Positions 1-64,000 of a DNA stretch of 64,000 nucleotides are shown piece by piece. Under the pieces are notes generated by a model, which worked only from the letters and a program-made list of their open reading frames with translations, ran no database searches and was not told the origin of the DNA. How positions within the stretch are numbered: position 1 is the first letter of the stretch; every line of letters starts with the position of its first letter. The position numbers were made by a program, and so were the translations under genes. This DNA is from Pseudomonas lijiangensis (GTDB lineage: Bacteria > Pseudomonadota > Gammaproteobacteria > Pseudomonadales > Pseudomonadaceae). The stretch covers positions 1,240,001 to 1,304,000 of the forward strand of contig NZ_CP076668.1 in NCBI RefSeq assembly GCF_018968705.1, read 5' to 3'.

Positions 1-243
1 AAGGCAGGTGTGATGTGCAAACGTCCATTCGCTGTTTTCTAAGCTGCCTACACGGCAGTGAAGTGCGGCAGTCTGTAGAAGACAGCGTGACCATCTTTCT
101 AAGCTGCCTACACGGCAGTGAAGATTTGCCAGCGCTGTGAATGCGGACGTCGTATTTTCTAAGCTGCCTACACGGCAGTGAAGGCGTTGCACGATCTTCG
201 ATTGCGGCTCACCTGTTTCTAAGCTGCCTACACGGCAGTGAAG
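1..243 (-). CRISPR. Type I-F CRISPR array, leader-proximal end (runs off left edge)
   Basis: Four identical 28-bp repeats lie at 36-63, 96-123, 156-183 and 216-243, with an exact 60-bp period and 32-bp unique spacers (4-35, 64-95, 124-155, 184-215). Bases 1-3 (AAG) are the end of a further repeat, so the array continues outside the window. Each repeat reads TTTCTAAGCTGC...CGGCAGTGAAG on the + strand, the reverse complement of the type I-F repeat family with its CTGCC/GGCAG hairpin. Crossing the usual I-F orientation with this puts transcription on the minus strand and the leader on the right. No cas gene is visible, so the Cas set must lie to the left or elsewhere. A 62-aa open frame across the array is an artefact of the repeats. 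Confidence 0.96.
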
Positions 244-400
244 TAGACACCTTGCCTAATAACTCTCCGTTTTTAAAGAGAAACCACCTGCCTGAAGCTG
301 TTTTACCCTCTTTTTTGTGGCTCTCGTAAGTTATTGATTTTAAAGGGGGCGACGGAGTCTGAAAAAAGAGGGTCAAAAAGAGGGTGCGTTAAGTCGTGGT
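244..400 (-). promoter_or_regulatory. CRISPR leader region
   Basis: This is an AT-rich, gene-free stretch immediately right of the last repeat. Read on the minus strand it contains GACCCTCTTTTTTCAGAC (about 363-380), CTTTAAAATCAATAACTTAC and a second CAAAAAAGAGGGT run. Polypyrimidine and AATCAATA blocks like these are familiar from type I-F leaders in Pseudomonas and enterobacteria. The array promoter and the spacer integration signals should lie here. The right boundary is approximate. Confidence 0.7.
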
Positions 401-413
401 TTGGCGCCGGACT

Positions 414-503
414 TGTAGGAGCGACTTCAGTCGCGATAGGCCGGTACATTAAAAGGACATGTATTGCCTGGAATGCTGATTCGCGAATGAATTCGCTCCT
501 ACA
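414..503. repeat. REP pair (inverted)
   Basis: Two copies of the Pseudomonas REP consensus face each other: TGTAGGAGCGACTTCAGTCGCGA (414-436) and TTCGCGAATGAATTCGCTCCTACA (480-503). Each has an internal palindrome. The pair lies between the CRISPR leader and the tRNA-Leu terminator, a normal extragenic place for such repeats. Confidence 0.8.
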
Positions 504-535
504 GCCCCTGCAATCACCAAAACCCAGGCACAAAA

Positions 536-558
536 AAACCGGCTCAACTGGCCGGTTT
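536..558 (-). terminator. Rho-independent terminator of tRNA-Leu
   Basis: The stem AAACCGG...CCGGTTT (loop CTCAACTGG region) is followed on the minus strand by a run of seven T. It lies about 45 bp downstream of the tRNA-Leu 3' end. Confidence 0.8.
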
Positions 559-601
559 CTTTTAAACCCAAGCTCTGCAACCGCTTGGGTGTCTTGCTGT
601 T

Positions 602-686
602 TGGTGCCCCGAGGGAGACTCGAACTCCCACTCCTTTCGAAAACGGATTTTGAATCCGCCGCGTCTACCAATTCCGCCATCAGGGC
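602..686 (-). tRNA. tRNA-Leu (anticodon CAA)
   Basis: The minus strand folds as a class II tRNA. The acceptor GCCCTGA pairs with TCGGGGC followed by A and an encoded CCA (602-604). The D-arm has GGTAGACGC, the anticodon stem GCGGA/TCCGT encloses the loop TTCAAAA with anticodon CAA (reads UUG), the variable arm is long, and the T-arm has GTTCGAGTC. A strong terminator follows. The 85-nt length fits a leucine tRNA. Confidence 0.95.
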
Positions 687-803
687 TCAATGGCGGCGAA
701 GTATAGGGATGCGCATATCATTGGTCAACAAGGTTTTTTGCAGGTTTTTTACTAATCCGTCCAAACCGGATAAACTCCCCGGCCCTGCTTATCGAACACC
801 ATC

Positions 804-2998
<2,195 letters not shown>

Positions 2999-3051
2999 AA
3001 CAGAACCGATTTTTCGTGTTTCTTATACTAATTATGCAATTGGAGCGCTAA

Positions 3052-3387
3052 ATGAGCTTTTTCATCTCTCCCGCTTTCGCGGATGCTGCTGCACCGGCTG
3101 CCGGTCCTGCAGGCACCGGCTTTGAGTGGATCTTCCTGGTCGGCTTCCTGGTCATCTTCTATCTGATGATCTGGCGTCCACAGGCCAAGCGCGCCAAAGA
3201 GCAGAAAAACCTGCTCAGCAACCTGCAGAAGGGCGACGAAGTCGTTACCACTGGTGGTATCGCTGGCAAGATCAACAAGGTGACCGACGATTTCGTGGTG
3301 ATCGAGGTTTCCGACACTGTCGAGCTGAAAATCCAGAAGGGCGCTATCGCTGCCACTCTGCCAAAGGGCACCCTGAAAGCGATCTGA
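3052..3387 (+). CDS. yajC: Sec translocon accessory protein YajC
   Basis: YajC is the small inner-membrane partner of SecDF in the holotranslocon. The 111-aa product has a short Ala/Pro-rich periplasmic N-terminus, one transmembrane helix (about residues 25-43, WIFLVGFLVIFYLMIW) and a basic cytoplasmic domain with RPQAKRAKE and GDEVVTTGGIAGKI, the YajC signature. It sits directly before secD, as in most gammaproteobacteria. Confidence 0.97.
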   Translation: MSFFISPAFADAAAPAAGPAGTGFEWIFLVGFLVIFYLMIWRPQAKRAKEQKNLLSNLQKGDEVVTTGGIAGKINKVTDDFVVIEVSDTVELKIQKGAIAATLPKGTLKAI

Positions 3388-3409
3388 GTACCATCTTTTA
3401 CCAATCGAC

Positions 3410-3428
3410 GGGGCGCGCAAGGCGCCCC
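3410..3428 (+). other. Intercistronic hairpin yajC-secD
   Basis: GGGGCGC-GCAAG-GCGCCCC forms a very stable GC hairpin between yajC and secD. There is no T run, so it looks like an mRNA stability or attenuation element rather than a full terminator. Confidence 0.4.
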
Positions 3429-3449
3429 GCGTTCTAAGCGGGCGGCGTG

Positions 3450-5318
3450 ATGCTGAACAAATACCCTCTGTGGAAATACGTACTGATCCTGGCGGTGCTG
3501 GCGATCGGTTTCATTTATTCCGCACCCAATCTCTACCCTGACGACTCGGCTATCCAGATCAGCGGCGCGAGTACTGCGTTGCAGGTCAGTCAGGCGGATC
3601 TGGACCGTGCAGGCAAGGCTCTTGCCGATGCCGGTATCGCGGTCAAGGCCTCTTCTCTGGCTGAGAATGGCAAGGGCGGTTTGTTGCGTCTGAGCAAGCA
3701 GGAAGATCAGTTGCCAGCCAAGGATGTGGTGCGCAAGGCTTTGGGTGATGACTATGTCGTCGCACTCAACCTGGCCCGTACTACCCCGACATGGTTGCGT
3801 AACCTGGGCGCAAGCCCGATGAAGCTGGGTCTGGACCTTTCCGGTGGTGTGCACTTCCTGCTGGAAGTGGACATGGACAAGGCCATCGATGCTCGCCTGA
3901 AAGTCTATGAAGGCGAAGTCAAAACCCTGTTGCGCAAGGAAAAGGTGCGTTATCGCAGCCTTCCACAGGTCAACAACGTCATTCAGTTGGGGTTCACCGA
4001 CGATGCCGAGCGTGAACAGGCCCGTGCCCTGGTCCGCAAGACCTTCACCGATTTCGATATCACGCCTGCCGAGTTGAACGGTATTCCCGTTCTGCGTCTG
4101 GCGCTGACAGCCGTCAAGCTGGCTGAAATTCGCGATTACTCCATCAAGCAGAACTTGACCACCGTACGTAACCGGGTCAACGAGCTGGGTGTTGCCGAAC
4201 CTCTGGTTCAGCGCCAGGGCGCCAACCGTATCGTGGTTGAGTTGCCGGGCGTGCAGGACACTGCCGAAGCCAAGCGTATTCTCGGCAAGACAGCCAACCT
4301 GGAGTTCCGTCTGGGCGCAGGTCCTGATGATTCCAAAGGCACGACCGAGATGTTCGAGTTCCGCGAAGGCGGACGTCCTGCAGCAGCGGTCGAGCGTGGT
4401 CTGATCATTACCGGCGACCAGGTGACTGACGCCAAGGCGAGCTTTGACGAGCACGGCCGTCCACAGGTGAACATCAACCTCGATGGTCACGGTGGCGAGC
4501 TGATGAGTCGCGCAACCCGCAGTAATGTGGGTCGCAGCATGGCGGTGATCTTCATCGAGCAGCGTCCGGTCACGACCTATGTGAAGCAGATGGTCGATGG
4601 CGTCGAGAAAGACGTGCCGGTGCAGACCTTCAAGGAAGACAAGAAGATCATCAGTCTGGCGACCATCCAGTCGCCACTGGGCAGCCAGTTCCGGATTACC
4701 GGTCTGAACGGCCAGGGTGAGTCCTCCGAGCTGGCGCTGTTGCTGCGCGCCGGTGGTCTGGCGGCACCGATGTACTTCGCTGAAGAGCGCACCATCGGCC
4801 CGAGCCTGGGTGCCGACAACATCACCAAGGGTATCGATGCTTCCCTGTGGGGCATGTTGTTCGTTTCGCTGTTCATCATGGCGATCTACCGTTTCTTCGG
4901 TCTGATCGCGACGGTCGCCCTGGCCTTCAACATGGTCATGCTGCTGGCGCTGATGTCTCTGCTGGGTGCGACACTGACCCTGCCGGGTATTGCCGGTATC
5001 GTTCTGACCATGGGTATGGCGGTCGACGCCAACGTGCTGATCTTCTCGCGGATTCGTGAGGAAATCGCCAATGGCATGAGTGTGCAGCGTGCAATCAACG
5101 AAGGTTTCGATCGTGCCTACACGGCGATCCTCGACGCCAACCTGACGACGCTGCTGGTCGGCGGCATTCTCTTTGCGATGGGCACAGGCCCCGTCAAAGG
5201 GTTTGCGGTGACCATGTCGCTCGGGATCTTTACCTCGATGTTCACGGCCATCATGGTGACCCGCGCAATGGTCAACCTGATCTACGGCGGTCGTGACTTC
5301 AAGAAGTTGTGGATTTAA
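3450..5318 (+). CDS. secD: Protein translocase subunit SecD
   Basis: SecD uses the proton gradient to assist late steps of Sec export from the periplasmic side. The 622-aa protein has an N-terminal TM helix, the periplasmic head with LGLDLSGGVHFLLEVD and VVELPGVQDTAEAKRILGKTA, and a C-terminal block of five TM helices with GIAGIVLTMGMAVDANVLIFSRIREE (written in part), the conserved D1-D6 region. A GTG lies directly before the ATG (3447); I chose the ATG because the family starts MLNKYPLWK. secF follows after 9 bp. Confidence 0.97.
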   Translation: MLNKYPLWKYVLILAVLAIGFIYSAPNLYPDDSAIQISGASTALQVSQADLDRAGKALADAGIAVKASSLAENGKGGLLRLSKQEDQLPAKDVVRKALGDDYVVALNLARTTPTWLRNLGASPMKLGLDLSGGVHFLLEVDMDKAIDARLKVYEGEVKTLLRKEKVRYRSLPQVNNVIQLGFTDDAEREQARALVRKTFTDFDITPAELNGIPVLRLALTAVKLAEIRDYSIKQNLTTVRNRVNELGVAEPLVQRQGANRIVVELPGVQDTAEAKRILGKTANLEFRLGAGPDDSKGTTEMFEFREGGRPAAAVERGLIITGDQVTDAKASFDEHGRPQVNINLDGHGGELMSRATRSNVGRSMAVIFIEQRPVTTYVKQMVDGVEKDVPVQTFKEDKKIISLATIQSPLGSQFRITGLNGQGESSELALLLRAGGLAAPMYFAEERTIGPSLGADNITKGIDASLWGMLFVSLFIMAIYRFFGLIATVALAFNMVMLLALMSLLGATLTLPGIAGIVLTMGMAVDANVLIFSRIREEIANGMSVQRAINEGFDRAYTAILDANLTTLLVGGILFAMGTGPVKGFAVTMSLGIFTSMFTAIMVTRAMVNLIYGGRDFKKLWI

Positions 5319-5327
5319 GGGGCTGCC

Positions 5328-6239
5328 ATGTTACGTACCATCAACTTCATGGGCGTTCGCAATGTCGCGTTCGCCGTTACCATGCTCCTTACTGCACTGG
5401 CGCTGTTCAGCTGGTTCCATAAAGGGCTTAACTTCGGTCTGGATTTCACCGGCGGTACGCTGATCGAGCTGACCTACGAGCGTCCTGCTGATCTGGGCAA
5501 GGTCCGTGAGGAGCTGGCTTCGGCCGGTTTCCACGAGGCTGTGGTGCAGAGCTTCGGCGCGACCACCGACTTGCTGGTGCGCATGCCGGGTGAAGACCCG
5601 CAACTGGGTACTCAGGTAGCCGACGCGCTGCGCAAGGCGGGTGCCGATAACCCGGCCACCGTCAAGCGTGTCGAGTTCGTCGGCCCGCAGGTCGGTGAAG
5701 AGCTGCGTGACCAGGGTGGTATCGGCATGTTGCTGGCCCTGGGTGGCGTTCTGATCTATCTGGCTTTCCGCTTCCAGTGGAAGTTTGCGGTCGGTGCGAT
5801 CATTTCCCTGATTCACGACGTAGTCGTGACCATGGGTATCCTGTCGTTCTTCCAGATCACGTTCGACCTGACGGTTCTGGCGGCGGTGCTGGCGATCATC
5901 GGTTACTCGCTCAACGACACCATTGTCGTGTTCGACCGGGTCCGTGAAAACTTCCGCCTGCTGCGCAAGGCTTCGCTGATCGAGAACATCAACATCTCCA
6001 CCACCCAGACATTGCTGCGCACCATCGCGACTTCGGTCTCGACGCTGCTGGCAATCATTGCGTTGTGGGCGTTCGGTGGTGACAGCCTGGAAGGCTTCTC
6101 CATCGCGTTGTTCATCGGTGTTCTGGCGGGTACTTACTCGTCGATCTACATCGCCAACGTGATGCTGATCTGGCTGAACCTGACCACCGAGGATCTGATT
6201 CCTCCGGTTGTCACCGAGAAGGCGGATGATTTGCCTTGA
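5328..6239 (+). CDS. secF: Protein translocase subunit SecF
   Basis: SecF is the partner of SecD. The 303-aa protein has an N-terminal TM, the GLDFTGGTLIEL motif (about residues 36-47), a periplasmic domain and five further TM helices with GYSLNDTIVVFDRVREN (about residue 190). AAGGGG before ATG provides the ribosome binding site. It is the last gene of the queA-tgt-yajC-secDF unit; a terminator follows at 6310-6341. Confidence 0.97.
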   Translation: MLRTINFMGVRNVAFAVTMLLTALALFSWFHKGLNFGLDFTGGTLIELTYERPADLGKVREELASAGFHEAVVQSFGATTDLLVRMPGEDPQLGTQVADALRKAGADNPATVKRVEFVGPQVGEELRDQGGIGMLLALGGVLIYLAFRFQWKFAVGAIISLIHDVVVTMGILSFFQITFDLTVLAAVLAIIGYSLNDTIVVFDRVRENFRLLRKASLIENINISTTQTLLRTIATSVSTLLAIIALWAFGGDSLEGFSIALFIGVLAGTYSSIYIANVMLIWLNLTTEDLIPPVVTEKADDLP

Positions 6240-6251
6240 TGGCCAGCTGTG

Positions 6252-6289
6252 GTGGGAGCCAATCCATTCGCGAATGAATTCGCTCCTAC
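6252..6289. repeat. REP element (imperfect pair)
   Basis: GTGGGAGCCAATCCATTCGCGAATGAATTCGCTCCTAC spans these bases as a nearly self-complementary unit of the same REP family as at 414-503. Confidence 0.65.
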
Positions 6290-6309
6290 TGGAAATGAAG
6301 AAATGAAAA

Positions 6310-6341
6310 GGCGCGAGTTTTCGGAACTCGCGCCTTTTTTT
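6310..6341 (+). terminator. Terminator after secF
   Basis: GGCGCGAGTT-TTCGG-AACTCGCGCC is a 10-bp GC-rich stem followed by seven T. Confidence 0.9.
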
Positions 6342-6404
6342 ATGCTCCAAGGCTTGGCAGTGCGTAGGAAAGAATCTACGCGTCCGTAGGTCAGGAGGTT
6401 CAAA

Positions 6405-6947
6405 GTGAACAAGTCTCTGCTTGTTGGTGCTGTGTTGGGTGCTGCTGTCGTTACCGCTGGTGGCGCTGTTGCCACCTACAGCCTGGTAAAGGGCGGCCCA
6501 GAGTATGCAGATGTGTTGGCCGTCGAGCCGATCAAGGAACAAATCAAGACCCCTCGTGAGGTCTGCAAGGATGTCGCCGTTACCCACCGTGCTCCGGTCA
6601 AGGACGAGCATCAGATCGTGGGTAGCGTGATCGGTGCTGTGGCGGGTGGCTTGCTCGGTAACCAGATCGGTGGCGGTAACGGCAAGAAGATTGCCACGGT
6701 CGCCGGTGCGGTAGGCGGTGGTTATGCGGGTAACAAGGTTCAGGAAGGCATGCAGAACCGCGATACCTACACCACGACTGAAACGCGTTGCAATACCGTC
6801 AACGATATCAGCGACAAGGTCGTGGGCTACAACGTGAAGTACAAGTTGAACGAGAAGGTTGGACAGGTCCGTATGGCCAATGATCCGGGGAGTCAGATCC
6901 CTGTGGACAAGAATGGTCAGCTGATTCTGAGCCAGGCTGCTCAATAA
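6405..6947 (+). CDS. Glycine-zipper 2TM domain protein (SlyB/PcpY-like)
   Basis: A 180-aa envelope protein. An N-terminal hydrophobic helix (residues 3-28, LLVGAVLGAAVVTAGGAV) looks like a signal anchor. The centre carries the Gly-zipper 2TM pattern IVGSVIGAVAGGLLGNQIGGG and IATVAGAVGGGYAGNKVQ (about residues 72-108). The C-terminal part has a Cys-containing TTTETRCNTV segment. Start is GTG, preceded by a strong AGGAGGT. Families of this kind are outer-membrane lipoproteins or inner-membrane proteins of unclear role; no lipobox is seen here. It lies alone between secF and suhB, with its own terminator. Confidence 0.85.
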   Translation: MNKSLLVGAVLGAAVVTAGGAVATYSLVKGGPEYADVLAVEPIKEQIKTPREVCKDVAVTHRAPVKDEHQIVGSVIGAVAGGLLGNQIGGGNGKKIATVAGAVGGGYAGNKVQEGMQNRDTYTTTETRCNTVNDISDKVVGYNVKYKLNEKVGQVRMANDPGSQIPVDKNGQLILSQAAQ

Positions 6948-6981
6948 GCCAGTCTGTGGGGGCAATCGGGCGGTGATCCGC

Positions 6982-7007
6982 TTATTCGCGAATAAATTCG
7001 CTCCTAC
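6982..7007. repeat. REP element
   Basis: TTATTCGCGAATAAATTCGCTCCTAC, a single REP copy in the intergenic space between two convergent genes. Confidence 0.65.
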
Positions 7008-7032
7008 GGGTAGTAGGCAACAGGCATAAAAA

Positions 7033-7052
7033 AAACCGGCGAAAGCCGGTTT
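7033..7052. terminator. Bidirectional terminator, glycine-zipper gene / suhB
   Basis: AAACCGGC-GAAA-GCCGGTTT with A-run on the left and T-run on the right serves both convergent genes. Confidence 0.88.
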
Positions 7053-7069
7053 TTTTACATCTGCCCGTC

Positions 7070-7885
7070 TTAGCGTTTCAGCGAAGGCGGCAGGTGTGGA
7101 GCGATGGCAGTCAGGACTGCCTTGAAGCATTTGGTGTTGCCGGCAACGATGTGGCCTTTCTCCAGGAATTCGTGACCGCCTGTGAAGTCGCTGACCAGAC
7201 CGCCTGCTTCTTGAATCAGCAGCGCGCCTGCTGCCATGTCCCACTCGGACAGGCCCGATTCCCAGAATGCGTCGAAGCGACCGGCTGCTACATAGGCCAG
7301 GTCCAGGCTGGCAGCGCCTGCGCGGCGGATGCCGGCGGTCTGGCCGACCAGGCTGCGGAACATGCCCAGGTAGTTTTCCAGGCCGTCCATTTGTGTGTCG
7401 CGGAACGGGAAGCCGGTACCCAGCAGGGCGCCTTCAAGGCTCTTGCGCTGGCTGACGCGCAGGCGACGACCGTTCAGGGCAGCGCCACGGCCACGGCTGG
7501 CGGTGAATTCTTCCTGGCGAACCGGGTCGAGAACAACAGCGTGCTCAAGGCGGCCGCGGTATTTGCAGGCGATGCTGACGGCGAAGTGCGGGATGCCACG
7601 AACGAAGTTGGTGGTGCCGTCCAGCGGGTCGATGATCCATAGGTAATCGGCGCCTTCGCCGCTGCCGGCGTGCAGGCCGCTTTCTTCGCCGAGGATGCCG
7701 TGGGTAGGGTAAGCCTTGCGCAGGGCAGTGATGATGCTCTGCTCGGCAGCACGGTCGATTTCCGTGACGTAGTCTTTGGCTTCTTTTTCGTCAACCTTGA
7801 TGGTATCCAAGCGCTCGATGGAGCGGAAAATCAATTCGCTGGCGCTGCGGGCGGCGCGCAGCGCGATATTCAGCATGGGCTGCAT
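7070..7885 (-). CDS. suhB: Inositol-1-monophosphatase family protein SuhB
   Basis: SuhB belongs to the Mg2+-dependent inositol monophosphatase family; in E. coli it also binds RNA polymerase and supports rRNA antitermination. The 271-aa protein has the metal-binding motifs GEESG (about residue 68), WIIDPLDGTTNFVRG (about 84-98) and WDMAAGALLIQEAGG (about 215). The start chosen is the ATG at 7885 (MQPMLNIALRAARSA) preceded by TAGGTGA; a TTG two codons upstream (7891) is less likely. It is divergent from trmJ. Confidence 0.96.
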   Translation of the reverse strand: MQPMLNIALRAARSASELIFRSIERLDTIKVDEKEAKDYVTEIDRAAEQSIITALRKAYPTHGILGEESGLHAGSGEGADYLWIIDPLDGTTNFVRGIPHFAVSIACKYRGRLEHAVVLDPVRQEEFTASRGRGAALNGRRLRVSQRKSLEGALLGTGFPFRDTQMDGLENYLGMFRSLVGQTAGIRRAGAASLDLAYVAAGRFDAFWESGLSEWDMAAGALLIQEAGGLVSDFTGGHEFLEKGHIVAGNTKCFKAVLTAIAPHLPPSLKR

Positions 7886-8077
7886 GGACAATTCACCTAA
7901 GGTTGTTAAAGAGAGCCGGGTATTCTATGGGTTAAGTCGAATTATTTCCAGCCCCGGCATTGTCGTCCCGATCAGGTTTTACGATTTTCCGCGGTTGCGC
8001 CTCTGTAAGGTTCGTGGCGTTAATGAGGCAGGTTCTGTAAGATTTGCACCCCTTAATTTTGTCGGTGAGCGCTCGCT

Positions 8078-8839
8078 TTGCTGCAGAACATTCGTATCGT
8101 CCTGGTCGGCACTACCCATCCCGGAAATATCGGTGGGGCTGCGCGTGCCATGAAAAACATGGGGCTTTCGCGCCTGGTACTGGTCGAGCCGCGTGTGTTC
8201 CCGTCCCCTGAGGCCGATGCGCGAGCGTCGGGTGCTGGCGATATTCTTGAAGGCGCGCAGGTCGTTGCGAGCCTTGAAGAAGCGCTGGTGGGTTGCAGTC
8301 TGGTGCTGGGCACCAGTGCCCGTGATCGCAGTCTGCCCTGGCCAATGCTTGACCCGCGTGAGTCGGGCGTGAAGGTCGTCGAGCAGGCCGGGCAGGGCGC
8401 CGAGGTTGCGCTGGTCTTCGGTCGCGAGCATGCCGGCCTGACCAATGAAGAGCTGCAGCGTTGTCATTACCACGTCCATATCCCGTCGGACCCTGCATTC
8501 AGTTCGCTCAATCTGGCGGCTGCGGTTCAGGTGCTGGCCTACGAAGTGCGCATGTCCTGGCTGGCTGCGCAGGAGTTGACGGCAGCGCCAGTCGCAACGG
8601 CGCGCAATGCCGAGCTGGCGACCATGGATGAGATGGAAGGCTTTTATGGCCATCTGGAAGCGGCGCTGGTGGACATCGCCTTTCTTGATCCCGAGAAGCC
8701 CCGTCATCTGATGGCGCGGTTGCGTCGCCTGTATGGTCGCAGCGAGGTGGAGCGCTCCGAACTGAGTATTCTGCGTGGCATCCTCACCGAGACCCAGAAA
8801 GTGGCTCGCGGTGAACCTTATAAGCGGAAGGATCAATGA
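8078..8839 (+). CDS. trmJ: tRNA (cytidine/uridine-2'-O-)-methyltransferase TrmJ
   Basis: TrmJ methylates the 2'-OH of nucleotide 32 in tRNA with SAM. The 253-aa SPOUT protein shows [22 protein letters not shown] at the N-terminus and the knot signatures [15 protein letters not shown] (about residues 105-120) and [19 protein letters not shown]. The start appears to be TTG (8078): the homologous N-terminus begins MLQNIR at this codon and no ATG or GTG is in frame nearby. Its last bases overlap cysE by 1-4 bp. Confidence 0.93.
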
Positions 8840-9615
8840 TGTTCGAACGTCTGCGCGAAGATATCCAAAGTGTTTTTCATCGTGATCCGGCTGCGCGTAA
8901 CGCTTTTGATGTGCTGACCTGCTACCCGGGCATGCATGCCATCTGGCTGCACCGGCTGGCGCACATTCTGTGGCGCCACGGCTGGAAGTGGCTGGCGCGG
9001 ATGGTGTCCAACTTCGGGCGCTGGATGACCGGTATCGAAATACATCCTGGTGCGCGCATCGGTCGTCGTTTCTTCATCGATCACGGCATGGGTATCGTGA
9101 TCGGCGAAACGGCCGAGATCGGCAACGATGTCACGCTCTATCAGGGTGTGACGCTGGGCGGCACCAGCTGGAATGCAGGCAAGCGTCACCCGACTCTGGA
9201 AGATGGTGTCGTGGTGGGCGCGGGCGCCAAGGTGCTCGGGCCGTTCACGGTGGGTGCGGGTGCCAAGATCGGCTCCAATGCCGTGGTCACCAAGGCCGTG
9301 CCTGCGGGTGCGACTGCGGTGGGGATTCCCGGTCGCATCATCGTGAAATCCGATGACGAAACGGAAGCCCGGCGCAAGGCGATGGCCGAGAAGCTGGGTT
9401 TCGATGCCTACGGCGTCAGTGCCGACATGCCGGACCCGGTTGCGCGGGCCATTGGCCAGTTGCTCGATCACTTGCAAGCTGTGGATGCCCGCCTGGAAGA
9501 CATGGGCGGCGCTCTGGGGCGTCTTGGCAGTGATTACTGCGCCAAGGAGCTGCCCAAGCTGCATGACGAGGTTTTCGATTGCGTGAAGGACAAGAGTGAA
9601 GAGAAGGTCGGCTAA
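8839..9615 (+). CDS. cysE: Serine O-acetyltransferase CysE
   Basis: CysE makes O-acetylserine from serine and acetyl-CoA, the first step of cysteine synthesis. The 258-aa protein has the N-terminal helical region and a left-handed beta-helix of hexapeptide repeats (about residues 65-170): [25 protein letters not shown] is abbreviated here to IHPGA, FIDHGMG and LGGTSW, followed by [22 protein letters not shown] at 8836 and 8839 are both possible; I chose the second, which matches MFERLREDI of relatives. Its place just before iscR is conserved in Pseudomonas and links cysteine supply with Fe-S assembly. Confidence 0.95.
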
Positions 9616-9683
9616 GGTTTGCTGAATATGGAGGCGTGTCAATACGACGCGCCTTTGCTATGATACTGCCCGCTATTTTGGCT

Positions 9684-9741
9684 AATCCCGACTATTTCAC
9701 TAGGTCTAATAGTTGACTTAAATACTCGGGAATAGCATACT
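9684..9741 (+). promoter_or_regulatory. iscR promoter with two IscR type-1 sites
   Basis: Site 1 (9684-9710) reads AATCCCGACTATTTCACTAG then GTCTAAT; site 2 (9709-9734) reads ATAGTTGACTTAAATACTCG then GGAATA. Both fit the [2Fe-2S]-IscR type 1 consensus (ATA..YGACT-A/T-rich-AGTC.G..AT). The -35 TTGACT (9713-9718) is embedded in site 2, and the -10 CATACT (9736-9741) follows at 17 bp. Holo-IscR bound here would block RNA polymerase, giving the known feedback control of the isc operon. Confidence 0.88.
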
Positions 9742-9773
9742 CGCTCCTATTCCGAACCTCCGCGGTACACGCC

Positions 9774-10265
9774 ATGCGACTGACTACAAAAGGCCGATAC
9801 GCTGTAACAGCAATGCTTGACCTGGCATTGCATGCGCAGCACGGGCCAGTGTCTCTGGCCGATATCTCTGAGCGGCAAGGCATTTCCCTGTCTTACCTTG
9901 AGCAATTGTTCGCCAAGCTGCGCCGCAGCAATCTGGTCTCGAGCGTGCGTGGTCCTGGTGGTGGCTATCAGTTGTCCCGCGACATGCAGGGCATTCAGGT
10001 TGCTCAGGTTGTCGATGCGGTCAATGAGTCCGTCGATGCCACTCGTTGCCAGGGCCTGGGTGATTGCCATGCCGGTGATACCTGCCTGACCCACCACCTG
10101 TGGTGCGACCTCAGCCAGCAGATTCATGAATTTTTAAGCGGTATCAGCTTGGCGGACCTTGTCACTCGCCGTGAGGTGCAGGAAGTCGCCCAGCGCCAGG
10201 ACATGCGCCGCAGTAATAACAATGCGTCGCAGCTGGGAAAGATTGAAACGTCCGCCGTCGAATGA
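9774..10265 (+). CDS. iscR: Fe-S cluster assembly transcriptional regulator IscR
   Basis: IscR is an Rrf2-family [2Fe-2S] repressor of the isc operon. The 163-aa protein has the winged helix ([18 protein letters not shown], residues 1-18; [16 protein letters not shown]) and the cluster ligands in [19 protein letters not shown] (Cys about 92, 98 and 104, His about 107). The C-terminus is Asn/Ser-rich and variable. It heads iscRSUA-hscBA-fdx-iscX. Confidence 0.97.
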
Positions 10266-10309
10266 ACGCAGATGAATGAGCGGTGCGCCTGCCTGATAGG
10301 AGAGATTCA

Positions 10310-11524
10310 ATGAAGTTGCCGATTTACCTCGATTACTCTGCGACCACGCCGGTCGATCCGCGCGTAGCGCAGAAAATGATGGATTGCCTGCTGGTTGACG
10401 GAAACTTCGGTAACCCGGCTTCCCGCTCCCACGTATTTGGCTGGAAAGCCGAAGAGGCCGTTGAAAACGCCCGCCGTCAGGTCGCGGATCTGGTCAACGC
10501 CGATCCACGCGAAATCGTCTGGACCTCCGGTGCCACCGAGTCCGACAACCTGGCCATCAAGGGTGTAGCGCATTTCTACGCCACCAAGGGCAAGCACATC
10601 ATCACCTCCAAGGTCGAGCACAAAGCCGTTCTCGACACCACGCGCCAACTGGAGCGTGAAGGTTTTGAAGTGACCTACATCGAGCCGGGCGAAGACGGCC
10701 TGATCACACCTGCAATGATCGAAGCTGCCCTGCGCGACGACACCATCCTGGTTTCGATCATGCATGTGAACAACGAGATCGGCACCATCAACGACATCGC
10801 TGCCATCGGTGAACTGACCCGTTCGCGTGGGGTGTTGTTCCATGTCGATGGCGCTCAGTCCACCGGCAAGGTTGAAATCGATCTGGCCAGCCTCAAGGTT
10901 GACCTTATGTCGTTCTCGGCCCACAAGACCTACGGTCCAAAGGGTATCGGCGCGCTGTACGTGAGCCGCAAGCCGCGTGTTCGCCTCGAAGCGACCATGC
11001 ACGGTGGCGGTCACGAGCGTGGCATGCGTTCCGGCACGTTGGCGACTCACCAGATCGTCGGCATGGGCGAAGCTTTCCGTATCGCCAAGGAAGAGATGGC
11101 GAGCGAGAACGTTCGCATCAAGGCCCTGAGCGACCGCTTCTTCAAGCAGGTCGAAGATCTGGAAGAGCTGTACGTCAATGGCAGCCTGACTGCTCGCGTA
11201 CCGCACAACCTGAACCTGAGCTTCAACTATGTCGAAGGCGAGTCGCTGATCATGGCGCTCAAGGATCTGGCGGTTTCGTCCGGTTCGGCCTGTACGTCGG
11301 CATCGCTTGAACCTTCGTACGTGCTACGCGCCCTTGGTCGTAATGACGAACTGGCACATAGCTCGATACGCTTCACTTTTGGTCGCTTCACGACTGAAGA
11401 AGAGATTGACTACGCCGCGCAGAAAGTCTGCGAGGCTGTTACCAAGCTGCGCGCTCTTTCGCCGCTGTGGGACATGTTCAAAGATGGCGTCGATATCTCC
11501 AAGATCGAGTGGGCGGCGCACTAA
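10310..11524 (+). CDS. iscS: Cysteine desulfurase IscS
   Basis: IscS is a PLP enzyme that converts cysteine to alanine and hands the persulfide to IscU, ThiI, TusA and others. The 404-aa protein has the PLP lysine in [12 protein letters not shown] (about residue 206) and the mobile active-site Cys in [17 protein letters not shown] (about 328). I use the ATG at 10310, preceded by ATAGGAGAGA, over an upstream GTG at 10283. Confidence 0.98.
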
Positions 11525-11607
11525 TTTAAAGTCGCCGCCACACAGGCCGGGAGCAACCCCGTTGACCGGCCTGTAGAGCGACTCCCTGATGTGAGAGGAA
11601 CATAATC

Positions 11608-11994
11608 ATGGCTTACAGCGAAAAGGTCATCGACCACTACGAGAACCCGCGCAACGTTGGCAAGATGAACGCGGAAGATCCTGATGTTGGCACCGGCATG
11701 GTCGGCGCTCCTGCGTGCGGCGACGTGATGCGTCTGCAGATCAAGGTCAACGAGCAGGGTGTCATCGAAGACGCCAAGTTCAAGACTTATGGCTGCGGCT
11801 CCGCCATCGCTTCCAGCTCCCTGGCGACCGAGTGGATGAAGGGCAAGACTCTGGATGAAGCAGAGACCATCAAGAACACTCAGCTGGCTGAAGAGCTTGC
11901 TCTGCCTCCGGTGAAGATTCACTGCTCGGTACTCGCGGAAGACGCCATCAAGGCGGCCGTTCGTGACTACAAGCAGAAGAAAGGCTTGCTGTAA
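11608..11994 (+). CDS. iscU: Fe-S cluster scaffold IscU
   Basis: IscU is the scaffold on which [2Fe-2S] clusters form. The 128-aa protein has the three cluster cysteines in PACGDVM, YGCGSAI and IHCSVLA, the Asp next to the first Cys, and the HscA recognition motif LPPVK just before the third Cys. RBS GAGAGGA. Confidence 0.98.
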   Translation: MAYSEKVIDHYENPRNVGKMNAEDPDVGTGMVGAPACGDVMRLQIKVNEQGVIEDAKFKTYGCGSAIASSSLATEWMKGKTLDEAETIKNTQLAEELALPPVKIHCSVLAEDAIKAAVRDYKQKKGLL

Positions 11995-12039
11995 GAAGCG
12001 GTCTTTTCAGAGAAAGCTGGCGACAAGAAAGGAGTTCCG

Positions 12040-12363
12040 ATGGCTATCAGCATGACAGAAGCTGCCGCTAACCACGTACGTCGTTCCCTCGACGGGCGCG
12101 GCAAAGGTGATGGCATTCGTCTTGGGGTTCGCACCACAGGCTGTTCAGGTCTTGCCTATGTGCTCGAGTTCGTCGACGAGGCGGGCGCCGAGGACAGCGT
12201 GTTCGAACTGCATGGCGTCAAGGTGATTATCGACCCGAAAAGCCTGGTCTATCTCGACGGCACCGAACTCGATTTCGTCCGTGAAGGTTTGAACGAAGGC
12301 TTCAAGTTCAATAACCCCAATTCGCGCGGTGAGTGCGGCTGCGGCGAAAGCTTCAACGTCTGA
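12040..12363 (+). CDS. iscA: Iron-sulfur cluster assembly protein IscA
   Basis: IscA is an A-type carrier for [4Fe-4S] delivery. The 107-aa protein has the three conserved cysteines in TTGCSGLAY and the C-terminal CGCGESF. RBS AAAGGAG. Order and spacing are those of the isc operon. Confidence 0.97.
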
Positions 12364-12374
12364 GGCTTTTATCC

Positions 12375-12896
12375 GTGGGTACTCCTTGTCACTTCGCCCT
12401 GTTCGACCTCAAGCCCGATTTTCGTCTTGATCTCGACCAGTTGGCGACGCGCTATCGTGAGCTGGCGCGCAGCGTACATCCAGACCGTTTTGCTGACGCC
12501 GACGAGCGTGAGCAGCGTCTGGCGCTTGAGCATTCCGCCCGCCTCAACGAGGCCTATCAGACCCTCAAGAGCGCCCCGAAACGAGCGCGCTACCTGTTGG
12601 TCATGAAAGGCGATGAGGTGCCGCTGGAAGTCACTGTCCACGATCCCGATTTTCTTCTGCAGCAGATGCAATGGCGCGAAGAGCTGGAGGATCTGCAGGA
12701 TGAGGCTGATCTGGCGGGTGTCGCGGTCTTCAAGCGCCGCCTCAAAAGCGCTCAGGATGAACTGAACGAAAGCTTCGCCGCCTGTTGGGACGATGCTGCA
12801 CAGCGCGAGCACGCCGAACGGCTGATGCGGCGTATGCAGTTCCTCGACAAGCTTTCCTACGAAGTGCGCCAGCTGGAAGAGCGCCTCGACGATTAA
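12375..12896 (+). CDS. hscB: Fe-S assembly co-chaperone HscB
   Basis: HscB is the J-domain partner that brings IscU to HscA. The 173-aa protein has a J domain (residues 1-75) with HPDRF and a C-terminal three-helix IscU-binding domain. The start is a GTG (12375, [12 protein letters not shown]); it lies 11 bp after iscA. An upstream in-frame ATG would overlap iscA and adds non-homologous residues. Confidence 0.95.
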
Positions 12897-12940
12897 CCCC
12901 GTGCCGCCCCGGCCGCACGCCTGTGATTATTCAGAAAAGC

Positions 12941-14803
12941 ATGGCCTTATTGCAGATCGCTGAACCCGGGCAAAGTCCTAAACCGCACCAGCGTCGTCTG
13001 GCTGTCGGTATTGACCTGGGCACTACCAATTCGCTGGTGGCTGCATTGCGCAGCGGCCTTTCCGAGCCCCTGGCCGATGCCGACGGGCAGATCATTCTGC
13101 CGTCTGCGGTGCGCTATCACGCCGATCGCGTCGAGGTCGGGCTGTCGGCCAAGGCGGCTGCCTCTGTCGATCCGTTCAATACCGTGCTGTCGGTCAAGCG
13201 CCTCATGGGGCGCGGCCTCAGTGACGTGAAGCAGCTGGGCGAGCAATTGCCCTATCGCTTTGTCGAGGGCGAGTCGCACATGCCGTTCATCGACACCGTC
13301 CAGGGGCCGAAAAGCCCGGTGGAAGTGTCGGCGGATATTCTCAAGGTGCTGCGTCAGCGTGCCGAAGCTACGTTGGGTGGCGATCTGGTGGGTGCGGTCA
13401 TTACCGTGCCGGCCTATTTCGACGATGCTCAGCGCCAGGCCACCAAGGACGCCGCCAGACTGGCCGGCCTCAATGTGCTGCGCCTGCTCAACGAGCCGAC
13501 GGCTGCTGCGGTTGCCTACGGTCTGGACCAGAAAGCCGAAGGCGTGGTCGCCATTTACGACCTGGGCGGCGGTACGTTCGATATTTCCATTCTGCGCCTG
13601 ACTGGCGGTGTTTTCGAAGTGCTGGCCACTGGCGGCGATACTGCATTGGGTGGCGATGATTTCGATCACGCGATTGCCAGCTGGATTGTGGCTGATGCCG
13701 GTCTGTCGGCCAGTCTCGATCCTTCCGAGCAGCGCAGCCTGTTGCAGACTGCCTGCGCGGCGAAAGAAGCCCTGACCGATACTGATTCGGTAGAAGTCGC
13801 CTATGGCGACTGGCGTGGTGTTCTGACACGCGAGGCCTTCAACGCCCTGATCGAGCCGATGGTTGCTCGCAGCCTCAAGGCTTGCCGTCGTGCGGTGCGC
13901 GACTCGAATATCGAGATTGAAGAAGTCGAAGCCGTGGTCATGGTTGGTGGTTCGACACGTGTGCCGCGTGTTCGTGAGGCAGTAGCCGAGCTGTTCGGTC
14001 GCCAGCCGCTGACCGAGATCGACCCCGATCAGGTGGTCGCCATTGGCGCTGCGGTCCAGGCCGATACCCTGGCGGGCAACAAGACAGATGGCGAAGCCCT
14101 GTTGTTGCTGGACGTGATTCCGCTTTCCCTTGGGCTTGAAACCATGGGCGGCCTGATGGAGAAGGTGATTCCGCGCAACACCACCATTCCCGTGGCCCGC
14201 GCTCAGGATTTCACCACGTACAAGGATGGCCAGTCGGCCATGATGATTCATGTCCTGCAGGGCGAGCGTGAGCTGATCAGCGACTGCCGTTCCCTGGCGC
14301 GCTTCGAGCTGCGCGGCATTCCGCCGATGGTGGCCGGTGCTGCGAAAATTCGTGTCACCTTTCAGGTGGATGCGGATGGCCTGCTCAGCGTGTCTGCCCG
14401 TGAACTGGGCTCGGGGATCGAGTCGAGCATTCAGGTCAAGCCGTCCTATGGCCTGACCGACGGCGAGATTGCTCGCATGCTCAAGGATTCGTTCGAGTAC
14501 GCCGGTGACGACAAGGTCGCCCGGGTGCTGCGTGAACAGCAGGTCGATGCCCAGCGCCTTGTCGAGGCGGTCGAGGCAGCGCTTGAAGTCGATGGCGATC
14601 GTCTGCTCGATGCCGAAGAGCGGATGGTGATCGACCTGCAACTGACAGAATTGCGTGAATTGATGCAAGGCACCGATGGCCCTGCCATCGAGCAGCAGAC
14701 CCGGCGTCTGTCGCAGGTGACCGATGCATTTGCTGCCCGACGCATGAATTCGACGGTGAAAGCCGCACTCGCGGGGCGCAACCTGAATGATATTGAGGAA
14801 TAA
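12941..14803 (+). CDS. hscA: Fe-S assembly chaperone HscA
   Basis: HscA is the Hsp70-type ATPase that releases clusters from IscU. The 620-aa protein has [13 protein letters not shown] (about residues 22-34), [25 protein letters not shown] in the ATPase domain, and a substrate-binding domain beginning near [17 protein letters not shown]. The ATG at 12941 ([10 protein letters not shown]) gives the usual length; the frame extends upstream into hscB but without homology. Confidence 0.97.
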
Positions 14804-14806
14804 CTG

Positions 14807-15148
14807 ATGCCGCAGGTGATTTTTCTGCCCCATGCCGAGCATTGCCCGGATGGGTTGGTTGTAGAGGTGGAGCCCGGTACATCTATTCTTGAAATCGCTC
14901 ACGATAACCATATCGAGATCGAGAGTGCGTGCGGCGGTGTCTGTGCCTGCACGACGTGCCACTGCATCATTCGCGAGGGTTTCAACTCGCTGAACGAGGC
15001 GGATGAGCTGGAAGAAGATATGCTGGACAAGGCCTGGGGGCTGGAGGTGCATTCGCGCCTGTCCTGTCAGGCAATCGTCGGAAATGAAGACCTCACCGTT
15101 GAAATTCCGAAGTATTCGCTCAACCATGCTGCCGAAGCGCCGCATTGA
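14807..15148 (+). CDS. fdx: ISC system [2Fe-2S] ferredoxin Fdx
   Basis: Fdx supplies electrons during cluster assembly. The 113-aa adrenodoxin-type ferredoxin has the ligands in CGGVCACTTCHC (about residues 43-54) and LSCQA (about 86). It lies 3 bp after hscA. Confidence 0.97.
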   Translation: MPQVIFLPHAEHCPDGLVVEVEPGTSILEIAHDNHIEIESACGGVCACTTCHCIIREGFNSLNEADELEEDMLDKAWGLEVHSRLSCQAIVGNEDLTVEIPKYSLNHAAEAPH

Positions 15149-15162
15149 TTCAAGGAACGCTC

Positions 15163-15363
15163 ATGAGTCTCAAATGGGTCGATGTGCTGGAAATCGCGAT
15201 TCAGTTGTCTGAAACCAGGCCTGATGTCGATCCGCGCTATGTGAATTTCGTCGATCTTCGCAACTGGGTAGCCGAGCTGCCGGAGTTCGACGACGAGCTC
15301 AATCGTGGCGGGGAAAAGGTCCTGGAAGCCATTCAGGCGGCCTGGATCGAAGAAGCTGACTGA
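15163..15363 (+). CDS. iscX: Fe-S assembly protein IscX
   Basis: IscX (YfhJ) is an acidic 66-aa protein that binds IscS and iron and modulates desulfurase activity. It starts MSLKWVDVLEIAIQL and contains RPDVDPRYVNFVDLRNWV, the family signature. RBS AAGGA. It ends the isc operon; a terminator follows 34 bp later. Confidence 0.95.
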   Translation: MSLKWVDVLEIAIQLSETRPDVDPRYVNFVDLRNWVAELPEFDDELNRGGEKVLEAIQAAWIEEAD

Positions 15364-15396
15364 ACCTGTAACGCAAGCAGTTAGGCAATACACCAG

Positions 15397-15427
15397 AACC
15401 CGCGTATAATTCGCGGGTTTAATTTTT
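15397..15427 (+). terminator. isc operon terminator carrying a probable ndk -10 box in its loop
   Basis: AACCCGCG (15397-15404) pairs with CGCGGGTT (15412-15419), followed by TAATTTTT. The 7-nt loop is TATAATT, so a perfect -10 hexamer TATAAT lies at 15405-15410, 47 bp before the ndk ATG. A convincing -35 box is not seen (TTAGGC at 15381-15386 with an 18-bp spacer is weak). Confidence 0.7.
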
Positions 15428-15456
15428 CGCTTTAATCATTGTTTCTGGAGTTTCAC

Positions 15457-15882
15457 ATGGCTGTTCAACGTACTTTCTCCATCATCAAGCCTGACGCCGT
15501 TGCTAAAAACGTAATCGGCGAGATCACCACTCGTTTCGAAAAAGCCGGTCTGCGCGTTGTTGCTTCCAAGCTGAAGCAACTGTCCAAGGCTGAAGCTGAA
15601 GGTTTCTACGCTGAGCACAGCGCTCGTGGTTTCTTCGGCGACCTGGTTGCTTTCATGATCTCCGGTCCTGTCGTTGTTCAGGTTCTGGAAGGCGAGAACG
15701 CTATCGCTCTGAACCGTGAGCTGATGGGCGCTACCAACCCTAAAGAAGCTGCTCCAGGCACCATCCGCGCTGACTTCGCTGACTCCATCGACGCCAACGC
15801 TGTTCACGGCTCGGACTCCGAAGCTGCTGCCGCTCGCGAAATCTCGTACTTCTTCGCCGCTACAGAAGTAACCGCTCGCTAA
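15457..15882 (+). CDS. ndk: Nucleoside diphosphate kinase Ndk
   Basis: Ndk balances NTP pools by phosphate transfer through a histidine. The 141-aa protein starts [18 protein letters not shown] and has the catalytic NAVHGSDS (His about 117). RBS CTGGAG; an upstream in-frame ATG at 15439 is not homologous. Codon use is strongly biased (gct, gaa, cgt), as expected for a highly expressed gene. Confidence 0.98.
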
Positions 15883-15914
15883 GTCCTGCCGACTGACGAG
15901 TGAAGGGTGAATTC

Positions 15915-17063
15915 ATGATTGCAACGACTGGTAAAACCAACCTCCTGGGCCTGACTCAGCAGGAAATGGAGAAATTCTTCGACTCTATCGGGGAGAAGCG
16001 CTTCCGTGCCGGTCAGGTCATGAAGTGGATTCACCACTTTGGCGTCGATGATTTCGACGCCATGACCAACGTCAGCAAGGCATTGCGCGAAAAGCTCAAG
16101 GCCTGTTCCGAAATACGCGGTCCTGAAGTCGTCAGCGAGGACATCTCCAGCGATGGCACCCGTAAATGGGTGGTGCGCGTAGAGTCCGGCAGCTGCGTCG
16201 AAACCGTTTACATCCCCCAGGGCAAGCGCGGCACCTTGTGTGTTTCGTCCCAGGCGGGCTGTGCCCTGGATTGCAGTTTCTGCTCCACCGGCAAACAAGG
16301 CTTCAACAGCAACCTGACCGCCGCCGAAGTGATCGGCCAGGTCTGGATTGCCAACAAATCCTTTGGCAGTGTCCCGGCAACCGTCGACCGTGCCATCACC
16401 AACGTGGTGATGATGGGCATGGGTGAGCCACTGCTGAACTTCGACAATGTCATTGCCGCCATGCATCTGATGATGGATGACCTGGGGTATGGCATTTCCA
16501 AGCGCCGCGTGACGTTGTCCACGTCCGGCGTGGTACCGATGATCGACGAGCTGTCCAAGCACATCGACGTCTCGCTGGCCCTGTCGCTGCACGCGCCCAA
16601 CGACGCGCTGCGCAACCAGTTGGTGCCGCTGAACAAGAAGTATCCCCTGAGCGTCCTGCTCGACTCCTGCCGTCGCTACATGTCCAGCCTGGGCGAGAAG
16701 CGCGTTCTGACCGTCGAGTACACCCTGCTCAAGGACGTCAACGACAAGGTCGAGCACGCCATCGAGATGATCGAGCTGCTCAAGGACACCCCTTGCAAGA
16801 TCAACCTGATTCCGTTCAACCCGTTCCCGCATTCCGGTTACGAGCGTCCGAGCAACAATGCGATCCGTCGTTTCCAGGATCTCTTGCATCAGGCCGGTTA
16901 TAACGTCACTGTGCGCACCACCCGTGGCGAAGACATCGATGCTGCCTGCGGCCAACTGGTCGGGCAGGTCATGGACCGCACGCGCCGCAGTGAACGCTAT
17001 ATTGCAGTGCGTGAGCTCAATGCCGAGGCCGATGCGGCTCCAAACGCTGGCGCTCGAAACTGA
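15915..17063 (+). CDS. rlmN: Dual-specificity 23S rRNA/tRNA adenine-C2 methyltransferase RlmN
   Basis: RlmN is a radical-SAM enzyme that methylates A2503 of 23S rRNA and A37 of some tRNAs. The 382-aa protein has the cluster motif CALDCSFC (about residue 120), [11 protein letters not shown], and the two methyl-transfer cysteines (motif above and DAACGQL near 350). I use the ATG at 15915; a GTG at 15900 precedes it. Confidence 0.97.
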
Positions 17064-17077
17064 CCGAGAGGGACTCC

Positions 17078-17836
17078 ATGTCTGTGCGTGCCTTGCTGTT
17101 GTCATGCTTTGTTATGTTGCTGGTAGGGTGCGTTTCGACAGGGCATGTCGATCCACTCAAGACGCCGCAAGGGCGTGACGAAGCTCGCAAGGCATACGTG
17201 CAGCTGGGATTGGGTTATTTCCAGCAGGGCCAGACCGAACGCGCCAAGGTGCCACTGAAAAAGGCACTGGAACTCGACAGTTCCGATCCTGACGCCAATG
17301 CCGCGCTGGCGCTGGTGTTCCAGGTCGAGATGGAGCCTGAGCTGGCTGACCAGCACTTTCGCAAGGCGCTGTCTTCAAGCAACAACGATGCTCGCATCGT
17401 CAACAACTACGGCAGTTTTCTTTACGAGCAGAAGCGCTATCAGGAAGCTTACGAACGTTTCCAGCAGGCTGCCGCAGACAACCTGTATCCTGAGCGGTCA
17501 CGGGTCTTTGAAAGCCTGGGCATGACCGCCCTGAAGCTGAACAAGCGCGAGGAAGCTCGCGAGCATTTCACCAAGGCACTGCGTCTTGACCGTCAACAGC
17601 CACGTTCCTTGCTGGAAATGGCTGAGTTGTCTTACGAAGACGGGCATTATGTGCCGTCGCGTGACTACTACGACCGTTTCAGCCAACTCAGCGAGCAGAA
17701 TGCGCGTAGTCTGCTGCTCGGCATTCGATTGGCCAAGGTCTATGACGACCGTAACAAGGCGGCCAGTTTTGGCCTGCAACTCAAAAGACTCTATCCCGGT
17801 ACGCCGGAATATCAGCAATACCTGTCGGAGCAATGA
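17078..17836 (+). CDS. pilW: Type IV pilus biogenesis/stability lipoprotein PilW (PilF)
   Basis: This is the pilotin that brings the PilQ secretin to the outer membrane. The 252-aa protein has a lipoprotein signal peptide ending in LLVGC (Cys about 19) followed by TPR repeats (AYVQLGLGYFQQGQTERAK, NYGSFLYEQKRYQEAYERF and others). It overlaps rodZ by one base (TGATG). In P. aeruginosa the same gene is called pilF. Confidence 0.93.
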   Translation: MSVRALLLSCFVMLLVGCVSTGHVDPLKTPQGRDEARKAYVQLGLGYFQQGQTERAKVPLKKALELDSSDPDANAALALVFQVEMEPELADQHFRKALSSSNNDARIVNNYGSFLYEQKRYQEAYERFQQAAADNLYPERSRVFESLGMTALKLNKREEAREHFTKALRLDRQQPRSLLEMAELSYEDGHYVPSRDYYDRFSQLSEQNARSLLLGIRLAKVYDDRNKAASFGLQLKRLYPGTPEYQQYLSEQ

Positions 17837-18855
17837 TGAAAGCGGCGCATCCCGAAGTTGTAGCAACCACTCGCTCTAACCCTGGTGAGACCTTGCGTCA
17901 GGCCCGCGAGAGCAAAAACTGGTCGCTGCCAGATGTGGCTTTGAGGCTGAACCTCACCGTGTCTTCCCTGACTCATCTCGAAAACGGGAATTTTGACAAG
18001 CTGCCCGGGCATACCTTCGCTCGTGGGTACGTGCGTGCCTACGCCAAACTGCTGGAGCTGGATCAGGCCGCGCTGGTCGATCAGTTCGATCAGTACACCG
18101 GCACCGATGGCAAGGGCAGTTCTGTCCATGCGCTGGGCCGTATCGAAGAGCCAGTGCGTCTTTCTCACAATATCCTGCGTATCGTCAGCCTGTTATTGCT
18201 GATGGTTCTTGTGGGTGGCGGCTTTCTCTGGTGGCAGGATCAGACGTCCATGCGCGGCAAGGATCAGACCGGCCTGAGCATGGAGCACGTCGAGGTCGAA
18301 AGTGCTGATGGCACCACCCAGATTCATCCACTGGACGAGTCCGAGGAGCAGGCCGCTGCCGAAAGCAGCAAGACTGGCAATGAGTCGCCACTGCCTCTGA
18401 CCCCGAGCGCTCCGACTGAAGCGCCTGCCACTGCACCTGTGGCACCCGCTCCGGTTGTGACTGCGCCGGCTGCTGCACCGACCGCTCCGGCAGCCGCTCC
18501 AGCGCCTTCGGCACCTGCCGTTGCCGCGACGCACACTCCGTCTGTCGCGCCGGTTGCGCCTGCCGTGCCTTCGACTCCTGCCGAGCCCGTCGAATCTGCA
18601 CCGATCCCTGCAGGTTCTGGCCAGATCAAGCTGCAATTTACCGCCGATTGCTGGACTCAGGTCACCGACGGCAATGGCAAGGTTTTGATGAGCGGCCTCA
18701 AGCGCAAGGGTGATAGTCTGGACGTCACTGGCAAGCCGCCTCTGACCCTGCGTCTTGGTTACGCTCGTGGTGCGCAGGTCAGTTATAACGGTGAGCCTGT
18801 AGACGTAGCTCCCTTTACCAGCGGCGAAACTGCTCGCCTGAAACTAGGGCAATAA
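17836..18855 (+). CDS. rodZ: Cytoskeleton/cell-shape protein RodZ
   Basis: RodZ couples MreB to the wall-elongation machinery. The 339-aa protein has an N-terminal helix-turn-helix (about residues 17-80, GETLRQARESKNWSLPDVAL), one TM helix (about 115-132, ILRIVSLLLLMVLVGGGFLWW shortened), a long Ala/Pro/Thr-rich linker (about 180-260) made of degenerate AP-type units, and a C-terminal DUF4115 beta domain (KLQFTADCWTQVTDGNGK). ATG at 17833 and 17836 are both possible. Confidence 0.94.
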   Translation: MKAAHPEVVATTRSNPGETLRQARESKNWSLPDVALRLNLTVSSLTHLENGNFDKLPGHTFARGYVRAYAKLLELDQAALVDQFDQYTGTDGKGSSVHALGRIEEPVRLSHNILRIVSLLLLMVLVGGGFLWWQDQTSMRGKDQTGLSMEHVEVESADGTTQIHPLDESEEQAAAESSKTGNESPLPLTPSAPTEAPATAPVAPAPVVTAPAAAPTAPAAAPAPSAPAVAATHTPSVAPVAPAVPSTPAEPVESAPIPAGSGQIKLQFTADCWTQVTDGNGKVLMSGLKRKGDSLDVTGKPPLTLRLGYARGAQVSYNGEPVDVAPFTSGETARLKLGQ

Positions 18856-18858
18856 GTC

Positions 18859-19968
18859 ATGCACGGCGAATCTCCAATCAAGCGTCGCGAATCCCGCAAG
18901 ATATGGGTCGGCTCCGTTCCGGTCGGCGGTGATGCGCCGATCGCTGTCCAGAGCATGACCAACAGCGACACCAACGATGTCGCGGCCACTGTTGCCCAGA
19001 TCAACCGCCTTGAAGCGGCTGGCGTCGATATCGTGCGGGTTTCGGTTCCCGATATGGATGCGGCCGAGGCGTTTGGCCGGATCAAGCAACTGGTCAAGGT
19101 GCCACTGGTCGCCGATATCCATTTCGACTACCGGATCGCGCTGCGCGTAGCCGAACTGGGCGTCGACTGCCTGCGCATCAACCCCGGCAACATCGGTCGC
19201 GAAGACCGTGTGCGTGCGGTGGTCGATGCTGCCCGTGATCGTGGTATCCCGATCCGGATCGGCGTCAACGCCGGTTCCCTGGAAAAAGACCTGCAGAAGA
19301 AATACGGCGAGCCGACCCCTGAAGCGCTGGTCGAGTCGGCCCTGCGCCATGTGGAACATCTGGATCGTCTGGATTTCCATGACTTCAAGGTCAGCGTCAA
19401 GGCTTCGGACGTGTTCATGGCCGTCGCAGCCTATCGCCTGTTGGCCAAACAGATTGTCCAGCCGTTGCACCTGGGTATCACCGAAGCGGGCGGATTGCGC
19501 TCAGGCACGGTGAAATCCGCTGTCGGCCTCGGTATGCTGCTCGCCGAAGGGATTGGCGATACTATCCGCATCTCGTTGGCCGCTGACCCGGTCGAAGAGG
19601 TGAAAGTCGGCTACGACATTCTCAAGTCCTTGCGTCTTCGTTCCCGTGGCATCAACTTCATCGCCTGCCCGAGCTGTTCGCGGCAGAACTTCGATGTGGT
19701 CAAGACCATGAACGAACTGGAAGGGCGTCTCGAAGATTTGCTGGTGCCGCTGGACGTTGCGGTCATCGGGTGTGTGGTCAACGGTCCTGGTGAAGCCAAG
19801 GAGGCCCATATCGGTCTCACGGGCGGTACGCCGAACCTGATCTACATCGACGGCAAGCCTGCGCAGAAACTGACCAACGACAATCTTGTGAACGAGCTTG
19901 AACGCTTGATTCGCGAGAAAGCGGCCGAAAAAGCTGAAGCCGACGCATCCGTCATCGTGCGTGGCTAA
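18859..19968 (+). CDS. ispG: 4-hydroxy-3-methylbut-2-enyl diphosphate synthase IspG
   Basis: IspG (GcpE) is the [4Fe-4S] enzyme of the MEP isoprenoid pathway that reduces MEcPP. The 369-aa protein has [10 protein letters not shown] at the N-terminus and the cluster ligands in [10 protein letters not shown] (about residues 271-274) and [11 protein letters not shown] (about 305). It lies 3 bp after rodZ. Confidence 0.97.
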
Positions 19969-19990
19969 TCAAGATTGCTAAGGATTTTTT

Positions 19991-21280
19991 GTGAGTAAGT
20001 CTCTGCAAGCCATTCGTGGCATGAACGACATCCTGCCCGAGCAGACCCCGCTGTGGCGTCACTTTGAAGGCACTGTGGCGCGTTTGCTGGATAACTACGG
20101 TTATCGGCAGATCCGCATGCCTATCGTTGAGTTCACGGACCTGTTCAAGCGTTCCATTGGTGAAGTCACCGATATCGTCGAGAAAGAGATGTACACCTTT
20201 GCCGACCGCAACGGTGACTCCCTGACCCTGCGCCCGGAAGGCACTGCCGCCTGTGTGCGTGCGGTACTCGAACACGGGATCACCGGTGGCGGTCAGGTGC
20301 AGAAACTGTGGTACATCGGCCCGATGTTCCGCCACGAGCGTCCTCAGAAAGGCCGCTATCGCCAGTTTCACCAGATCGGTGTCGAAGTCTTCAACCTCGA
20401 CGGTCCCGATATCGATGCCGAGCTGATTGTCCTGACCTGGCGCCTGTGGGGCCTGCTGGGCATCCGCAATGCCGTCAAGCTCGAACTCAACAGCCTGGGC
20501 ACCAGCGAAGCCCGTGCGCGTTATCGCGATGCGCTGGTGGAGTTCCTGTCGGCGCGTCTGGAGCAACTGGACGAAGACAGCCAGCGTCGCCTCAAGACCA
20601 ACCCGCTGCGGGTTCTGGACACCAAGCATCCTGACACCCAGGCCGTGCTGGTCGATGCGCCGAAGCTGGCGGATTACCTGGACGAAGAGTCGCGTATCCA
20701 CTTCGAAGGCCTCAAGGCACGTCTGGATGCTGCTGGCATTCCCTACGTCATCAACCCCAAGCTGGTGCGTGGCCTGGATTACTACAGCAAGACCGTGTTC
20801 GAGTGGGTCACCGATCAACTGGGTGCCCAGGGAACCGTCTGCGCCGGTGGCCGTTACGACGGTCTGGTCGAGCAGATGGGCGGCAAGCCTACGGCGGGCG
20901 TCGGTTTCGCCATGGGCATCGAGCGTCTGGTGCTGCTGCTGGAGACCCTTGAAAAGGTCCCGGAAGAAATCTCGCGTCAGGTGGATGTCTACCTGTGCGC
21001 CTTCGGCGAAGCAGCCGAGCTGGCTGCACTGGCCCTCACCGAGCGTGTGCGTGACCAGTTGCCGAATCTGCGCTTGCAGGTCAACGCCGGTGCTGGCAGC
21101 TTCAAGAGCCAGTTCAAGAAGGCCGACAAGAGCGGTGCCCTGTATGCGCTGATCCTTGGCGATGAAGAGCTTGCCCGCCAGGAGATAGGCGTCAAGCCTC
21201 TGCGCGGTCAGGGCGAACAACAAAATATTGCCTGGGATGCTCTGTCCGAGCACTTGGCCTCCTGCGTCGTGCAGGGTTGA
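19991..21280 (+). CDS. hisS: Histidyl-tRNA synthetase
   Basis: A 429-aa class II synthetase. Motif 1 follows [14 protein letters not shown], motif 2 appears as [17 protein letters not shown] (about residue 115), and the histidine-specific [15 protein letters not shown] is near 260. The start is GTG ([13 protein letters not shown]). It lies in the ispG-hisS-yfgM-bamB run. Confidence 0.97.
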
Positions 21281-21319
21281 AGCTGATTAACAGCCGATTT
21301 AGCGAATAGGAGTATTGGG

Positions 21320-21961
21320 GTGTCGCGTACCGAAGATGAAGAGCTGGCGGTAATGAAGGACTGGTGGCAGCGCAACGGCAAACCCCTGGTAACTGGCGGT
21401 CTGCTGGCGTTGGTTGTGGTCTTTGGCTGGTACACATGGCAGAACTACAACAGCAAGCAGTCGCAAGGCGCCTCGATGCTTTATCAGCAACTGCTGGAAA
21501 CTTCGCTGACGCCAAGCGGCCAGGCCGATACCGCCCGCGTTGCGGAAATCGCCGGCAAGCTCAAGAGCGAATTTGGTGGCACTGCCTATGCCCAGTTCGG
21601 TAGCCTGTTCGTCGCCAAGGTTGCAGTCGATGCCGGCAAGCTCGACGATGCCGCGGCAGAACTGAAAACCGTAGCCGACAAGCCGGCCAGCGCGACCCTG
21701 GGTGAAATCGCCCGTCAGCGTCTTGCTCGTGTACTGGCTGCGCAGAACAAGGCTGATGATGCACTGAAACTGCTTGCTGGCGATGCCGACAAGGCGTTCC
21801 TGGCCAGCCGTGAAGAACTCAAGGGTGACCTGCTGGTGCAACTGGGTCGTACCGACGAGGCGCATGCTGCATACCAAAAGGCCAAGTCCGCTCTGTCTGA
21901 AGACGCTGCGGTGGGTGGCCTGCAAATGAAGCTCGACGATCTGGCGAAAGGGGATGCGTGA
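21320..21961 (+). CDS. yfgM: Ancillary SecYEG translocon subunit YfgM (TPR-like)
   Basis: A 213-aa inner-membrane protein with a cytoplasmic start (DEELAVMKDWWQRNGK), one TM helix (about residues 23-41) and a periplasmic TPR-like domain rich in Ala/Lys (UPF0070 family). YfgM associates with SecYEG and PpiD in E. coli. Start is GTG with AGGAG upstream. It overlaps bamB by 8 bp. Confidence 0.92.
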   Translation: MSRTEDEELAVMKDWWQRNGKPLVTGGLLALVVVFGWYTWQNYNSKQSQGASMLYQQLLETSLTPSGQADTARVAEIAGKLKSEFGGTAYAQFGSLFVAKVAVDAGKLDDAAAELKTVADKPASATLGEIARQRLARVLAAQNKADDALKLLAGDADKAFLASREELKGDLLVQLGRTDEAHAAYQKAKSALSEDAAVGGLQMKLDDLAKGDA

Positions 21962-23105
21962 CGTGATTCGTTGGAAACATGCAGCATTGCTGGCTCTGGC
22001 CATTCTGGCCGCGGGTTGCAGCAGCAACAGTAAAAAGGAATTGCCTCCTGCCGAGCTGACCGACTTCAAAGAAGAAGTGGTCCTGCAAAAGCAGTGGAGC
22101 CGCTCGATCGGTGACGGTCAGGGCAAAACCTACAACATGCTGGTTCCGGCTATCGATGGCGACCGCATCTACGCTTCGGACGTGACCGGGGTCATCATGT
22201 CCCTGGATCGCATGAACGGTGACGTGATCTGGAAGAAAGATCTCGAGCTGCCTGTTTCCGGTGCTGTCGGTGTGGCCTATGGCCTTGTCACCATCGGTAC
22301 TGAAAAAGGCGAGATCGTTGCTCTTGACGCTTCTAGCGGTGAAGAGAAATGGCGTGCCCGTGTCACCAGCGAAGTGTTGGCGCCACCTGCGAACAACGGC
22401 GACGTCGTCGTCGTTCAGACCCAGGATGACCGTGTGATCGGTCTGGACGCTGTCACAGGTTCCCAGCGCTGGATCTACGAAAGCACTCCTGCGGTACTGA
22501 CACTGCGTGGTACTGGCGCACCGCTGGTCACCAACCGACTGGCTGTTGCCGGTCTGTCCACAGGCAAGGTCGTGGCGCTGGATATCAGCAACGGCGTACC
22601 GGTCTGGGAACAGCGTGTTGCCATTCCGCAAGGCCGTTCAGAACTGGATCGTGTTGTCGACATCGACGGTGGCCTGCTGCTGTCGGGTGGTACTCTGTAC
22701 GTTGCCAGTTATCAGGGCCGGGTTGCCGGTCTGGATCTGGAAAGCGGTCGTGTGCTCTGGCAGCGTGATGCTTCCAGCTACTCGGGCGTAGCCCAGGGCT
22801 TTGGTAGCGTTTACGCGACCCTGGCCTCTGGCACCGTCGAAGGTATCGACGAGCGTTCTTCCACTGCACTGTGGAGCAACGAATCGCTGGCTCGCCGTCA
22901 ACTGGGCGCGCCAGAAGTGTTTTCCAGCTATGTAGCGGTTGGCGACCTGGAAGGTTATCTGCACCTGTTGAGCCAGGTAGATGGCCGTTTCGTAGGGCGT
23001 GAGCGTATTGACAGCGATGGTCTTCGTGCGCGTCCGCTGGTAGTTGGTGACATGATTTATGTGTTTGGTAACAGCGGCAAGCTGGAAGCCCTGACCATCA
23101 AGTGA
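21954..23105 (+). CDS. bamB: Outer-membrane assembly lipoprotein BamB
   Basis: BamB is a beta-propeller lipoprotein of the BAM complex. The 383-aa protein has a signal peptide with lipobox LAAGC (Cys about 22) and PQQ-like propeller repeats such as GVIMSLDRMNGDVIWKKDL, EIVALDASSGEEKWRARV and RVIGLDAVTGSQRW. Confidence 0.96.
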   Translation: MRDVIRWKHAALLALAILAAGCSSNSKKELPPAELTDFKEEVVLQKQWSRSIGDGQGKTYNMLVPAIDGDRIYASDVTGVIMSLDRMNGDVIWKKDLELPVSGAVGVAYGLVTIGTEKGEIVALDASSGEEKWRARVTSEVLAPPANNGDVVVVQTQDDRVIGLDAVTGSQRWIYESTPAVLTLRGTGAPLVTNRLAVAGLSTGKVVALDISNGVPVWEQRVAIPQGRSELDRVVDIDGGLLLSGGTLYVASYQGRVAGLDLESGRVLWQRDASSYSGVAQGFGSVYATLASGTVEGIDERSSTALWSNESLARRQLGAPEVFSSYVAVGDLEGYLHLLSQVDGRFVGRERIDSDGLRARPLVVGDMIYVFGNSGKLEALTIK

Positions 23106-23119
23106 TGATTGTCCAAGCT

Positions 23120-23175
23120 CGGGGCCAAGGCCCCGGGCGACCTTGCTTCGGCAAGGCTGTGGTGCCTGCGGGCAC
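23120..23175 (+). other. Cluster of stable hairpins between bamB and der
   Basis: Three adjacent hairpins: CGGGGCC-AA-GGCCCCG (23120-23135), CCTTGC-TTCG-GCAAGG (23141-23156, a UUCG tetraloop) and GTGCC-TGCG-GGCAC (23162-23175). None has a T run; the terminator at 23190 follows. Confidence 0.55.
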
Positions 23176-23189
23176 TGCTCCGAACTCCG

Positions 23190-23212
23190 GCCGCTGCCCT
23201 GCAGCGGCTTTT
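23190..23212 (+). terminator. Terminator after bamB
   Basis: GCCGCTG-CCCTG-CAGCGGC followed by TTTT, 33 bp before the der start, so read-through or a der promoter close by is needed for der expression. Confidence 0.7.
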
Positions 23213-23244
23213 GTATTTTCTGAAATAACGAAGTGGAGAGCCGC

Positions 23245-24714
23245 ATGGTTCCCGTAATTGCCCTGGTGGGTCGACCGAACGTCGGCAAATCCACCATGTT
23301 CAACCGCCTGACCAGGACCCGCGACGCCATTGTCGGCGATCTGTCCGGTCTGACCCGTGATCGCCAATACGGAGAGGCGAAGTGGCAGGGGCGCTCTTAT
23401 ATCCTGATCGACACCGGTGGTATTTCCGGCGACGAGCATGGCATGGACGAAAAGATGGCCGAGCAATCGCTGCTGGCTATCGAAGAAGCTGATGTCGTGT
23501 TGTTCCTGGTGGATGCCAAAGCGGGTTACACCGCGGCTGACCAGATGATCGGCGAGCACCTGCGCAAGCGCAACAAGCGTTCTTACGTGGTTGCCAACAA
23601 GATCGACAACATCGATGAAAACCTGGCGCGTGCCGAGTTCAGCCCGATGGGCCTGGGCGATGCGATCCCGGTTGCCGGTGCTCATGGTCGCGGCATTTCC
23701 CAGATGCTGGAAATCGCCCTGAAGGATTTCCCCAAGGACGATGACGAAATCGAAGAAGGCGAGGCCGAGGACGTCGCAGAAGGCGAGGAAGCCAAGCGCA
23801 TTCCTGGCCCGAGCGAAAAAGACGGCATCAAGATCGCTATCATCGGTCGTCCCAACGTCGGCAAGTCGACCCTGGTCAACCGCATGCTCGGTGAAGACCG
23901 GGTTATCGTCTATGACCAGCCGGGCACCACGCGCGACAGTATCTACATTCCGTTCGAGCGTAACGACGAGAAGTACACGCTGATCGACACCGCAGGTGTG
24001 CGCAAGCGCGGCAAGATCCACGAGGAAGTCGAGAAGTTCTCCGTGGTCAAGACGTTGCAGGCCATCAAGGACGCCAACGTGGTGATCTTCGTGATGGATG
24101 CCCGCGAAGGCGTGGTCGATCACGACCTCAACCTGCTGGGCTTCGCACTCGAGGCCGGTCGCGCACTGGTCATCGCACTGAACAAGTGGGATGGCATGAC
24201 GCCGGGCGAGCGTGACTACGTGAAGACCGAGCTGGAGCGCCGGCTGTTCTTCGTCGACTTTGCCGATATCCACTTCATCTCTGCCTTGCACGGCACCGGT
24301 GTGGGTAACCTGTATCAGTCGGTACAGAACTCCTTCAAGTCTGCCGTCACCCGCTGGCCAACCAGCCGCCTGACCCAGATTCTGGAAGATGCCGTCAGCG
24401 AGCACGCGCCGCCAATGGTCGGCAGTCGCCGTATCAAGCTGCGTTATGCCCACCTGGGTGGTGCCAACCCGCCACTGATCGTGATTCACGGTAACCAGGT
24501 CGAGAAAGTACCGAAGTCCTATGTCCGTTACCTGGAAAACACGTATCGCCGTGTTCTGAAACTGGTCGGTACGCCGATCCGTATCGAATTCAAGGGCGGC
24601 GAGAACCCGTACGAAGGCAACAAGAACACGCTGACCGACCGCCAGGTCAACAAGAAGCGTCGTTTGATGTCGCACCACAAGAAGGCAGACAAGAAGCGCC
24701 GCGACAAGCGCTGA
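23245..24714 (+). CDS. der: Ribosome assembly GTPase Der (EngA)
   Basis: Der is an essential GTPase for 50S maturation. The 489-aa protein has two G domains, each with GRPNVGKST (residues 9-17 and about 203-211), [16 protein letters not shown] and NKID/NKWD, joined by an acidic linker (about residues 160-190), then a KH-like domain and a basic tail ([11 protein letters not shown]). Start ATG 23245 after AGTGGAGAG. Confidence 0.98.
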
Positions 24715-24730
24715 GTCTTTCTCCTGAAAA

Positions 24731-24762
24731 GGCACCCTGCAGTCCGCACGGTGCCTTTTTTT
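24731..24762 (+). terminator. Terminator after der
   Basis: GGCACC (24731-24736) pairs with GGTGCC (24750-24755), with flanking A and T runs (seven T). Confidence 0.8.
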
Positions 24763-24835
24763 ATGCGCGCCCGATGGGCTATCCTGCCTGACCCGTGCCA
24801 CCGTGATGCCGGGGGTATTGCAGGGAAGGGCCCTA

Positions 24836-25984
24836 ATGATCGACAGCAAGTTGCCTAATGTTGGCACCACCATCTTCACCGTCATGTCTCAGCTCGCCGC
24901 CGAAACCGGTGCGATCAATCTGTCCCAGGGCTTTCCCGATTTCGACGGGCCGCAAGCGCTGCGTGACGCCTTGAGCCTGCATGTTGCTCAAGGCCACAAC
25001 CAATATTCACCCATGACTGGCCTGCCAGCCCTGCGCCAGCAGGTTGCAGCCAAGATTGCCCGCAGTTACGGGCGCGAGGTCAACCCGGACAGCGAAGTCA
25101 CCATCACGCCGGGCGCGACCCAGGCGATTTTCTGCGCCGTTCAGGCGGTCATTCGTCCTGGCGATGAAGTGATTGTTTTCGACCCTTGCTATGACAGCTA
25201 TGAGCCTGCCGTGGAACTGGCCGGTGGCCGTTGCGTGCATGTGCAGCTTGGGCTGGACGACTTCTCCATCGACTGGCAGAAGCTGGGCGATGCCTTGAGC
25301 CCGCGCACGCGCATGATCATCCTCAACAGCCCGCACAACCCCAGCGGAGCCTTGATCAGTCGTGCCGAGCTGGACCAGCTGGCTGCTCTTATCGCCAATC
25401 GCGACATTTATCTGGTCAGCGATGAGGTGTACGAGCATCTGGTGTTCGATGGCGTCCAGCATGTCAGCGTACTGGCCCATGAAGAGCTGTATCAGCGCGC
25501 CTTTGTGGTCAGCTCGTTCGGCAAGACCTACCACGTGACCGGCTGGAAGACCGGCTATGTGGTGGCGCCACCGGCCTTGTCCGCTGAGCTGCGCAAGGTC
25601 CATCAGTACGTGAGTTTCTGTGGCGTCACGCCATTGCAGTGGGCGCTGGCTGATTTCATGGCGGCGCATCCCGAGCATGTAGAAGAACTGCCGGCGTTCT
25701 ATCAGGCCAAGCGTGATTTTTTCTGCGACCAGCTGGCGTCCTCGCGTTTCAGCTTCGAGCGGGTGGGCGGCACGTATTTCCAGTTGGTGGATTACTCGCA
25801 GATCCGTCCGGACCTCAACGATGTCGACATGTCGTTGTGGATGACCCGAGAGCACGGTGTGGCCAGCATTCCGGTGTCGGTCTTCTACCAGAAGCCGCCT
25901 GAAGGCCAGCGCCTTATACGTCTGTGCTTTGCCAAGCGAGAGGAGACGTTGCTTCAGGCAGCGGAAAAACTATGCGCGATTTGA
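24836..25984 (+). CDS. Methionine-type PLP aminotransferase (YbdL/class I-II)
   Basis: A 382-aa fold-type I aminotransferase. It contains NLSQGFPDFDGP, NSPHNPSGALI, YLVSDEVYEHLVFD and the PLP lysine in SSFGKTYHVTGWKTGYVV (about residue 235). These blocks are closest to the YbdL/kynurenine-glutamine transaminase K group, which transaminates methionine or glutamine with 2-oxo acids. RBS GGAAGGG before ATG 24836. The stop overlaps the following omega-amidase gene by 13 bp, arguing for one pathway: transamination followed by deamidation of the 2-oxo-amide. Confidence 0.88.
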   Translation: MIDSKLPNVGTTIFTVMSQLAAETGAINLSQGFPDFDGPQALRDALSLHVAQGHNQYSPMTGLPALRQQVAAKIARSYGREVNPDSEVTITPGATQAIFCAVQAVIRPGDEVIVFDPCYDSYEPAVELAGGRCVHVQLGLDDFSIDWQKLGDALSPRTRMIILNSPHNPSGALISRAELDQLAALIANRDIYLVSDEVYEHLVFDGVQHVSVLAHEELYQRAFVVSSFGKTYHVTGWKTGYVVAPPALSAELRKVHQYVSFCGVTPLQWALADFMAAHPEHVEELPAFYQAKRDFFCDQLASSRFSFERVGGTYFQLVDYSQIRPDLNDVDMSLWMTREHGVASIPVSVFYQKPPEGQRLIRLCFAKREETLLQAAEKLCAI

Positions 25985-26763
25985 GTCAGTTGTCCGACCT
26001 GAAACTGGCATTGATCCAGACCACTCTGGTCTGGCACGACCGGCAGGCCAACCTCGATCACTTCAGCGCATTGCTGGAGCAGGTGAAAGACGTCGATCTG
26101 GTGGTCCTGCCGGAAATGTTCACCACCGGCTTCTCCATGGATTCCGAAACCCTGGCAGAACCTGAAGGCGGCCCGACATCCGACTGGCTGCTGGAACAGG
26201 CCAGGCGTCTTCAGGCGGTGATTACCGGCAGCGTGATCATTCGTGATGCAGAAGGCAATCATCGCAACCGGCTGCTGTGGGCGCGTCCCGATGGCGAGTT
26301 GCTGTATTACGACAAGCGCCACCTGTTCCGCATGGCCGGTGAGCACGAGCACTACAGCCCTGGCGAACGTCAGGTGATGTTCGAGCTGAACGGCTGGCGT
26401 ATTCGTCCGCTGATTTGCTATGACCTGCGCTTCCCGGTCTGGAGCCGTGATGCCCGGGACACCGACCTGCTGCTCTATACCGCGAACTGGCCCGGCGCAC
26501 GTCGTCTGCACTGGAATCGCCTGTTACCGGCCAGGGCCATCGAAAACCTGTGTTATGTCGCGGCGGTGAACCGTGTCGGCAGCGATGGGAAAGGCTTTGC
26601 GTACACCGGTGACAGCCAGGTGCTGGACTTCGAGGGTGAAAGCCTTGTCGATATCGGGGACAGGGATGGCGTCTTTCAGGCAACCCTGAGCGCTGAGGCC
26701 CTGCGCAGCTACCGCACGCGCTTCCCGGCCAATCTGGACGCCGACACATTCGAAATACAATAA
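25972..26763 (+). CDS. Carbon-nitrogen hydrolase, omega-amidase YafV-like
   Basis: A 263-aa nitrilase-superfamily enzyme with the Glu-Lys-Cys triad: PEMFTTGF (Glu), YDKRHLF (Lys) and ICYDLRFP (Cys about 148). The YafV/Nit2 branch hydrolyses 2-oxoglutaramate or 2-oxosuccinamate. The start at 25972 overlaps the aminotransferase gene, so the pair forms a glutamine transaminase-omega-amidase unit, probably used in the methionine salvage direction (inference). Confidence 0.88.
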   Translation: MRDLSQLSDLKLALIQTTLVWHDRQANLDHFSALLEQVKDVDLVVLPEMFTTGFSMDSETLAEPEGGPTSDWLLEQARRLQAVITGSVIIRDAEGNHRNRLLWARPDGELLYYDKRHLFRMAGEHEHYSPGERQVMFELNGWRIRPLICYDLRFPVWSRDARDTDLLLYTANWPGARRLHWNRLLPARAIENLCYVAAVNRVGSDGKGFAYTGDSQVLDFEGESLVDIGDRDGVFQATLSAEALRSYRTRFPANLDADTFEIQ

Positions 26764-26821
26764 TTTATTAAAGTTGTATGCAGATGTGTCGATAACTACC
26801 CAATATAGCCAGGAGTTCGTC

Positions 26822-27259
26822 ATGACTACCATCAATACCTCGTCGCTGAGTGCTTATTCCACTGCCTTGAAGCTGACGGTCAAGGACAAGGACGCAGACG
26901 CAGACGCGGCGACAACCGACAGCACGCAGAAGACAGATGGTGTGAGCGTTTCGCTTGAGGGTGCCAAGGTGGGTAAAGGTGCTGCTCCGGCGGGTGGTGC
27001 AGGTGGTTCTTCCACCGCTAACGCCATTGAAGAATCCATCGAAAAGATCAAAGAACAGATCAAACAGGCTCAGCAGCAACTGGTCCAGCAGCAGGCTCAA
27101 CTGGCTGCGGCTCAGAGCAGCAAAGGCTCGGCTGAGGAAAAGGCTGCACGTGTCCTGGCCATCCAGGGACAGATCTCTCAGACTTCTGCAACGATACAAA
27201 CCTTGCAGGGTTCATTGATGCAGTTGACAAACAGCGTTGGTATCAAAACCACTGCCTGA
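26822..27259 (+). CDS. FlxA-like family protein
   Basis: A 145-aa protein starting MTTINTSSLSAYSTALKL after a good CCAGGAG. A low-complexity Asp/Ala segment (DKDADADAA) and a Gly-rich part are followed by a long coiled coil (about residues 60-120) rich in Gln (IKEQIKQAQQQLVQQQAQLAAAQ shortened) and a hydrophobic end. This layout fits FlxA-like proteins, known from a FliA-dependent E. coli gene and of unknown function. No signal peptide. It is monocistronic with a terminator at 27278. Confidence 0.7.
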   Translation: MTTINTSSLSAYSTALKLTVKDKDADADAATTDSTQKTDGVSVSLEGAKVGKGAAPAGGAGGSSTANAIEESIEKIKEQIKQAQQQLVQQQAQLAAAQSSKGSAEEKAARVLAIQGQISQTSATIQTLQGSLMQLTNSVGIKTTA

Positions 27260-27277
27260 CTGCACACAAACAAAAAA

Positions 27278-27301
27278 GCCTCCGCTTGCGGAGGCTTTTT
27301 T
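27278..27301 (+). terminator. Terminator after FlxA-like gene
   Basis: GCCTCCGC-TT-GCGGAGGC flanked by A6 and T6. Confidence 0.88.
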
Positions 27302-27352
27302 ATTGCACGTGTCAGTACGAGCAATGCCGATCAGTCAAGGTACACGCAAACT

Positions 27353-27442
27353 TGTGGGAGGCAGCTTGCTGGCGAAAAAGGCTTCAAAACCCGCAGATAT
27401 TCTGCGCCTGACGCTGAAGTCGCCAGCAAGCTGCCTCCCACA
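27353..27442. repeat. Inverted repeat pair (second REP class)
   Basis: TGTGGGAGGCAGCTTGCTGG (27353 on) and its reverse complement ending CTGCCTCCCACA (to 27442) face each other over 90 bp. This is a different REP class from the GAATTCATTCGCGAA type. It lies between two convergent genes. Confidence 0.75.
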
Positions 27443-27489
27443 CGGTCATGTATGGCCTTCACTGACTGGCATCAGTCAATAAGGCGTAC

Positions 27490-28359
27490 TTACTCGTTCA
27501 CATTCATGAATTTCCGGGCCCACTCAACGTAGTCTTCTGGTTGGGTGTAAGTGTGGGTCAGTTCGGTTGCGTTCATGTCGCTGGTGCTGCTCAGAATCTG
27601 GCGCTGTTCTCTCAGGCAGTCATAGGTCGCCTTGATCGATGCGAAATAGGCCGCATGGCCGTGTACGCAGATTCTGACGCCCATCTCTGCAAGGCGCTTG
27701 TTGTCGTGCAGCGCAGGGTTTCCGTAGGTGACCAGCATCAGGGGAATGGTCACGCCTTCCGTGATCTGTTCCAAGTGCTCGAAGTCGCGCACGCCCACGA
27801 TGGTGATGCCGTCGGCGCCTGCACTCTGATACTGCTGAATCCGGCTGATGGCTTCCTGCACGGGAATGATCGCGGCATTGGTGCGCGCAAAGATCGACAG
27901 TTCAGGATCGACACGGGCTTCCAGCGCTGCGCGGATCTTGCCGACGCCTTCTGCGGTGGAGATCAGGTCGGTGGACTTGCGGCCAAACTGGGCGGGCAGC
28001 AGGGTGTCTTCGATGGTCAGCGCCGCAACGCCTGCACGCTCGAGTTCGATGACGGTGCGCATGACATTGAGTGCGTTGCCATAACCGTGGTCGGCATCGG
28101 CGATGAACGGAAGCTCTGCGACGCGGCCGATGCGAGTGGCCTGCTCGACGAATTCGCTCAGGGTGATCAGTGCGAAGTCGGGCGCTGCCAGGACTTGCAG
28201 GGATGCAACCGAGCCGCCGAGGATACCCACTTCAAAGCCCAGGTCGGCTGCGATGCGCGCAGACATTGGATCGAAGACCGAGGCTGTGTGATAGCAGGAA
28301 TCTGAAGAGGTGAGTGCGCGAAAGTTGCGGCGCAGATCTTGATGGGAAGCCTTAGGCAT
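27490..28359 (-). CDS. Oxaloacetate decarboxylase (isocitrate lyase/PEP mutase family)
   Basis: A 289-aa member of the PEP mutase/isocitrate lyase superfamily. The Mg2+ site appears as [19 protein letters not shown] (about residues 85-103), with EDTLLP and ARTNA downstream. It lacks the KxCGH motif of isocitrate lyases. The sequence is close to P. aeruginosa PA4872, shown biochemically to decarboxylate oxaloacetate, so that is the assigned function. The gene stands alone, convergent with the FlxA-like gene. Confidence 0.82.
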
Positions 28360-28719
28360 AATCGCTCCAAATGTGATTGGATCAGCTCAGCGTTACCGAG
28401 GCCGATGGTTTTTTCAATGCACGGTTGGTCTGCCCGTGCATTCTTTTCGTCCGAAAATCAATGCAATAGTCATCGTGGCTTTTGGGAAAGGGTGCAGCTT
28501 CAAACAGGCAAGTTGAACCTGGCGCCGTTAGCTGAAAAAGGTGCTATCAGCAGGCCAAATCCATTAAAGGCAGCATGCTACCACAGCATAAATGAAAAGA
28601 TTATGCCGAATATGCGCATGGTCATGCGGATTCTGAAACGAGGGTTTTAGATCAAAAAGCCCGTGTTAGAGCCTGTTGGAGGATGACGAACGGGCGTCCG
28701 TCATCCTCGTCATTCATAC
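28360..28719. other. Gene-free intergenic region
   Basis: No gene is seen. It holds the upstream region of the oxaloacetate decarboxylase gene (minus strand) and the 3' flank of leuA. Near leuA there is a perfect 10-bp inverted repeat GAGGATGACG...CGTCATCCTC (28679-28708). A competing stem, CGCCCGT with ACGGGC followed by TTTTT on the minus strand (about 28654-28697), could be the leuA terminator. Confidence 0.5.
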
Positions 28720-30390
28720 TCAGGCAGCCTTGGCTTGTGCCTGGCTCAGGGAGCGGTTCAGAGCACTGAACAGTGCACGGAAGCTGGCAGTGGTGATGTT
28801 CTCGTCGATACCCACGCCATGCACGGCACGGTCACCGTTGACGCGCAGTTCGATGTACGCAGCGGCCTTGGCCGTGGTGCCGGAACCGATGGCGTGCTCG
28901 TTGTAGTCCATGATTTCCACGTTGACCGGCAGGCCGGCAACCAGTGCTTCCAGGGCGCCCTTGCCCTTGCCGCGCCAGTGCTGGGTTTCGCCGTCGACAT
29001 GCACTTCTGCATCCACCGAGCTGTTGCCGTTTTCTTCCTGCAGCTTGTGGCTGATCAGGGCGTAAGGCGTGTTGGCCTGCAGGTATTCGCGGCGCAGCAG
29101 CGAGTGGATCTGCTCGGCGGTCATTTCCAGGCCCAGACGGTCGGTCTCGCCCTGAACCACCTGGCTGAACTCGATCTGCATGCGACGTGGCAGGGAGATG
29201 CCGTATTCCTGTTCCAGCAGGTAAGTGATACCGCCTTTGCCAGACTGGCTGTTGACGCGAATCACCGCCTCGTAGCTGCGACCGATATCGGCCGGGTCGA
29301 TTGGCAGGTAAGGCACTTCCCACAGCGCGTCTTCTTTCTGCTGGGCGAAGCCCTTGCGGATAGCGTCCTGGTGCGAGCCGGAGAACGCGGTGTGAACCAG
29401 GTCGCCGACATAGGGAGCGCGTGGGTGAACCGGAATCTGGTTGCACTCTTCAACGACCTTGCGCACGCCGTCGATATCCGAGAAGTCCAGGCCCGGGTTG
29501 ATGCCCTGGGTGTAGAGGTTCAAGGCGACGGTGACCAGGTCCACGTTACCGGTACGCTCGCCGTTGCCGAACAGGCAGCCTTCGACGCGATCGGCGCCGG
29601 CCATCAGGCCCAGCTCGGTGGCAGCAACGCCAGTGCCACGGTCGTTGTGGGTGTGCAGGCTGATGAGGACGCTGTCACGACGGGTGATGTTGCGACCGAA
29701 CCACTCGATCTGGTCGGCGTAGACGTTCGGGGTGGCGACTTCAACGGTGGCTGGCAGGTTGAGGATCACCTTGTTCTCAGGCGTCGGGTTCCAGACCTCG
29801 ATCACGGCATCGCAGACTTCCTTGGCGAATTCGAGTTCGGTGGCGCTGAACGTCTCTGGCGAGTACTCGAAAGTCCACTGGGTTTCCGGCTGCTGGGCGG
29901 CGTATTTGACGAACAGCTTGGCAGCGTTGACCGCGATTTCTTTCACGCCGGCCTTGTCCTGGTTGAAGACGATGCGACGGAAGGAAGGGCTGGTGGCGTT
30001 GTACAGGTGAACGATGGCCTTTTTCGCGCCGCGCAGGGATTCGAAGGTGCGGGCGATCAGATCTTCACGGGCCTGGGTCAGCACCTGAATGGTGGTGTCA
30101 TCCGGGATGTGGCCGTCTTCGATCAGGGTACGCACGAAGTCGAAGTCGGTTTGCGAGGCTGCCGGGAACGACGCTTCGATTTCCTTGACGCCTACCTGAA
30201 CCAGCGTCTTCCAGAAACGCAGTTTCTTGACCGAATCCATTGGCTCGATCAGCGATTGGTTACCGTCGCGCAAGTCGGAGCTGCACCAGATTGGCGTCGT
30301 AGTGATGGCTTTGGAAGGCCAGGTACGATCAGGCAGGTCGATGGTCGGAAACGCGCGGTACTTCTTCGATGGATCTTTGAGCATGGTCAT
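28720..30390 (-). CDS. leuA: 2-isopropylmalate synthase LeuA
   Basis: LeuA condenses acetyl-CoA with 2-oxoisovalerate, the first leucine-specific step. The 556-aa protein has [17 protein letters not shown] (about residues 40-56), the metal-site block [11 protein letters not shown] (about 244) and a C-terminal LeuA-dimer regulatory domain. This is the type 2 (long) form used by Pseudomonas. Start [10 protein letters not shown] at 30390; MLKDP at 30384 is an alternative. The frame extends upstream but without homology. Confidence 0.96.
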
Positions 30391-30747
30391 TTGATGAGTC
30401 CTTTGTACTGAGTAGGCCGAAAAGAGGCGGCCAGCCATTGACGCGCAAGACAGGGGCGAGGCACCGCAATCTAGCCTGGCAGTCGTGAACTGACCAGGCG
30501 AAGACACCGATGTTGGCGCAATAGAATGAGGGTTTGAGAGGTATTCATGAAGCCAACCGTAACGATTGAGGTGAAAGTTGGCAAGCACCTCGAAAAAATT
30601 GAGATAAGTTCTCGATTTTCTGTATATGACGAGCTTTTATCGCTGGTTTAGGGGATTTATTGCCGGGTTATTGTTTGGGGGCTTTCGCGAATGAATTCGC
30701 TCCTACACCCACACAGCCCGTGGGAGCGAATTTATTCGCGAAAAAGA
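30391..30747. other. leuA upstream region with imperfect palindrome
   Basis: No gene is seen. An inverted repeat AATTGAGA-TAAGT-TCTCGATT (30597-30617, one mismatch) lies about 210 bp upstream of leuA and could be an operator. I find no leucine-rich leader peptide, so classical leucine attenuation is not supported. The right part contains a REP pair. Confidence 0.4.
30684..30742. repeat. REP pair (inverted)
   Basis: TTCGCGAATGAATTCGCTCC (30684 on) faces GTGGGAGCGAATTTATTCGC (30720 on) in the space between leuA and the M23 peptidase gene. Confidence 0.8.
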
Positions 30748-31572
30748 TCAGGGCTGAAACGCCCCGATGAATATCGCCGGGTCTACCCGCGCATCGTTCA
30801 GGCTGACATTCCAGTGCAGGTGCGGGCCGGTGGCGCGGCCTGTGGAGCCGACTTTGCCGAGCAAGCCGCCACGTGGTACCTGATCGCCGGTCTTCACGTC
30901 GATCTTCGACAAATGGCAGAACATGCTGATAAAGCCCTGGCCATGGTCGACATACACGGTATTGCCATTGAAAAAGAAGTTGCCGGTCAGGATGACCTTG
31001 CCGGCCGCGGGGGATTTGATCGGCGTACCTGTCGGGACCGCGAAATCCAGACCCGAATGGGGATTGCGCTCTTCACCATTGAAGAACCGGCGCACGCCGA
31101 ACTTGCTCGACAGCGGGCCGTTGACCGGCTTGTCGAGGATCAGGTTGCTCGGCGTGCCCGGGCTGAACACCGCATAACCGCCCAGCAGTTTTGGCGTTTC
31201 GCTGTTGATGCGTTTGGTGTCCTCGGGGTTGGGGTTGACCTGACGCTTGTTCTGCAGGGTGATGTGCTGTTCCGGGTACTTCTTGCTGCCCACCGTGAAA
31301 CTCAGGTTGCGACCGCCTGAGGCCAGTTGTTGCGTGCCGGGCTTGATCGTCAGCGGCAGGCCGACAATGGCCAGCCAGCGAGTACCTTGCTCCTTGACCA
31401 CCAGCACCGGTTTGCCCTGGAAGGTGGCTTTGGGCGGCTGGTTGCTGGTGCCCAGATCAATCACCGCGACACCGCCGGGCACCGGCTTGTTGAGGGCGCG
31501 AGTGATGTAGCTGTCGGCATGGGCGGGAAGGCACAGGAGGAGGGCGAGCAGCGGTGCGATAAAACGTAGCAT
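30748..31572 (-). CDS. M23 family metallopeptidase
   Basis: A 274-aa periplasmic protein with signal peptide MLRFIAPLLALLLCLPAHA. The C-terminal LytM/M23 domain carries the zinc motif NPHSGLDFAVPTGTPI (HxxxD, about residue 170) and GPHLHWNV (HxH, about 250). With both motifs intact it should be an active cell-wall endopeptidase. It follows xseA by 7 bp on the same strand. Confidence 0.9.
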   Translation of the reverse strand: MLRFIAPLLALLLCLPAHADSYITRALNKPVPGGVAVIDLGTSNQPPKATFQGKPVLVVKEQGTRWLAIVGLPLTIKPGTQQLASGGRNLSFTVGSKKYPEQHITLQNKRQVNPNPEDTKRINSETPKLLGGYAVFSPGTPSNLILDKPVNGPLSSKFGVRRFFNGEERNPHSGLDFAVPTGTPIKSPAAGKVILTGNFFFNGNTVYVDHGQGFISMFCHLSKIDVKTGDQVPRGGLLGKVGSTGRATGPHLHWNVSLNDARVDPAIFIGAFQP

Positions 31573-31579
31573 CGATCGG

Positions 31580-32959
31580 TCAGTCCAGAAGAGAGAGGGT
31601 CACGGGCGTCAGGTGGTTATCCTCGACGCGCACTTGCAATTCGCCTTCGCCCAGTCTGGCCGTGAGGCGCTGGCCGGGTCGGGTTTGCGCGGCGTTGCGG
31701 ATGGCATTGCCGCGTTCGTCGAGCAGGATACTGTAGCCACGGCCCAGTGTTGCCAGCGGACTTACGACATGAAGTGTCTGAATCTGGCTTTGCAGTTGTA
31801 GTTTGCGGGTCTTGATCTGCTCACGCATGGCACGTGGCAGGCGCTCGGCCAGAACATCCAGCCGCTGGCGCAGGAAGGCCAGGGTGCGTCCCGGATGCTG
31901 GGCGGCGAGTCGGCTTTCCATGTGCGCCAGACGCACCTTCTGCTGATGCATGCCTTGTTCGAAGGCGCGGCGCAGGCGCATGTCCAGATCATCCAGGCGC
32001 TGGGCTTGCTGGCGCAGGCGTTCGCCGGGATGGCGCAGGCGGCGGGAAATACCGTCCAGACGCAAGCGCTCGCGCATCAGTCGATCGCGCATGCGGCTGA
32101 TCAGGCGGCGATTGAGGTTTTCTACCCGGCGATGCAGGTCGCTGGAGTCCGGTGCCAGCAATTCCGCAGCGGCAGAGGGCGTAGGCGCCCGCACATCGGC
32201 CACGAAGTCACTGATGGAAACATCGGTTTCATGTCCGACCGCACTGACAATCGGCGTCACACAGGCATCGATGGCCCGGGCCACGGCTTCTTCGTTGAAG
32301 CACCACAAGTCTTCCAGCGAACCGCCGCCCCGGGCGAGGATCAAGGCATCGAAGCCTCTGGCGTCCGCCAACTTGAGTGCCCGGACAATCTGCGCAATCG
32401 CTTCGCGGCCCTGAACAGCGGTGGGAATCAGGGTCAGTTCCACTTGCGGAGCGCGACGGCGGAACACGCTGATGATGTCGCGTATCACCGCGCCTGTAGG
32501 CGAGCTGATAATGCCGATGCGTTGCGGATGCAGTGGCAGCGCGACCTTGCGTTCGGCACTGAACAGGCCTTCGTCGCTGAGCTTGGCTTTCAGGGCATCG
32601 AAAGCCAGTCGCAATGCGCCATCGCCCGCAGGCTCGACAGTATCAAGAATCAGCTGATAGTCGCCGCGGCCCTCGAACAGCGAGACTTTGCCGCGCACCT
32701 TGACCTGCAAGCCATCCTTGAGCGCCTGCCGCACACGCGCCGCGCTCTGGCGGAACAGAGCGCAACGCACCTGGGCGCCGGAGTCCTTGAGCGTGAAGTA
32801 CACATGGCCGGAGGCCGGGCGCGACAGGTTGGATATCTCGCCCTCGACCCAGATGCTGCTGAACACATCTTCCAGCAACACCCGTGCACGGCCGTTGAGC
32901 TGGCTGACAGTGAGGACTTCCCGGTCCAGGCCGAGTCTTGCAAAGGGATCTTTAATCAT
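31580..32959 (-). CDS. xseA: Exodeoxyribonuclease VII large subunit XseA
   Basis: XseA is the catalytic subunit of exonuclease VII. The 459-aa protein has the N-terminal OB fold (WVEGEISNLSRPASGHVYFTLKD shortened) and the catalytic core with GIISSPTGAVIRDI, LARGGGSLEDLWCFNEE and SAVGHETDVSISDFVAD, followed by a long coiled-coil region. xseB is not adjacent. Confidence 0.96.
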   Translation of the reverse strand: MIKDPFARLGLDREVLTVSQLNGRARVLLEDVFSSIWVEGEISNLSRPASGHVYFTLKDSGAQVRCALFRQSAARVRQALKDGLQVKVRGKVSLFEGRGDYQLILDTVEPAGDGALRLAFDALKAKLSDEGLFSAERKVALPLHPQRIGIISSPTGAVIRDIISVFRRRAPQVELTLIPTAVQGREAIAQIVRALKLADARGFDALILARGGGSLEDLWCFNEEAVARAIDACVTPIVSAVGHETDVSISDFVADVRAPTPSAAAELLAPDSSDLHRRVENLNRRLISRMRDRLMRERLRLDGISRRLRHPGERLRQQAQRLDDLDMRLRRAFEQGMHQQKVRLAHMESRLAAQHPGRTLAFLRQRLDVLAERLPRAMREQIKTRKLQLQSQIQTLHVVSPLATLGRGYSILLDERGNAIRNAAQTRPGQRLTARLGEGELQVRVEDNHLTPVTLSLLD

Positions 32960-33056
32960 GGCGGCATCATAAAGGGATTTGCCCGGCCACCACCACTGGC
33001 GGTTTTCGGGGGGCGCAGCTATATAAGCAGCGCGTGGTCAATTCAGGGAGAGTCGT

Positions 33057-33824
33057 GTGGCGGTCGAATGGTTCAACCAGTTGGGCTTTGCACCGCTGGA
33101 TCTGCTGTGGATCGAACTGGCCGTGGTGGCTGCCTATATAGTGTTTGGCGTCGCCGGTTTCGGTACGGCGCTGGTGGCCGGGCCTGTTCTGATTCACTTC
33201 ATGCCGCTGTCGCGGATCATTCCCTTGCTGGTGATGCTGGATTTCCTTGCGGCTTTCGGCAACCTGCTGCCTTCCCGGCAATCGGTGGTCCGCTCGGAGT
33301 TGCTTCGCCTGCTGCCCTGCATGGCGGTGGGCTGCACCTTGGGTGTGCTGTTTCTGCTTAATCTGAAATCCGATGTGCTGCTCCTGTTGATGGGGCTGTT
33401 CGTGACGGCGTATGCGCTTTACAGCCTGGCAGTCAAAGTGCGACCGACGCAACTGGCGGCGGGTTGGGCGATCCCCATGGGTACGATCGGTGGCCTGTTC
33501 GGTGCCTTGTTTGGCAGTGGCGGTTTTCTCTACGCGATCTATCTCAACAGTCGCCTGACCTCCAAGGAACAGGCGCGGGCCACGCAAAGCGCCCTGATCA
33601 GTTGCAGCACCATCGTGCGCCTCGGGTTGTTCTTGCTGGCCGGGGTCTATGCCGAAATCCCCTTGCTGCTTCTGGCGGTCTGCCTGTTGCCTGCGATGTT
33701 GCTGGGTTCATGGATCGGCCGATCACTGGTGACGAAACTGTCCCGTGAAGCCTTTGTGCGGCTGGTGACCTGGCTGGTGTTGGTCAGCGGTCTGGCGCTG
33801 ATCGGTCGTTACATCGCCGGTTGA
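33057..33824 (+). CDS. TauE/SafE family membrane permease
   Basis: A 255-aa polytopic membrane protein with about eight TM helices and the two homologous halves of the TauE/SafE family (FGVAGFGTALVAGPVL near residue 30; GTIGGLFGALFGSGGFLYAIYL near 140). Family members export sulfite or sulfoacetate-type anions; the substrate here is unknown. Start is GTG. It is divergent from xseA. Confidence 0.85.
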   Translation: MAVEWFNQLGFAPLDLLWIELAVVAAYIVFGVAGFGTALVAGPVLIHFMPLSRIIPLLVMLDFLAAFGNLLPSRQSVVRSELLRLLPCMAVGCTLGVLFLLNLKSDVLLLLMGLFVTAYALYSLAVKVRPTQLAAGWAIPMGTIGGLFGALFGSGGFLYAIYLNSRLTSKEQARATQSALISCSTIVRLGLFLLAGVYAEIPLLLLAVCLLPAMLLGSWIGRSLVTKLSREAFVRLVTWLVLVSGLALIGRYIAG

Positions 33825-33901
33825 TTGCCGGTTGATGGGGCGGCGTTCCGGGCTGACCTGTTAAACTGCCGCCCTTGATCAGCCTTCAGCGACACATTGC
33901 C

Positions 33902-36015
<2,114 letters not shown>

Positions 36016-36032
36016 GGCCGACGATAGCTTCA

Positions 36033-36109
36033 AGCTTTAAGCTACAAGCGGTGGTTGCGGTGACGCAACTACCGCGACTCCGACAACTTGCAGCTTGCAG
36101 CTTAAAGCT
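36033..36109. repeat. Inverted repeat between guaB and guaA
   Basis: AGCTTTAAGCTACAAG (36033-36048) pairs with CTTGCAGCTTAAAGCT (36094-36109) with one mismatch, enclosing about 45 bp. This fits the AGCTGCAAGCTTCAAG-type extragenic repeats of Pseudomonas. No T run follows, so guaB-guaA can still be cotranscribed. Confidence 0.65.
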
Positions 36110-36135
36110 CGCAACTGCTCATCAGAGCTCCTTCC

Positions 36136-37713
36136 ATGGCCCTCGATATTCACGCCCACCGTATCCTGATCCTCGATTTCGGCTCCCAGTACACCCAGCT
36201 GATTGCCCGCCGCGTGCGTGAAATCGGCGTGTACTGCGAACTGCATCCGTTCGACATGGACGATGAAGCGATTCGCGAATTCGCCCCGCGCGGGATCATC
36301 CTCGCCGGCGGCCCCGAGTCCGTGCACGAAGCCAACAGCCCACGTGCTCCGCAAGCCGTATTCGACCTCAACGTGCCGATCTTCGGCATCTGCTATGGCA
36401 TGCAGACCATGGCCGAGCAGTTGGGTGGCCGCGTTGAAGGTTCCGACCTGCGCGAATTCGGCTACGCCCGTGTCGATGTCGTCGGCAAGAGCCGCGTACT
36501 CGACGGCATCGAAGACCACGTGGATGCCGATGGCGTCCTGGGCCTCGATGTCTGGATGAGCCATGGCGACAAGGTCACCGAGATTCCGGACGGTTTCCAC
36601 GTTCTGGCCAGCACCCCGAGCTGCCCTATCGCCGGCATGGCTGACGACACCCGTGGCTACTACGGCGTGCAGTTCCACCCTGAAGTGACCCACACCAAGC
36701 AGGGCGGTCGCATCCTGTCGCGTTTCATCCTCGATATCTGTGGTTGTGAAGCGCTGTGGACCCCGTCGCACATTGCTGACGACGCCATTGCCAGCATCCG
36801 TGCCCAGGTCGGTACCGACAACGTTCTGCTGGGCCTGTCCGGCGGCGTCGATTCTTCAGTGGTTGCCGCTCTGTTGCACAAGGCCATTGGCGATCAACTG
36901 ACCTGCGTATTCGTCGACAACGGCTTGCTGCGCCTGCACGAAGGCGAGCAGGTCATGGCCATGTTCGCCGAGAACATGGGCGTCAAGGTCATCCGCGCCA
37001 ACGCCGAAGATCAGTTCCTGAACAATCTGGCTGGCGAAAGCGACCCGGAGAAAAAGCGCAAGATCATCGGCCGCACCTTCATCGACGTGTTCGATGCCGA
37101 ATCCTGCAAGCTCGACAACATCAAGTACCTGGCCCAAGGCACCATCTACCCGGACGTCATCGAGTCGGCTGGCGCGAAAAGCGGCAAGGCTCACGTCATC
37201 AAGTCGCACCACAACGTGGGCGGCCTGCCGGAAGAAATGAACCTCAAGCTGGTTGAACCCCTGCGCGAGCTGTTCAAGGACGAAGTCCGCCGCCTCGGCC
37301 TGGAACTCGGCCTGCCCTACGACATGGTCTACCGCCACCCATTCCCGGGCCCGGGCCTGGGCGTGCGCATCCTCGGTGAAGTGAAAAAGGAATACGCCGA
37401 CCTGCTGCGTCGCGCCGACCACATCTTCATCGAAGAACTGCGCAAGGCCGACTGGTACCACAAAGTCAGCCAGGCATTCGTCGTCTTCCAGCCAGTCAAA
37501 TCGGTTGGCGTCGTAGGCGACGGCCGCCGCTACGCCTGGGTCGTCGCCCTGCGCGCCGTAGAAACCATCGACTTCATGACCGCACGTTGGGCACACCTGC
37601 CTTACGAACTGCTGGAAACTGTCAGCGGGCGGATCATCAATGAAATCGACGGGATTTCTCGGGTGACTTACGATGTTTCGAGTAAGCCGCCGGCTACGAT
37701 TGAGTGGGAGTAA
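36136..37713 (+). CDS. guaA: GMP synthase (glutamine-hydrolysing) GuaA
   Basis: GuaA aminates XMP to GMP. The 525-aa protein has the class I amidotransferase domain ([16 protein letters not shown], Cys about 86; FHPEVTHT), the PP-loop [19 protein letters not shown] (about residue 235) and the C-terminal dimer domain ending PPATIEWE. Its last 13 coding bases are the left copy of the island's direct repeat, so insertion left the protein end intact. Confidence 0.98.
37699..37711. repeat. attL-type direct repeat at guaA 3' end
   Basis: ATTGAGTGGGAGT, encoding the last residues IEWE of GuaA; the identical 13-mer recurs at 44715-44727. The guaA 3' end is a known integration hotspot for genomic islands. 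Confidence 0.85.
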
Positions 37714-38091
37714 GATTTTTTCTTAATGTTTTGATTTTTAAAGATAAAATCTGATTCTAGGCTGATGTGCTCTGTATTGTTAATGATCTTTCGCATGGCT
37801 CGAAAAGGCTAAGTCATAAGATCTATCTCGGTACCATGCTTGGTGGAGCGTTCTAGGCATGGTATCGGAGCCAGCTAAGTTCCAGGCAGGAGTTTGTGCC
37901 GGGGTTAGTGGCTGACTACTGCCTTTGGTATCCGGCAGCTAACGGCCAATTCCTGCCATTCGTGAAGGGCCGCTCACCATCCAAACCTGCCGGTCGCATA
38001 CAGCGGGTGCTTTTAGGGGAATTGTCCCTGTATTGACTACTTCAATTCAGCATCTACAGTGATGGCTATACGATTTCACGGTAGGGACATC
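37714..38091. other. Gene-free left end of island, with promoter
   Basis: No gene is seen. It contains an inverted repeat TACCATGC...GCATGGTA (37832-37839 and 37857-37864). A plausible promoter for the nuclease operon has -35 TTGACT (38033-38038), a 16-bp spacer and -10 TACAGT (38055-38060), 31 bp before the ATG. Confidence 0.5.
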
Positions 38092-40170
38092 ATGCGGATC
38101 GAGCGCGTTGAGATTCAAAATTTCAGACTGCTTCAGAACGTCAGTCTTGGCCTAGAAGACGGCACAACACTGATCGTCGGGCGCAACAATTGCGGCAAAA
38201 CCTCCATAGCTGAGGTGTTCCGCCGGCTCCTTTCAGACCGGACTCCCTCTTTCAGGCTTGAGGATTTCTCTCTGGGGAGTCACGAAGAGTTTTGGACGGC
38301 ATTCAATGCGTTTCACGGCGGAATAGCTCGCTCCGACGTTGCTGCCATGCTTCCCGTTGTCAGGGTCACATTGGACATCTCCTATGACGTGGATGCCCCA
38401 GACCTGGGGCAGCTCAGCGAATGCATAGTAGACCTAGATCCAGATTGCTCTTGTGCGCGCATCGTCTTGACGTATGGACCGCGGGCGACAGGCCTTGAGT
38501 CGCTTTTCGCAGAAACGAATGCCCCCGACACTGTGCAGGAGGATCAACGTCCTAGCTTCTTCAGCCTGATAAAGAAGCGTTTGGCGGGGGCCTACGAGCC
38601 CCGTTTGGAAGCGGTTGACCCCAATGATCCTACGAACCGCAAGGGCCTCGACCTAAAATCACTCACCACGTTGATCCGCGGCGGATTCATCAATGCGCAA
38701 CGGGGCTTGGATGACGATACACACCGAGAGCGCGATGTCCTTGGGAAGGTGGTGGAGGTGCTGTTCCAATCGGCATTGACTGACCCCACAGATCCCGAGA
38801 AACGAACTACGGCGGAGCAGCTCCATGGAGCGGTGGAGAAAATTCAAAAGGAGCTGCATGACGGTTTCAACGCTGGACTGACTTCGCTGCTCCCTACGTT
38901 TGAGCTTTTCGGCTACCCAGGGCTAGAAGACCCAGGCCTCACCACTGTGACGACCTTCGATGTCGAGCGCCTGCTTAAAGACCACACGCAGGTCAGATAC
39001 AGGGGGGTAAACGGCCTGACACTCCCGGAAAGCTACAACGGACTCGGCGTCCGTAACCTGGTGTACATCCTTCTGCAATTACTGAAATTCTTCAGAGAGT
39101 TTCAAGCTACGCCGGCAGCCGCAAGCGTACACCTCATCTTCATTGAAGAGCCTGAAGCCCACTTGCATCCGCAAATGCAGGAGGTCTTCATCCGACAATT
39201 GCACATGATCAAGGGCGCGTTCGAGCAGCAGCTGAATGGCAGCCGTCCGTGGCCAGTGCAGTTTGTAATTTCCACCCACTCTCCACACATGGCCAACGAA
39301 GCGCGCTTCGAAACCATGCGTTACTTTCTCTCTGTGAGCGGTGAAAACGGGATTCGGCAGTCCAAGATCAAAGACCTGAGGCAGGGCATGGGCCAGGCTC
39401 CTGCACCGGACAGAGATTTTCTCTATCAGTACCTGACGCTCACTCGATGCGACCTGTTCTTTGCAGATAAAGCCATCTTGATCGAGGGGACTTCAGAGCG
39501 ATTGCTGCTACCAACCATGATCGCCAAAACTGACGCGGCTGCGGTGGGTGAACCTCAGTTGGCTAGTCAGTACTTGACGGTTATGGAGGTTGGCGGCGCG
39601 TATGCACACCGGTTTCATGATCTACTCACCTTCTTGGAACTGCGCACGCTGATCGTTACCGACATCGACTCCGTCAAACCGAATGCAGAAAGAAAGCGGA
39701 AAGCTTGTCTCGTTTCAGAGGGTCTGTTTACGAGCAATGCGTGCCTCAAAGACTGGTTTGAGGCCGAAGTCACTCCTGCCCAACTGCTGGCGAAAACGCC
39801 AGCAGAGAAGACCATAGGGTTGAGGCGCATCGCTTACCAAATTCCGGAGGGGAACGAACCCGGGCCTTCAGGCAGAAGCTTTGAGGACGCGTTCATCCTG
39901 GCGAACCTTGATCGATTTCAGCTGGGGCAGGGCGATGTCGCATCCCAAGCTTACGAGCATGCGGCGGACCAGAAAAAATCAGCTTTTGCGTTGAAGTACG
40001 CGATTGATGATACGAACTGGAACGTGCCTAGATACATTGCTGAAGGATTGCGTTGGCTAGCAGTTGGGGCGCCGGTCGTTGATGCCCAAATGGCTGCTCG
40101 GGCCATGGCCGCAGTTGTAGAGGTTGTTGGTGAGGCAGTGGCTGCTGAAGGAGAGCAAGGCGATGCCTGA
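38092..40170 (+). CDS. OLD-family ATPase/TOPRIM nuclease, Gabija GajA-like
   Basis: A 692-aa protein. The ABC-type ATPase half has Walker A GRNNCGKTS (residues 30-38), Walker B with following glutamates HLIFIEEPEAHLHPQ (about 345-359) and the H-loop VISTHSPHMAN (about 395). The C-terminal TOPRIM half has the Glu motif AILIEGTSERLLLP (about 462-475) and the DxD motif LIVTDIDSV (about 520-528). This is the class 2 OLD architecture, and the coupled UvrD-like helicase gene is the class 2/Gabija arrangement. GajA proteins nick phage DNA when nucleotides are depleted. At 692 aa it is longer than typical GajA (about 580). ATG 38092 follows GTAGGGA. Confidence 0.85.
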   Translation: MRIERVEIQNFRLLQNVSLGLEDGTTLIVGRNNCGKTSIAEVFRRLLSDRTPSFRLEDFSLGSHEEFWTAFNAFHGGIARSDVAAMLPVVRVTLDISYDVDAPDLGQLSECIVDLDPDCSCARIVLTYGPRATGLESLFAETNAPDTVQEDQRPSFFSLIKKRLAGAYEPRLEAVDPNDPTNRKGLDLKSLTTLIRGGFINAQRGLDDDTHRERDVLGKVVEVLFQSALTDPTDPEKRTTAEQLHGAVEKIQKELHDGFNAGLTSLLPTFELFGYPGLEDPGLTTVTTFDVERLLKDHTQVRYRGVNGLTLPESYNGLGVRNLVYILLQLLKFFREFQATPAAASVHLIFIEEPEAHLHPQMQEVFIRQLHMIKGAFEQQLNGSRPWPVQFVISTHSPHMANEARFETMRYFLSVSGENGIRQSKIKDLRQGMGQAPAPDRDFLYQYLTLTRCDLFFADKAILIEGTSERLLLPTMIAKTDAAAVGEPQLASQYLTVMEVGGAYAHRFHDLLTFLELRTLIVTDIDSVKPNAERKRKACLVSEGLFTSNACLKDWFEAEVTPAQLLAKTPAEKTIGLRRIAYQIPEGNEPGPSGRSFEDAFILANLDRFQLGQGDVASQAYEHAADQKKSAFALKYAIDDTNWNVPRYIAEGLRWLAVGAPVVDAQMAARAMAAVVEVVGEAVAAEGEQGDA

Positions 40171-41917
40171 CAATCACGAAAGTCCCGCGGACAGAGCAGG
40201 GCGAGAAGCGCTGGAACGCATGTTCGCTTGTTTGGATGAAGGTCTAAGCTTTCGCCTGGAAGCAGGTGCTGGGGCTGGTAAGACCTATTCGCTAGAGAAG
40301 GCGCTCAGTCGATTGATTGAACACCGAGGTCCTGCGTTGATCCGGGAGCGTCAGCAAGTCGCTTGTATCACTTACACCAATGTGGCGAAAGACGAGATCA
40401 TCTCTCGCTTCCAAGCGCATCCTGCAATCCGAGCCGAGACCGTCCATGGCTTTTGCTGGTCGTTGCTCAGAGATTTTCAAACATCACTGAGAGGATTTCT
40501 TGGCGCTGAAGCTTTTTGGCGAGAGCGTTTTGAGCCGGTGGGTGGCGTAGGTAACAGGCGCATCCATTACGAAATGGGTATTCCACGCGTATCGGAGGAC
40601 GAGGTCTCGATTCGGCACGAAGATGTCCTGACATTGATGGTTCAGGCGCTTCCGTCTCCGAAGTTCAGGGCCGTATTGACTTCCCGATACCCGATCCTGT
40701 TTGTCGACGAATATCAGGACACGGATGAACATTTTGTCGGTGCACTGAAGTCGTGGTTTCTAGATCGCGGTGAGGGACCGATGATTGGCCTATTTGGTGA
40801 CCATTGGCAAAAAATCTACGACGGGGGCTGCGGCCTAGTCGTGCATGACGCCCTTCAGCCGATCGAAAAAAATGCGAATTTCCGCTCAGCATCGCGGATT
40901 GTCGATGTGCTGAATGAGATGCGGCCAGGCCTGCACCAGGAAGTGAGCGATCCTGACTTGATCGGTGAAGCCCGAGTGTTCCACACCAACCTCTGGCCTG
41001 GAGAGCGACGGACAGGAAGCGGGGGAGGACACTGGACTGGCGACACCAGTCCTGAGGCTGCTAGTGCCTACTTCGAATACTTGAAAGCTCAGCTCAGCGT
41101 GGAAGGATGGGATTTCTCTCCGAAAACGACCAAAATCCTCATCCTGAATCACAAAGGCATTGCTCGTGAGCAGGGGTACTCCTCGATCCGTGAAATTTAT
41201 GGGCAGTACAATGATCCGTGGCTGAAGAAGGAAGATCCTCACATCAAGTATTTGGCAGATCAGCTTGAGCCAGCGTGTGTCGCATACCAAAAGCGCCGAT
41301 ACGGTGCGATGTTCGGGCACCTGGCAAGCGATCGGCCAACGATTCGAAGGCACAGCGATAAAGTCGCTTGGGCTGAGGCAATGGATGCACTCCTCGAACT
41401 GAGGTTGACCGGTACCATCGGCGAGGTGATTGACTACATCATAGCCGTGCCGCAGATGCAGCTCCCCAATGCTGTGCTACGGAATGAGCAAGGGTTACAG
41501 GCCGCCGGTGTTGAACCAGGTGAGGACGAGCCACGCAGGATTACCCAGCTTCGAAAGCTCAGGGCAGTATCTTACACAGAGCTGATCGCGCTAGACCAAT
41601 TCATTGATGGGCATACGCCGTTTGCCACAAAACACGGGGTCAAGGGAGCCGAATTCGAAAACGTGATCGTTGTGTTGGGGCGCGGCTGGAACCAATATAA
41701 TTTCGCTGAAATGCTCGAGTGGTTTCAGCCGGGGCCACCGGCGAACAGGCGTGAAAAATTCGAAAGCAATCGGAATCTCTTCTACGTTGCGTGCTCTCGA
41801 CCCAAGGTCCGTTTGGCTCTGCTTTTCACTCAACTGCTGAGCCAGGCAGCGCTTGCTCAGATCACCGCGTGGTTCGGCGCTGAGCATGTATTCGAGTTGC
41901 CTGCTAACCCTGGTTGA
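40163..41917 (+). CDS. UvrD/Rep-like superfamily 1 helicase, Gabija GajB-like
   Basis: A 584-aa SF1A helicase. Motif I is EAGAGAGKTYSLE (residues 33-45), Ia CITYTNVAKDEI with TVHGFCWSLL, II PILFVDEYQDT (about 174-184), III GLFGDHWQKIY, a conserved KHGVKGAEFENVIVVLGRG near 490 and VI NLFYVACSRPKVRLALLF near 545. The ATG overlaps the nuclease stop (ATGCCTGA) and has its own AAGGAGA, so the two proteins are probably made in a fixed ratio. GajB is thought to sense or process DNA termini and activate GajA. It could also be another class 2 OLD partner helicase. Confidence 0.85.
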   Translation: MPDNHESPADRAGREALERMFACLDEGLSFRLEAGAGAGKTYSLEKALSRLIEHRGPALIRERQQVACITYTNVAKDEIISRFQAHPAIRAETVHGFCWSLLRDFQTSLRGFLGAEAFWRERFEPVGGVGNRRIHYEMGIPRVSEDEVSIRHEDVLTLMVQALPSPKFRAVLTSRYPILFVDEYQDTDEHFVGALKSWFLDRGEGPMIGLFGDHWQKIYDGGCGLVVHDALQPIEKNANFRSASRIVDVLNEMRPGLHQEVSDPDLIGEARVFHTNLWPGERRTGSGGGHWTGDTSPEAASAYFEYLKAQLSVEGWDFSPKTTKILILNHKGIAREQGYSSIREIYGQYNDPWLKKEDPHIKYLADQLEPACVAYQKRRYGAMFGHLASDRPTIRRHSDKVAWAEAMDALLELRLTGTIGEVIDYIIAVPQMQLPNAVLRNEQGLQAAGVEPGEDEPRRITQLRKLRAVSYTELIALDQFIDGHTPFATKHGVKGAEFENVIVVLGRGWNQYNFAEMLEWFQPGPPANRREKFESNRNLFYVACSRPKVRLALLFTQLLSQAALAQITAWFGAEHVFELPANPG

Positions 41918-42107
41918 GAATTCTCGTGCAGCGCTCATTGTGTAGGTTAGTCGGCGCATGTCACATCCGACTAGCTGACTAGACAGGTGGATAAACCGCG
42001 ATGGTTACTATCCGCCTGGAGAGGCCTGCACTCTGATGCCTCATTCCCGACCAACCTCACAAGCGTAATTCCAAGCACCGAAGCTGCCGACACGCGCAGT
42101 AAGATTA

Positions 42108-42296
42108 TTAGCTCGCTGCCGCCATGAAGCCTGCGGCTATCAACACCATGGCTCCCGTAGTGCCATCGATCTGCCTGCGGCGATTGCTGCTCAACCCGCC
42201 TTCGCCGACTTGGCCAAGTGCGATTGAAATTGACGCGTAAACGATGGTGTAAAGGACGATGAATGCTGCGGATACCCTATCGACTGGAGAGAACAC
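42108..42296 (-). pseudogene. Remnant of a LysE/RhtB-family exporter (C-terminal fragment)
   Basis: About 62 codons translate to a hydrophobic helix (AAFIVLYTIVYASISIALGQ), a basic loop (LSSNRRRQIDGTTG) and a final hydrophobic stretch (AMVLIAAGFMAAAS). Together these resemble the last TM pair of LysE-type amino-acid exporters. Upstream the frame degenerates into unrelated sequence (RPERTLQACERQ) and a stop, so the gene is truncated at about 42297. Assignment is by pattern only. Confidence 0.45.
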
Positions 42297-42439
42297 CTGG
42301 CGTTCGCAAGCTTGTAGGGTACGTTCAGGCCGCTACTGATATCATGGAAATCGCAGTGCGCCGGGGCGGCGACTGGGACCAGGACGGCAAGTCGAAAGAT
42401 GAGCGATTCCTCGATCTGGTCCACTTTGAGCTTTGCTGA
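42263..42439 (+). CDS. Possible 58-aa small protein
   Basis: An open frame from ATG 42263 with a good AAAGGA six bases upstream encodes a charged 58-aa product (MLRIPYRLERTPGVRKLVGY, then acidic DWDQDGKSKDERFLDLVHFELC shortened at the end). I recognise no family. Its 5' end overlaps the exporter remnant on the other strand. It may be the tail of a broken gene or chance. Confidence 0.25.
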   Translation: MLRIPYRLERTPGVRKLVGYVQAATDIMEIAVRRGGDWDQDGKSKDERFLDLVHFELC

Positions 42440-42552
42440 CGTAACCTGACTTGCTATTCCTCGGATTTGCCCGGATTTTATGAGGCAGCCGTTGCCAGGT
42501 GGCACTTTGATGTCTAGATTCCTCTAGCTGGAATTCGAATTGAGGGAGCATT

Positions 42553-42882
42553 ATGTCAAAGGTCGTTCAAGTCATCGGAGGCGTCGTAATCGCGGGACTC
42601 TCGATGGCAGCAGGATGGGTCGCCAAGAGCTGGGCTGACAGGCCTGTAAAACAGAAAATGAAGGATGATGTCGAGAAGGCCAATGCCGACTTCATGGCTC
42701 TGCTAAAGACCTTCGAGATGACGACCGAAAAAATGGAGTTCATCGTGGCTAGGGCCTCAGATGAAAGCATAACCAACGCTGAAGAGCTTCGCGAATTCCT
42801 CAAGGCATACGGCCTGAACGACATACAGGCAAACAGAGTGGTGCAGCTACGCTTTCCCGGCGAACAGCAAAGGGCAGCCTGA
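42553..42882 (+). CDS. Small membrane-anchored protein, island cassette gene 1
   Basis: A 109-aa protein. Residues 3-24 (VVQVIGGVVIAGLSMAAGWV) form one TM helix or signal anchor; residues 30-75 are a charged helix likely to be a coiled coil, and the end (EELREFLKAYGLNDIQANRVV) is a short helical domain. RBS GAGGGAG before ATG. The stop overlaps the next start (TGATG), so the two are translationally coupled. No family is recognised. A possible role is a membrane tether or regulator for the large partner (inference). Confidence 0.75.
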   Translation: MSKVVQVIGGVVIAGLSMAAGWVAKSWADRPVKQKMKDDVEKANADFMALLKTFEMTTEKMEFIVARASDESITNAEELREFLKAYGLNDIQANRVVQLRFPGEQQRAA

Positions 42883-44396
42883 TGGACGCCGAGATCAAAA
42901 AGCGTCTGGCAACATTGGGTGGTGATGACCTGATCAACACCTACGAAAGCGTGAAGTCATCGCAGCAGGTCATGCGACTGCCATCCTCCGAAACTGACAG
43001 CCTGAGCATCGGGTATGCCGTTATCATTGGCACTTTTGCTGCCATCGTTGATGTCATCATGGACAGCATGTTCCGCGAGGAAATGGAGAAGAAACACCGC
43101 GAGCGAACGCCTGAGGAGCAGGCTGTTCTTGAGGCTGAAGCCAAAAAAGCCATGGAGGAGGCCGGTGTAGAACCTGGGGGAGAGGGCGGCGATCCCGACT
43201 CAGCCATGGATTGGTACAGAACCCTCAATGAAGAGATGGAACTGAGACAAGGCCACAAGCTCAGGCCCAAAAACCACCGCATCCTTAATCATATGAATGA
43301 AGAGGCCGTCATTCAGATGCTGATGAAGGGCGAGGTTGGATTCGGCAAATTCAAAATCAAGCTCTATCCAGAAATGAGCTATGAAGCGGCCAAGAAAATC
43401 TACGACGCCCACATCAGGGCAGACCGGGGCACCAAGCAAAGCCTTCCCCTTGAAATAATGTCATGGCTTTGGGAGCAGGGCGTAAAAGCAGGCAATCCCG
43501 AGAAATTCGGTGAGGCCAATCCGCTCTATAAACTGCTCCATGCATATATGCCAAACATTGATTGGGCCAAGCTGCTCAACAAGGTTTTCCACAAGGAAGG
43601 GGTGAAAAACCCAATTCCAGAGGGCTCATCGCTTGGCGAAGCTATGCTCAAGCTTTACGAGACCGGCACTCTGAATGAACGCGTTTTCTGGACAAGCGAT
43701 TTCGGGGCGGCTTTCGGCGGCGCTAAACGACGGATCTTCATCACCGCGCTCCTTGAAGTTGGCGTTGAGATCTATGCCTTCGCCGAAGGCATATCCCTAG
43801 GATTCATCAACCTCAAAGACGGGATTGGCTCATTGGTCACAAAGGCCAAAGAGTGGAGAGCACAGCCGAAATACATGGACATGCGCATAGCAGCGCAGTG
43901 CGTATTTTGCGCTGGCAGCTCGTTCAAGGCTCTTGTCAAAGGCGACCCATGGAACCTCAACTACTTTGCCTTTGCCGCTGCTATGAGGCATCTCTGGGTT
44001 TACCCAAGGGTCCAAAGAGAGCATTACGACAGGCTCATCAACCTTTCTCAAACCTACAGATCCAGAAACTTAGCTGAATTTACTGCACGCACAGGAATCA
44101 GAATCAGACCCACGCTGACCGTTATTGAAGGAGGCAAACTCATGCCAAAATCACTTGATGATCGCCTGCACAACGCAGGGTGCCAGTCCACACGCGTTCG
44201 AGTTCTGGCGTCGAGATACCCCGATAAGCTTGAGCCCCTCATCAATATCTATGAAGAGCTTGCCCTAAGGGCTGAAGAGGATGAGGACTTCATGCCCAAG
44301 TTCGACGCACTCTGCGAAGCTTGGTACCTGGGCAAGGTCGAAGATGACTACGAGGCTATCAAAAAGCTTGAGAAAGACCTCAAGGCTATTCGCTGA
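42882..44396 (+). CDS. 504-aa protein of unknown function, island cassette gene 2
   Basis: I do not recognise this protein. Visible features: a hydrophobic segment at residues 42-61 (SIGYAVIIGTFAAIVDVIM); an acidic, Glu/Lys-rich linker (66-104) ending PGGEGGDP; a central part with NHRILNHMNEEA (131-142) and LPLEIMSWLWEQG (188-200); moderately hydrophobic helices at about 283-312 and 358-375; two Cys in QCVFCAG (340-344); and a charged helical C-terminus. No nuclease, ATPase or protease signature is evident. A hairpin CGAAGCTG-TAGAC-CAGCTTCG (44398-44418) follows the stop. Its place beside a Gabija-like pair inside a guaA-linked island suggests a defence role (inference). Confidence 0.75.
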   Translation: MDAEIKKRLATLGGDDLINTYESVKSSQQVMRLPSSETDSLSIGYAVIIGTFAAIVDVIMDSMFREEMEKKHRERTPEEQAVLEAEAKKAMEEAGVEPGGEGGDPDSAMDWYRTLNEEMELRQGHKLRPKNHRILNHMNEEAVIQMLMKGEVGFGKFKIKLYPEMSYEAAKKIYDAHIRADRGTKQSLPLEIMSWLWEQGVKAGNPEKFGEANPLYKLLHAYMPNIDWAKLLNKVFHKEGVKNPIPEGSSLGEAMLKLYETGTLNERVFWTSDFGAAFGGAKRRIFITALLEVGVEIYAFAEGISLGFINLKDGIGSLVTKAKEWRAQPKYMDMRIAAQCVFCAGSSFKALVKGDPWNLNYFAFAAAMRHLWVYPRVQREHYDRLINLSQTYRSRNLAEFTARTGIRIRPTLTVIEGGKLMPKSLDDRLHNAGCQSTRVRVLASRYPDKLEPLINIYEELALRAEEDEDFMPKFDALCEAWYLGKVEDDYEAIKKLEKDLKAIR

Positions 44397-44714
44397 ACGA
44401 AGCTGTAGACCAGCTTCGCTAAATGTCGCCAGGGGGTTGATGGTTGTTAGCACCCTGTAAGCCAAATCTCCTCTGGCCCATTTCTGCAACGTAGGTTGGA
44501 CTACCCCCACTCCGGTAGACATTTCCCGGCCTCATAACGAGGCGCGTTCAAACGCCTCAGGACTAACACTGAATCGCCCTTGGTCTCCTAGACATTTTCC
44601 AAGCGGGACAGGCTCACAAAGGTGATTTTGATCCTCTATGGTATTTCTCATGGTTTTAAAGTTTTTCGTGCCTTGTCGACTTTGGATTTACTGGTCTATG
44701 CGGGGTTATTGATA

Positions 44715-44727
44715 ATTGAGTGGGAGT
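44715..44727. repeat. attR-type direct repeat
   Basis: ATTGAGTGGGAGT, identical to 37699-37711. It is followed by GA so that it again reads IEWE-stop, the probable original end of guaA before insertion. Confidence 0.85.
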
Positions 44728-44775
44728 GATGGGACGTCAGGCATTGCCCGGCACTATCTAGCAAAAAACACCCTG

Positions 44776-44799
44776 AAGCCCGCGTAACAGCGGGCTTTT
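44776..44799 (+). terminator. Terminator right of island (probably the original guaA terminator)
   Basis: AAGCCCGC-GTAACA-GCGGGCTT followed by TT. It lies 49 bp after the right direct repeat, the distance expected from a guaA stop, and is now 7 kb from guaA. Confidence 0.7.
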
Positions 44800-44881
44800 G
44801 GCTTTTTGGGTCTGGAAAACTCAGATAGCAGAGCTTGCTACCGTAACACGAGCGCGAGTCGCGCCTCGTCCGATCAGCGAA

Positions 44882-46828
44882 TTAAACCGCCTGCACCCTG
44901 GCCAGTTGCTCGCCTTCAAGCCAGGCGCTGATGTCGCTGGCGCGCATGGGTTTGGAGAACAGGTAGCCCTGGGCCCAGGCGCAGCCGAGGTTTTTCAGGG
45001 CGTCGAGCTCTGCGGCGGTTTCCACGCCTTCGACGATGCATTCCAGCTGCATGTCCTGGCACAGGGCAACCAGCGACTTGACGATCTTGAAGCTGGCCGG
45101 GTCGAGGTGGATGTTGGTGACGAAGGTGCGGTCCACCTTCAGTTTGGTCAGTGACAGCGCGTGGATCTGGCTCAGGCTGGAATAGCCGGTGCCGAAGTCG
45201 TCGAGGGAAATGCCGCAGCCCAGTTCGCGAAACCGGCTGATTGCTCGCTGGGTCTGCGGCAGGTCCTGGATGACCGCGGTTTCGGTGATTTCCAGATCGA
45301 GGCAGGCCGGGTCGAAATGGCTGCTTTTGATCAGCTCGACGATCTGCTGGGCGGCGTCCTCCGAACCGCAGTCGTGGGCGGACAGGTTGAATGACAGGCG
45401 GATACCCGCAGGCCAGCTCGCGGCCGTGTCCAGCGCCTTGCTCAGCAACGGCACCGTGAGGCGATTGACCATGCCGACGCGCTCGGCAATCGGGATGAAC
45501 TCACTGGGCGGCACGTTACCCAACTCCGGGCTTTCCCAGCGTGCCAGGGCCTCGAACGCGACGGTTTGCTCACTGTGAATATCCACGATGGGCTGGAACA
45601 CCACGTGAAACTCAGAATCCAGATCGGCCCTGCGCAGGGCCTGTTCGGTCAGCCCTTCGCGATTGAGCTGCTGGCGATGGGCTGCGCTGAACAGGCAGAC
45701 CGTGCCGGGGCGGTGGCGCTTGCTCTGATACAGGGCGTAGTCGGAGTATTCATACACTTGCGTGGCGTCGGATGCCTGATCCGGGAAGGTCGCGATGCCC
45801 AGTGATGCACTGATCTGAATAGGGATGTCCACCAGCAGAAACGGCTCGCGCATGCTGGCGCAGATTCTGTCGCCAAACTCCCGCAACTGGTCGTCGCTCA
45901 TGGCCTGAGTGATGATCAGGCCAAACTCGTCGCCTCCCAGCCGGGCCAGGTGTACATCTTCGTCGAGCAGCCCGGTCAGGCGCTGGCCAACCTGGCAAAG
46001 CAGCTTGTCACCAATGCTATGGCCATACAGATCGTTGACCGGCTTGAAGCCATCCAGGTCGATCAGCCCCACGGCAAGGCGAATCTCCTGCTCGCGGGCG
46101 CGGGACAGCAGCGTATCGAGGCGGGAAAAGAACTGCCGCCGATTGGCCAGTCCGGTCAGGCTGTCCTGATTGGCCAGGTGAAGGTTTTCCTCGCTGAGTT
46201 TTGCCGTCTGCGCCTGCATGTTCACCAGCCGGGTGAAGTCGGCGTACTGTGCCTTGAGAATGATCAGCATGGCGATGGACACCAGCAGGACGTCAATCGC
46301 AGTGGCAACAAAGGTCATGATATTGGTGGACGCGAAGAACACCACGAACGCTGTGTTGACCACTGCGGTGGTGGCCAGGGCTGCTGGCAGCAGGTGCATC
46401 ATGCAAAAAATGCAGCCGATGACGGTGATCGCCATATAAAAGGCGACATGCGCCTGGGCATAGCTGTCGCCATAGGGAAACAGCGCCAGCGACCAGGCGG
46501 TGAACGCCACGGCGACAAACGGCGCGAGCATATTGGTGCGCTTCAGCGCCGCCAGCATCTGCTCAGGGGTGCGCGTCCGTCCGCGCGTGCGCATCCATTC
46601 CGCAGCACGAATCACGCCGAACAACGTCATGATCAACGGGCAATACACCACCAGCCAGCGCGGCGCGACCGCAAAGTGGGTGCCCGCCAGCATCAGGGTG
46701 TTGATCAGCAGGATGAAATACATCATGGGCAATTGGCGAGACAGCGCGATGTATTGCGCCTTGACCAGACCAGGATTGTCCTTGGGCACAGACATCAACG
46801 CTCGTACGCCGAGCAGTGTTTTCTTCAT
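44882..46828 (-). CDS. Membrane GGDEF-EAL cyclic-di-GMP signalling protein
   Basis: A protein of about 648 aa. The N-terminus has five or six TM helices (to about residue 195), followed by a GGDEF domain (DSLTGLANRRQFF, LARLGGDEFGLII) and an EAL domain (AFEALARWE; FNLSAHD; LDLEITETAV; DDFGTGYSSL; VDRTFV). Both GGDEF and EAL signatures are intact, so it may both make and degrade c-di-GMP. The start is uncertain: ATG 46828 (MKKTLLGVRAL) or 46795; a longer frame to 46918 has no good ribosome site. Confidence 0.9.
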   Translation of the reverse strand: MKKTLLGVRALMSVPKDNPGLVKAQYIALSRQLPMMYFILLINTLMLAGTHFAVAPRWLVVYCPLIMTLFGVIRAAEWMRTRGRTRTPEQMLAALKRTNMLAPFVAVAFTAWSLALFPYGDSYAQAHVAFYMAITVIGCIFCMMHLLPAALATTAVVNTAFVVFFASTNIMTFVATAIDVLLVSIAMLIILKAQYADFTRLVNMQAQTAKLSEENLHLANQDSLTGLANRRQFFSRLDTLLSRAREQEIRLAVGLIDLDGFKPVNDLYGHSIGDKLLCQVGQRLTGLLDEDVHLARLGGDEFGLIITQAMSDDQLREFGDRICASMREPFLLVDIPIQISASLGIATFPDQASDATQVYEYSDYALYQSKRHRPGTVCLFSAAHRQQLNREGLTEQALRRADLDSEFHVVFQPIVDIHSEQTVAFEALARWESPELGNVPPSEFIPIAERVGMVNRLTVPLLSKALDTAASWPAGIRLSFNLSAHDCGSEDAAQQIVELIKSSHFDPACLDLEITETAVIQDLPQTQRAISRFRELGCGISLDDFGTGYSSLSQIHALSLTKLKVDRTFVTNIHLDPASFKIVKSLVALCQDMQLECIVEGVETAAELDALKNLGCAWAQGYLFSKPMRASDISAWLEGEQLARVQAV

Positions 46829-47180
46829 CAGACGACGCTCTGAAAATACAACCAGATAAATAACCGAACGGATTATCCTTTCCAGACCGGATCGAGCAGG
46901 GTTAGAAACTGCTCTCATGGGATCGTGTCGGCCAATCCTCTGGTTTCTACAATCTTTACGACTAATGGCACTTTGATTTCGTTCCGCCGACCGGTCGTAA
47001 TAGTTGTAAGCGAGTCAAGCGCCGTCGAACGGCACCGATAATTAACGGCCAATGGGCTGTCATCTGCGACGATTGGCGCTTTTCCGGAGGTGAGACGGTT
47101 TTAATTTTTGTCTTAAGACTGTGCTGGTGGGGGGGTTAGTTTGGAGGTCAGGAACTTCAATCTCAACAATACATGGCCCC

Positions 47181-47558
47181 CTAAACCCCCCTCCCAGCCG
47201 CACTATCAAACTGCAACCTCGCCTCTTCAACCTCTGGCAATTTCAGCAGTGTCCATTTGTGCAGCTCACGAAATGGCTGTTGCAGGCTTTGGCCCAGCGG
47301 AGTGATTTCGTATTGCACTGCCACAGGCGACAGCGAGATGACCTGTCGGGAAACCAGTCCATTGCGTTCCAGTCGTCTCAGGCATTGTGTCAGTGCCTTT
47401 TGGGTCACGCCTTCCAGTCGGCGTTTGATGGCATTGAAGCGGCGTGGCTCTTCATCCAGAACAGCCAGAACCATCATGGACCACTTGTCTGCGATCTGAT
47501 CAAAGAGTGCGCGGCTGGGGCAGTCCGACGAAAAACATTGTGGCTGTATTTCGAGCAT
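47181..47558 (-). CDS. HxlR-family transcriptional regulator
   Basis: A 125-aa winged-helix protein with the HxlR pattern: FSSDCPSRALFDQIADKWSM (conserved Cys about 13), RRFNAIKRRLEGVTQKALTQ and LRRLERNGLVSR. The Cys suggests sensing of electrophiles or thiol-reactive quinones as in QorR/YodB-type regulators. It is divergent from the flavin oxidoreductase gene it probably controls. Confidence 0.9.
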   Translation of the reverse strand: MLEIQPQCFSSDCPSRALFDQIADKWSMMVLAVLDEEPRRFNAIKRRLEGVTQKALTQCLRRLERNGLVSRQVISLSPVAVQYEITPLGQSLQQPFRELHKWTLLKLPEVEEARLQFDSAAGRGV

Positions 47559-47569
47559 CAGGTTTCCTC

Positions 47570-47630
47570 AGGTATACCTAGGCGATTCAAGGTGCCTAAT
47601 TGACATTAAGTTTACAAAGTATACTTATAT
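47570..47630. promoter_or_regulatory. Shared HxlR/oxidoreductase promoter with two palindromic operators
   Basis: Two perfect 10-bp palindromes with a GTATAC core are present: AGGTATACCT (47570-47579) and AAGTATACTT (47617-47626), 47 bp centre to centre. A -35 TTGACA lies at 47600-47605 and the second palindrome covers the -10 area (TACTTA or CTTATA). This fits repression by the divergent HxlR protein. Confidence 0.65.
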
Positions 47631-47659
47631 GCCTTCCGAAATCAATGGATTCAACTTCG

Positions 47660-48784
47660 ATGTCAAACCTTGATACCAGCGTTTTATTCCGTCCTTTTTC
47701 CATCGGCTCTCTGGAATTGAAAAACAGGATTGTCATGGCTCCGATGACGCGCCTCTTCGCTCCGGAGGGCATACCGGGTGAGGCGAGTGCTGCCTATTAT
47801 CGCCGCCGAGTGGAGGGTGGCGTTGGGTTGGTTCTGTCGGAAGGCACGGTCATTGATCGCCCGGCGTCGCGTAATGAGGCCAGCATTCCTTTTTTCCACG
47901 GTGACGCGGCGCTGGCCGGGTGGAAGAGCGTGATCGATTCAGTTAAAAACTCGGGTGGACGCATGGGGCCGCAACTCTGGCACACCGGTGCAGTACGTAG
48001 CGACAGAGGCTGGGAACCCGATGCGCCCGTTGAAAGCCCGTCTGGCCTCAATACGCCAAGTGACCCGCGCGGTGTGGCGATGAGCGAAGAGGATATTGCC
48101 GATACGGTGGCTGCATATGCCAAGGCCGCTGCAAATGCCAAACACCTGGGCTTCGACACCGTCGAGATTCATGGGGCTCATGGTTACCTGATCGATCAGT
48201 TCTTCTGGGCGGGCACCAATCAGCGCACCGACCGTTATGGCGGCCCGACCATCAAAGAGCGTTCACGCTTTGCCAGCGAGATCGTTGCTGCCGTTCGTGA
48301 TGCGGTCGGCCCCGAATTCCCGATCATCATGCGTGTCAGCCAGTGGAAGCAGCAGGATTTTGGCGTGCGTGTCGCCGAGACTCCAGCGTTGATGGAAGAC
48401 TGGCTGCTTCCGCTGGTCGAGGCCGGTGTCGACGTTCTGCACTGTTCGCAACGCCGCTTCTGGGAGCCTGAGTTCCCCGAGATTGATGGCGAAAACGGAT
48501 TGAATTGCGCGGGCTGGGCCAAGAAGGTGACCGGGGCCGCGAGCATCAGTGTGGGTTCGGTTGGTCTGGACAACGATGTAACCAATGCCTTTGCCGGCAA
48601 GGGTTCGGCCCCTGCGCTTGCGAGTCTGGACCGGCTTGTCGAGCGCATGGAGCGCGACGAATTTGACCTGATAGCTGTAGGTCGCGTGCTGCTGAGTGAC
48701 CCGGATTGGGCATCGAAGGTTGAAACTGGAGAACTTGAAAAGCTGGGCGGATTTAACCCCGCCTCTTTAGCCGAGTTGGTTTAA
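47660..48784 (+). CDS. NADH:flavin oxidoreductase (Old Yellow Enzyme family)
   Basis: A 374-aa FMN-dependent ene-reductase type TIM barrel: LFRPFSIGSLELKNRIVMAPMTR at the N-terminus (shortened), GPQLWHTG, EIHGAHGYLIDQFFW with the catalytic HxxH-type region, NQRTDRYGG and LIAVGRVLLSDPDW near the end. The start is either ATG 47660 (MSNLDTSVLF) or 47645; a TTG at 47600 lies within the -35 box and is excluded. Regulated by the divergent HxlR gene (inference). Confidence 0.88.
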   Translation: MSNLDTSVLFRPFSIGSLELKNRIVMAPMTRLFAPEGIPGEASAAYYRRRVEGGVGLVLSEGTVIDRPASRNEASIPFFHGDAALAGWKSVIDSVKNSGGRMGPQLWHTGAVRSDRGWEPDAPVESPSGLNTPSDPRGVAMSEEDIADTVAAYAKAAANAKHLGFDTVEIHGAHGYLIDQFFWAGTNQRTDRYGGPTIKERSRFASEIVAAVRDAVGPEFPIIMRVSQWKQQDFGVRVAETPALMEDWLLPLVEAGVDVLHCSQRRFWEPEFPEIDGENGLNCAGWAKKVTGAASISVGSVGLDNDVTNAFAGKGSAPALASLDRLVERMERDEFDLIAVGRVLLSDPDWASKVETGELEKLGGFNPASLAELV

Positions 48785-48852
48785 GCGTCTCGTGATGCAG
48801 CTCCCGTGTTACGGGAGTTGCTGCGGGCCGAACCACTACCGAGCGACTATAA

Positions 48853-48882
48853 GAGAAAGCCCCTGAACCCAGGGGCTTTCTC
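48853..48882. terminator. Bidirectional terminator, oxidoreductase / TonB receptor
   Basis: GAGAAAGCCCCT-GAACCC-AGGGGCTTTCTC, a 12-bp stem between convergent genes. Confidence 0.85.
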
Positions 48883-48906
48883 GCATCCACCCAACCCCCC
48901 TCTAAA

Positions 48907-51153
48907 TCAATACTTCCAAGTCACCGAAGCCGTCAGGTTCCGTGGCGCACCATAGTTGGTGGACCCTGCCGATTGGTACAGCGACAGCAAGTATTTGCGG
49001 TCGGTGACGTTGTTCATGTTGAGCGATGTGCTCCAGTGTTCGTCGATGTCGTAGCTGGCCATCAGGTCCACCAGGGCGTAGGCCTCCTGGCTGACATTGC
49101 TGTTGGTGTCCAGCTCGGTTGCGCTTTGCCACTGAAAGCGGGTGCCGACTTTGGCCTTGGGCAGGCTGGGCAGGCGATAGGTCAGGTTGCCGCGCAAGGT
49201 ATGAGTGGGGATGTACTTGCGAGCCTCTTCGCCATCGTCGTCTTCGATCTGTACAAAGGTATAGCCGCCCGCCAGTTCAAGGCCTGTCAACACTTCGCCG
49301 GAAGCGCCCAGTTCGATGCCGCGGCTTTTGACGTTGGTTCCGCGATACACGTATTGACCCCCCACGATTTCCCCGGTGAGTTCGGCGACGTTTTGCTGGT
49401 CTGTCTTGAATACCGCAGCGGTCACGGTCAGTCGTTCATCAAGCAGACGACCTTTCACACCGGCTTCCATGCTTTTGCCTTCCAGTGGCAGGATGACTCC
49501 GCCACTGGTGCTGCGTACATATTGGGGTTTGAAGATTTCTGTCCAGCTGGTGTAAAGGCTCCATTGCGGGGTGAGGTCATAAACCAGGCCGGTGTAGGGT
49601 GTGACCTTGCCGTGTACCCGGGTGTTGTGCGGCGAGCCATAGCCAGCACCTTCGCCGTCGGCGCTGAGCATGCGTGCCCCGGCGATCCAGTGCAGGTCGT
49701 CTGCAAGGCTGAAACGCGCCCCGGCGAACAGGCTTTTCTGGCGATCGGTGAACCGTTGGGTATTGAGGTCGTCGGTGTAGTTCAGTGCCGGTTGCACCAC
49801 GTTGCCGGCCAGTGCATCGGAGAGGCTGACAAGCTGGTTGCCCGATGCGTCTCTGTAGTGCCCGCGCTCGTCATGATGGGTACGCCCGTAGTTGGCACCC
49901 ACGGTCAATTCATGCTCCCGTCCCAGGAGTTTGAACGGGCCTGACAGCCGCGCTTCACCCGTCACCTGATGTTCCGTGCTGGTGGTGCGGTTGATATAGG
50001 CGTAGGCATCGGTGGCGGTTGCCGGGATGGCGTACAGCATTTTGGTATCGGAGTCCTGGCTCATCCCGGCCAGAGTCAGGGTGCTTTCCCAGCCGTTGTC
50101 GAAGGCGTGGGTCAGTTCGACGAAGGCACGTTGGGTATGGACGTCCCAGTAGGTCCAGGGTTGACCGACGCTGGAGCTGCGGCTGCTGTAGTGAATACGG
50201 TTGCCCGCGTAATCGGCGATCGGCAAGGCTCCCCAGGTGCTGCCATTGGAGTAGCTGTTCTGTTGGGTAAAGCCTACGGTCAGGGTGTCGGCGTCGGACA
50301 GGTCAAAGGCCAGCAAGCCCGCTGCCACGTTGACTTCGTGGCTGTACTGGTCGAGGTAGGAGTTGCCTTTGTCGTGGGAGGTGATGAAGCGTCCGCGAAC
50401 CTTGCCGCTGTCGGTCAAAGGGCCGGACAGATCCACACCCAGCCGACGGTTATCCCATGAGCCGATGCTGCTGTCGACTCTGGCCTGGAAGGTGTCGGTA
50501 GGTCGTTTGCGCACGAGGTTGACCGTGGCCGACGGATCGCCCGTGCCGCTCATGAGGCCGTTGGCGCCATGCAGCACGTCAACCTGCTCGAACTCGGTCA
50601 TGTCCTGATCGCCCACCAGCACGCCGCCCGAAAAGGGCAGGCTCATGCCATCGTATTCAAAGTTTTCGATCTTGAAGCCACGGGAGGTAAAGGCCGTGCG
50701 ATCGGTTTCAAACTGTTCGACGGTGACTGACGGCGCATTGCGCAGTGCCTCTTTCACGCTGTTGAGTTTGAAGACGTCCATTTGCTCGCGGGTGACCACG
50801 GTGATCGCCTGTGGCGTGTCCTTGTCACTCAGGCCCAGGCGCGTGGTGCTGGAAACCGGCCTGCCTTGGTAGCCCTGGCTCAGGCCACCGTCTTGCATGG
50901 CTTGATACTGAATCCGGGTCGGGCCAAGAATGACTTCGTTGCCAGCGCTGTTTCGGTCTGTCGGGACAAGGTAAACGGTGACCGCGTCAGTGCGAGAGAA
51001 ACTGTAGCCACTGCCTTGCAGTAATTTCACCAAGGCTTCTTCGGCTGAGTAGCTGCCGATGACTGCAACGCTGCGCAGGCTGGCATCCAGGTCGCCATCG
51101 AGTAGCACGTTTTGCCCGGACTGTCGGCTGAAGCTCAGCAGGGCCTGACGCAA
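48907..51153 (-). CDS. TonB-dependent siderophore receptor (FecA/FpvA type), body
   Basis: A 748-aa open frame for an outer-membrane iron-siderophore receptor. The STN signalling domain comes first (RQALLSFSRQSGQNVLLDG, GYSFSRTDAVTVYLVP), then the plug (KDTPQAITVVTREQMD, DVLHGANGLMSGTGDPSATVNLVRKRP shortened) and a 22-stranded barrel ending GAPRNLTASVTWKY with a terminal aromatic. The frame begins at TTG 51153 only because the signal peptide upstream is cut off by a frameshift; no ATG or GTG start exists in frame. The STN domain and adjacent fecIR-type genes indicate cell-surface signalling. Confidence 0.9.
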   Translation of the reverse strand: MRQALLSFSRQSGQNVLLDGDLDASLRSVAVIGSYSAEEALVKLLQGSGYSFSRTDAVTVYLVPTDRNSAGNEVILGPTRIQYQAMQDGGLSQGYQGRPVSSTTRLGLSDKDTPQAITVVTREQMDVFKLNSVKEALRNAPSVTVEQFETDRTAFTSRGFKIENFEYDGMSLPFSGGVLVGDQDMTEFEQVDVLHGANGLMSGTGDPSATVNLVRKRPTDTFQARVDSSIGSWDNRRLGVDLSGPLTDSGKVRGRFITSHDKGNSYLDQYSHEVNVAAGLLAFDLSDADTLTVGFTQQNSYSNGSTWGALPIADYAGNRIHYSSRSSSVGQPWTYWDVHTQRAFVELTHAFDNGWESTLTLAGMSQDSDTKMLYAIPATATDAYAYINRTTSTEHQVTGEARLSGPFKLLGREHELTVGANYGRTHHDERGHYRDASGNQLVSLSDALAGNVVQPALNYTDDLNTQRFTDRQKSLFAGARFSLADDLHWIAGARMLSADGEGAGYGSPHNTRVHGKVTPYTGLVYDLTPQWSLYTSWTEIFKPQYVRSTSGGVILPLEGKSMEAGVKGRLLDERLTVTAAVFKTDQQNVAELTGEIVGGQYVYRGTNVKSRGIELGASGEVLTGLELAGGYTFVQIEDDDGEEARKYIPTHTLRGNLTYRLPSLPKAKVGTRFQWQSATELDTNSNVSQEAYALVDLMASYDIDEHWSTSLNMNNVTDRKYLLSLYQSAGSTNYGAPRNLTASVTWKY

Positions 51154-51326
51154 TTGTTGTGCAGGAATATTGAGCGACAGTTTTTCTACCGTGCTTGCAG
51201 CGGCCTGACCTGAAGCTCCATGAGCCTGAACGGTTCCGACGAGTAAGGTGCAGGCGAGCGCTGCACTCAGGCATTACGCTGCCAGCGGGTATCGTTTTTC
51301 AGGCTCGGGGTGGATTTTTTGGCCAT
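51154..51326 (-). pseudogene. Frameshifted 5' end of the TonB receptor gene
   Basis: ATG at 51326, preceded by AGGAAG, gives MAKKSTPSLKNDTRWQRNA and then TGA (51267-51269). One base out of frame the sequence continues as LSAALACTLLVGTVQAHG, a classic signal-peptide core, and runs directly into the STN domain. Restoring one C at 51270-51271 (CC to CCC) would fuse ...QRNA to LSAALA. The gene is therefore broken, phase-variable or affected by a sequencing error. Confidence 0.8.
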
Positions 51327-51438
51327 TCAGGTCGCTTCCTGTGAAGTGTGCGCGGATATGCGAGTAGCAATCAGTCCCGTTAAGACGGATGAGCAATTGC
51401 GATTCCTGACGGTGTCTTGAATTATTTATGCACAAGTT

Positions 51439-52404
51439 TCAGGCGGGGTAGATCAGCGTGACCAGATCGGTATAGCGAGCCGTGCGCACGGACAGGGCTT
51501 TGGACAGGACATCCAGCATCTGCTCGGGCCTGTCGAGGTTGAGGATCAGGCTGACTCGCCGTGCTGCGAGTTGCTTGTCCATGATGAAGATTTTCCCTTC
51601 TCGCCAGCGCTGCAGTTCATCGACAACCGTCAGCAGCGGCGTGTCGAAAAAGGCCAGGCGGCCATTGCGCCAGGCGAGAATCTGCTCCAGCTCCGCGTGC
51701 TGAATGGCACCGGTCTGGTTGGCGCTGAAGCGCAGGGACAGGCCTTCTTCGAGGTCCGTCTGCTGAGTGGTAGTGACGACCCGCACGGTCTTGCGACTGA
51801 CAGCCACACGTGCGGTTGTCTGATCGCATGTCAGGCAGAACTCGCTGTCATTGGCGATCACCATGCCTTCTTCAGTACTTACCCGGAACTCGCCGGCAGC
51901 GGCGGGCACCACGTTGAAAAACGCTTCGCCTTGAAGCAGCGTCACTGACCGTCGCGTCGCGGAGAAGTCCAGGTTCAAGGCGGTGTTGCCGGCAAGGTCG
52001 ACCGTCGACCCATCCGGCAGGCTCACCTTGCGCCGTTCGCCCACGGCAGTGCGCACGTCGGCAAACGGTGATCCTGAACCCTTGAGCCAGAAAGACGTTG
52101 CGCCCGCCGTGACCGCCACGGCGCTGGCGGCGATCCCGAGCCCGACAAAGCGGCGCCGCGATAATTGAGGGCGAGCAGCGGGGCGCGCAGGTTGCAGCAG
52201 GAATGCCGAGGCGTCCCACAGACTTTCCAGTTCGGCATAGGCCTGTGCATGCCGAGGGTCAGCCGCGATCCACCTGGCCAGTTCCTCGCGCTCAGCCTCG
52301 GTCGGCGATCCTCCCTGGACCAAGGCAAACCAGGCGCTGGCCTGATGACTGATGTCATCATCCTGATGTGCAGGCGAGTTGTGGATGGGCGGTTCGGGAT
52401 TCAT
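51439..52404 (-). CDS. FecR-family anti-sigma regulator
   Basis: A 321-aa protein. The cytoplasmic N-terminus has the FecR_N pattern HQASAWFALVQGG...RHAQAYAELESLWD; one TM helix follows RRRFVGLGIAASAVAVTAGA (about residues 80-98); the periplasmic FecR domain contains DVRTAVGERRKVSLPDGSTVDL and LLQGEAFF. It transmits the signal from the receptor's STN domain to the sigma factor. Start MNPEPPIHNS at 52404. Confidence 0.92.
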   Translation of the reverse strand: MNPEPPIHNSPAHQDDDISHQASAWFALVQGGSPTEAEREELARWIAADPRHAQAYAELESLWDASAFLLQPARPAARPQLSRRRFVGLGIAASAVAVTAGATSFWLKGSGSPFADVRTAVGERRKVSLPDGSTVDLAGNTALNLDFSATRRSVTLLQGEAFFNVVPAAAGEFRVSTEEGMVIANDSEFCLTCDQTTARVAVSRKTVRVVTTTQQTDLEEGLSLRFSANQTGAIQHAELEQILAWRNGRLAFFDTPLLTVVDELQRWREGKIFIMDKQLAARRVSLILNLDRPEQMLDVLSKALSVRTARYTDLVTLIYPA

Positions 52405-52451
52405 GGGGTAAGCGATTCGACTGGAATGAGTACTGGCGGGCGATTGTACAT

Positions 52452-52949
52452 TCACCGGGACATGCCGAGCTTCAATAAATCCAGAGCCCTGACCATGCGG
52501 CTGTAGGCTGTCTTCGGGGAGATGCCGAGGCGTTCGCCAATCTCGGCATAGGTCATGCCTTCGACCCGCACCATCAGGAACACCTCGCGGCAAGGCTCGG
52601 GCATGTTCTGGATCACCTCGTTCAAGGTGGCCAGTTGCTGGCTGGCAATGGCCGCCTGTTCGAGCGTCGGGGTTCTTTGCCCCAGGCTGATCATCTCCTG
52701 CTGTTCCAGCGGCTCGCCTTTGCGGTGTTCCTGGCGACGGGTGTGATCGATGAACAGGTTGCGGGCGCTGGAGAACAGATAGGCGCGGAAGTTTTCTATG
52801 CGCGTGCGGCCCATCTGTTCGGAGAGGCGAATGAAGGTGTCTTGGGTCAGGTCCGCAGCGGTCTCTTTGCAGCGCAAGCGACGATCCAGGTATTCCTGGA
52901 TTTCTGCGCGATGGGCGAGATAGAGCGCCTTGAGATCGGAACCGGACAT
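52452..52949 (-). CDS. FecI-type ECF sigma factor
   Basis: A 165-aa sigma factor with region 2 (DLTQDTFIRLSEQM; NFRAYLFSSARNLFIDHTRRQ) and region 4 (MPEPCREVFLMVRVEGMTYAEIGERLGIS shortened). It should direct transcription of the receptor gene downstream. Start MSGSDLKALY at 52949 after AGGGTAG; the frame runs further upstream without homology. Confidence 0.93.
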   Translation of the reverse strand: MSGSDLKALYLAHRAEIQEYLDRRLRCKETAADLTQDTFIRLSEQMGRTRIENFRAYLFSSARNLFIDHTRRQEHRKGEPLEQQEMISLGQRTPTLEQAAIASQQLATLNEVIQNMPEPCREVFLMVRVEGMTYAEIGERLGISPKTAYSRMVRALDLLKLGMSR

Positions 52950-52992
52950 GAAGCTACCCTGGATGGCATGCAAGCGAGCGCGGGAAAATATC

Positions 52993-53011
52993 ACAAACGA
53001 GAATCGTTTGT
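52993..53011 (-). promoter_or_regulatory. Fur-box-like palindrome upstream of the sigma gene
   Basis: ACAAACGA-GAA-TCGTTTGT is a perfect inverted repeat 44 bp before the sigma gene start. Its CGAGAATCGTTT core resembles the Pseudomonas Fur site (TGAGAATCATTT), consistent with iron repression of the cassette. Confidence 0.6.
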
Positions 53012-53149
53012 ATTGGTGGTGAGTGTCAAAGTGAGTTTTCAACCGCTAGCGAGTGGGGATGGCCCAGAGCTGAGCTACGGCTATCCCCAAAATTGCGGAT
53101 ACAACCCCACAGGTTCTATCCGCAGCGTGTGCATGCACCTCAGCACCTG

Positions 53150-56041
53150 TTAAGTGACATTTTTCATCCCTATCACCGCCAGCGTATCGGCCAGTTGCTC
53201 CAGATTGTCAAAACGGCGGTTATTGAGGATTTGCCATCTGGGGCGCTCTATAAAGAACTTGCCTTGCCTGGTTTTGATAGTCGTTCGTACGATAGAGCCG
53301 TCTGTGGAACGGTGGATCAATATCGGACTGCTGGTATTTCTATCAATGACGAACATGCCCGGAGTGATCAGGCGGCTTTCTATCGTGGGTTGCAGATACG
53401 CTCTATCAATAATGGGCATCTGCATTCTGAAGTCGCTTTTGACGAGAGTGGGGCGCCTGCCAATCTCGCCATTCATCACTCGGCCGGGGTCAATCGAAAA
53501 GTTTTGAGGCTGATCCAGACTGACATCCTCGGCTCTTATGCCGATGGCACCTTCCAGTTCGCTGATGCCGTGAACACCTTCATAGGTATTGGCGTGGGCA
53601 TTGCCGACCAGCGCCAGCCATTTGCCCTTGGAGCCCAGGCTCGGTGCGTCGGCCTGGATGATGGTGTGGGCGAGATAGTTCATCACTTTGATACGTAGCA
53701 GCCCGGAGGGGTCAGGCATGCCGACCACTCGATAACTGGCCATGCAATCGATGGGTTGAATGCGGATGTGATGGTCATTGGCGGCTTTCACCAGTTCCAG
53801 AAAGGTGTACTGGCCCGTGGGGTCGGTACGGTGCCCGGCGTCGAGGCGCTCCAGGTAGGTTTTCAGATCACGGGGCATACGGCCTGATCTGGCAAAGGTT
53901 TTCAGGTCCTGCACATGGAAATCGGTAAGCAGATGCTCCATATACAGCGTTCTGACATTGAGTTTTCTCAACAGGCGCATGTTGTCGATCAGGAGTTTCT
54001 TGCTGCCTGATTCGAAGTGGCTCTCCCCGACAACCAGGCCGCGAGCATGGGCAAAGACCTTCTGCAGCATGGATTTGCAGGTGTCGGTGGCTTCAAGGGA
54101 CGGCATCACAGGCCGGGGCGGCAATTCAAGCTGCTTGAAGAAGTCGAATGCATCGGTACGTAATCGCTCTCTGAGCACCCTGAAATCAACATAGGGATCT
54201 ATCGAGGAATTGGTCCAGACCCAGTCTCCCTTCAGTACCTTGCGATCGTCACCATTAGCCGCCTGAAGGAGACCTGGCTTCGTGCTTTCCGGGACGTCAT
54301 AGGCGCTGGTTCTGAGCGGATGATCGACTCGCCAAGGGCTCGGGCGTGATGCTGCTGGTCCGCCCCCTCTGAGGCCATTGGCCCTGAACGTTTCCCACTG
54401 GCCGGCCGCATTGATGCGTATCGGGGCATTGCGGTAGAACGAGAAAGGATTGGCCGGGTCGACGATGACCCAACCGTTCATCTCATTGATGAAGCGAACC
54501 CGGTAAGCCTCGCCCTTGATCGAAACGTAGGTACTGCCATCAGCCAGTTGATAGATGCCCTGCATGCGGCCACTTTGCGCTATTGGGGGGCCTTTGAGCG
54601 AAATGGTGCTCTTGAAGTCGTCAGGCAGCTCCGATGTCTCTGGTGCTTCTGCGGTGTCGGCGATTGCAGGAATCAGGTTTGACTCATCAATGTCTGTAAC
54701 AGGCAGCGTTGTTTCCTGATCGATAACCGGGTGCTCTGTCTCCGCAAAACCGCCGATGAGGAACAGGCTGTTGAACAGCACATCCACACCGCTGGTGATT
54801 GCCCCGATGACGCCTGCCTTGCGTTCGGCGGTGGTATGGCCGTTGACCGCCTGATCGATATTCAGTCCCATGTCTGCCAGTCCGGCACCCACCACGGCCA
54901 GTGCAATGGGCCAGTCAATGGCCGCCAGAGGGCCTATGACATGGGAGAACGCATTGAGATAGCCGATCCACATCTGCTTTCGCAGGTCAGAATTGGAGCG
55001 CATGGACAGGTTGGCATCGGCATTCATGCGTTTGCGTGCGCTGTCCCGAAGCCAGGTGAAGGCATCCATGCCCAGGTCGCGATCATTCTGATTGATCAAT
55101 GACTCACTGGCGGAGGGCAGCAGGTCCATCAGATGATTGAGGCCGACGTCATTGCCGATTTCAGTGCGCATGGAAAGCGCGAAGTGCGAGAGAAATCGCG
55201 CCCGGTCACCGGCTTTCGCCGTTTCGCTGACGACCCAGGCTTTCAGTTGCGCCTGTGTGTCGAAAACGTGGATAGGGGTGATTTCCCCGGGTATGTAGAT
55301 AATCTGCCCGCCACGGGGCGTCACGATGCGCAGAATATCGCTGGCTTCATGACCACCGATATCAAAGGCCGTGACGCGCACTCCCGCAGGTACAGTGGTG
55401 GTAGCCGTCAGCATCGACAGCCGGATCGGTGTGTGGATATTGTTCGCCACCGCCTGAATGATCGACTGGGCCTCCCTGGCGGATAAATGACCGTTGTATT
55501 GATCTTCCAGGACCTTGGACAGGAAGTTGGCTTTGCTCAGGGTACGGAAGTCCTCGGCGCAGTGCTCCCAGAAGCTGGCCAGTTTTGCTTTGTATTGCGT
55601 GCTGAAATCGATGGCCCACAAATCGTTCATGACATCTGAAACGAGCATTTTCACTTCAGTGTGCTCATCGTAGGCACCGGCCTGCGGCCCGGCTGTATAA
55701 AAGCCGCCCATGGTTTGCAGTTCGTCTGCATAGTCCTGATCCTGGGCGTTGAATCGATGCAGGATCAGTTGCGGCAGGGTCATTGATTCGATGGGCGAGC
55801 CATGATGCTGCCAGCCACTGAAGGTGACATGACTGCTTACCGCTGTGGTGAAACGGTGCCAGTAGACGGTGTCTGGCGAGATCGTCAGGCCCGTGTGTTT
55901 TCTGAGGATATCCGCCGCTGTTTCCAGGGCTTGCTGGCGCATGTCGGGGCAGCTGTCGGCCAGGCGCCGGGCGATGCTTTTCAGCGTCATCTGGTCCTGG
56001 GAAAAGGGTGGTGCGTTTGAGGTGTTAGTGTTCTGGTTCAC
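53150..56041 (-). CDS. Dermonecrotic-toxin-like protein with C-terminal TIKI/ChaN-like domain
   Basis: A protein of about 963 aa. The N-terminal 500 residues match the pattern of large DUF6543-type toxins of plant- and insect-associated pseudomonads (GLTISPDTVYWHRFTT; ITPRGGQIIYIPGE-like ILRIVTPRGGQIIYIPGE; IGPLAAIDWPIALAVVGAG). The C-terminal part has the TIKI/ChaN-type pattern GLVVGESHFESGSKK, LYMEHLLTDFHVQDL and WLALVGNAHAN, also found in the membrane-targeted effector region of Pasteurella multocida toxin. No signal peptide is seen. Start uncertain: GTG 56041, TTG 56071, or ATG 55990. It is monocistronic next to the iron-signalling cassette. Confidence 0.75.
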   Translation of the reverse strand: MNQNTNTSNAPPFSQDQMTLKSIARRLADSCPDMRQQALETAADILRKHTGLTISPDTVYWHRFTTAVSSHVTFSGWQHHGSPIESMTLPQLILHRFNAQDQDYADELQTMGGFYTAGPQAGAYDEHTEVKMLVSDVMNDLWAIDFSTQYKAKLASFWEHCAEDFRTLSKANFLSKVLEDQYNGHLSAREAQSIIQAVANNIHTPIRLSMLTATTTVPAGVRVTAFDIGGHEASDILRIVTPRGGQIIYIPGEITPIHVFDTQAQLKAWVVSETAKAGDRARFLSHFALSMRTEIGNDVGLNHLMDLLPSASESLINQNDRDLGMDAFTWLRDSARKRMNADANLSMRSNSDLRKQMWIGYLNAFSHVIGPLAAIDWPIALAVVGAGLADMGLNIDQAVNGHTTAERKAGVIGAITSGVDVLFNSLFLIGGFAETEHPVIDQETTLPVTDIDESNLIPAIADTAEAPETSELPDDFKSTISLKGPPIAQSGRMQGIYQLADGSTYVSIKGEAYRVRFINEMNGWVIVDPANPFSFYRNAPIRINAAGQWETFRANGLRGGGPAASRPSPWRVDHPLRTSAYDVPESTKPGLLQAANGDDRKVLKGDWVWTNSSIDPYVDFRVLRERLRTDAFDFFKQLELPPRPVMPSLEATDTCKSMLQKVFAHARGLVVGESHFESGSKKLLIDNMRLLRKLNVRTLYMEHLLTDFHVQDLKTFARSGRMPRDLKTYLERLDAGHRTDPTGQYTFLELVKAANDHHIRIQPIDCMASYRVVGMPDPSGLLRIKVMNYLAHTIIQADAPSLGSKGKWLALVGNAHANTYEGVHGISELEGAIGIRAEDVSLDQPQNFSIDPGRVMNGEIGRRPTLVKSDFRMQMPIIDRAYLQPTIESRLITPGMFVIDRNTSSPILIHRSTDGSIVRTTIKTRQGKFFIERPRWQILNNRRFDNLEQLADTLAVIGMKNVT

Positions 56042-56218
56042 AGGGTGTGTCTCGTGTGTGGAATCCCCCAAGCGTGTCGTTAATCCTCAGAGCGCAAGCA
56101 CTAAATAGTTAGTGCGATCTTGCCGCCCTTATCTTTCCCCAAATGCAGGTGTATCGTATTCGCCCCTCGCATCTGCTCTCAGGTGCATCCCGCAGTCGTT
56201 CTTGAGGTGTTTGCCCTT

Positions 56219-57592
56219 ATGTCCTTTACCCGTCGACAAATTCTCGGAGGTCTGGCCGGTCTTGCCGTAGTGGGTCTGGGCGCGGGTGGTGCATCGCGTT
56301 ACTGGCTGGGACGCAGCGGGCCGGGCGAAGGGCATGACTTCGAGCTGATTGCTGCGCCGCTGGATGTCGAGCTGGTGCCAGGTTACAAGACGCCAGCCTG
56401 GGCGTTCGGTGGCTCTGCGCCGGGCACCGAGTTGCGGGTGCGGCAGGGCGAGTGGCTGCGGTTGCGCTTCATCAATCAGTTGCCGGTGGAAACCACCATT
56501 CACTGGCATGGCATCCGTTTGCCGCTGGAAATGGACGGCGTGCCTTACGTTTCGCAACTGCCGGTCAAGCCGGGCGAGTATTTCGACTACAAGTTCCGGG
56601 TCACCGACGCGGGCAGTTTCTGGTATCACCCCCACGTGAGCAGCAGTGAAGAGCTGGGACGCGGGCTGGTGGGGCCGCTGATTGTCGAAGAACGTGAGCC
56701 GACGGGGTTTCTGCACGAGCGTACGGTCAGCCTGAAAAGCTGGCATGTGGACGAGCAGGGCGCATTCACTGACTTCAGCGTGACCCGCGAGGCGGCCCGT
56801 GAAGGGACGGCCGGGCGGTTGCAGACCATCAATGGCGTTCCCTTGGGCGTGATCGATTTGCCTGCCGGGCAGATCACGCGGGTACGTTTGCTCAATCTGG
56901 ACAACACCTGGACGTACCGCCTCAACCTGCCCGATGCCGAGGCGATGATCTATGCCCTGGATGGCAACCCGATAGAGCCGCGCCCGATGGGCGAGGATTA
57001 CTGGCTCGGGCCGGGGATGCGGATCTGTCTGGCGATCAAGGCGCCGCCTGCCGGTGAGGAAATCTCGCTGCGCAATGGGCCGGTGCGTCTGGGTACTTTC
57101 CGCTCGGTGGCCAATAACGACGCGCCGGGCCAATGGCCAGCCGCCTTGCCGCCCAATCCGATTCCCGAGCCGGATCTGGAGAATGCCGAAAAGATCAATT
57201 TCAACTTCGAGTGGGTCGGCTCCATGTCGGTCAACACCGACAATGGCAAGCCGCCAAGCCTCTGGCAGATCAATGGCGAGGCCTGGGATATCACCGACAA
57301 GACCTGCGCAGATCGGCCCATCGCCAAATTGCAGTTGGGCAAGAGTTACATCTTCGAGCTGAAGAACATGACTCAGTACCAGCACCCGATCCATTTGCAT
57401 GGCATGAGTTTCAAGGTGATCGGCTCCAATCGGCGCAAAATTATCCCTTATTTCACCGATACCTTTCTGCTGGGCCGAAATGAGCGGGCGCGTGTGGCGC
57501 TGGTCGCGGATAATCCCGGCGTGTGGATGTTCCACTGCCATGTGATCGATCACATGGAAACCGGGCTCATGGCAGCAATAGAGGTTTCTTGA
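56219..57592 (+). CDS. Tat-exported multicopper oxidase
   Basis: A 457-aa protein with a Tat signal (FTRRQILGGLAGLAVVGLGAGG, RR at residues 5-6). All copper-ligand motifs are present: TIHWHGIRL, FWYHPHVSS, HPIHLHGMSF and MFHCHVIDHMETGLM. This indicates an active laccase/CueO-like or FtsP-like oxidase. RBS GAGGTG. The stop overlaps the tadA start (TGATG). Confidence 0.92.
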   Translation: MSFTRRQILGGLAGLAVVGLGAGGASRYWLGRSGPGEGHDFELIAAPLDVELVPGYKTPAWAFGGSAPGTELRVRQGEWLRLRFINQLPVETTIHWHGIRLPLEMDGVPYVSQLPVKPGEYFDYKFRVTDAGSFWYHPHVSSSEELGRGLVGPLIVEEREPTGFLHERTVSLKSWHVDEQGAFTDFSVTREAAREGTAGRLQTINGVPLGVIDLPAGQITRVRLLNLDNTWTYRLNLPDAEAMIYALDGNPIEPRPMGEDYWLGPGMRICLAIKAPPAGEEISLRNGPVRLGTFRSVANNDAPGQWPAALPPNPIPEPDLENAEKINFNFEWVGSMSVNTDNGKPPSLWQINGEAWDITDKTCADRPIAKLQLGKSYIFELKNMTQYQHPIHLHGMSFKVIGSNRRKIIPYFTDTFLLGRNERARVALVADNPGVWMFHCHVIDHMETGLMAAIEVS

Positions 57593-58080
57593 TGCGTCAG
57601 CCGCAAATCATCGATCGCAGTCGCGATCAGGACTTCATGCGCGAAGCGCTGGCACTGGCCGCACAGGGCGCGCTACTGGGCGAAGTGCCGGTGGGCGCTG
57701 TGCTGGTGCAGGATGGCCAGATCATCGGGCGCGGTTACAACTGCCCGATCAGTGGCAGCGATCCCAGTGCCCATGCCGAAATGGTCGCCATTCGCGATGC
57801 GGCCAGGGCGGTGAGCAACTATCGTCTGCCGGGCAGTACGCTGTACGTGACGCTGGAGCCTTGCAGCATGTGCGCGGGCCTGATCGTGCATTCTCGTGTG
57901 GCGCGCGTGGTTTACGGCGCGCTGGAGCCCAAGGCCGGGATTGTGCAGAGCCAGGGACAGTTTTTCACTCAGGGGTTTCTCAACCATCGCGTGCTGTTCG
58001 AGGGGGGAGTGCTGGGGGAGGAGTGCGGGACGATGTTGAGCGAGTTTTTCAGGATGCGTCGGGCTGCCAGCAAGGCTTGA
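57592..58080 (+). CDS. tadA: tRNA adenosine(34) deaminase TadA
   Basis: TadA converts A34 to inosine in tRNA-Arg(ACG). The 162-aa protein has the catalytic HAEMVAIRDAAR (His-Ala-Glu about residue 64) and the zinc site EPCSMCAGLIVHSR (about 95-100). It is coupled to the oxidase gene upstream and convergent with mltF. Confidence 0.95.
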   Translation: MRQPQIIDRSRDQDFMREALALAAQGALLGEVPVGAVLVQDGQIIGRGYNCPISGSDPSAHAEMVAIRDAARAVSNYRLPGSTLYVTLEPCSMCAGLIVHSRVARVVYGALEPKAGIVQSQGQFFTQGFLNHRVLFEGGVLGEECGTMLSEFFRMRRAASKA

Positions 58081-58086
58081 GCCTGT

Positions 58087-63681
<5,595 letters not shown>

Positions 63682-63687
63682 ACCCCG

Positions 63688-63999
63688 ATGTACAAGCTTG
63701 CCTTCTTCGTGCCCGCAAGCCATGTGGAGCAGGTCAAGAACGCCGTATTCGCCGCTGGTGCAGGGCGAATCGGTGCTTACGATCACTGCTCATGGCAAGT
63801 GCTCGGCCAGGGCCAGTTCCGCCCGCTGGATAGCAGTCAGCCATTTATCGGGCAGGGTGGCGTGGTCGAGACGGTCGAGGAATGGAAAGTCGAGATGGTC
63901 GTGGCCGATGAGTTCATTCATCAGGCAGTGATGGCTCTCAAGCAGAGCCATCCGTACGAAACGCCAGCTTATGAAGTCTGGCGGCTGGAAGCGTTTTAA
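63688..63999 (+). CDS. YqfO/NIF3-like small protein
   Basis: A 103-aa protein resembling the PII-like central domain of YqfO/NIF3 proteins, which occurs alone in gammaproteobacteria (YKLAFFVPASHVEQVKNAVFAAGAGRIGAYDHCSW shortened; SHPYETPAYEVWRLE at the end). The HPYE/TPAYEV ending is the family signature. It lies 6 bp after purL and ends at the window edge with a complete stop. Its function is not known with certainty. Confidence 0.85.
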   Translation: MYKLAFFVPASHVEQVKNAVFAAGAGRIGAYDHCSWQVLGQGQFRPLDSSQPFIGQGGVVETVEEWKVEMVVADEFIHQAVMALKQSHPYETPAYEVWRLEAF

Positions 64000-64000
64000 A

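Follow-up and report, generated by a model that had tools for sequence, protein, structure and literature searches.

In a 64,000-nucleotide stretch of the Pseudomonas lijiangensis chromosome, which we refer to as the window, two overlapping genes (A and B) lie in a genomic island next to the anti-phage system Gabija. B very probably makes two proteins, the full-length product and its free C-terminal domain (CTD), the latter from an internal start, and relatives of this domain occur in some jumbo phages behind a putative frameshift site. The explanation we favour, tentatively and with a probability of about 0.4, is that B is a membrane-associated effector restrained by the domain nested within it, and that jumbo phages have copied this domain as counter-defence.

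The gene pair A-B and its products

The pair and its nested gene have the following features in the window.

42553-42882, + strand: gene A, 109 aa, with N-terminal hydrophobic stretch and polar tail
42882-44396, + strand: gene B, full length, 504 aa, helical to about residue 410, loose linker at 412-422, CTD from residue 421
44130-44134, + strand: internal Shine-Dalgarno sequence GGAGG, the strongest of 22 in-frame start contexts in B
44142-44396, + strand: nested gene for the CTD, 84 aa from the ATG at 44142, with conserved start residue and jumbo-phage homology

A preliminary description of this DNA, made from the letters alone, had reported the two open reading frames as coupled, and this arrangement was found at the same coordinates: the TGA stop codon of A (42880-42882) and the ATG start codon of B (42882-42884) have one base in common. 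The hydrophobic stretch of A, 19 residues beginning at residue 5, has a mean Kyte-Doolittle value of 1.8. In B hydrophobicity peaks at residues 41-60 and 285-304 (approximate limits), where the family mean reaches 1.65 and 1.47, respectively; as the first peak is seen in the mean of the whole family, the N-terminal hydrophobic segment previously ascribed to B is real. The description had also stated that neither protein shows a recognised family, and indeed there was no credible match to Pfam, PHROG, PADLOC or NCBIfam models; with the profiles of PADLOC-DB 2.0.0, neither A nor B matched any family at E<=0.1. Homology of either protein to a housekeeping or conjugation family, which would have spoken against a defence role, was looked for and no such family was found. 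Three sequences among B and its 45 relatives touched DUF7090, a family to which no function has been assigned.

The database search with B returned 51 matches, including one near-copy of itself. The alignment was built from B and 45 full-length relatives (46 sequences), leaving out the near-copy and five partial matches. The 45 relatives are 43-68% identical to the B of the window, and the names of their sources include Pseudomonas nitroreducens, P. luteola, Thalassospira marina, Pusillimonas, Alcaligenes faecalis and an Aliidongia assembly. With this number of matches and of alignable full-length relatives, B must be regarded as a genuine gene and not as a chance open reading frame; the same holds for A, whose counterparts overlap B in all four loci described below. 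Among whole genomes, B was present in 3 of the 398 making up the genus sample, the genome of the window being one of the three, and in 1 of 398 in each of the phylum and family samples, this one being again the window's own genome. Judged by these samples and by the alignment, the B family is rare but well conserved.

The AlphaFold2 model of B (mean pLDDT 85, pTM 0.61) is helical to approximately residue 410, drops below pLDDT 50 at residues 412-422, and ends in a separate helical C-terminal domain. A fold search with the model gave no match that would account for the first 410 residues.

A probable internal start in gene B

The internal GGAGG and the ATG that follows it (44130-44144 together) fall within the disordered linker, ahead of the last 84 residues of B. 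Residue 421 of B, a methionine in the loose stretch, is preceded by GGAGG and then seven bases. Four independent loci could be read for their context: the window, Pseudomonas sp. REP124 (L001), Pusillimonas sp. T2 (L002) and a plasmid of P. serbica (L003). The same GGAGG layout is found in L001 (with GTG) and in L003 (with ATG), and the internal site of L002 consists of GAGGAG, nine bases and ATG. When all in-frame ATG, GTG and TTG codons located 20 or more codons away from both ends of B were scored for Shine-Dalgarno pairing, the internal site ranked first out of 22, 37, 47 and 35 starts in the window, L001, L002 and L003, respectively. Its lead was wide in the window and in L001, and narrow in L002 (-6.7 vs. 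-6.3) and in L003 (-9.3 vs. -8.4).

The start residue of the nested gene is methionine in 45 and valine in one of the 46 aligned sequences (which share kinship, and thus do not represent 46 independent cases), and it precedes alignment position 424 by two to four residues. In the model of B this methionine lies inside the only residues with pLDDT below 50. Synonymous re-drawing of the codons produced an equally strong site in 336, 389, 1162 and 303 of 2000 re-draws at the four loci, a mildly favourable outcome. This control is a weak one because Gly-Gly or Glu-Glu residues by themselves imply a strong site, and since its result is only mild, the case for dual coding rests on the conserved start residue and on the rank of the site, not on codon choice. 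Dual coding of B is, as far as it can be judged from sequence, well supported. The contrary assumption, that the Shine-Dalgarno sequence arose by chance and B makes a single protein, would agree with the not extreme result of the re-drawing control and with the narrow lead in two loci; it is nevertheless very improbable, because a Met or Val has been kept in 46 of 46 sequences within a loose linker, and the site took first rank in all four loci.

Relatives of the CTD in jumbo phages

Among 50,697 phage records the CTD matched only Psa21 (two records) and, weakly, Viktualia (E 2e-3 to 6e-3); at E 0.1 there was no further match in the collection, which includes phiKZ. A scan of IMG/VR yielded four loci, one of them Psa21, thus we have four distinct jumbo phages of the Psa21 type.

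L007, 5974-6270: CTD frame of Psa21 (the other phage loci are L009, L010 and L012)

The four phage CTDs are 52-55% identical to the CTD of L003 and 42-45% to that of the window. The gene ahead of the CTD in Psa21 belongs to the phiKZ gp177 family, with the gene of an RNA polymerase beta subunit on one side and genes of virion structural proteins and the head protease on the other. The product of the upstream gene, Psa21_242 (phrog_3841; Psa21 alone was compared), is 43.7% identical to PHIKZ177 over 497 columns (2e-146), and its identity as a gp177-type structural head protein agrees with the annotation of PhiPA3 and phiKZ. The counterpart of gp177 in phage SPN3US, gp243, has tentatively been called an ejection protein (PMC5694885). 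In L009, L010 and L012, where the junction and the frame length were covered, the frame that precedes the CTD is open over about 565 codons and ends in a similar way.

In all four phages the CTD frame lacks an ATG, GTG or TTG ahead of the conserved residues, it is in the -1 frame relative to the upstream gene, and a GGGAAAG sequence ends one codon before the zero-frame stop. An in-phase heptamer, a zero-frame stop and a start-less downstream domain, the elements of a -1 frameshift layout, are thus present in 4 of 4 phages. GGGAAAG occurs a single time in the approximately 12-kb locus of each CTD phage; it is absent from the 6.6-kb loci of phages D6 and RVTF4, and the PhiPA3 locus has it, but elsewhere. 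A candidate hairpin can be drawn downstream of the heptamer, and codon pairs specifying the same residue are identical in 92 of 106 cases between slip and hairpin vs. 179 of 289 over the remaining CTD (six pairwise comparisons of the four phages). The junction is likely to give rise to a -1 frameshift product. As homology extends about 30 codons upstream of the ATG of Psa21_241 without a start codon, the annotated Psa21_241 (60 aa) starts too late; it is likely a mis-annotated frameshift product, in which an internal ATG was taken as the start. In the lambda G/GT genes a -1 frameshift on the slippery heptamer GGGAAAG adds a C-terminal domain to a minority of the molecules. The jumbo phages resemble lambda in having GGGAAAG ahead of a C-terminal domain, and differ from it in that a gp177-like head gene, rather than the gene of a tail chaperone, stands upstream.

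The upstream genes of D6 and RVTF4 are, with 78% and 70% identity, the best matches of the Psa21 gene in the collection. These two phages have no CTD, the upstream gene leads straight into a virion structural gene, which shows that the phage extension is accessory. Viktualia carries a divergent, ATG-started gene of 107 aa in the slot corresponding to the Psa21 CTD. Other genes were also seen in the slot after the gp177-like gene, in PhiPA3 (L063, 4602-5288) and in Viktualia (L008, 4684-5246), and in view of this variety the slot may collect accessory, perhaps counter-defence, genes.

In an unrooted tree of the CTD (89 columns, 62 rows) the four phage domains formed one clade among the bacterial B domains. 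The CTD-like relative in Viktualia, a weak match (E 2e-3) on a long branch, is too divergent to be placed. It is likely that the phages captured the CTD from bacteria, although the tree, being unrooted and having Viktualia on a long branch, would also accommodate the reverse direction. Stand-alone CTD proteins turned up as well, but we do not count them as separate genes: such entries may stem from truncated annotation of B or of the phage frame, and in the tree P0056 and P0060 do not differ from a B CTD. An origin of B as a simple phage fusion was likewise discarded, the B profile had no similarity to the gp177-like proteins of Psa21 and Viktualia.

The guaA island

The island that carries A-B has the following further features.

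37699-37711, + strand: left attachment repeat ATTGAGTGGGAGT, at the 3' end of guaA
38092-40170, + strand: GajA (PADLOC PDLC00063, E 2.1e-285, stretch from 38095)
40124-41917, + strand: GajB (PADLOC PDLC00113, E 2.1e-256)
44715-44727, + strand: right attachment repeat, second copy of ATTGAGTGGGAGT

The preliminary description had placed the pair in a 7-kb island linked to guaA together with a Gabija-like pair, and both statements were confirmed. There is a copy of the repeat on either side, and relatives have an empty site: in two genomes (G003, locus L054, and G004, locus L048) guaA joins directly to sequence like that to the right of 44715. In another genome (G010, locus L046) roughly 12 kb (1603-13751) lie between two copies of guaA-downstream sequence. 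The Gabija-like pair is a true Gabija by its PADLOC matches, a GajA of the AAA/OLD-TOPRIM ATPase type adjoining a UvrD-like GajB helicase; for GajA, whose longest open reading frame begins at 38059, the ATG at 38092 was chosen as start. The two genes make up the left part of the island, and the approximately 635 bases between gajB and A (41918-42552) contain no evident gene.

Another Pseudomonas species (G304) has Gabija, A and B on a segment of 6.6 kb that shares 99.2% identity with the window, in contrast to 80-87% identity of chromosomal stretches outside the island. A-B thus shares its island with Gabija and travels together with it; it differs from Gabija in consisting of separate genes beyond the gap and in having no match to the Gabija models. 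The segment forms the end of a 21.6-kb stretch between two guaA-end repeats (contig C1, approximately 4,561,400-4,583,000; loci L042 and L058), which has a tyrosine integrase at its start and contains also TrbL, a SEC-C protein, the candidate defence gene PDC-M36A and what we take to be an IS5-like fragment. No integrase was seen in the island of the window, which looks like a shortened form of a larger element. In these Pseudomonas the end of guaA seems to be a site of repeated insertion.

The pair in other loci

The pair is kept in all four independent loci, with an A-like gene (109-117 aa) that shares 1 or 4 bases with the start of B. The hydrophobic start of the A-like proteins was measured for the window and judged by eye for the other three loci. 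As the A-like proteins of these three are only 20-37% identical to the A of the window, A evolves faster than B. The contig of L001 has a restriction system of the BsuBI/PstI type and an integrase-like gene that scored below the Pfam cut-off, and in L003 a TOTE-type primase-helicase (PrimPol in PADLOC) is located about 110 bases from A. L002 contains RdgC and DUF4942 genes and, by sequence reading, an SSB-like gene; no defence gene was recognised in this one of the four loci. The defence-island profile proposed earlier thus applies to three of the four loci and not to L002. The interpretation built on it survives as far as the unknown coupled pair, the mobile-looking DNA and the defence neighbours are concerned; what it missed were the nested gene and the phage CTD.

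Discussion

It is instructive to compare B with the Rpn proteins, in which a large protein and its own C-terminal domain are made from one gene by means of an internal start; the short form is the antitoxin, it can also occur as a separate gene, and Rpn genes are found in defence islands and undergo horizontal transfer (PMC10327210). At the level of sequence, B has the RpnL/RpnS layout, with an internal start that would give the CTD alone. There are also clear differences. No Pfam nuclease, PD-(D/E)XK domains included, was matched by B at E<=1 or by its 45 relatives at E<=0.1; the model of B has two short strands only, is mostly helical and does not contain an alpha/beta nuclease core; B has a coupled partner, A; and the CTD of B is well conserved, whereas that of Rpn is highly variable. 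With no nuclease domain detected and an almost entirely helical model, B is not an Rpn. Phage-carried stand-ins for host antitoxins are known, AdfB of ICP1 is one, and Dmd and pseudo-ToxI have been named in the same context (PMC11481870). The phage CTD is proposed to be another, differing from these in that it would be fused by frameshifting to a head protein, its activity being putative. For DarA and Hdf of phage P1 a link between head assembly and counter-defence has been suggested (PMC12810830). It is the combination of the Rpn layout, the known antitoxin mimics and the DarA/Hdf link that makes us favour a nested domain that restrains the effector and that phages mimic on a head protein.

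According to this preferred explanation A-B would be a small mobile module of the defence type with three products. A would be a one-helix membrane protein translated in a coupled manner with B, and B a large helical, membrane-associated effector, as suggested by the model and the hydrophobic helices. The internal ribosome-binding site in the linker of B would provide free CTD, which, by analogy with Rpn, could bind full-length B and hold it inactive. Infection would upset the CTD:B ratio, upon which B, again by the Rpn analogy, would damage the membrane or stop the cell in some other way. In some jumbo phages of pseudomonads a -1 frameshift would add the CTD to some copies of the gp177-like head protein, and this CTD-bearing protein, a candidate for ejection, may enter the cell and silence B. 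The roles assigned here, a toxic B, an inhibitory free CTD and a phage CTD that silences B, would make up a putative toxin-antitoxin and counter-defence relationship. The most specific version, in which the capsid itself carries a virion-borne antitoxin mimic, a frameshift fusion of a head or ejection protein with the nested inhibitor domain of a defence system, we consider doubtful.

The free CTD could, instead of an inhibitor, be a helper subunit, full-length B and extra copies of the CTD forming the active complex. Cas10d with the internally translated Cas11d, or SpaO with its short form, would be the models for this. Complementary nested products have precedents (PMC10327210, PMC12132427), the internal start is conserved, and a CTD modelled as a compact helical domain would be suitable for oligomerisation. 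This arrangement alone, however, leaves the jumbo-phage CTD behind a frameshift site unexplained, and we regard it as unlikely. The phage domain would find an explanation if the CTD were a sensor, B recognising the CTD-bearing head protein, or the bacterium having captured a phage head domain as a decoy, and the phage CTD displacing the free one and thereby triggering B. The homology between the CTD of B and the open frame behind the phage head gene is in line with such a role, and the ATG-started gene of weak similarity that Viktualia has in this position suggests that the domain may be old in phages. A domain that is missing from D6 and RVTF4, and that was matched at E 0.1 in no record of the phage collection other than those of Psa21 and Viktualia, would, however, be a poor general trigger, and the phage CTDs were placed among the bacterial ones in the unrooted tree, therefore we think a sensor rather unlikely.

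Finally, A-B could have nothing to do with phage defence and be an addiction or maintenance module of mobile elements, or a gene that serves the element itself. Each of the four loci looks mobile (the guaA island, the contig with the integrase-like gene, a plasmid-like contig and a megaplasmid), as would be expected from such a module; the nearby Gabija, restriction and TOTE genes and the CTD of jumbo phages point, on the other hand, to a conflict with phages, and make this alternative improbable.

In the titles and abstract openings of the open-licence literature we found neither A-B with its nested gene nor the phage fusion described. The A-B pair bears on the question whether nested antitoxins form a class wider than Rpn, here in a protein family without assigned function. 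Clear homology ties a gene of a bacterial island to an open frame of jumbo phages that comes after a head gene and the putative frameshift site with which this gene ends. If the virion-borne mimic were true, counter-defence against a new membrane-effector system would enter the cell together with the DNA, and if the phage CTD silences B, such virion-delivered counter-defence would be relevant to the survival of giant phages in the first minutes of infection.
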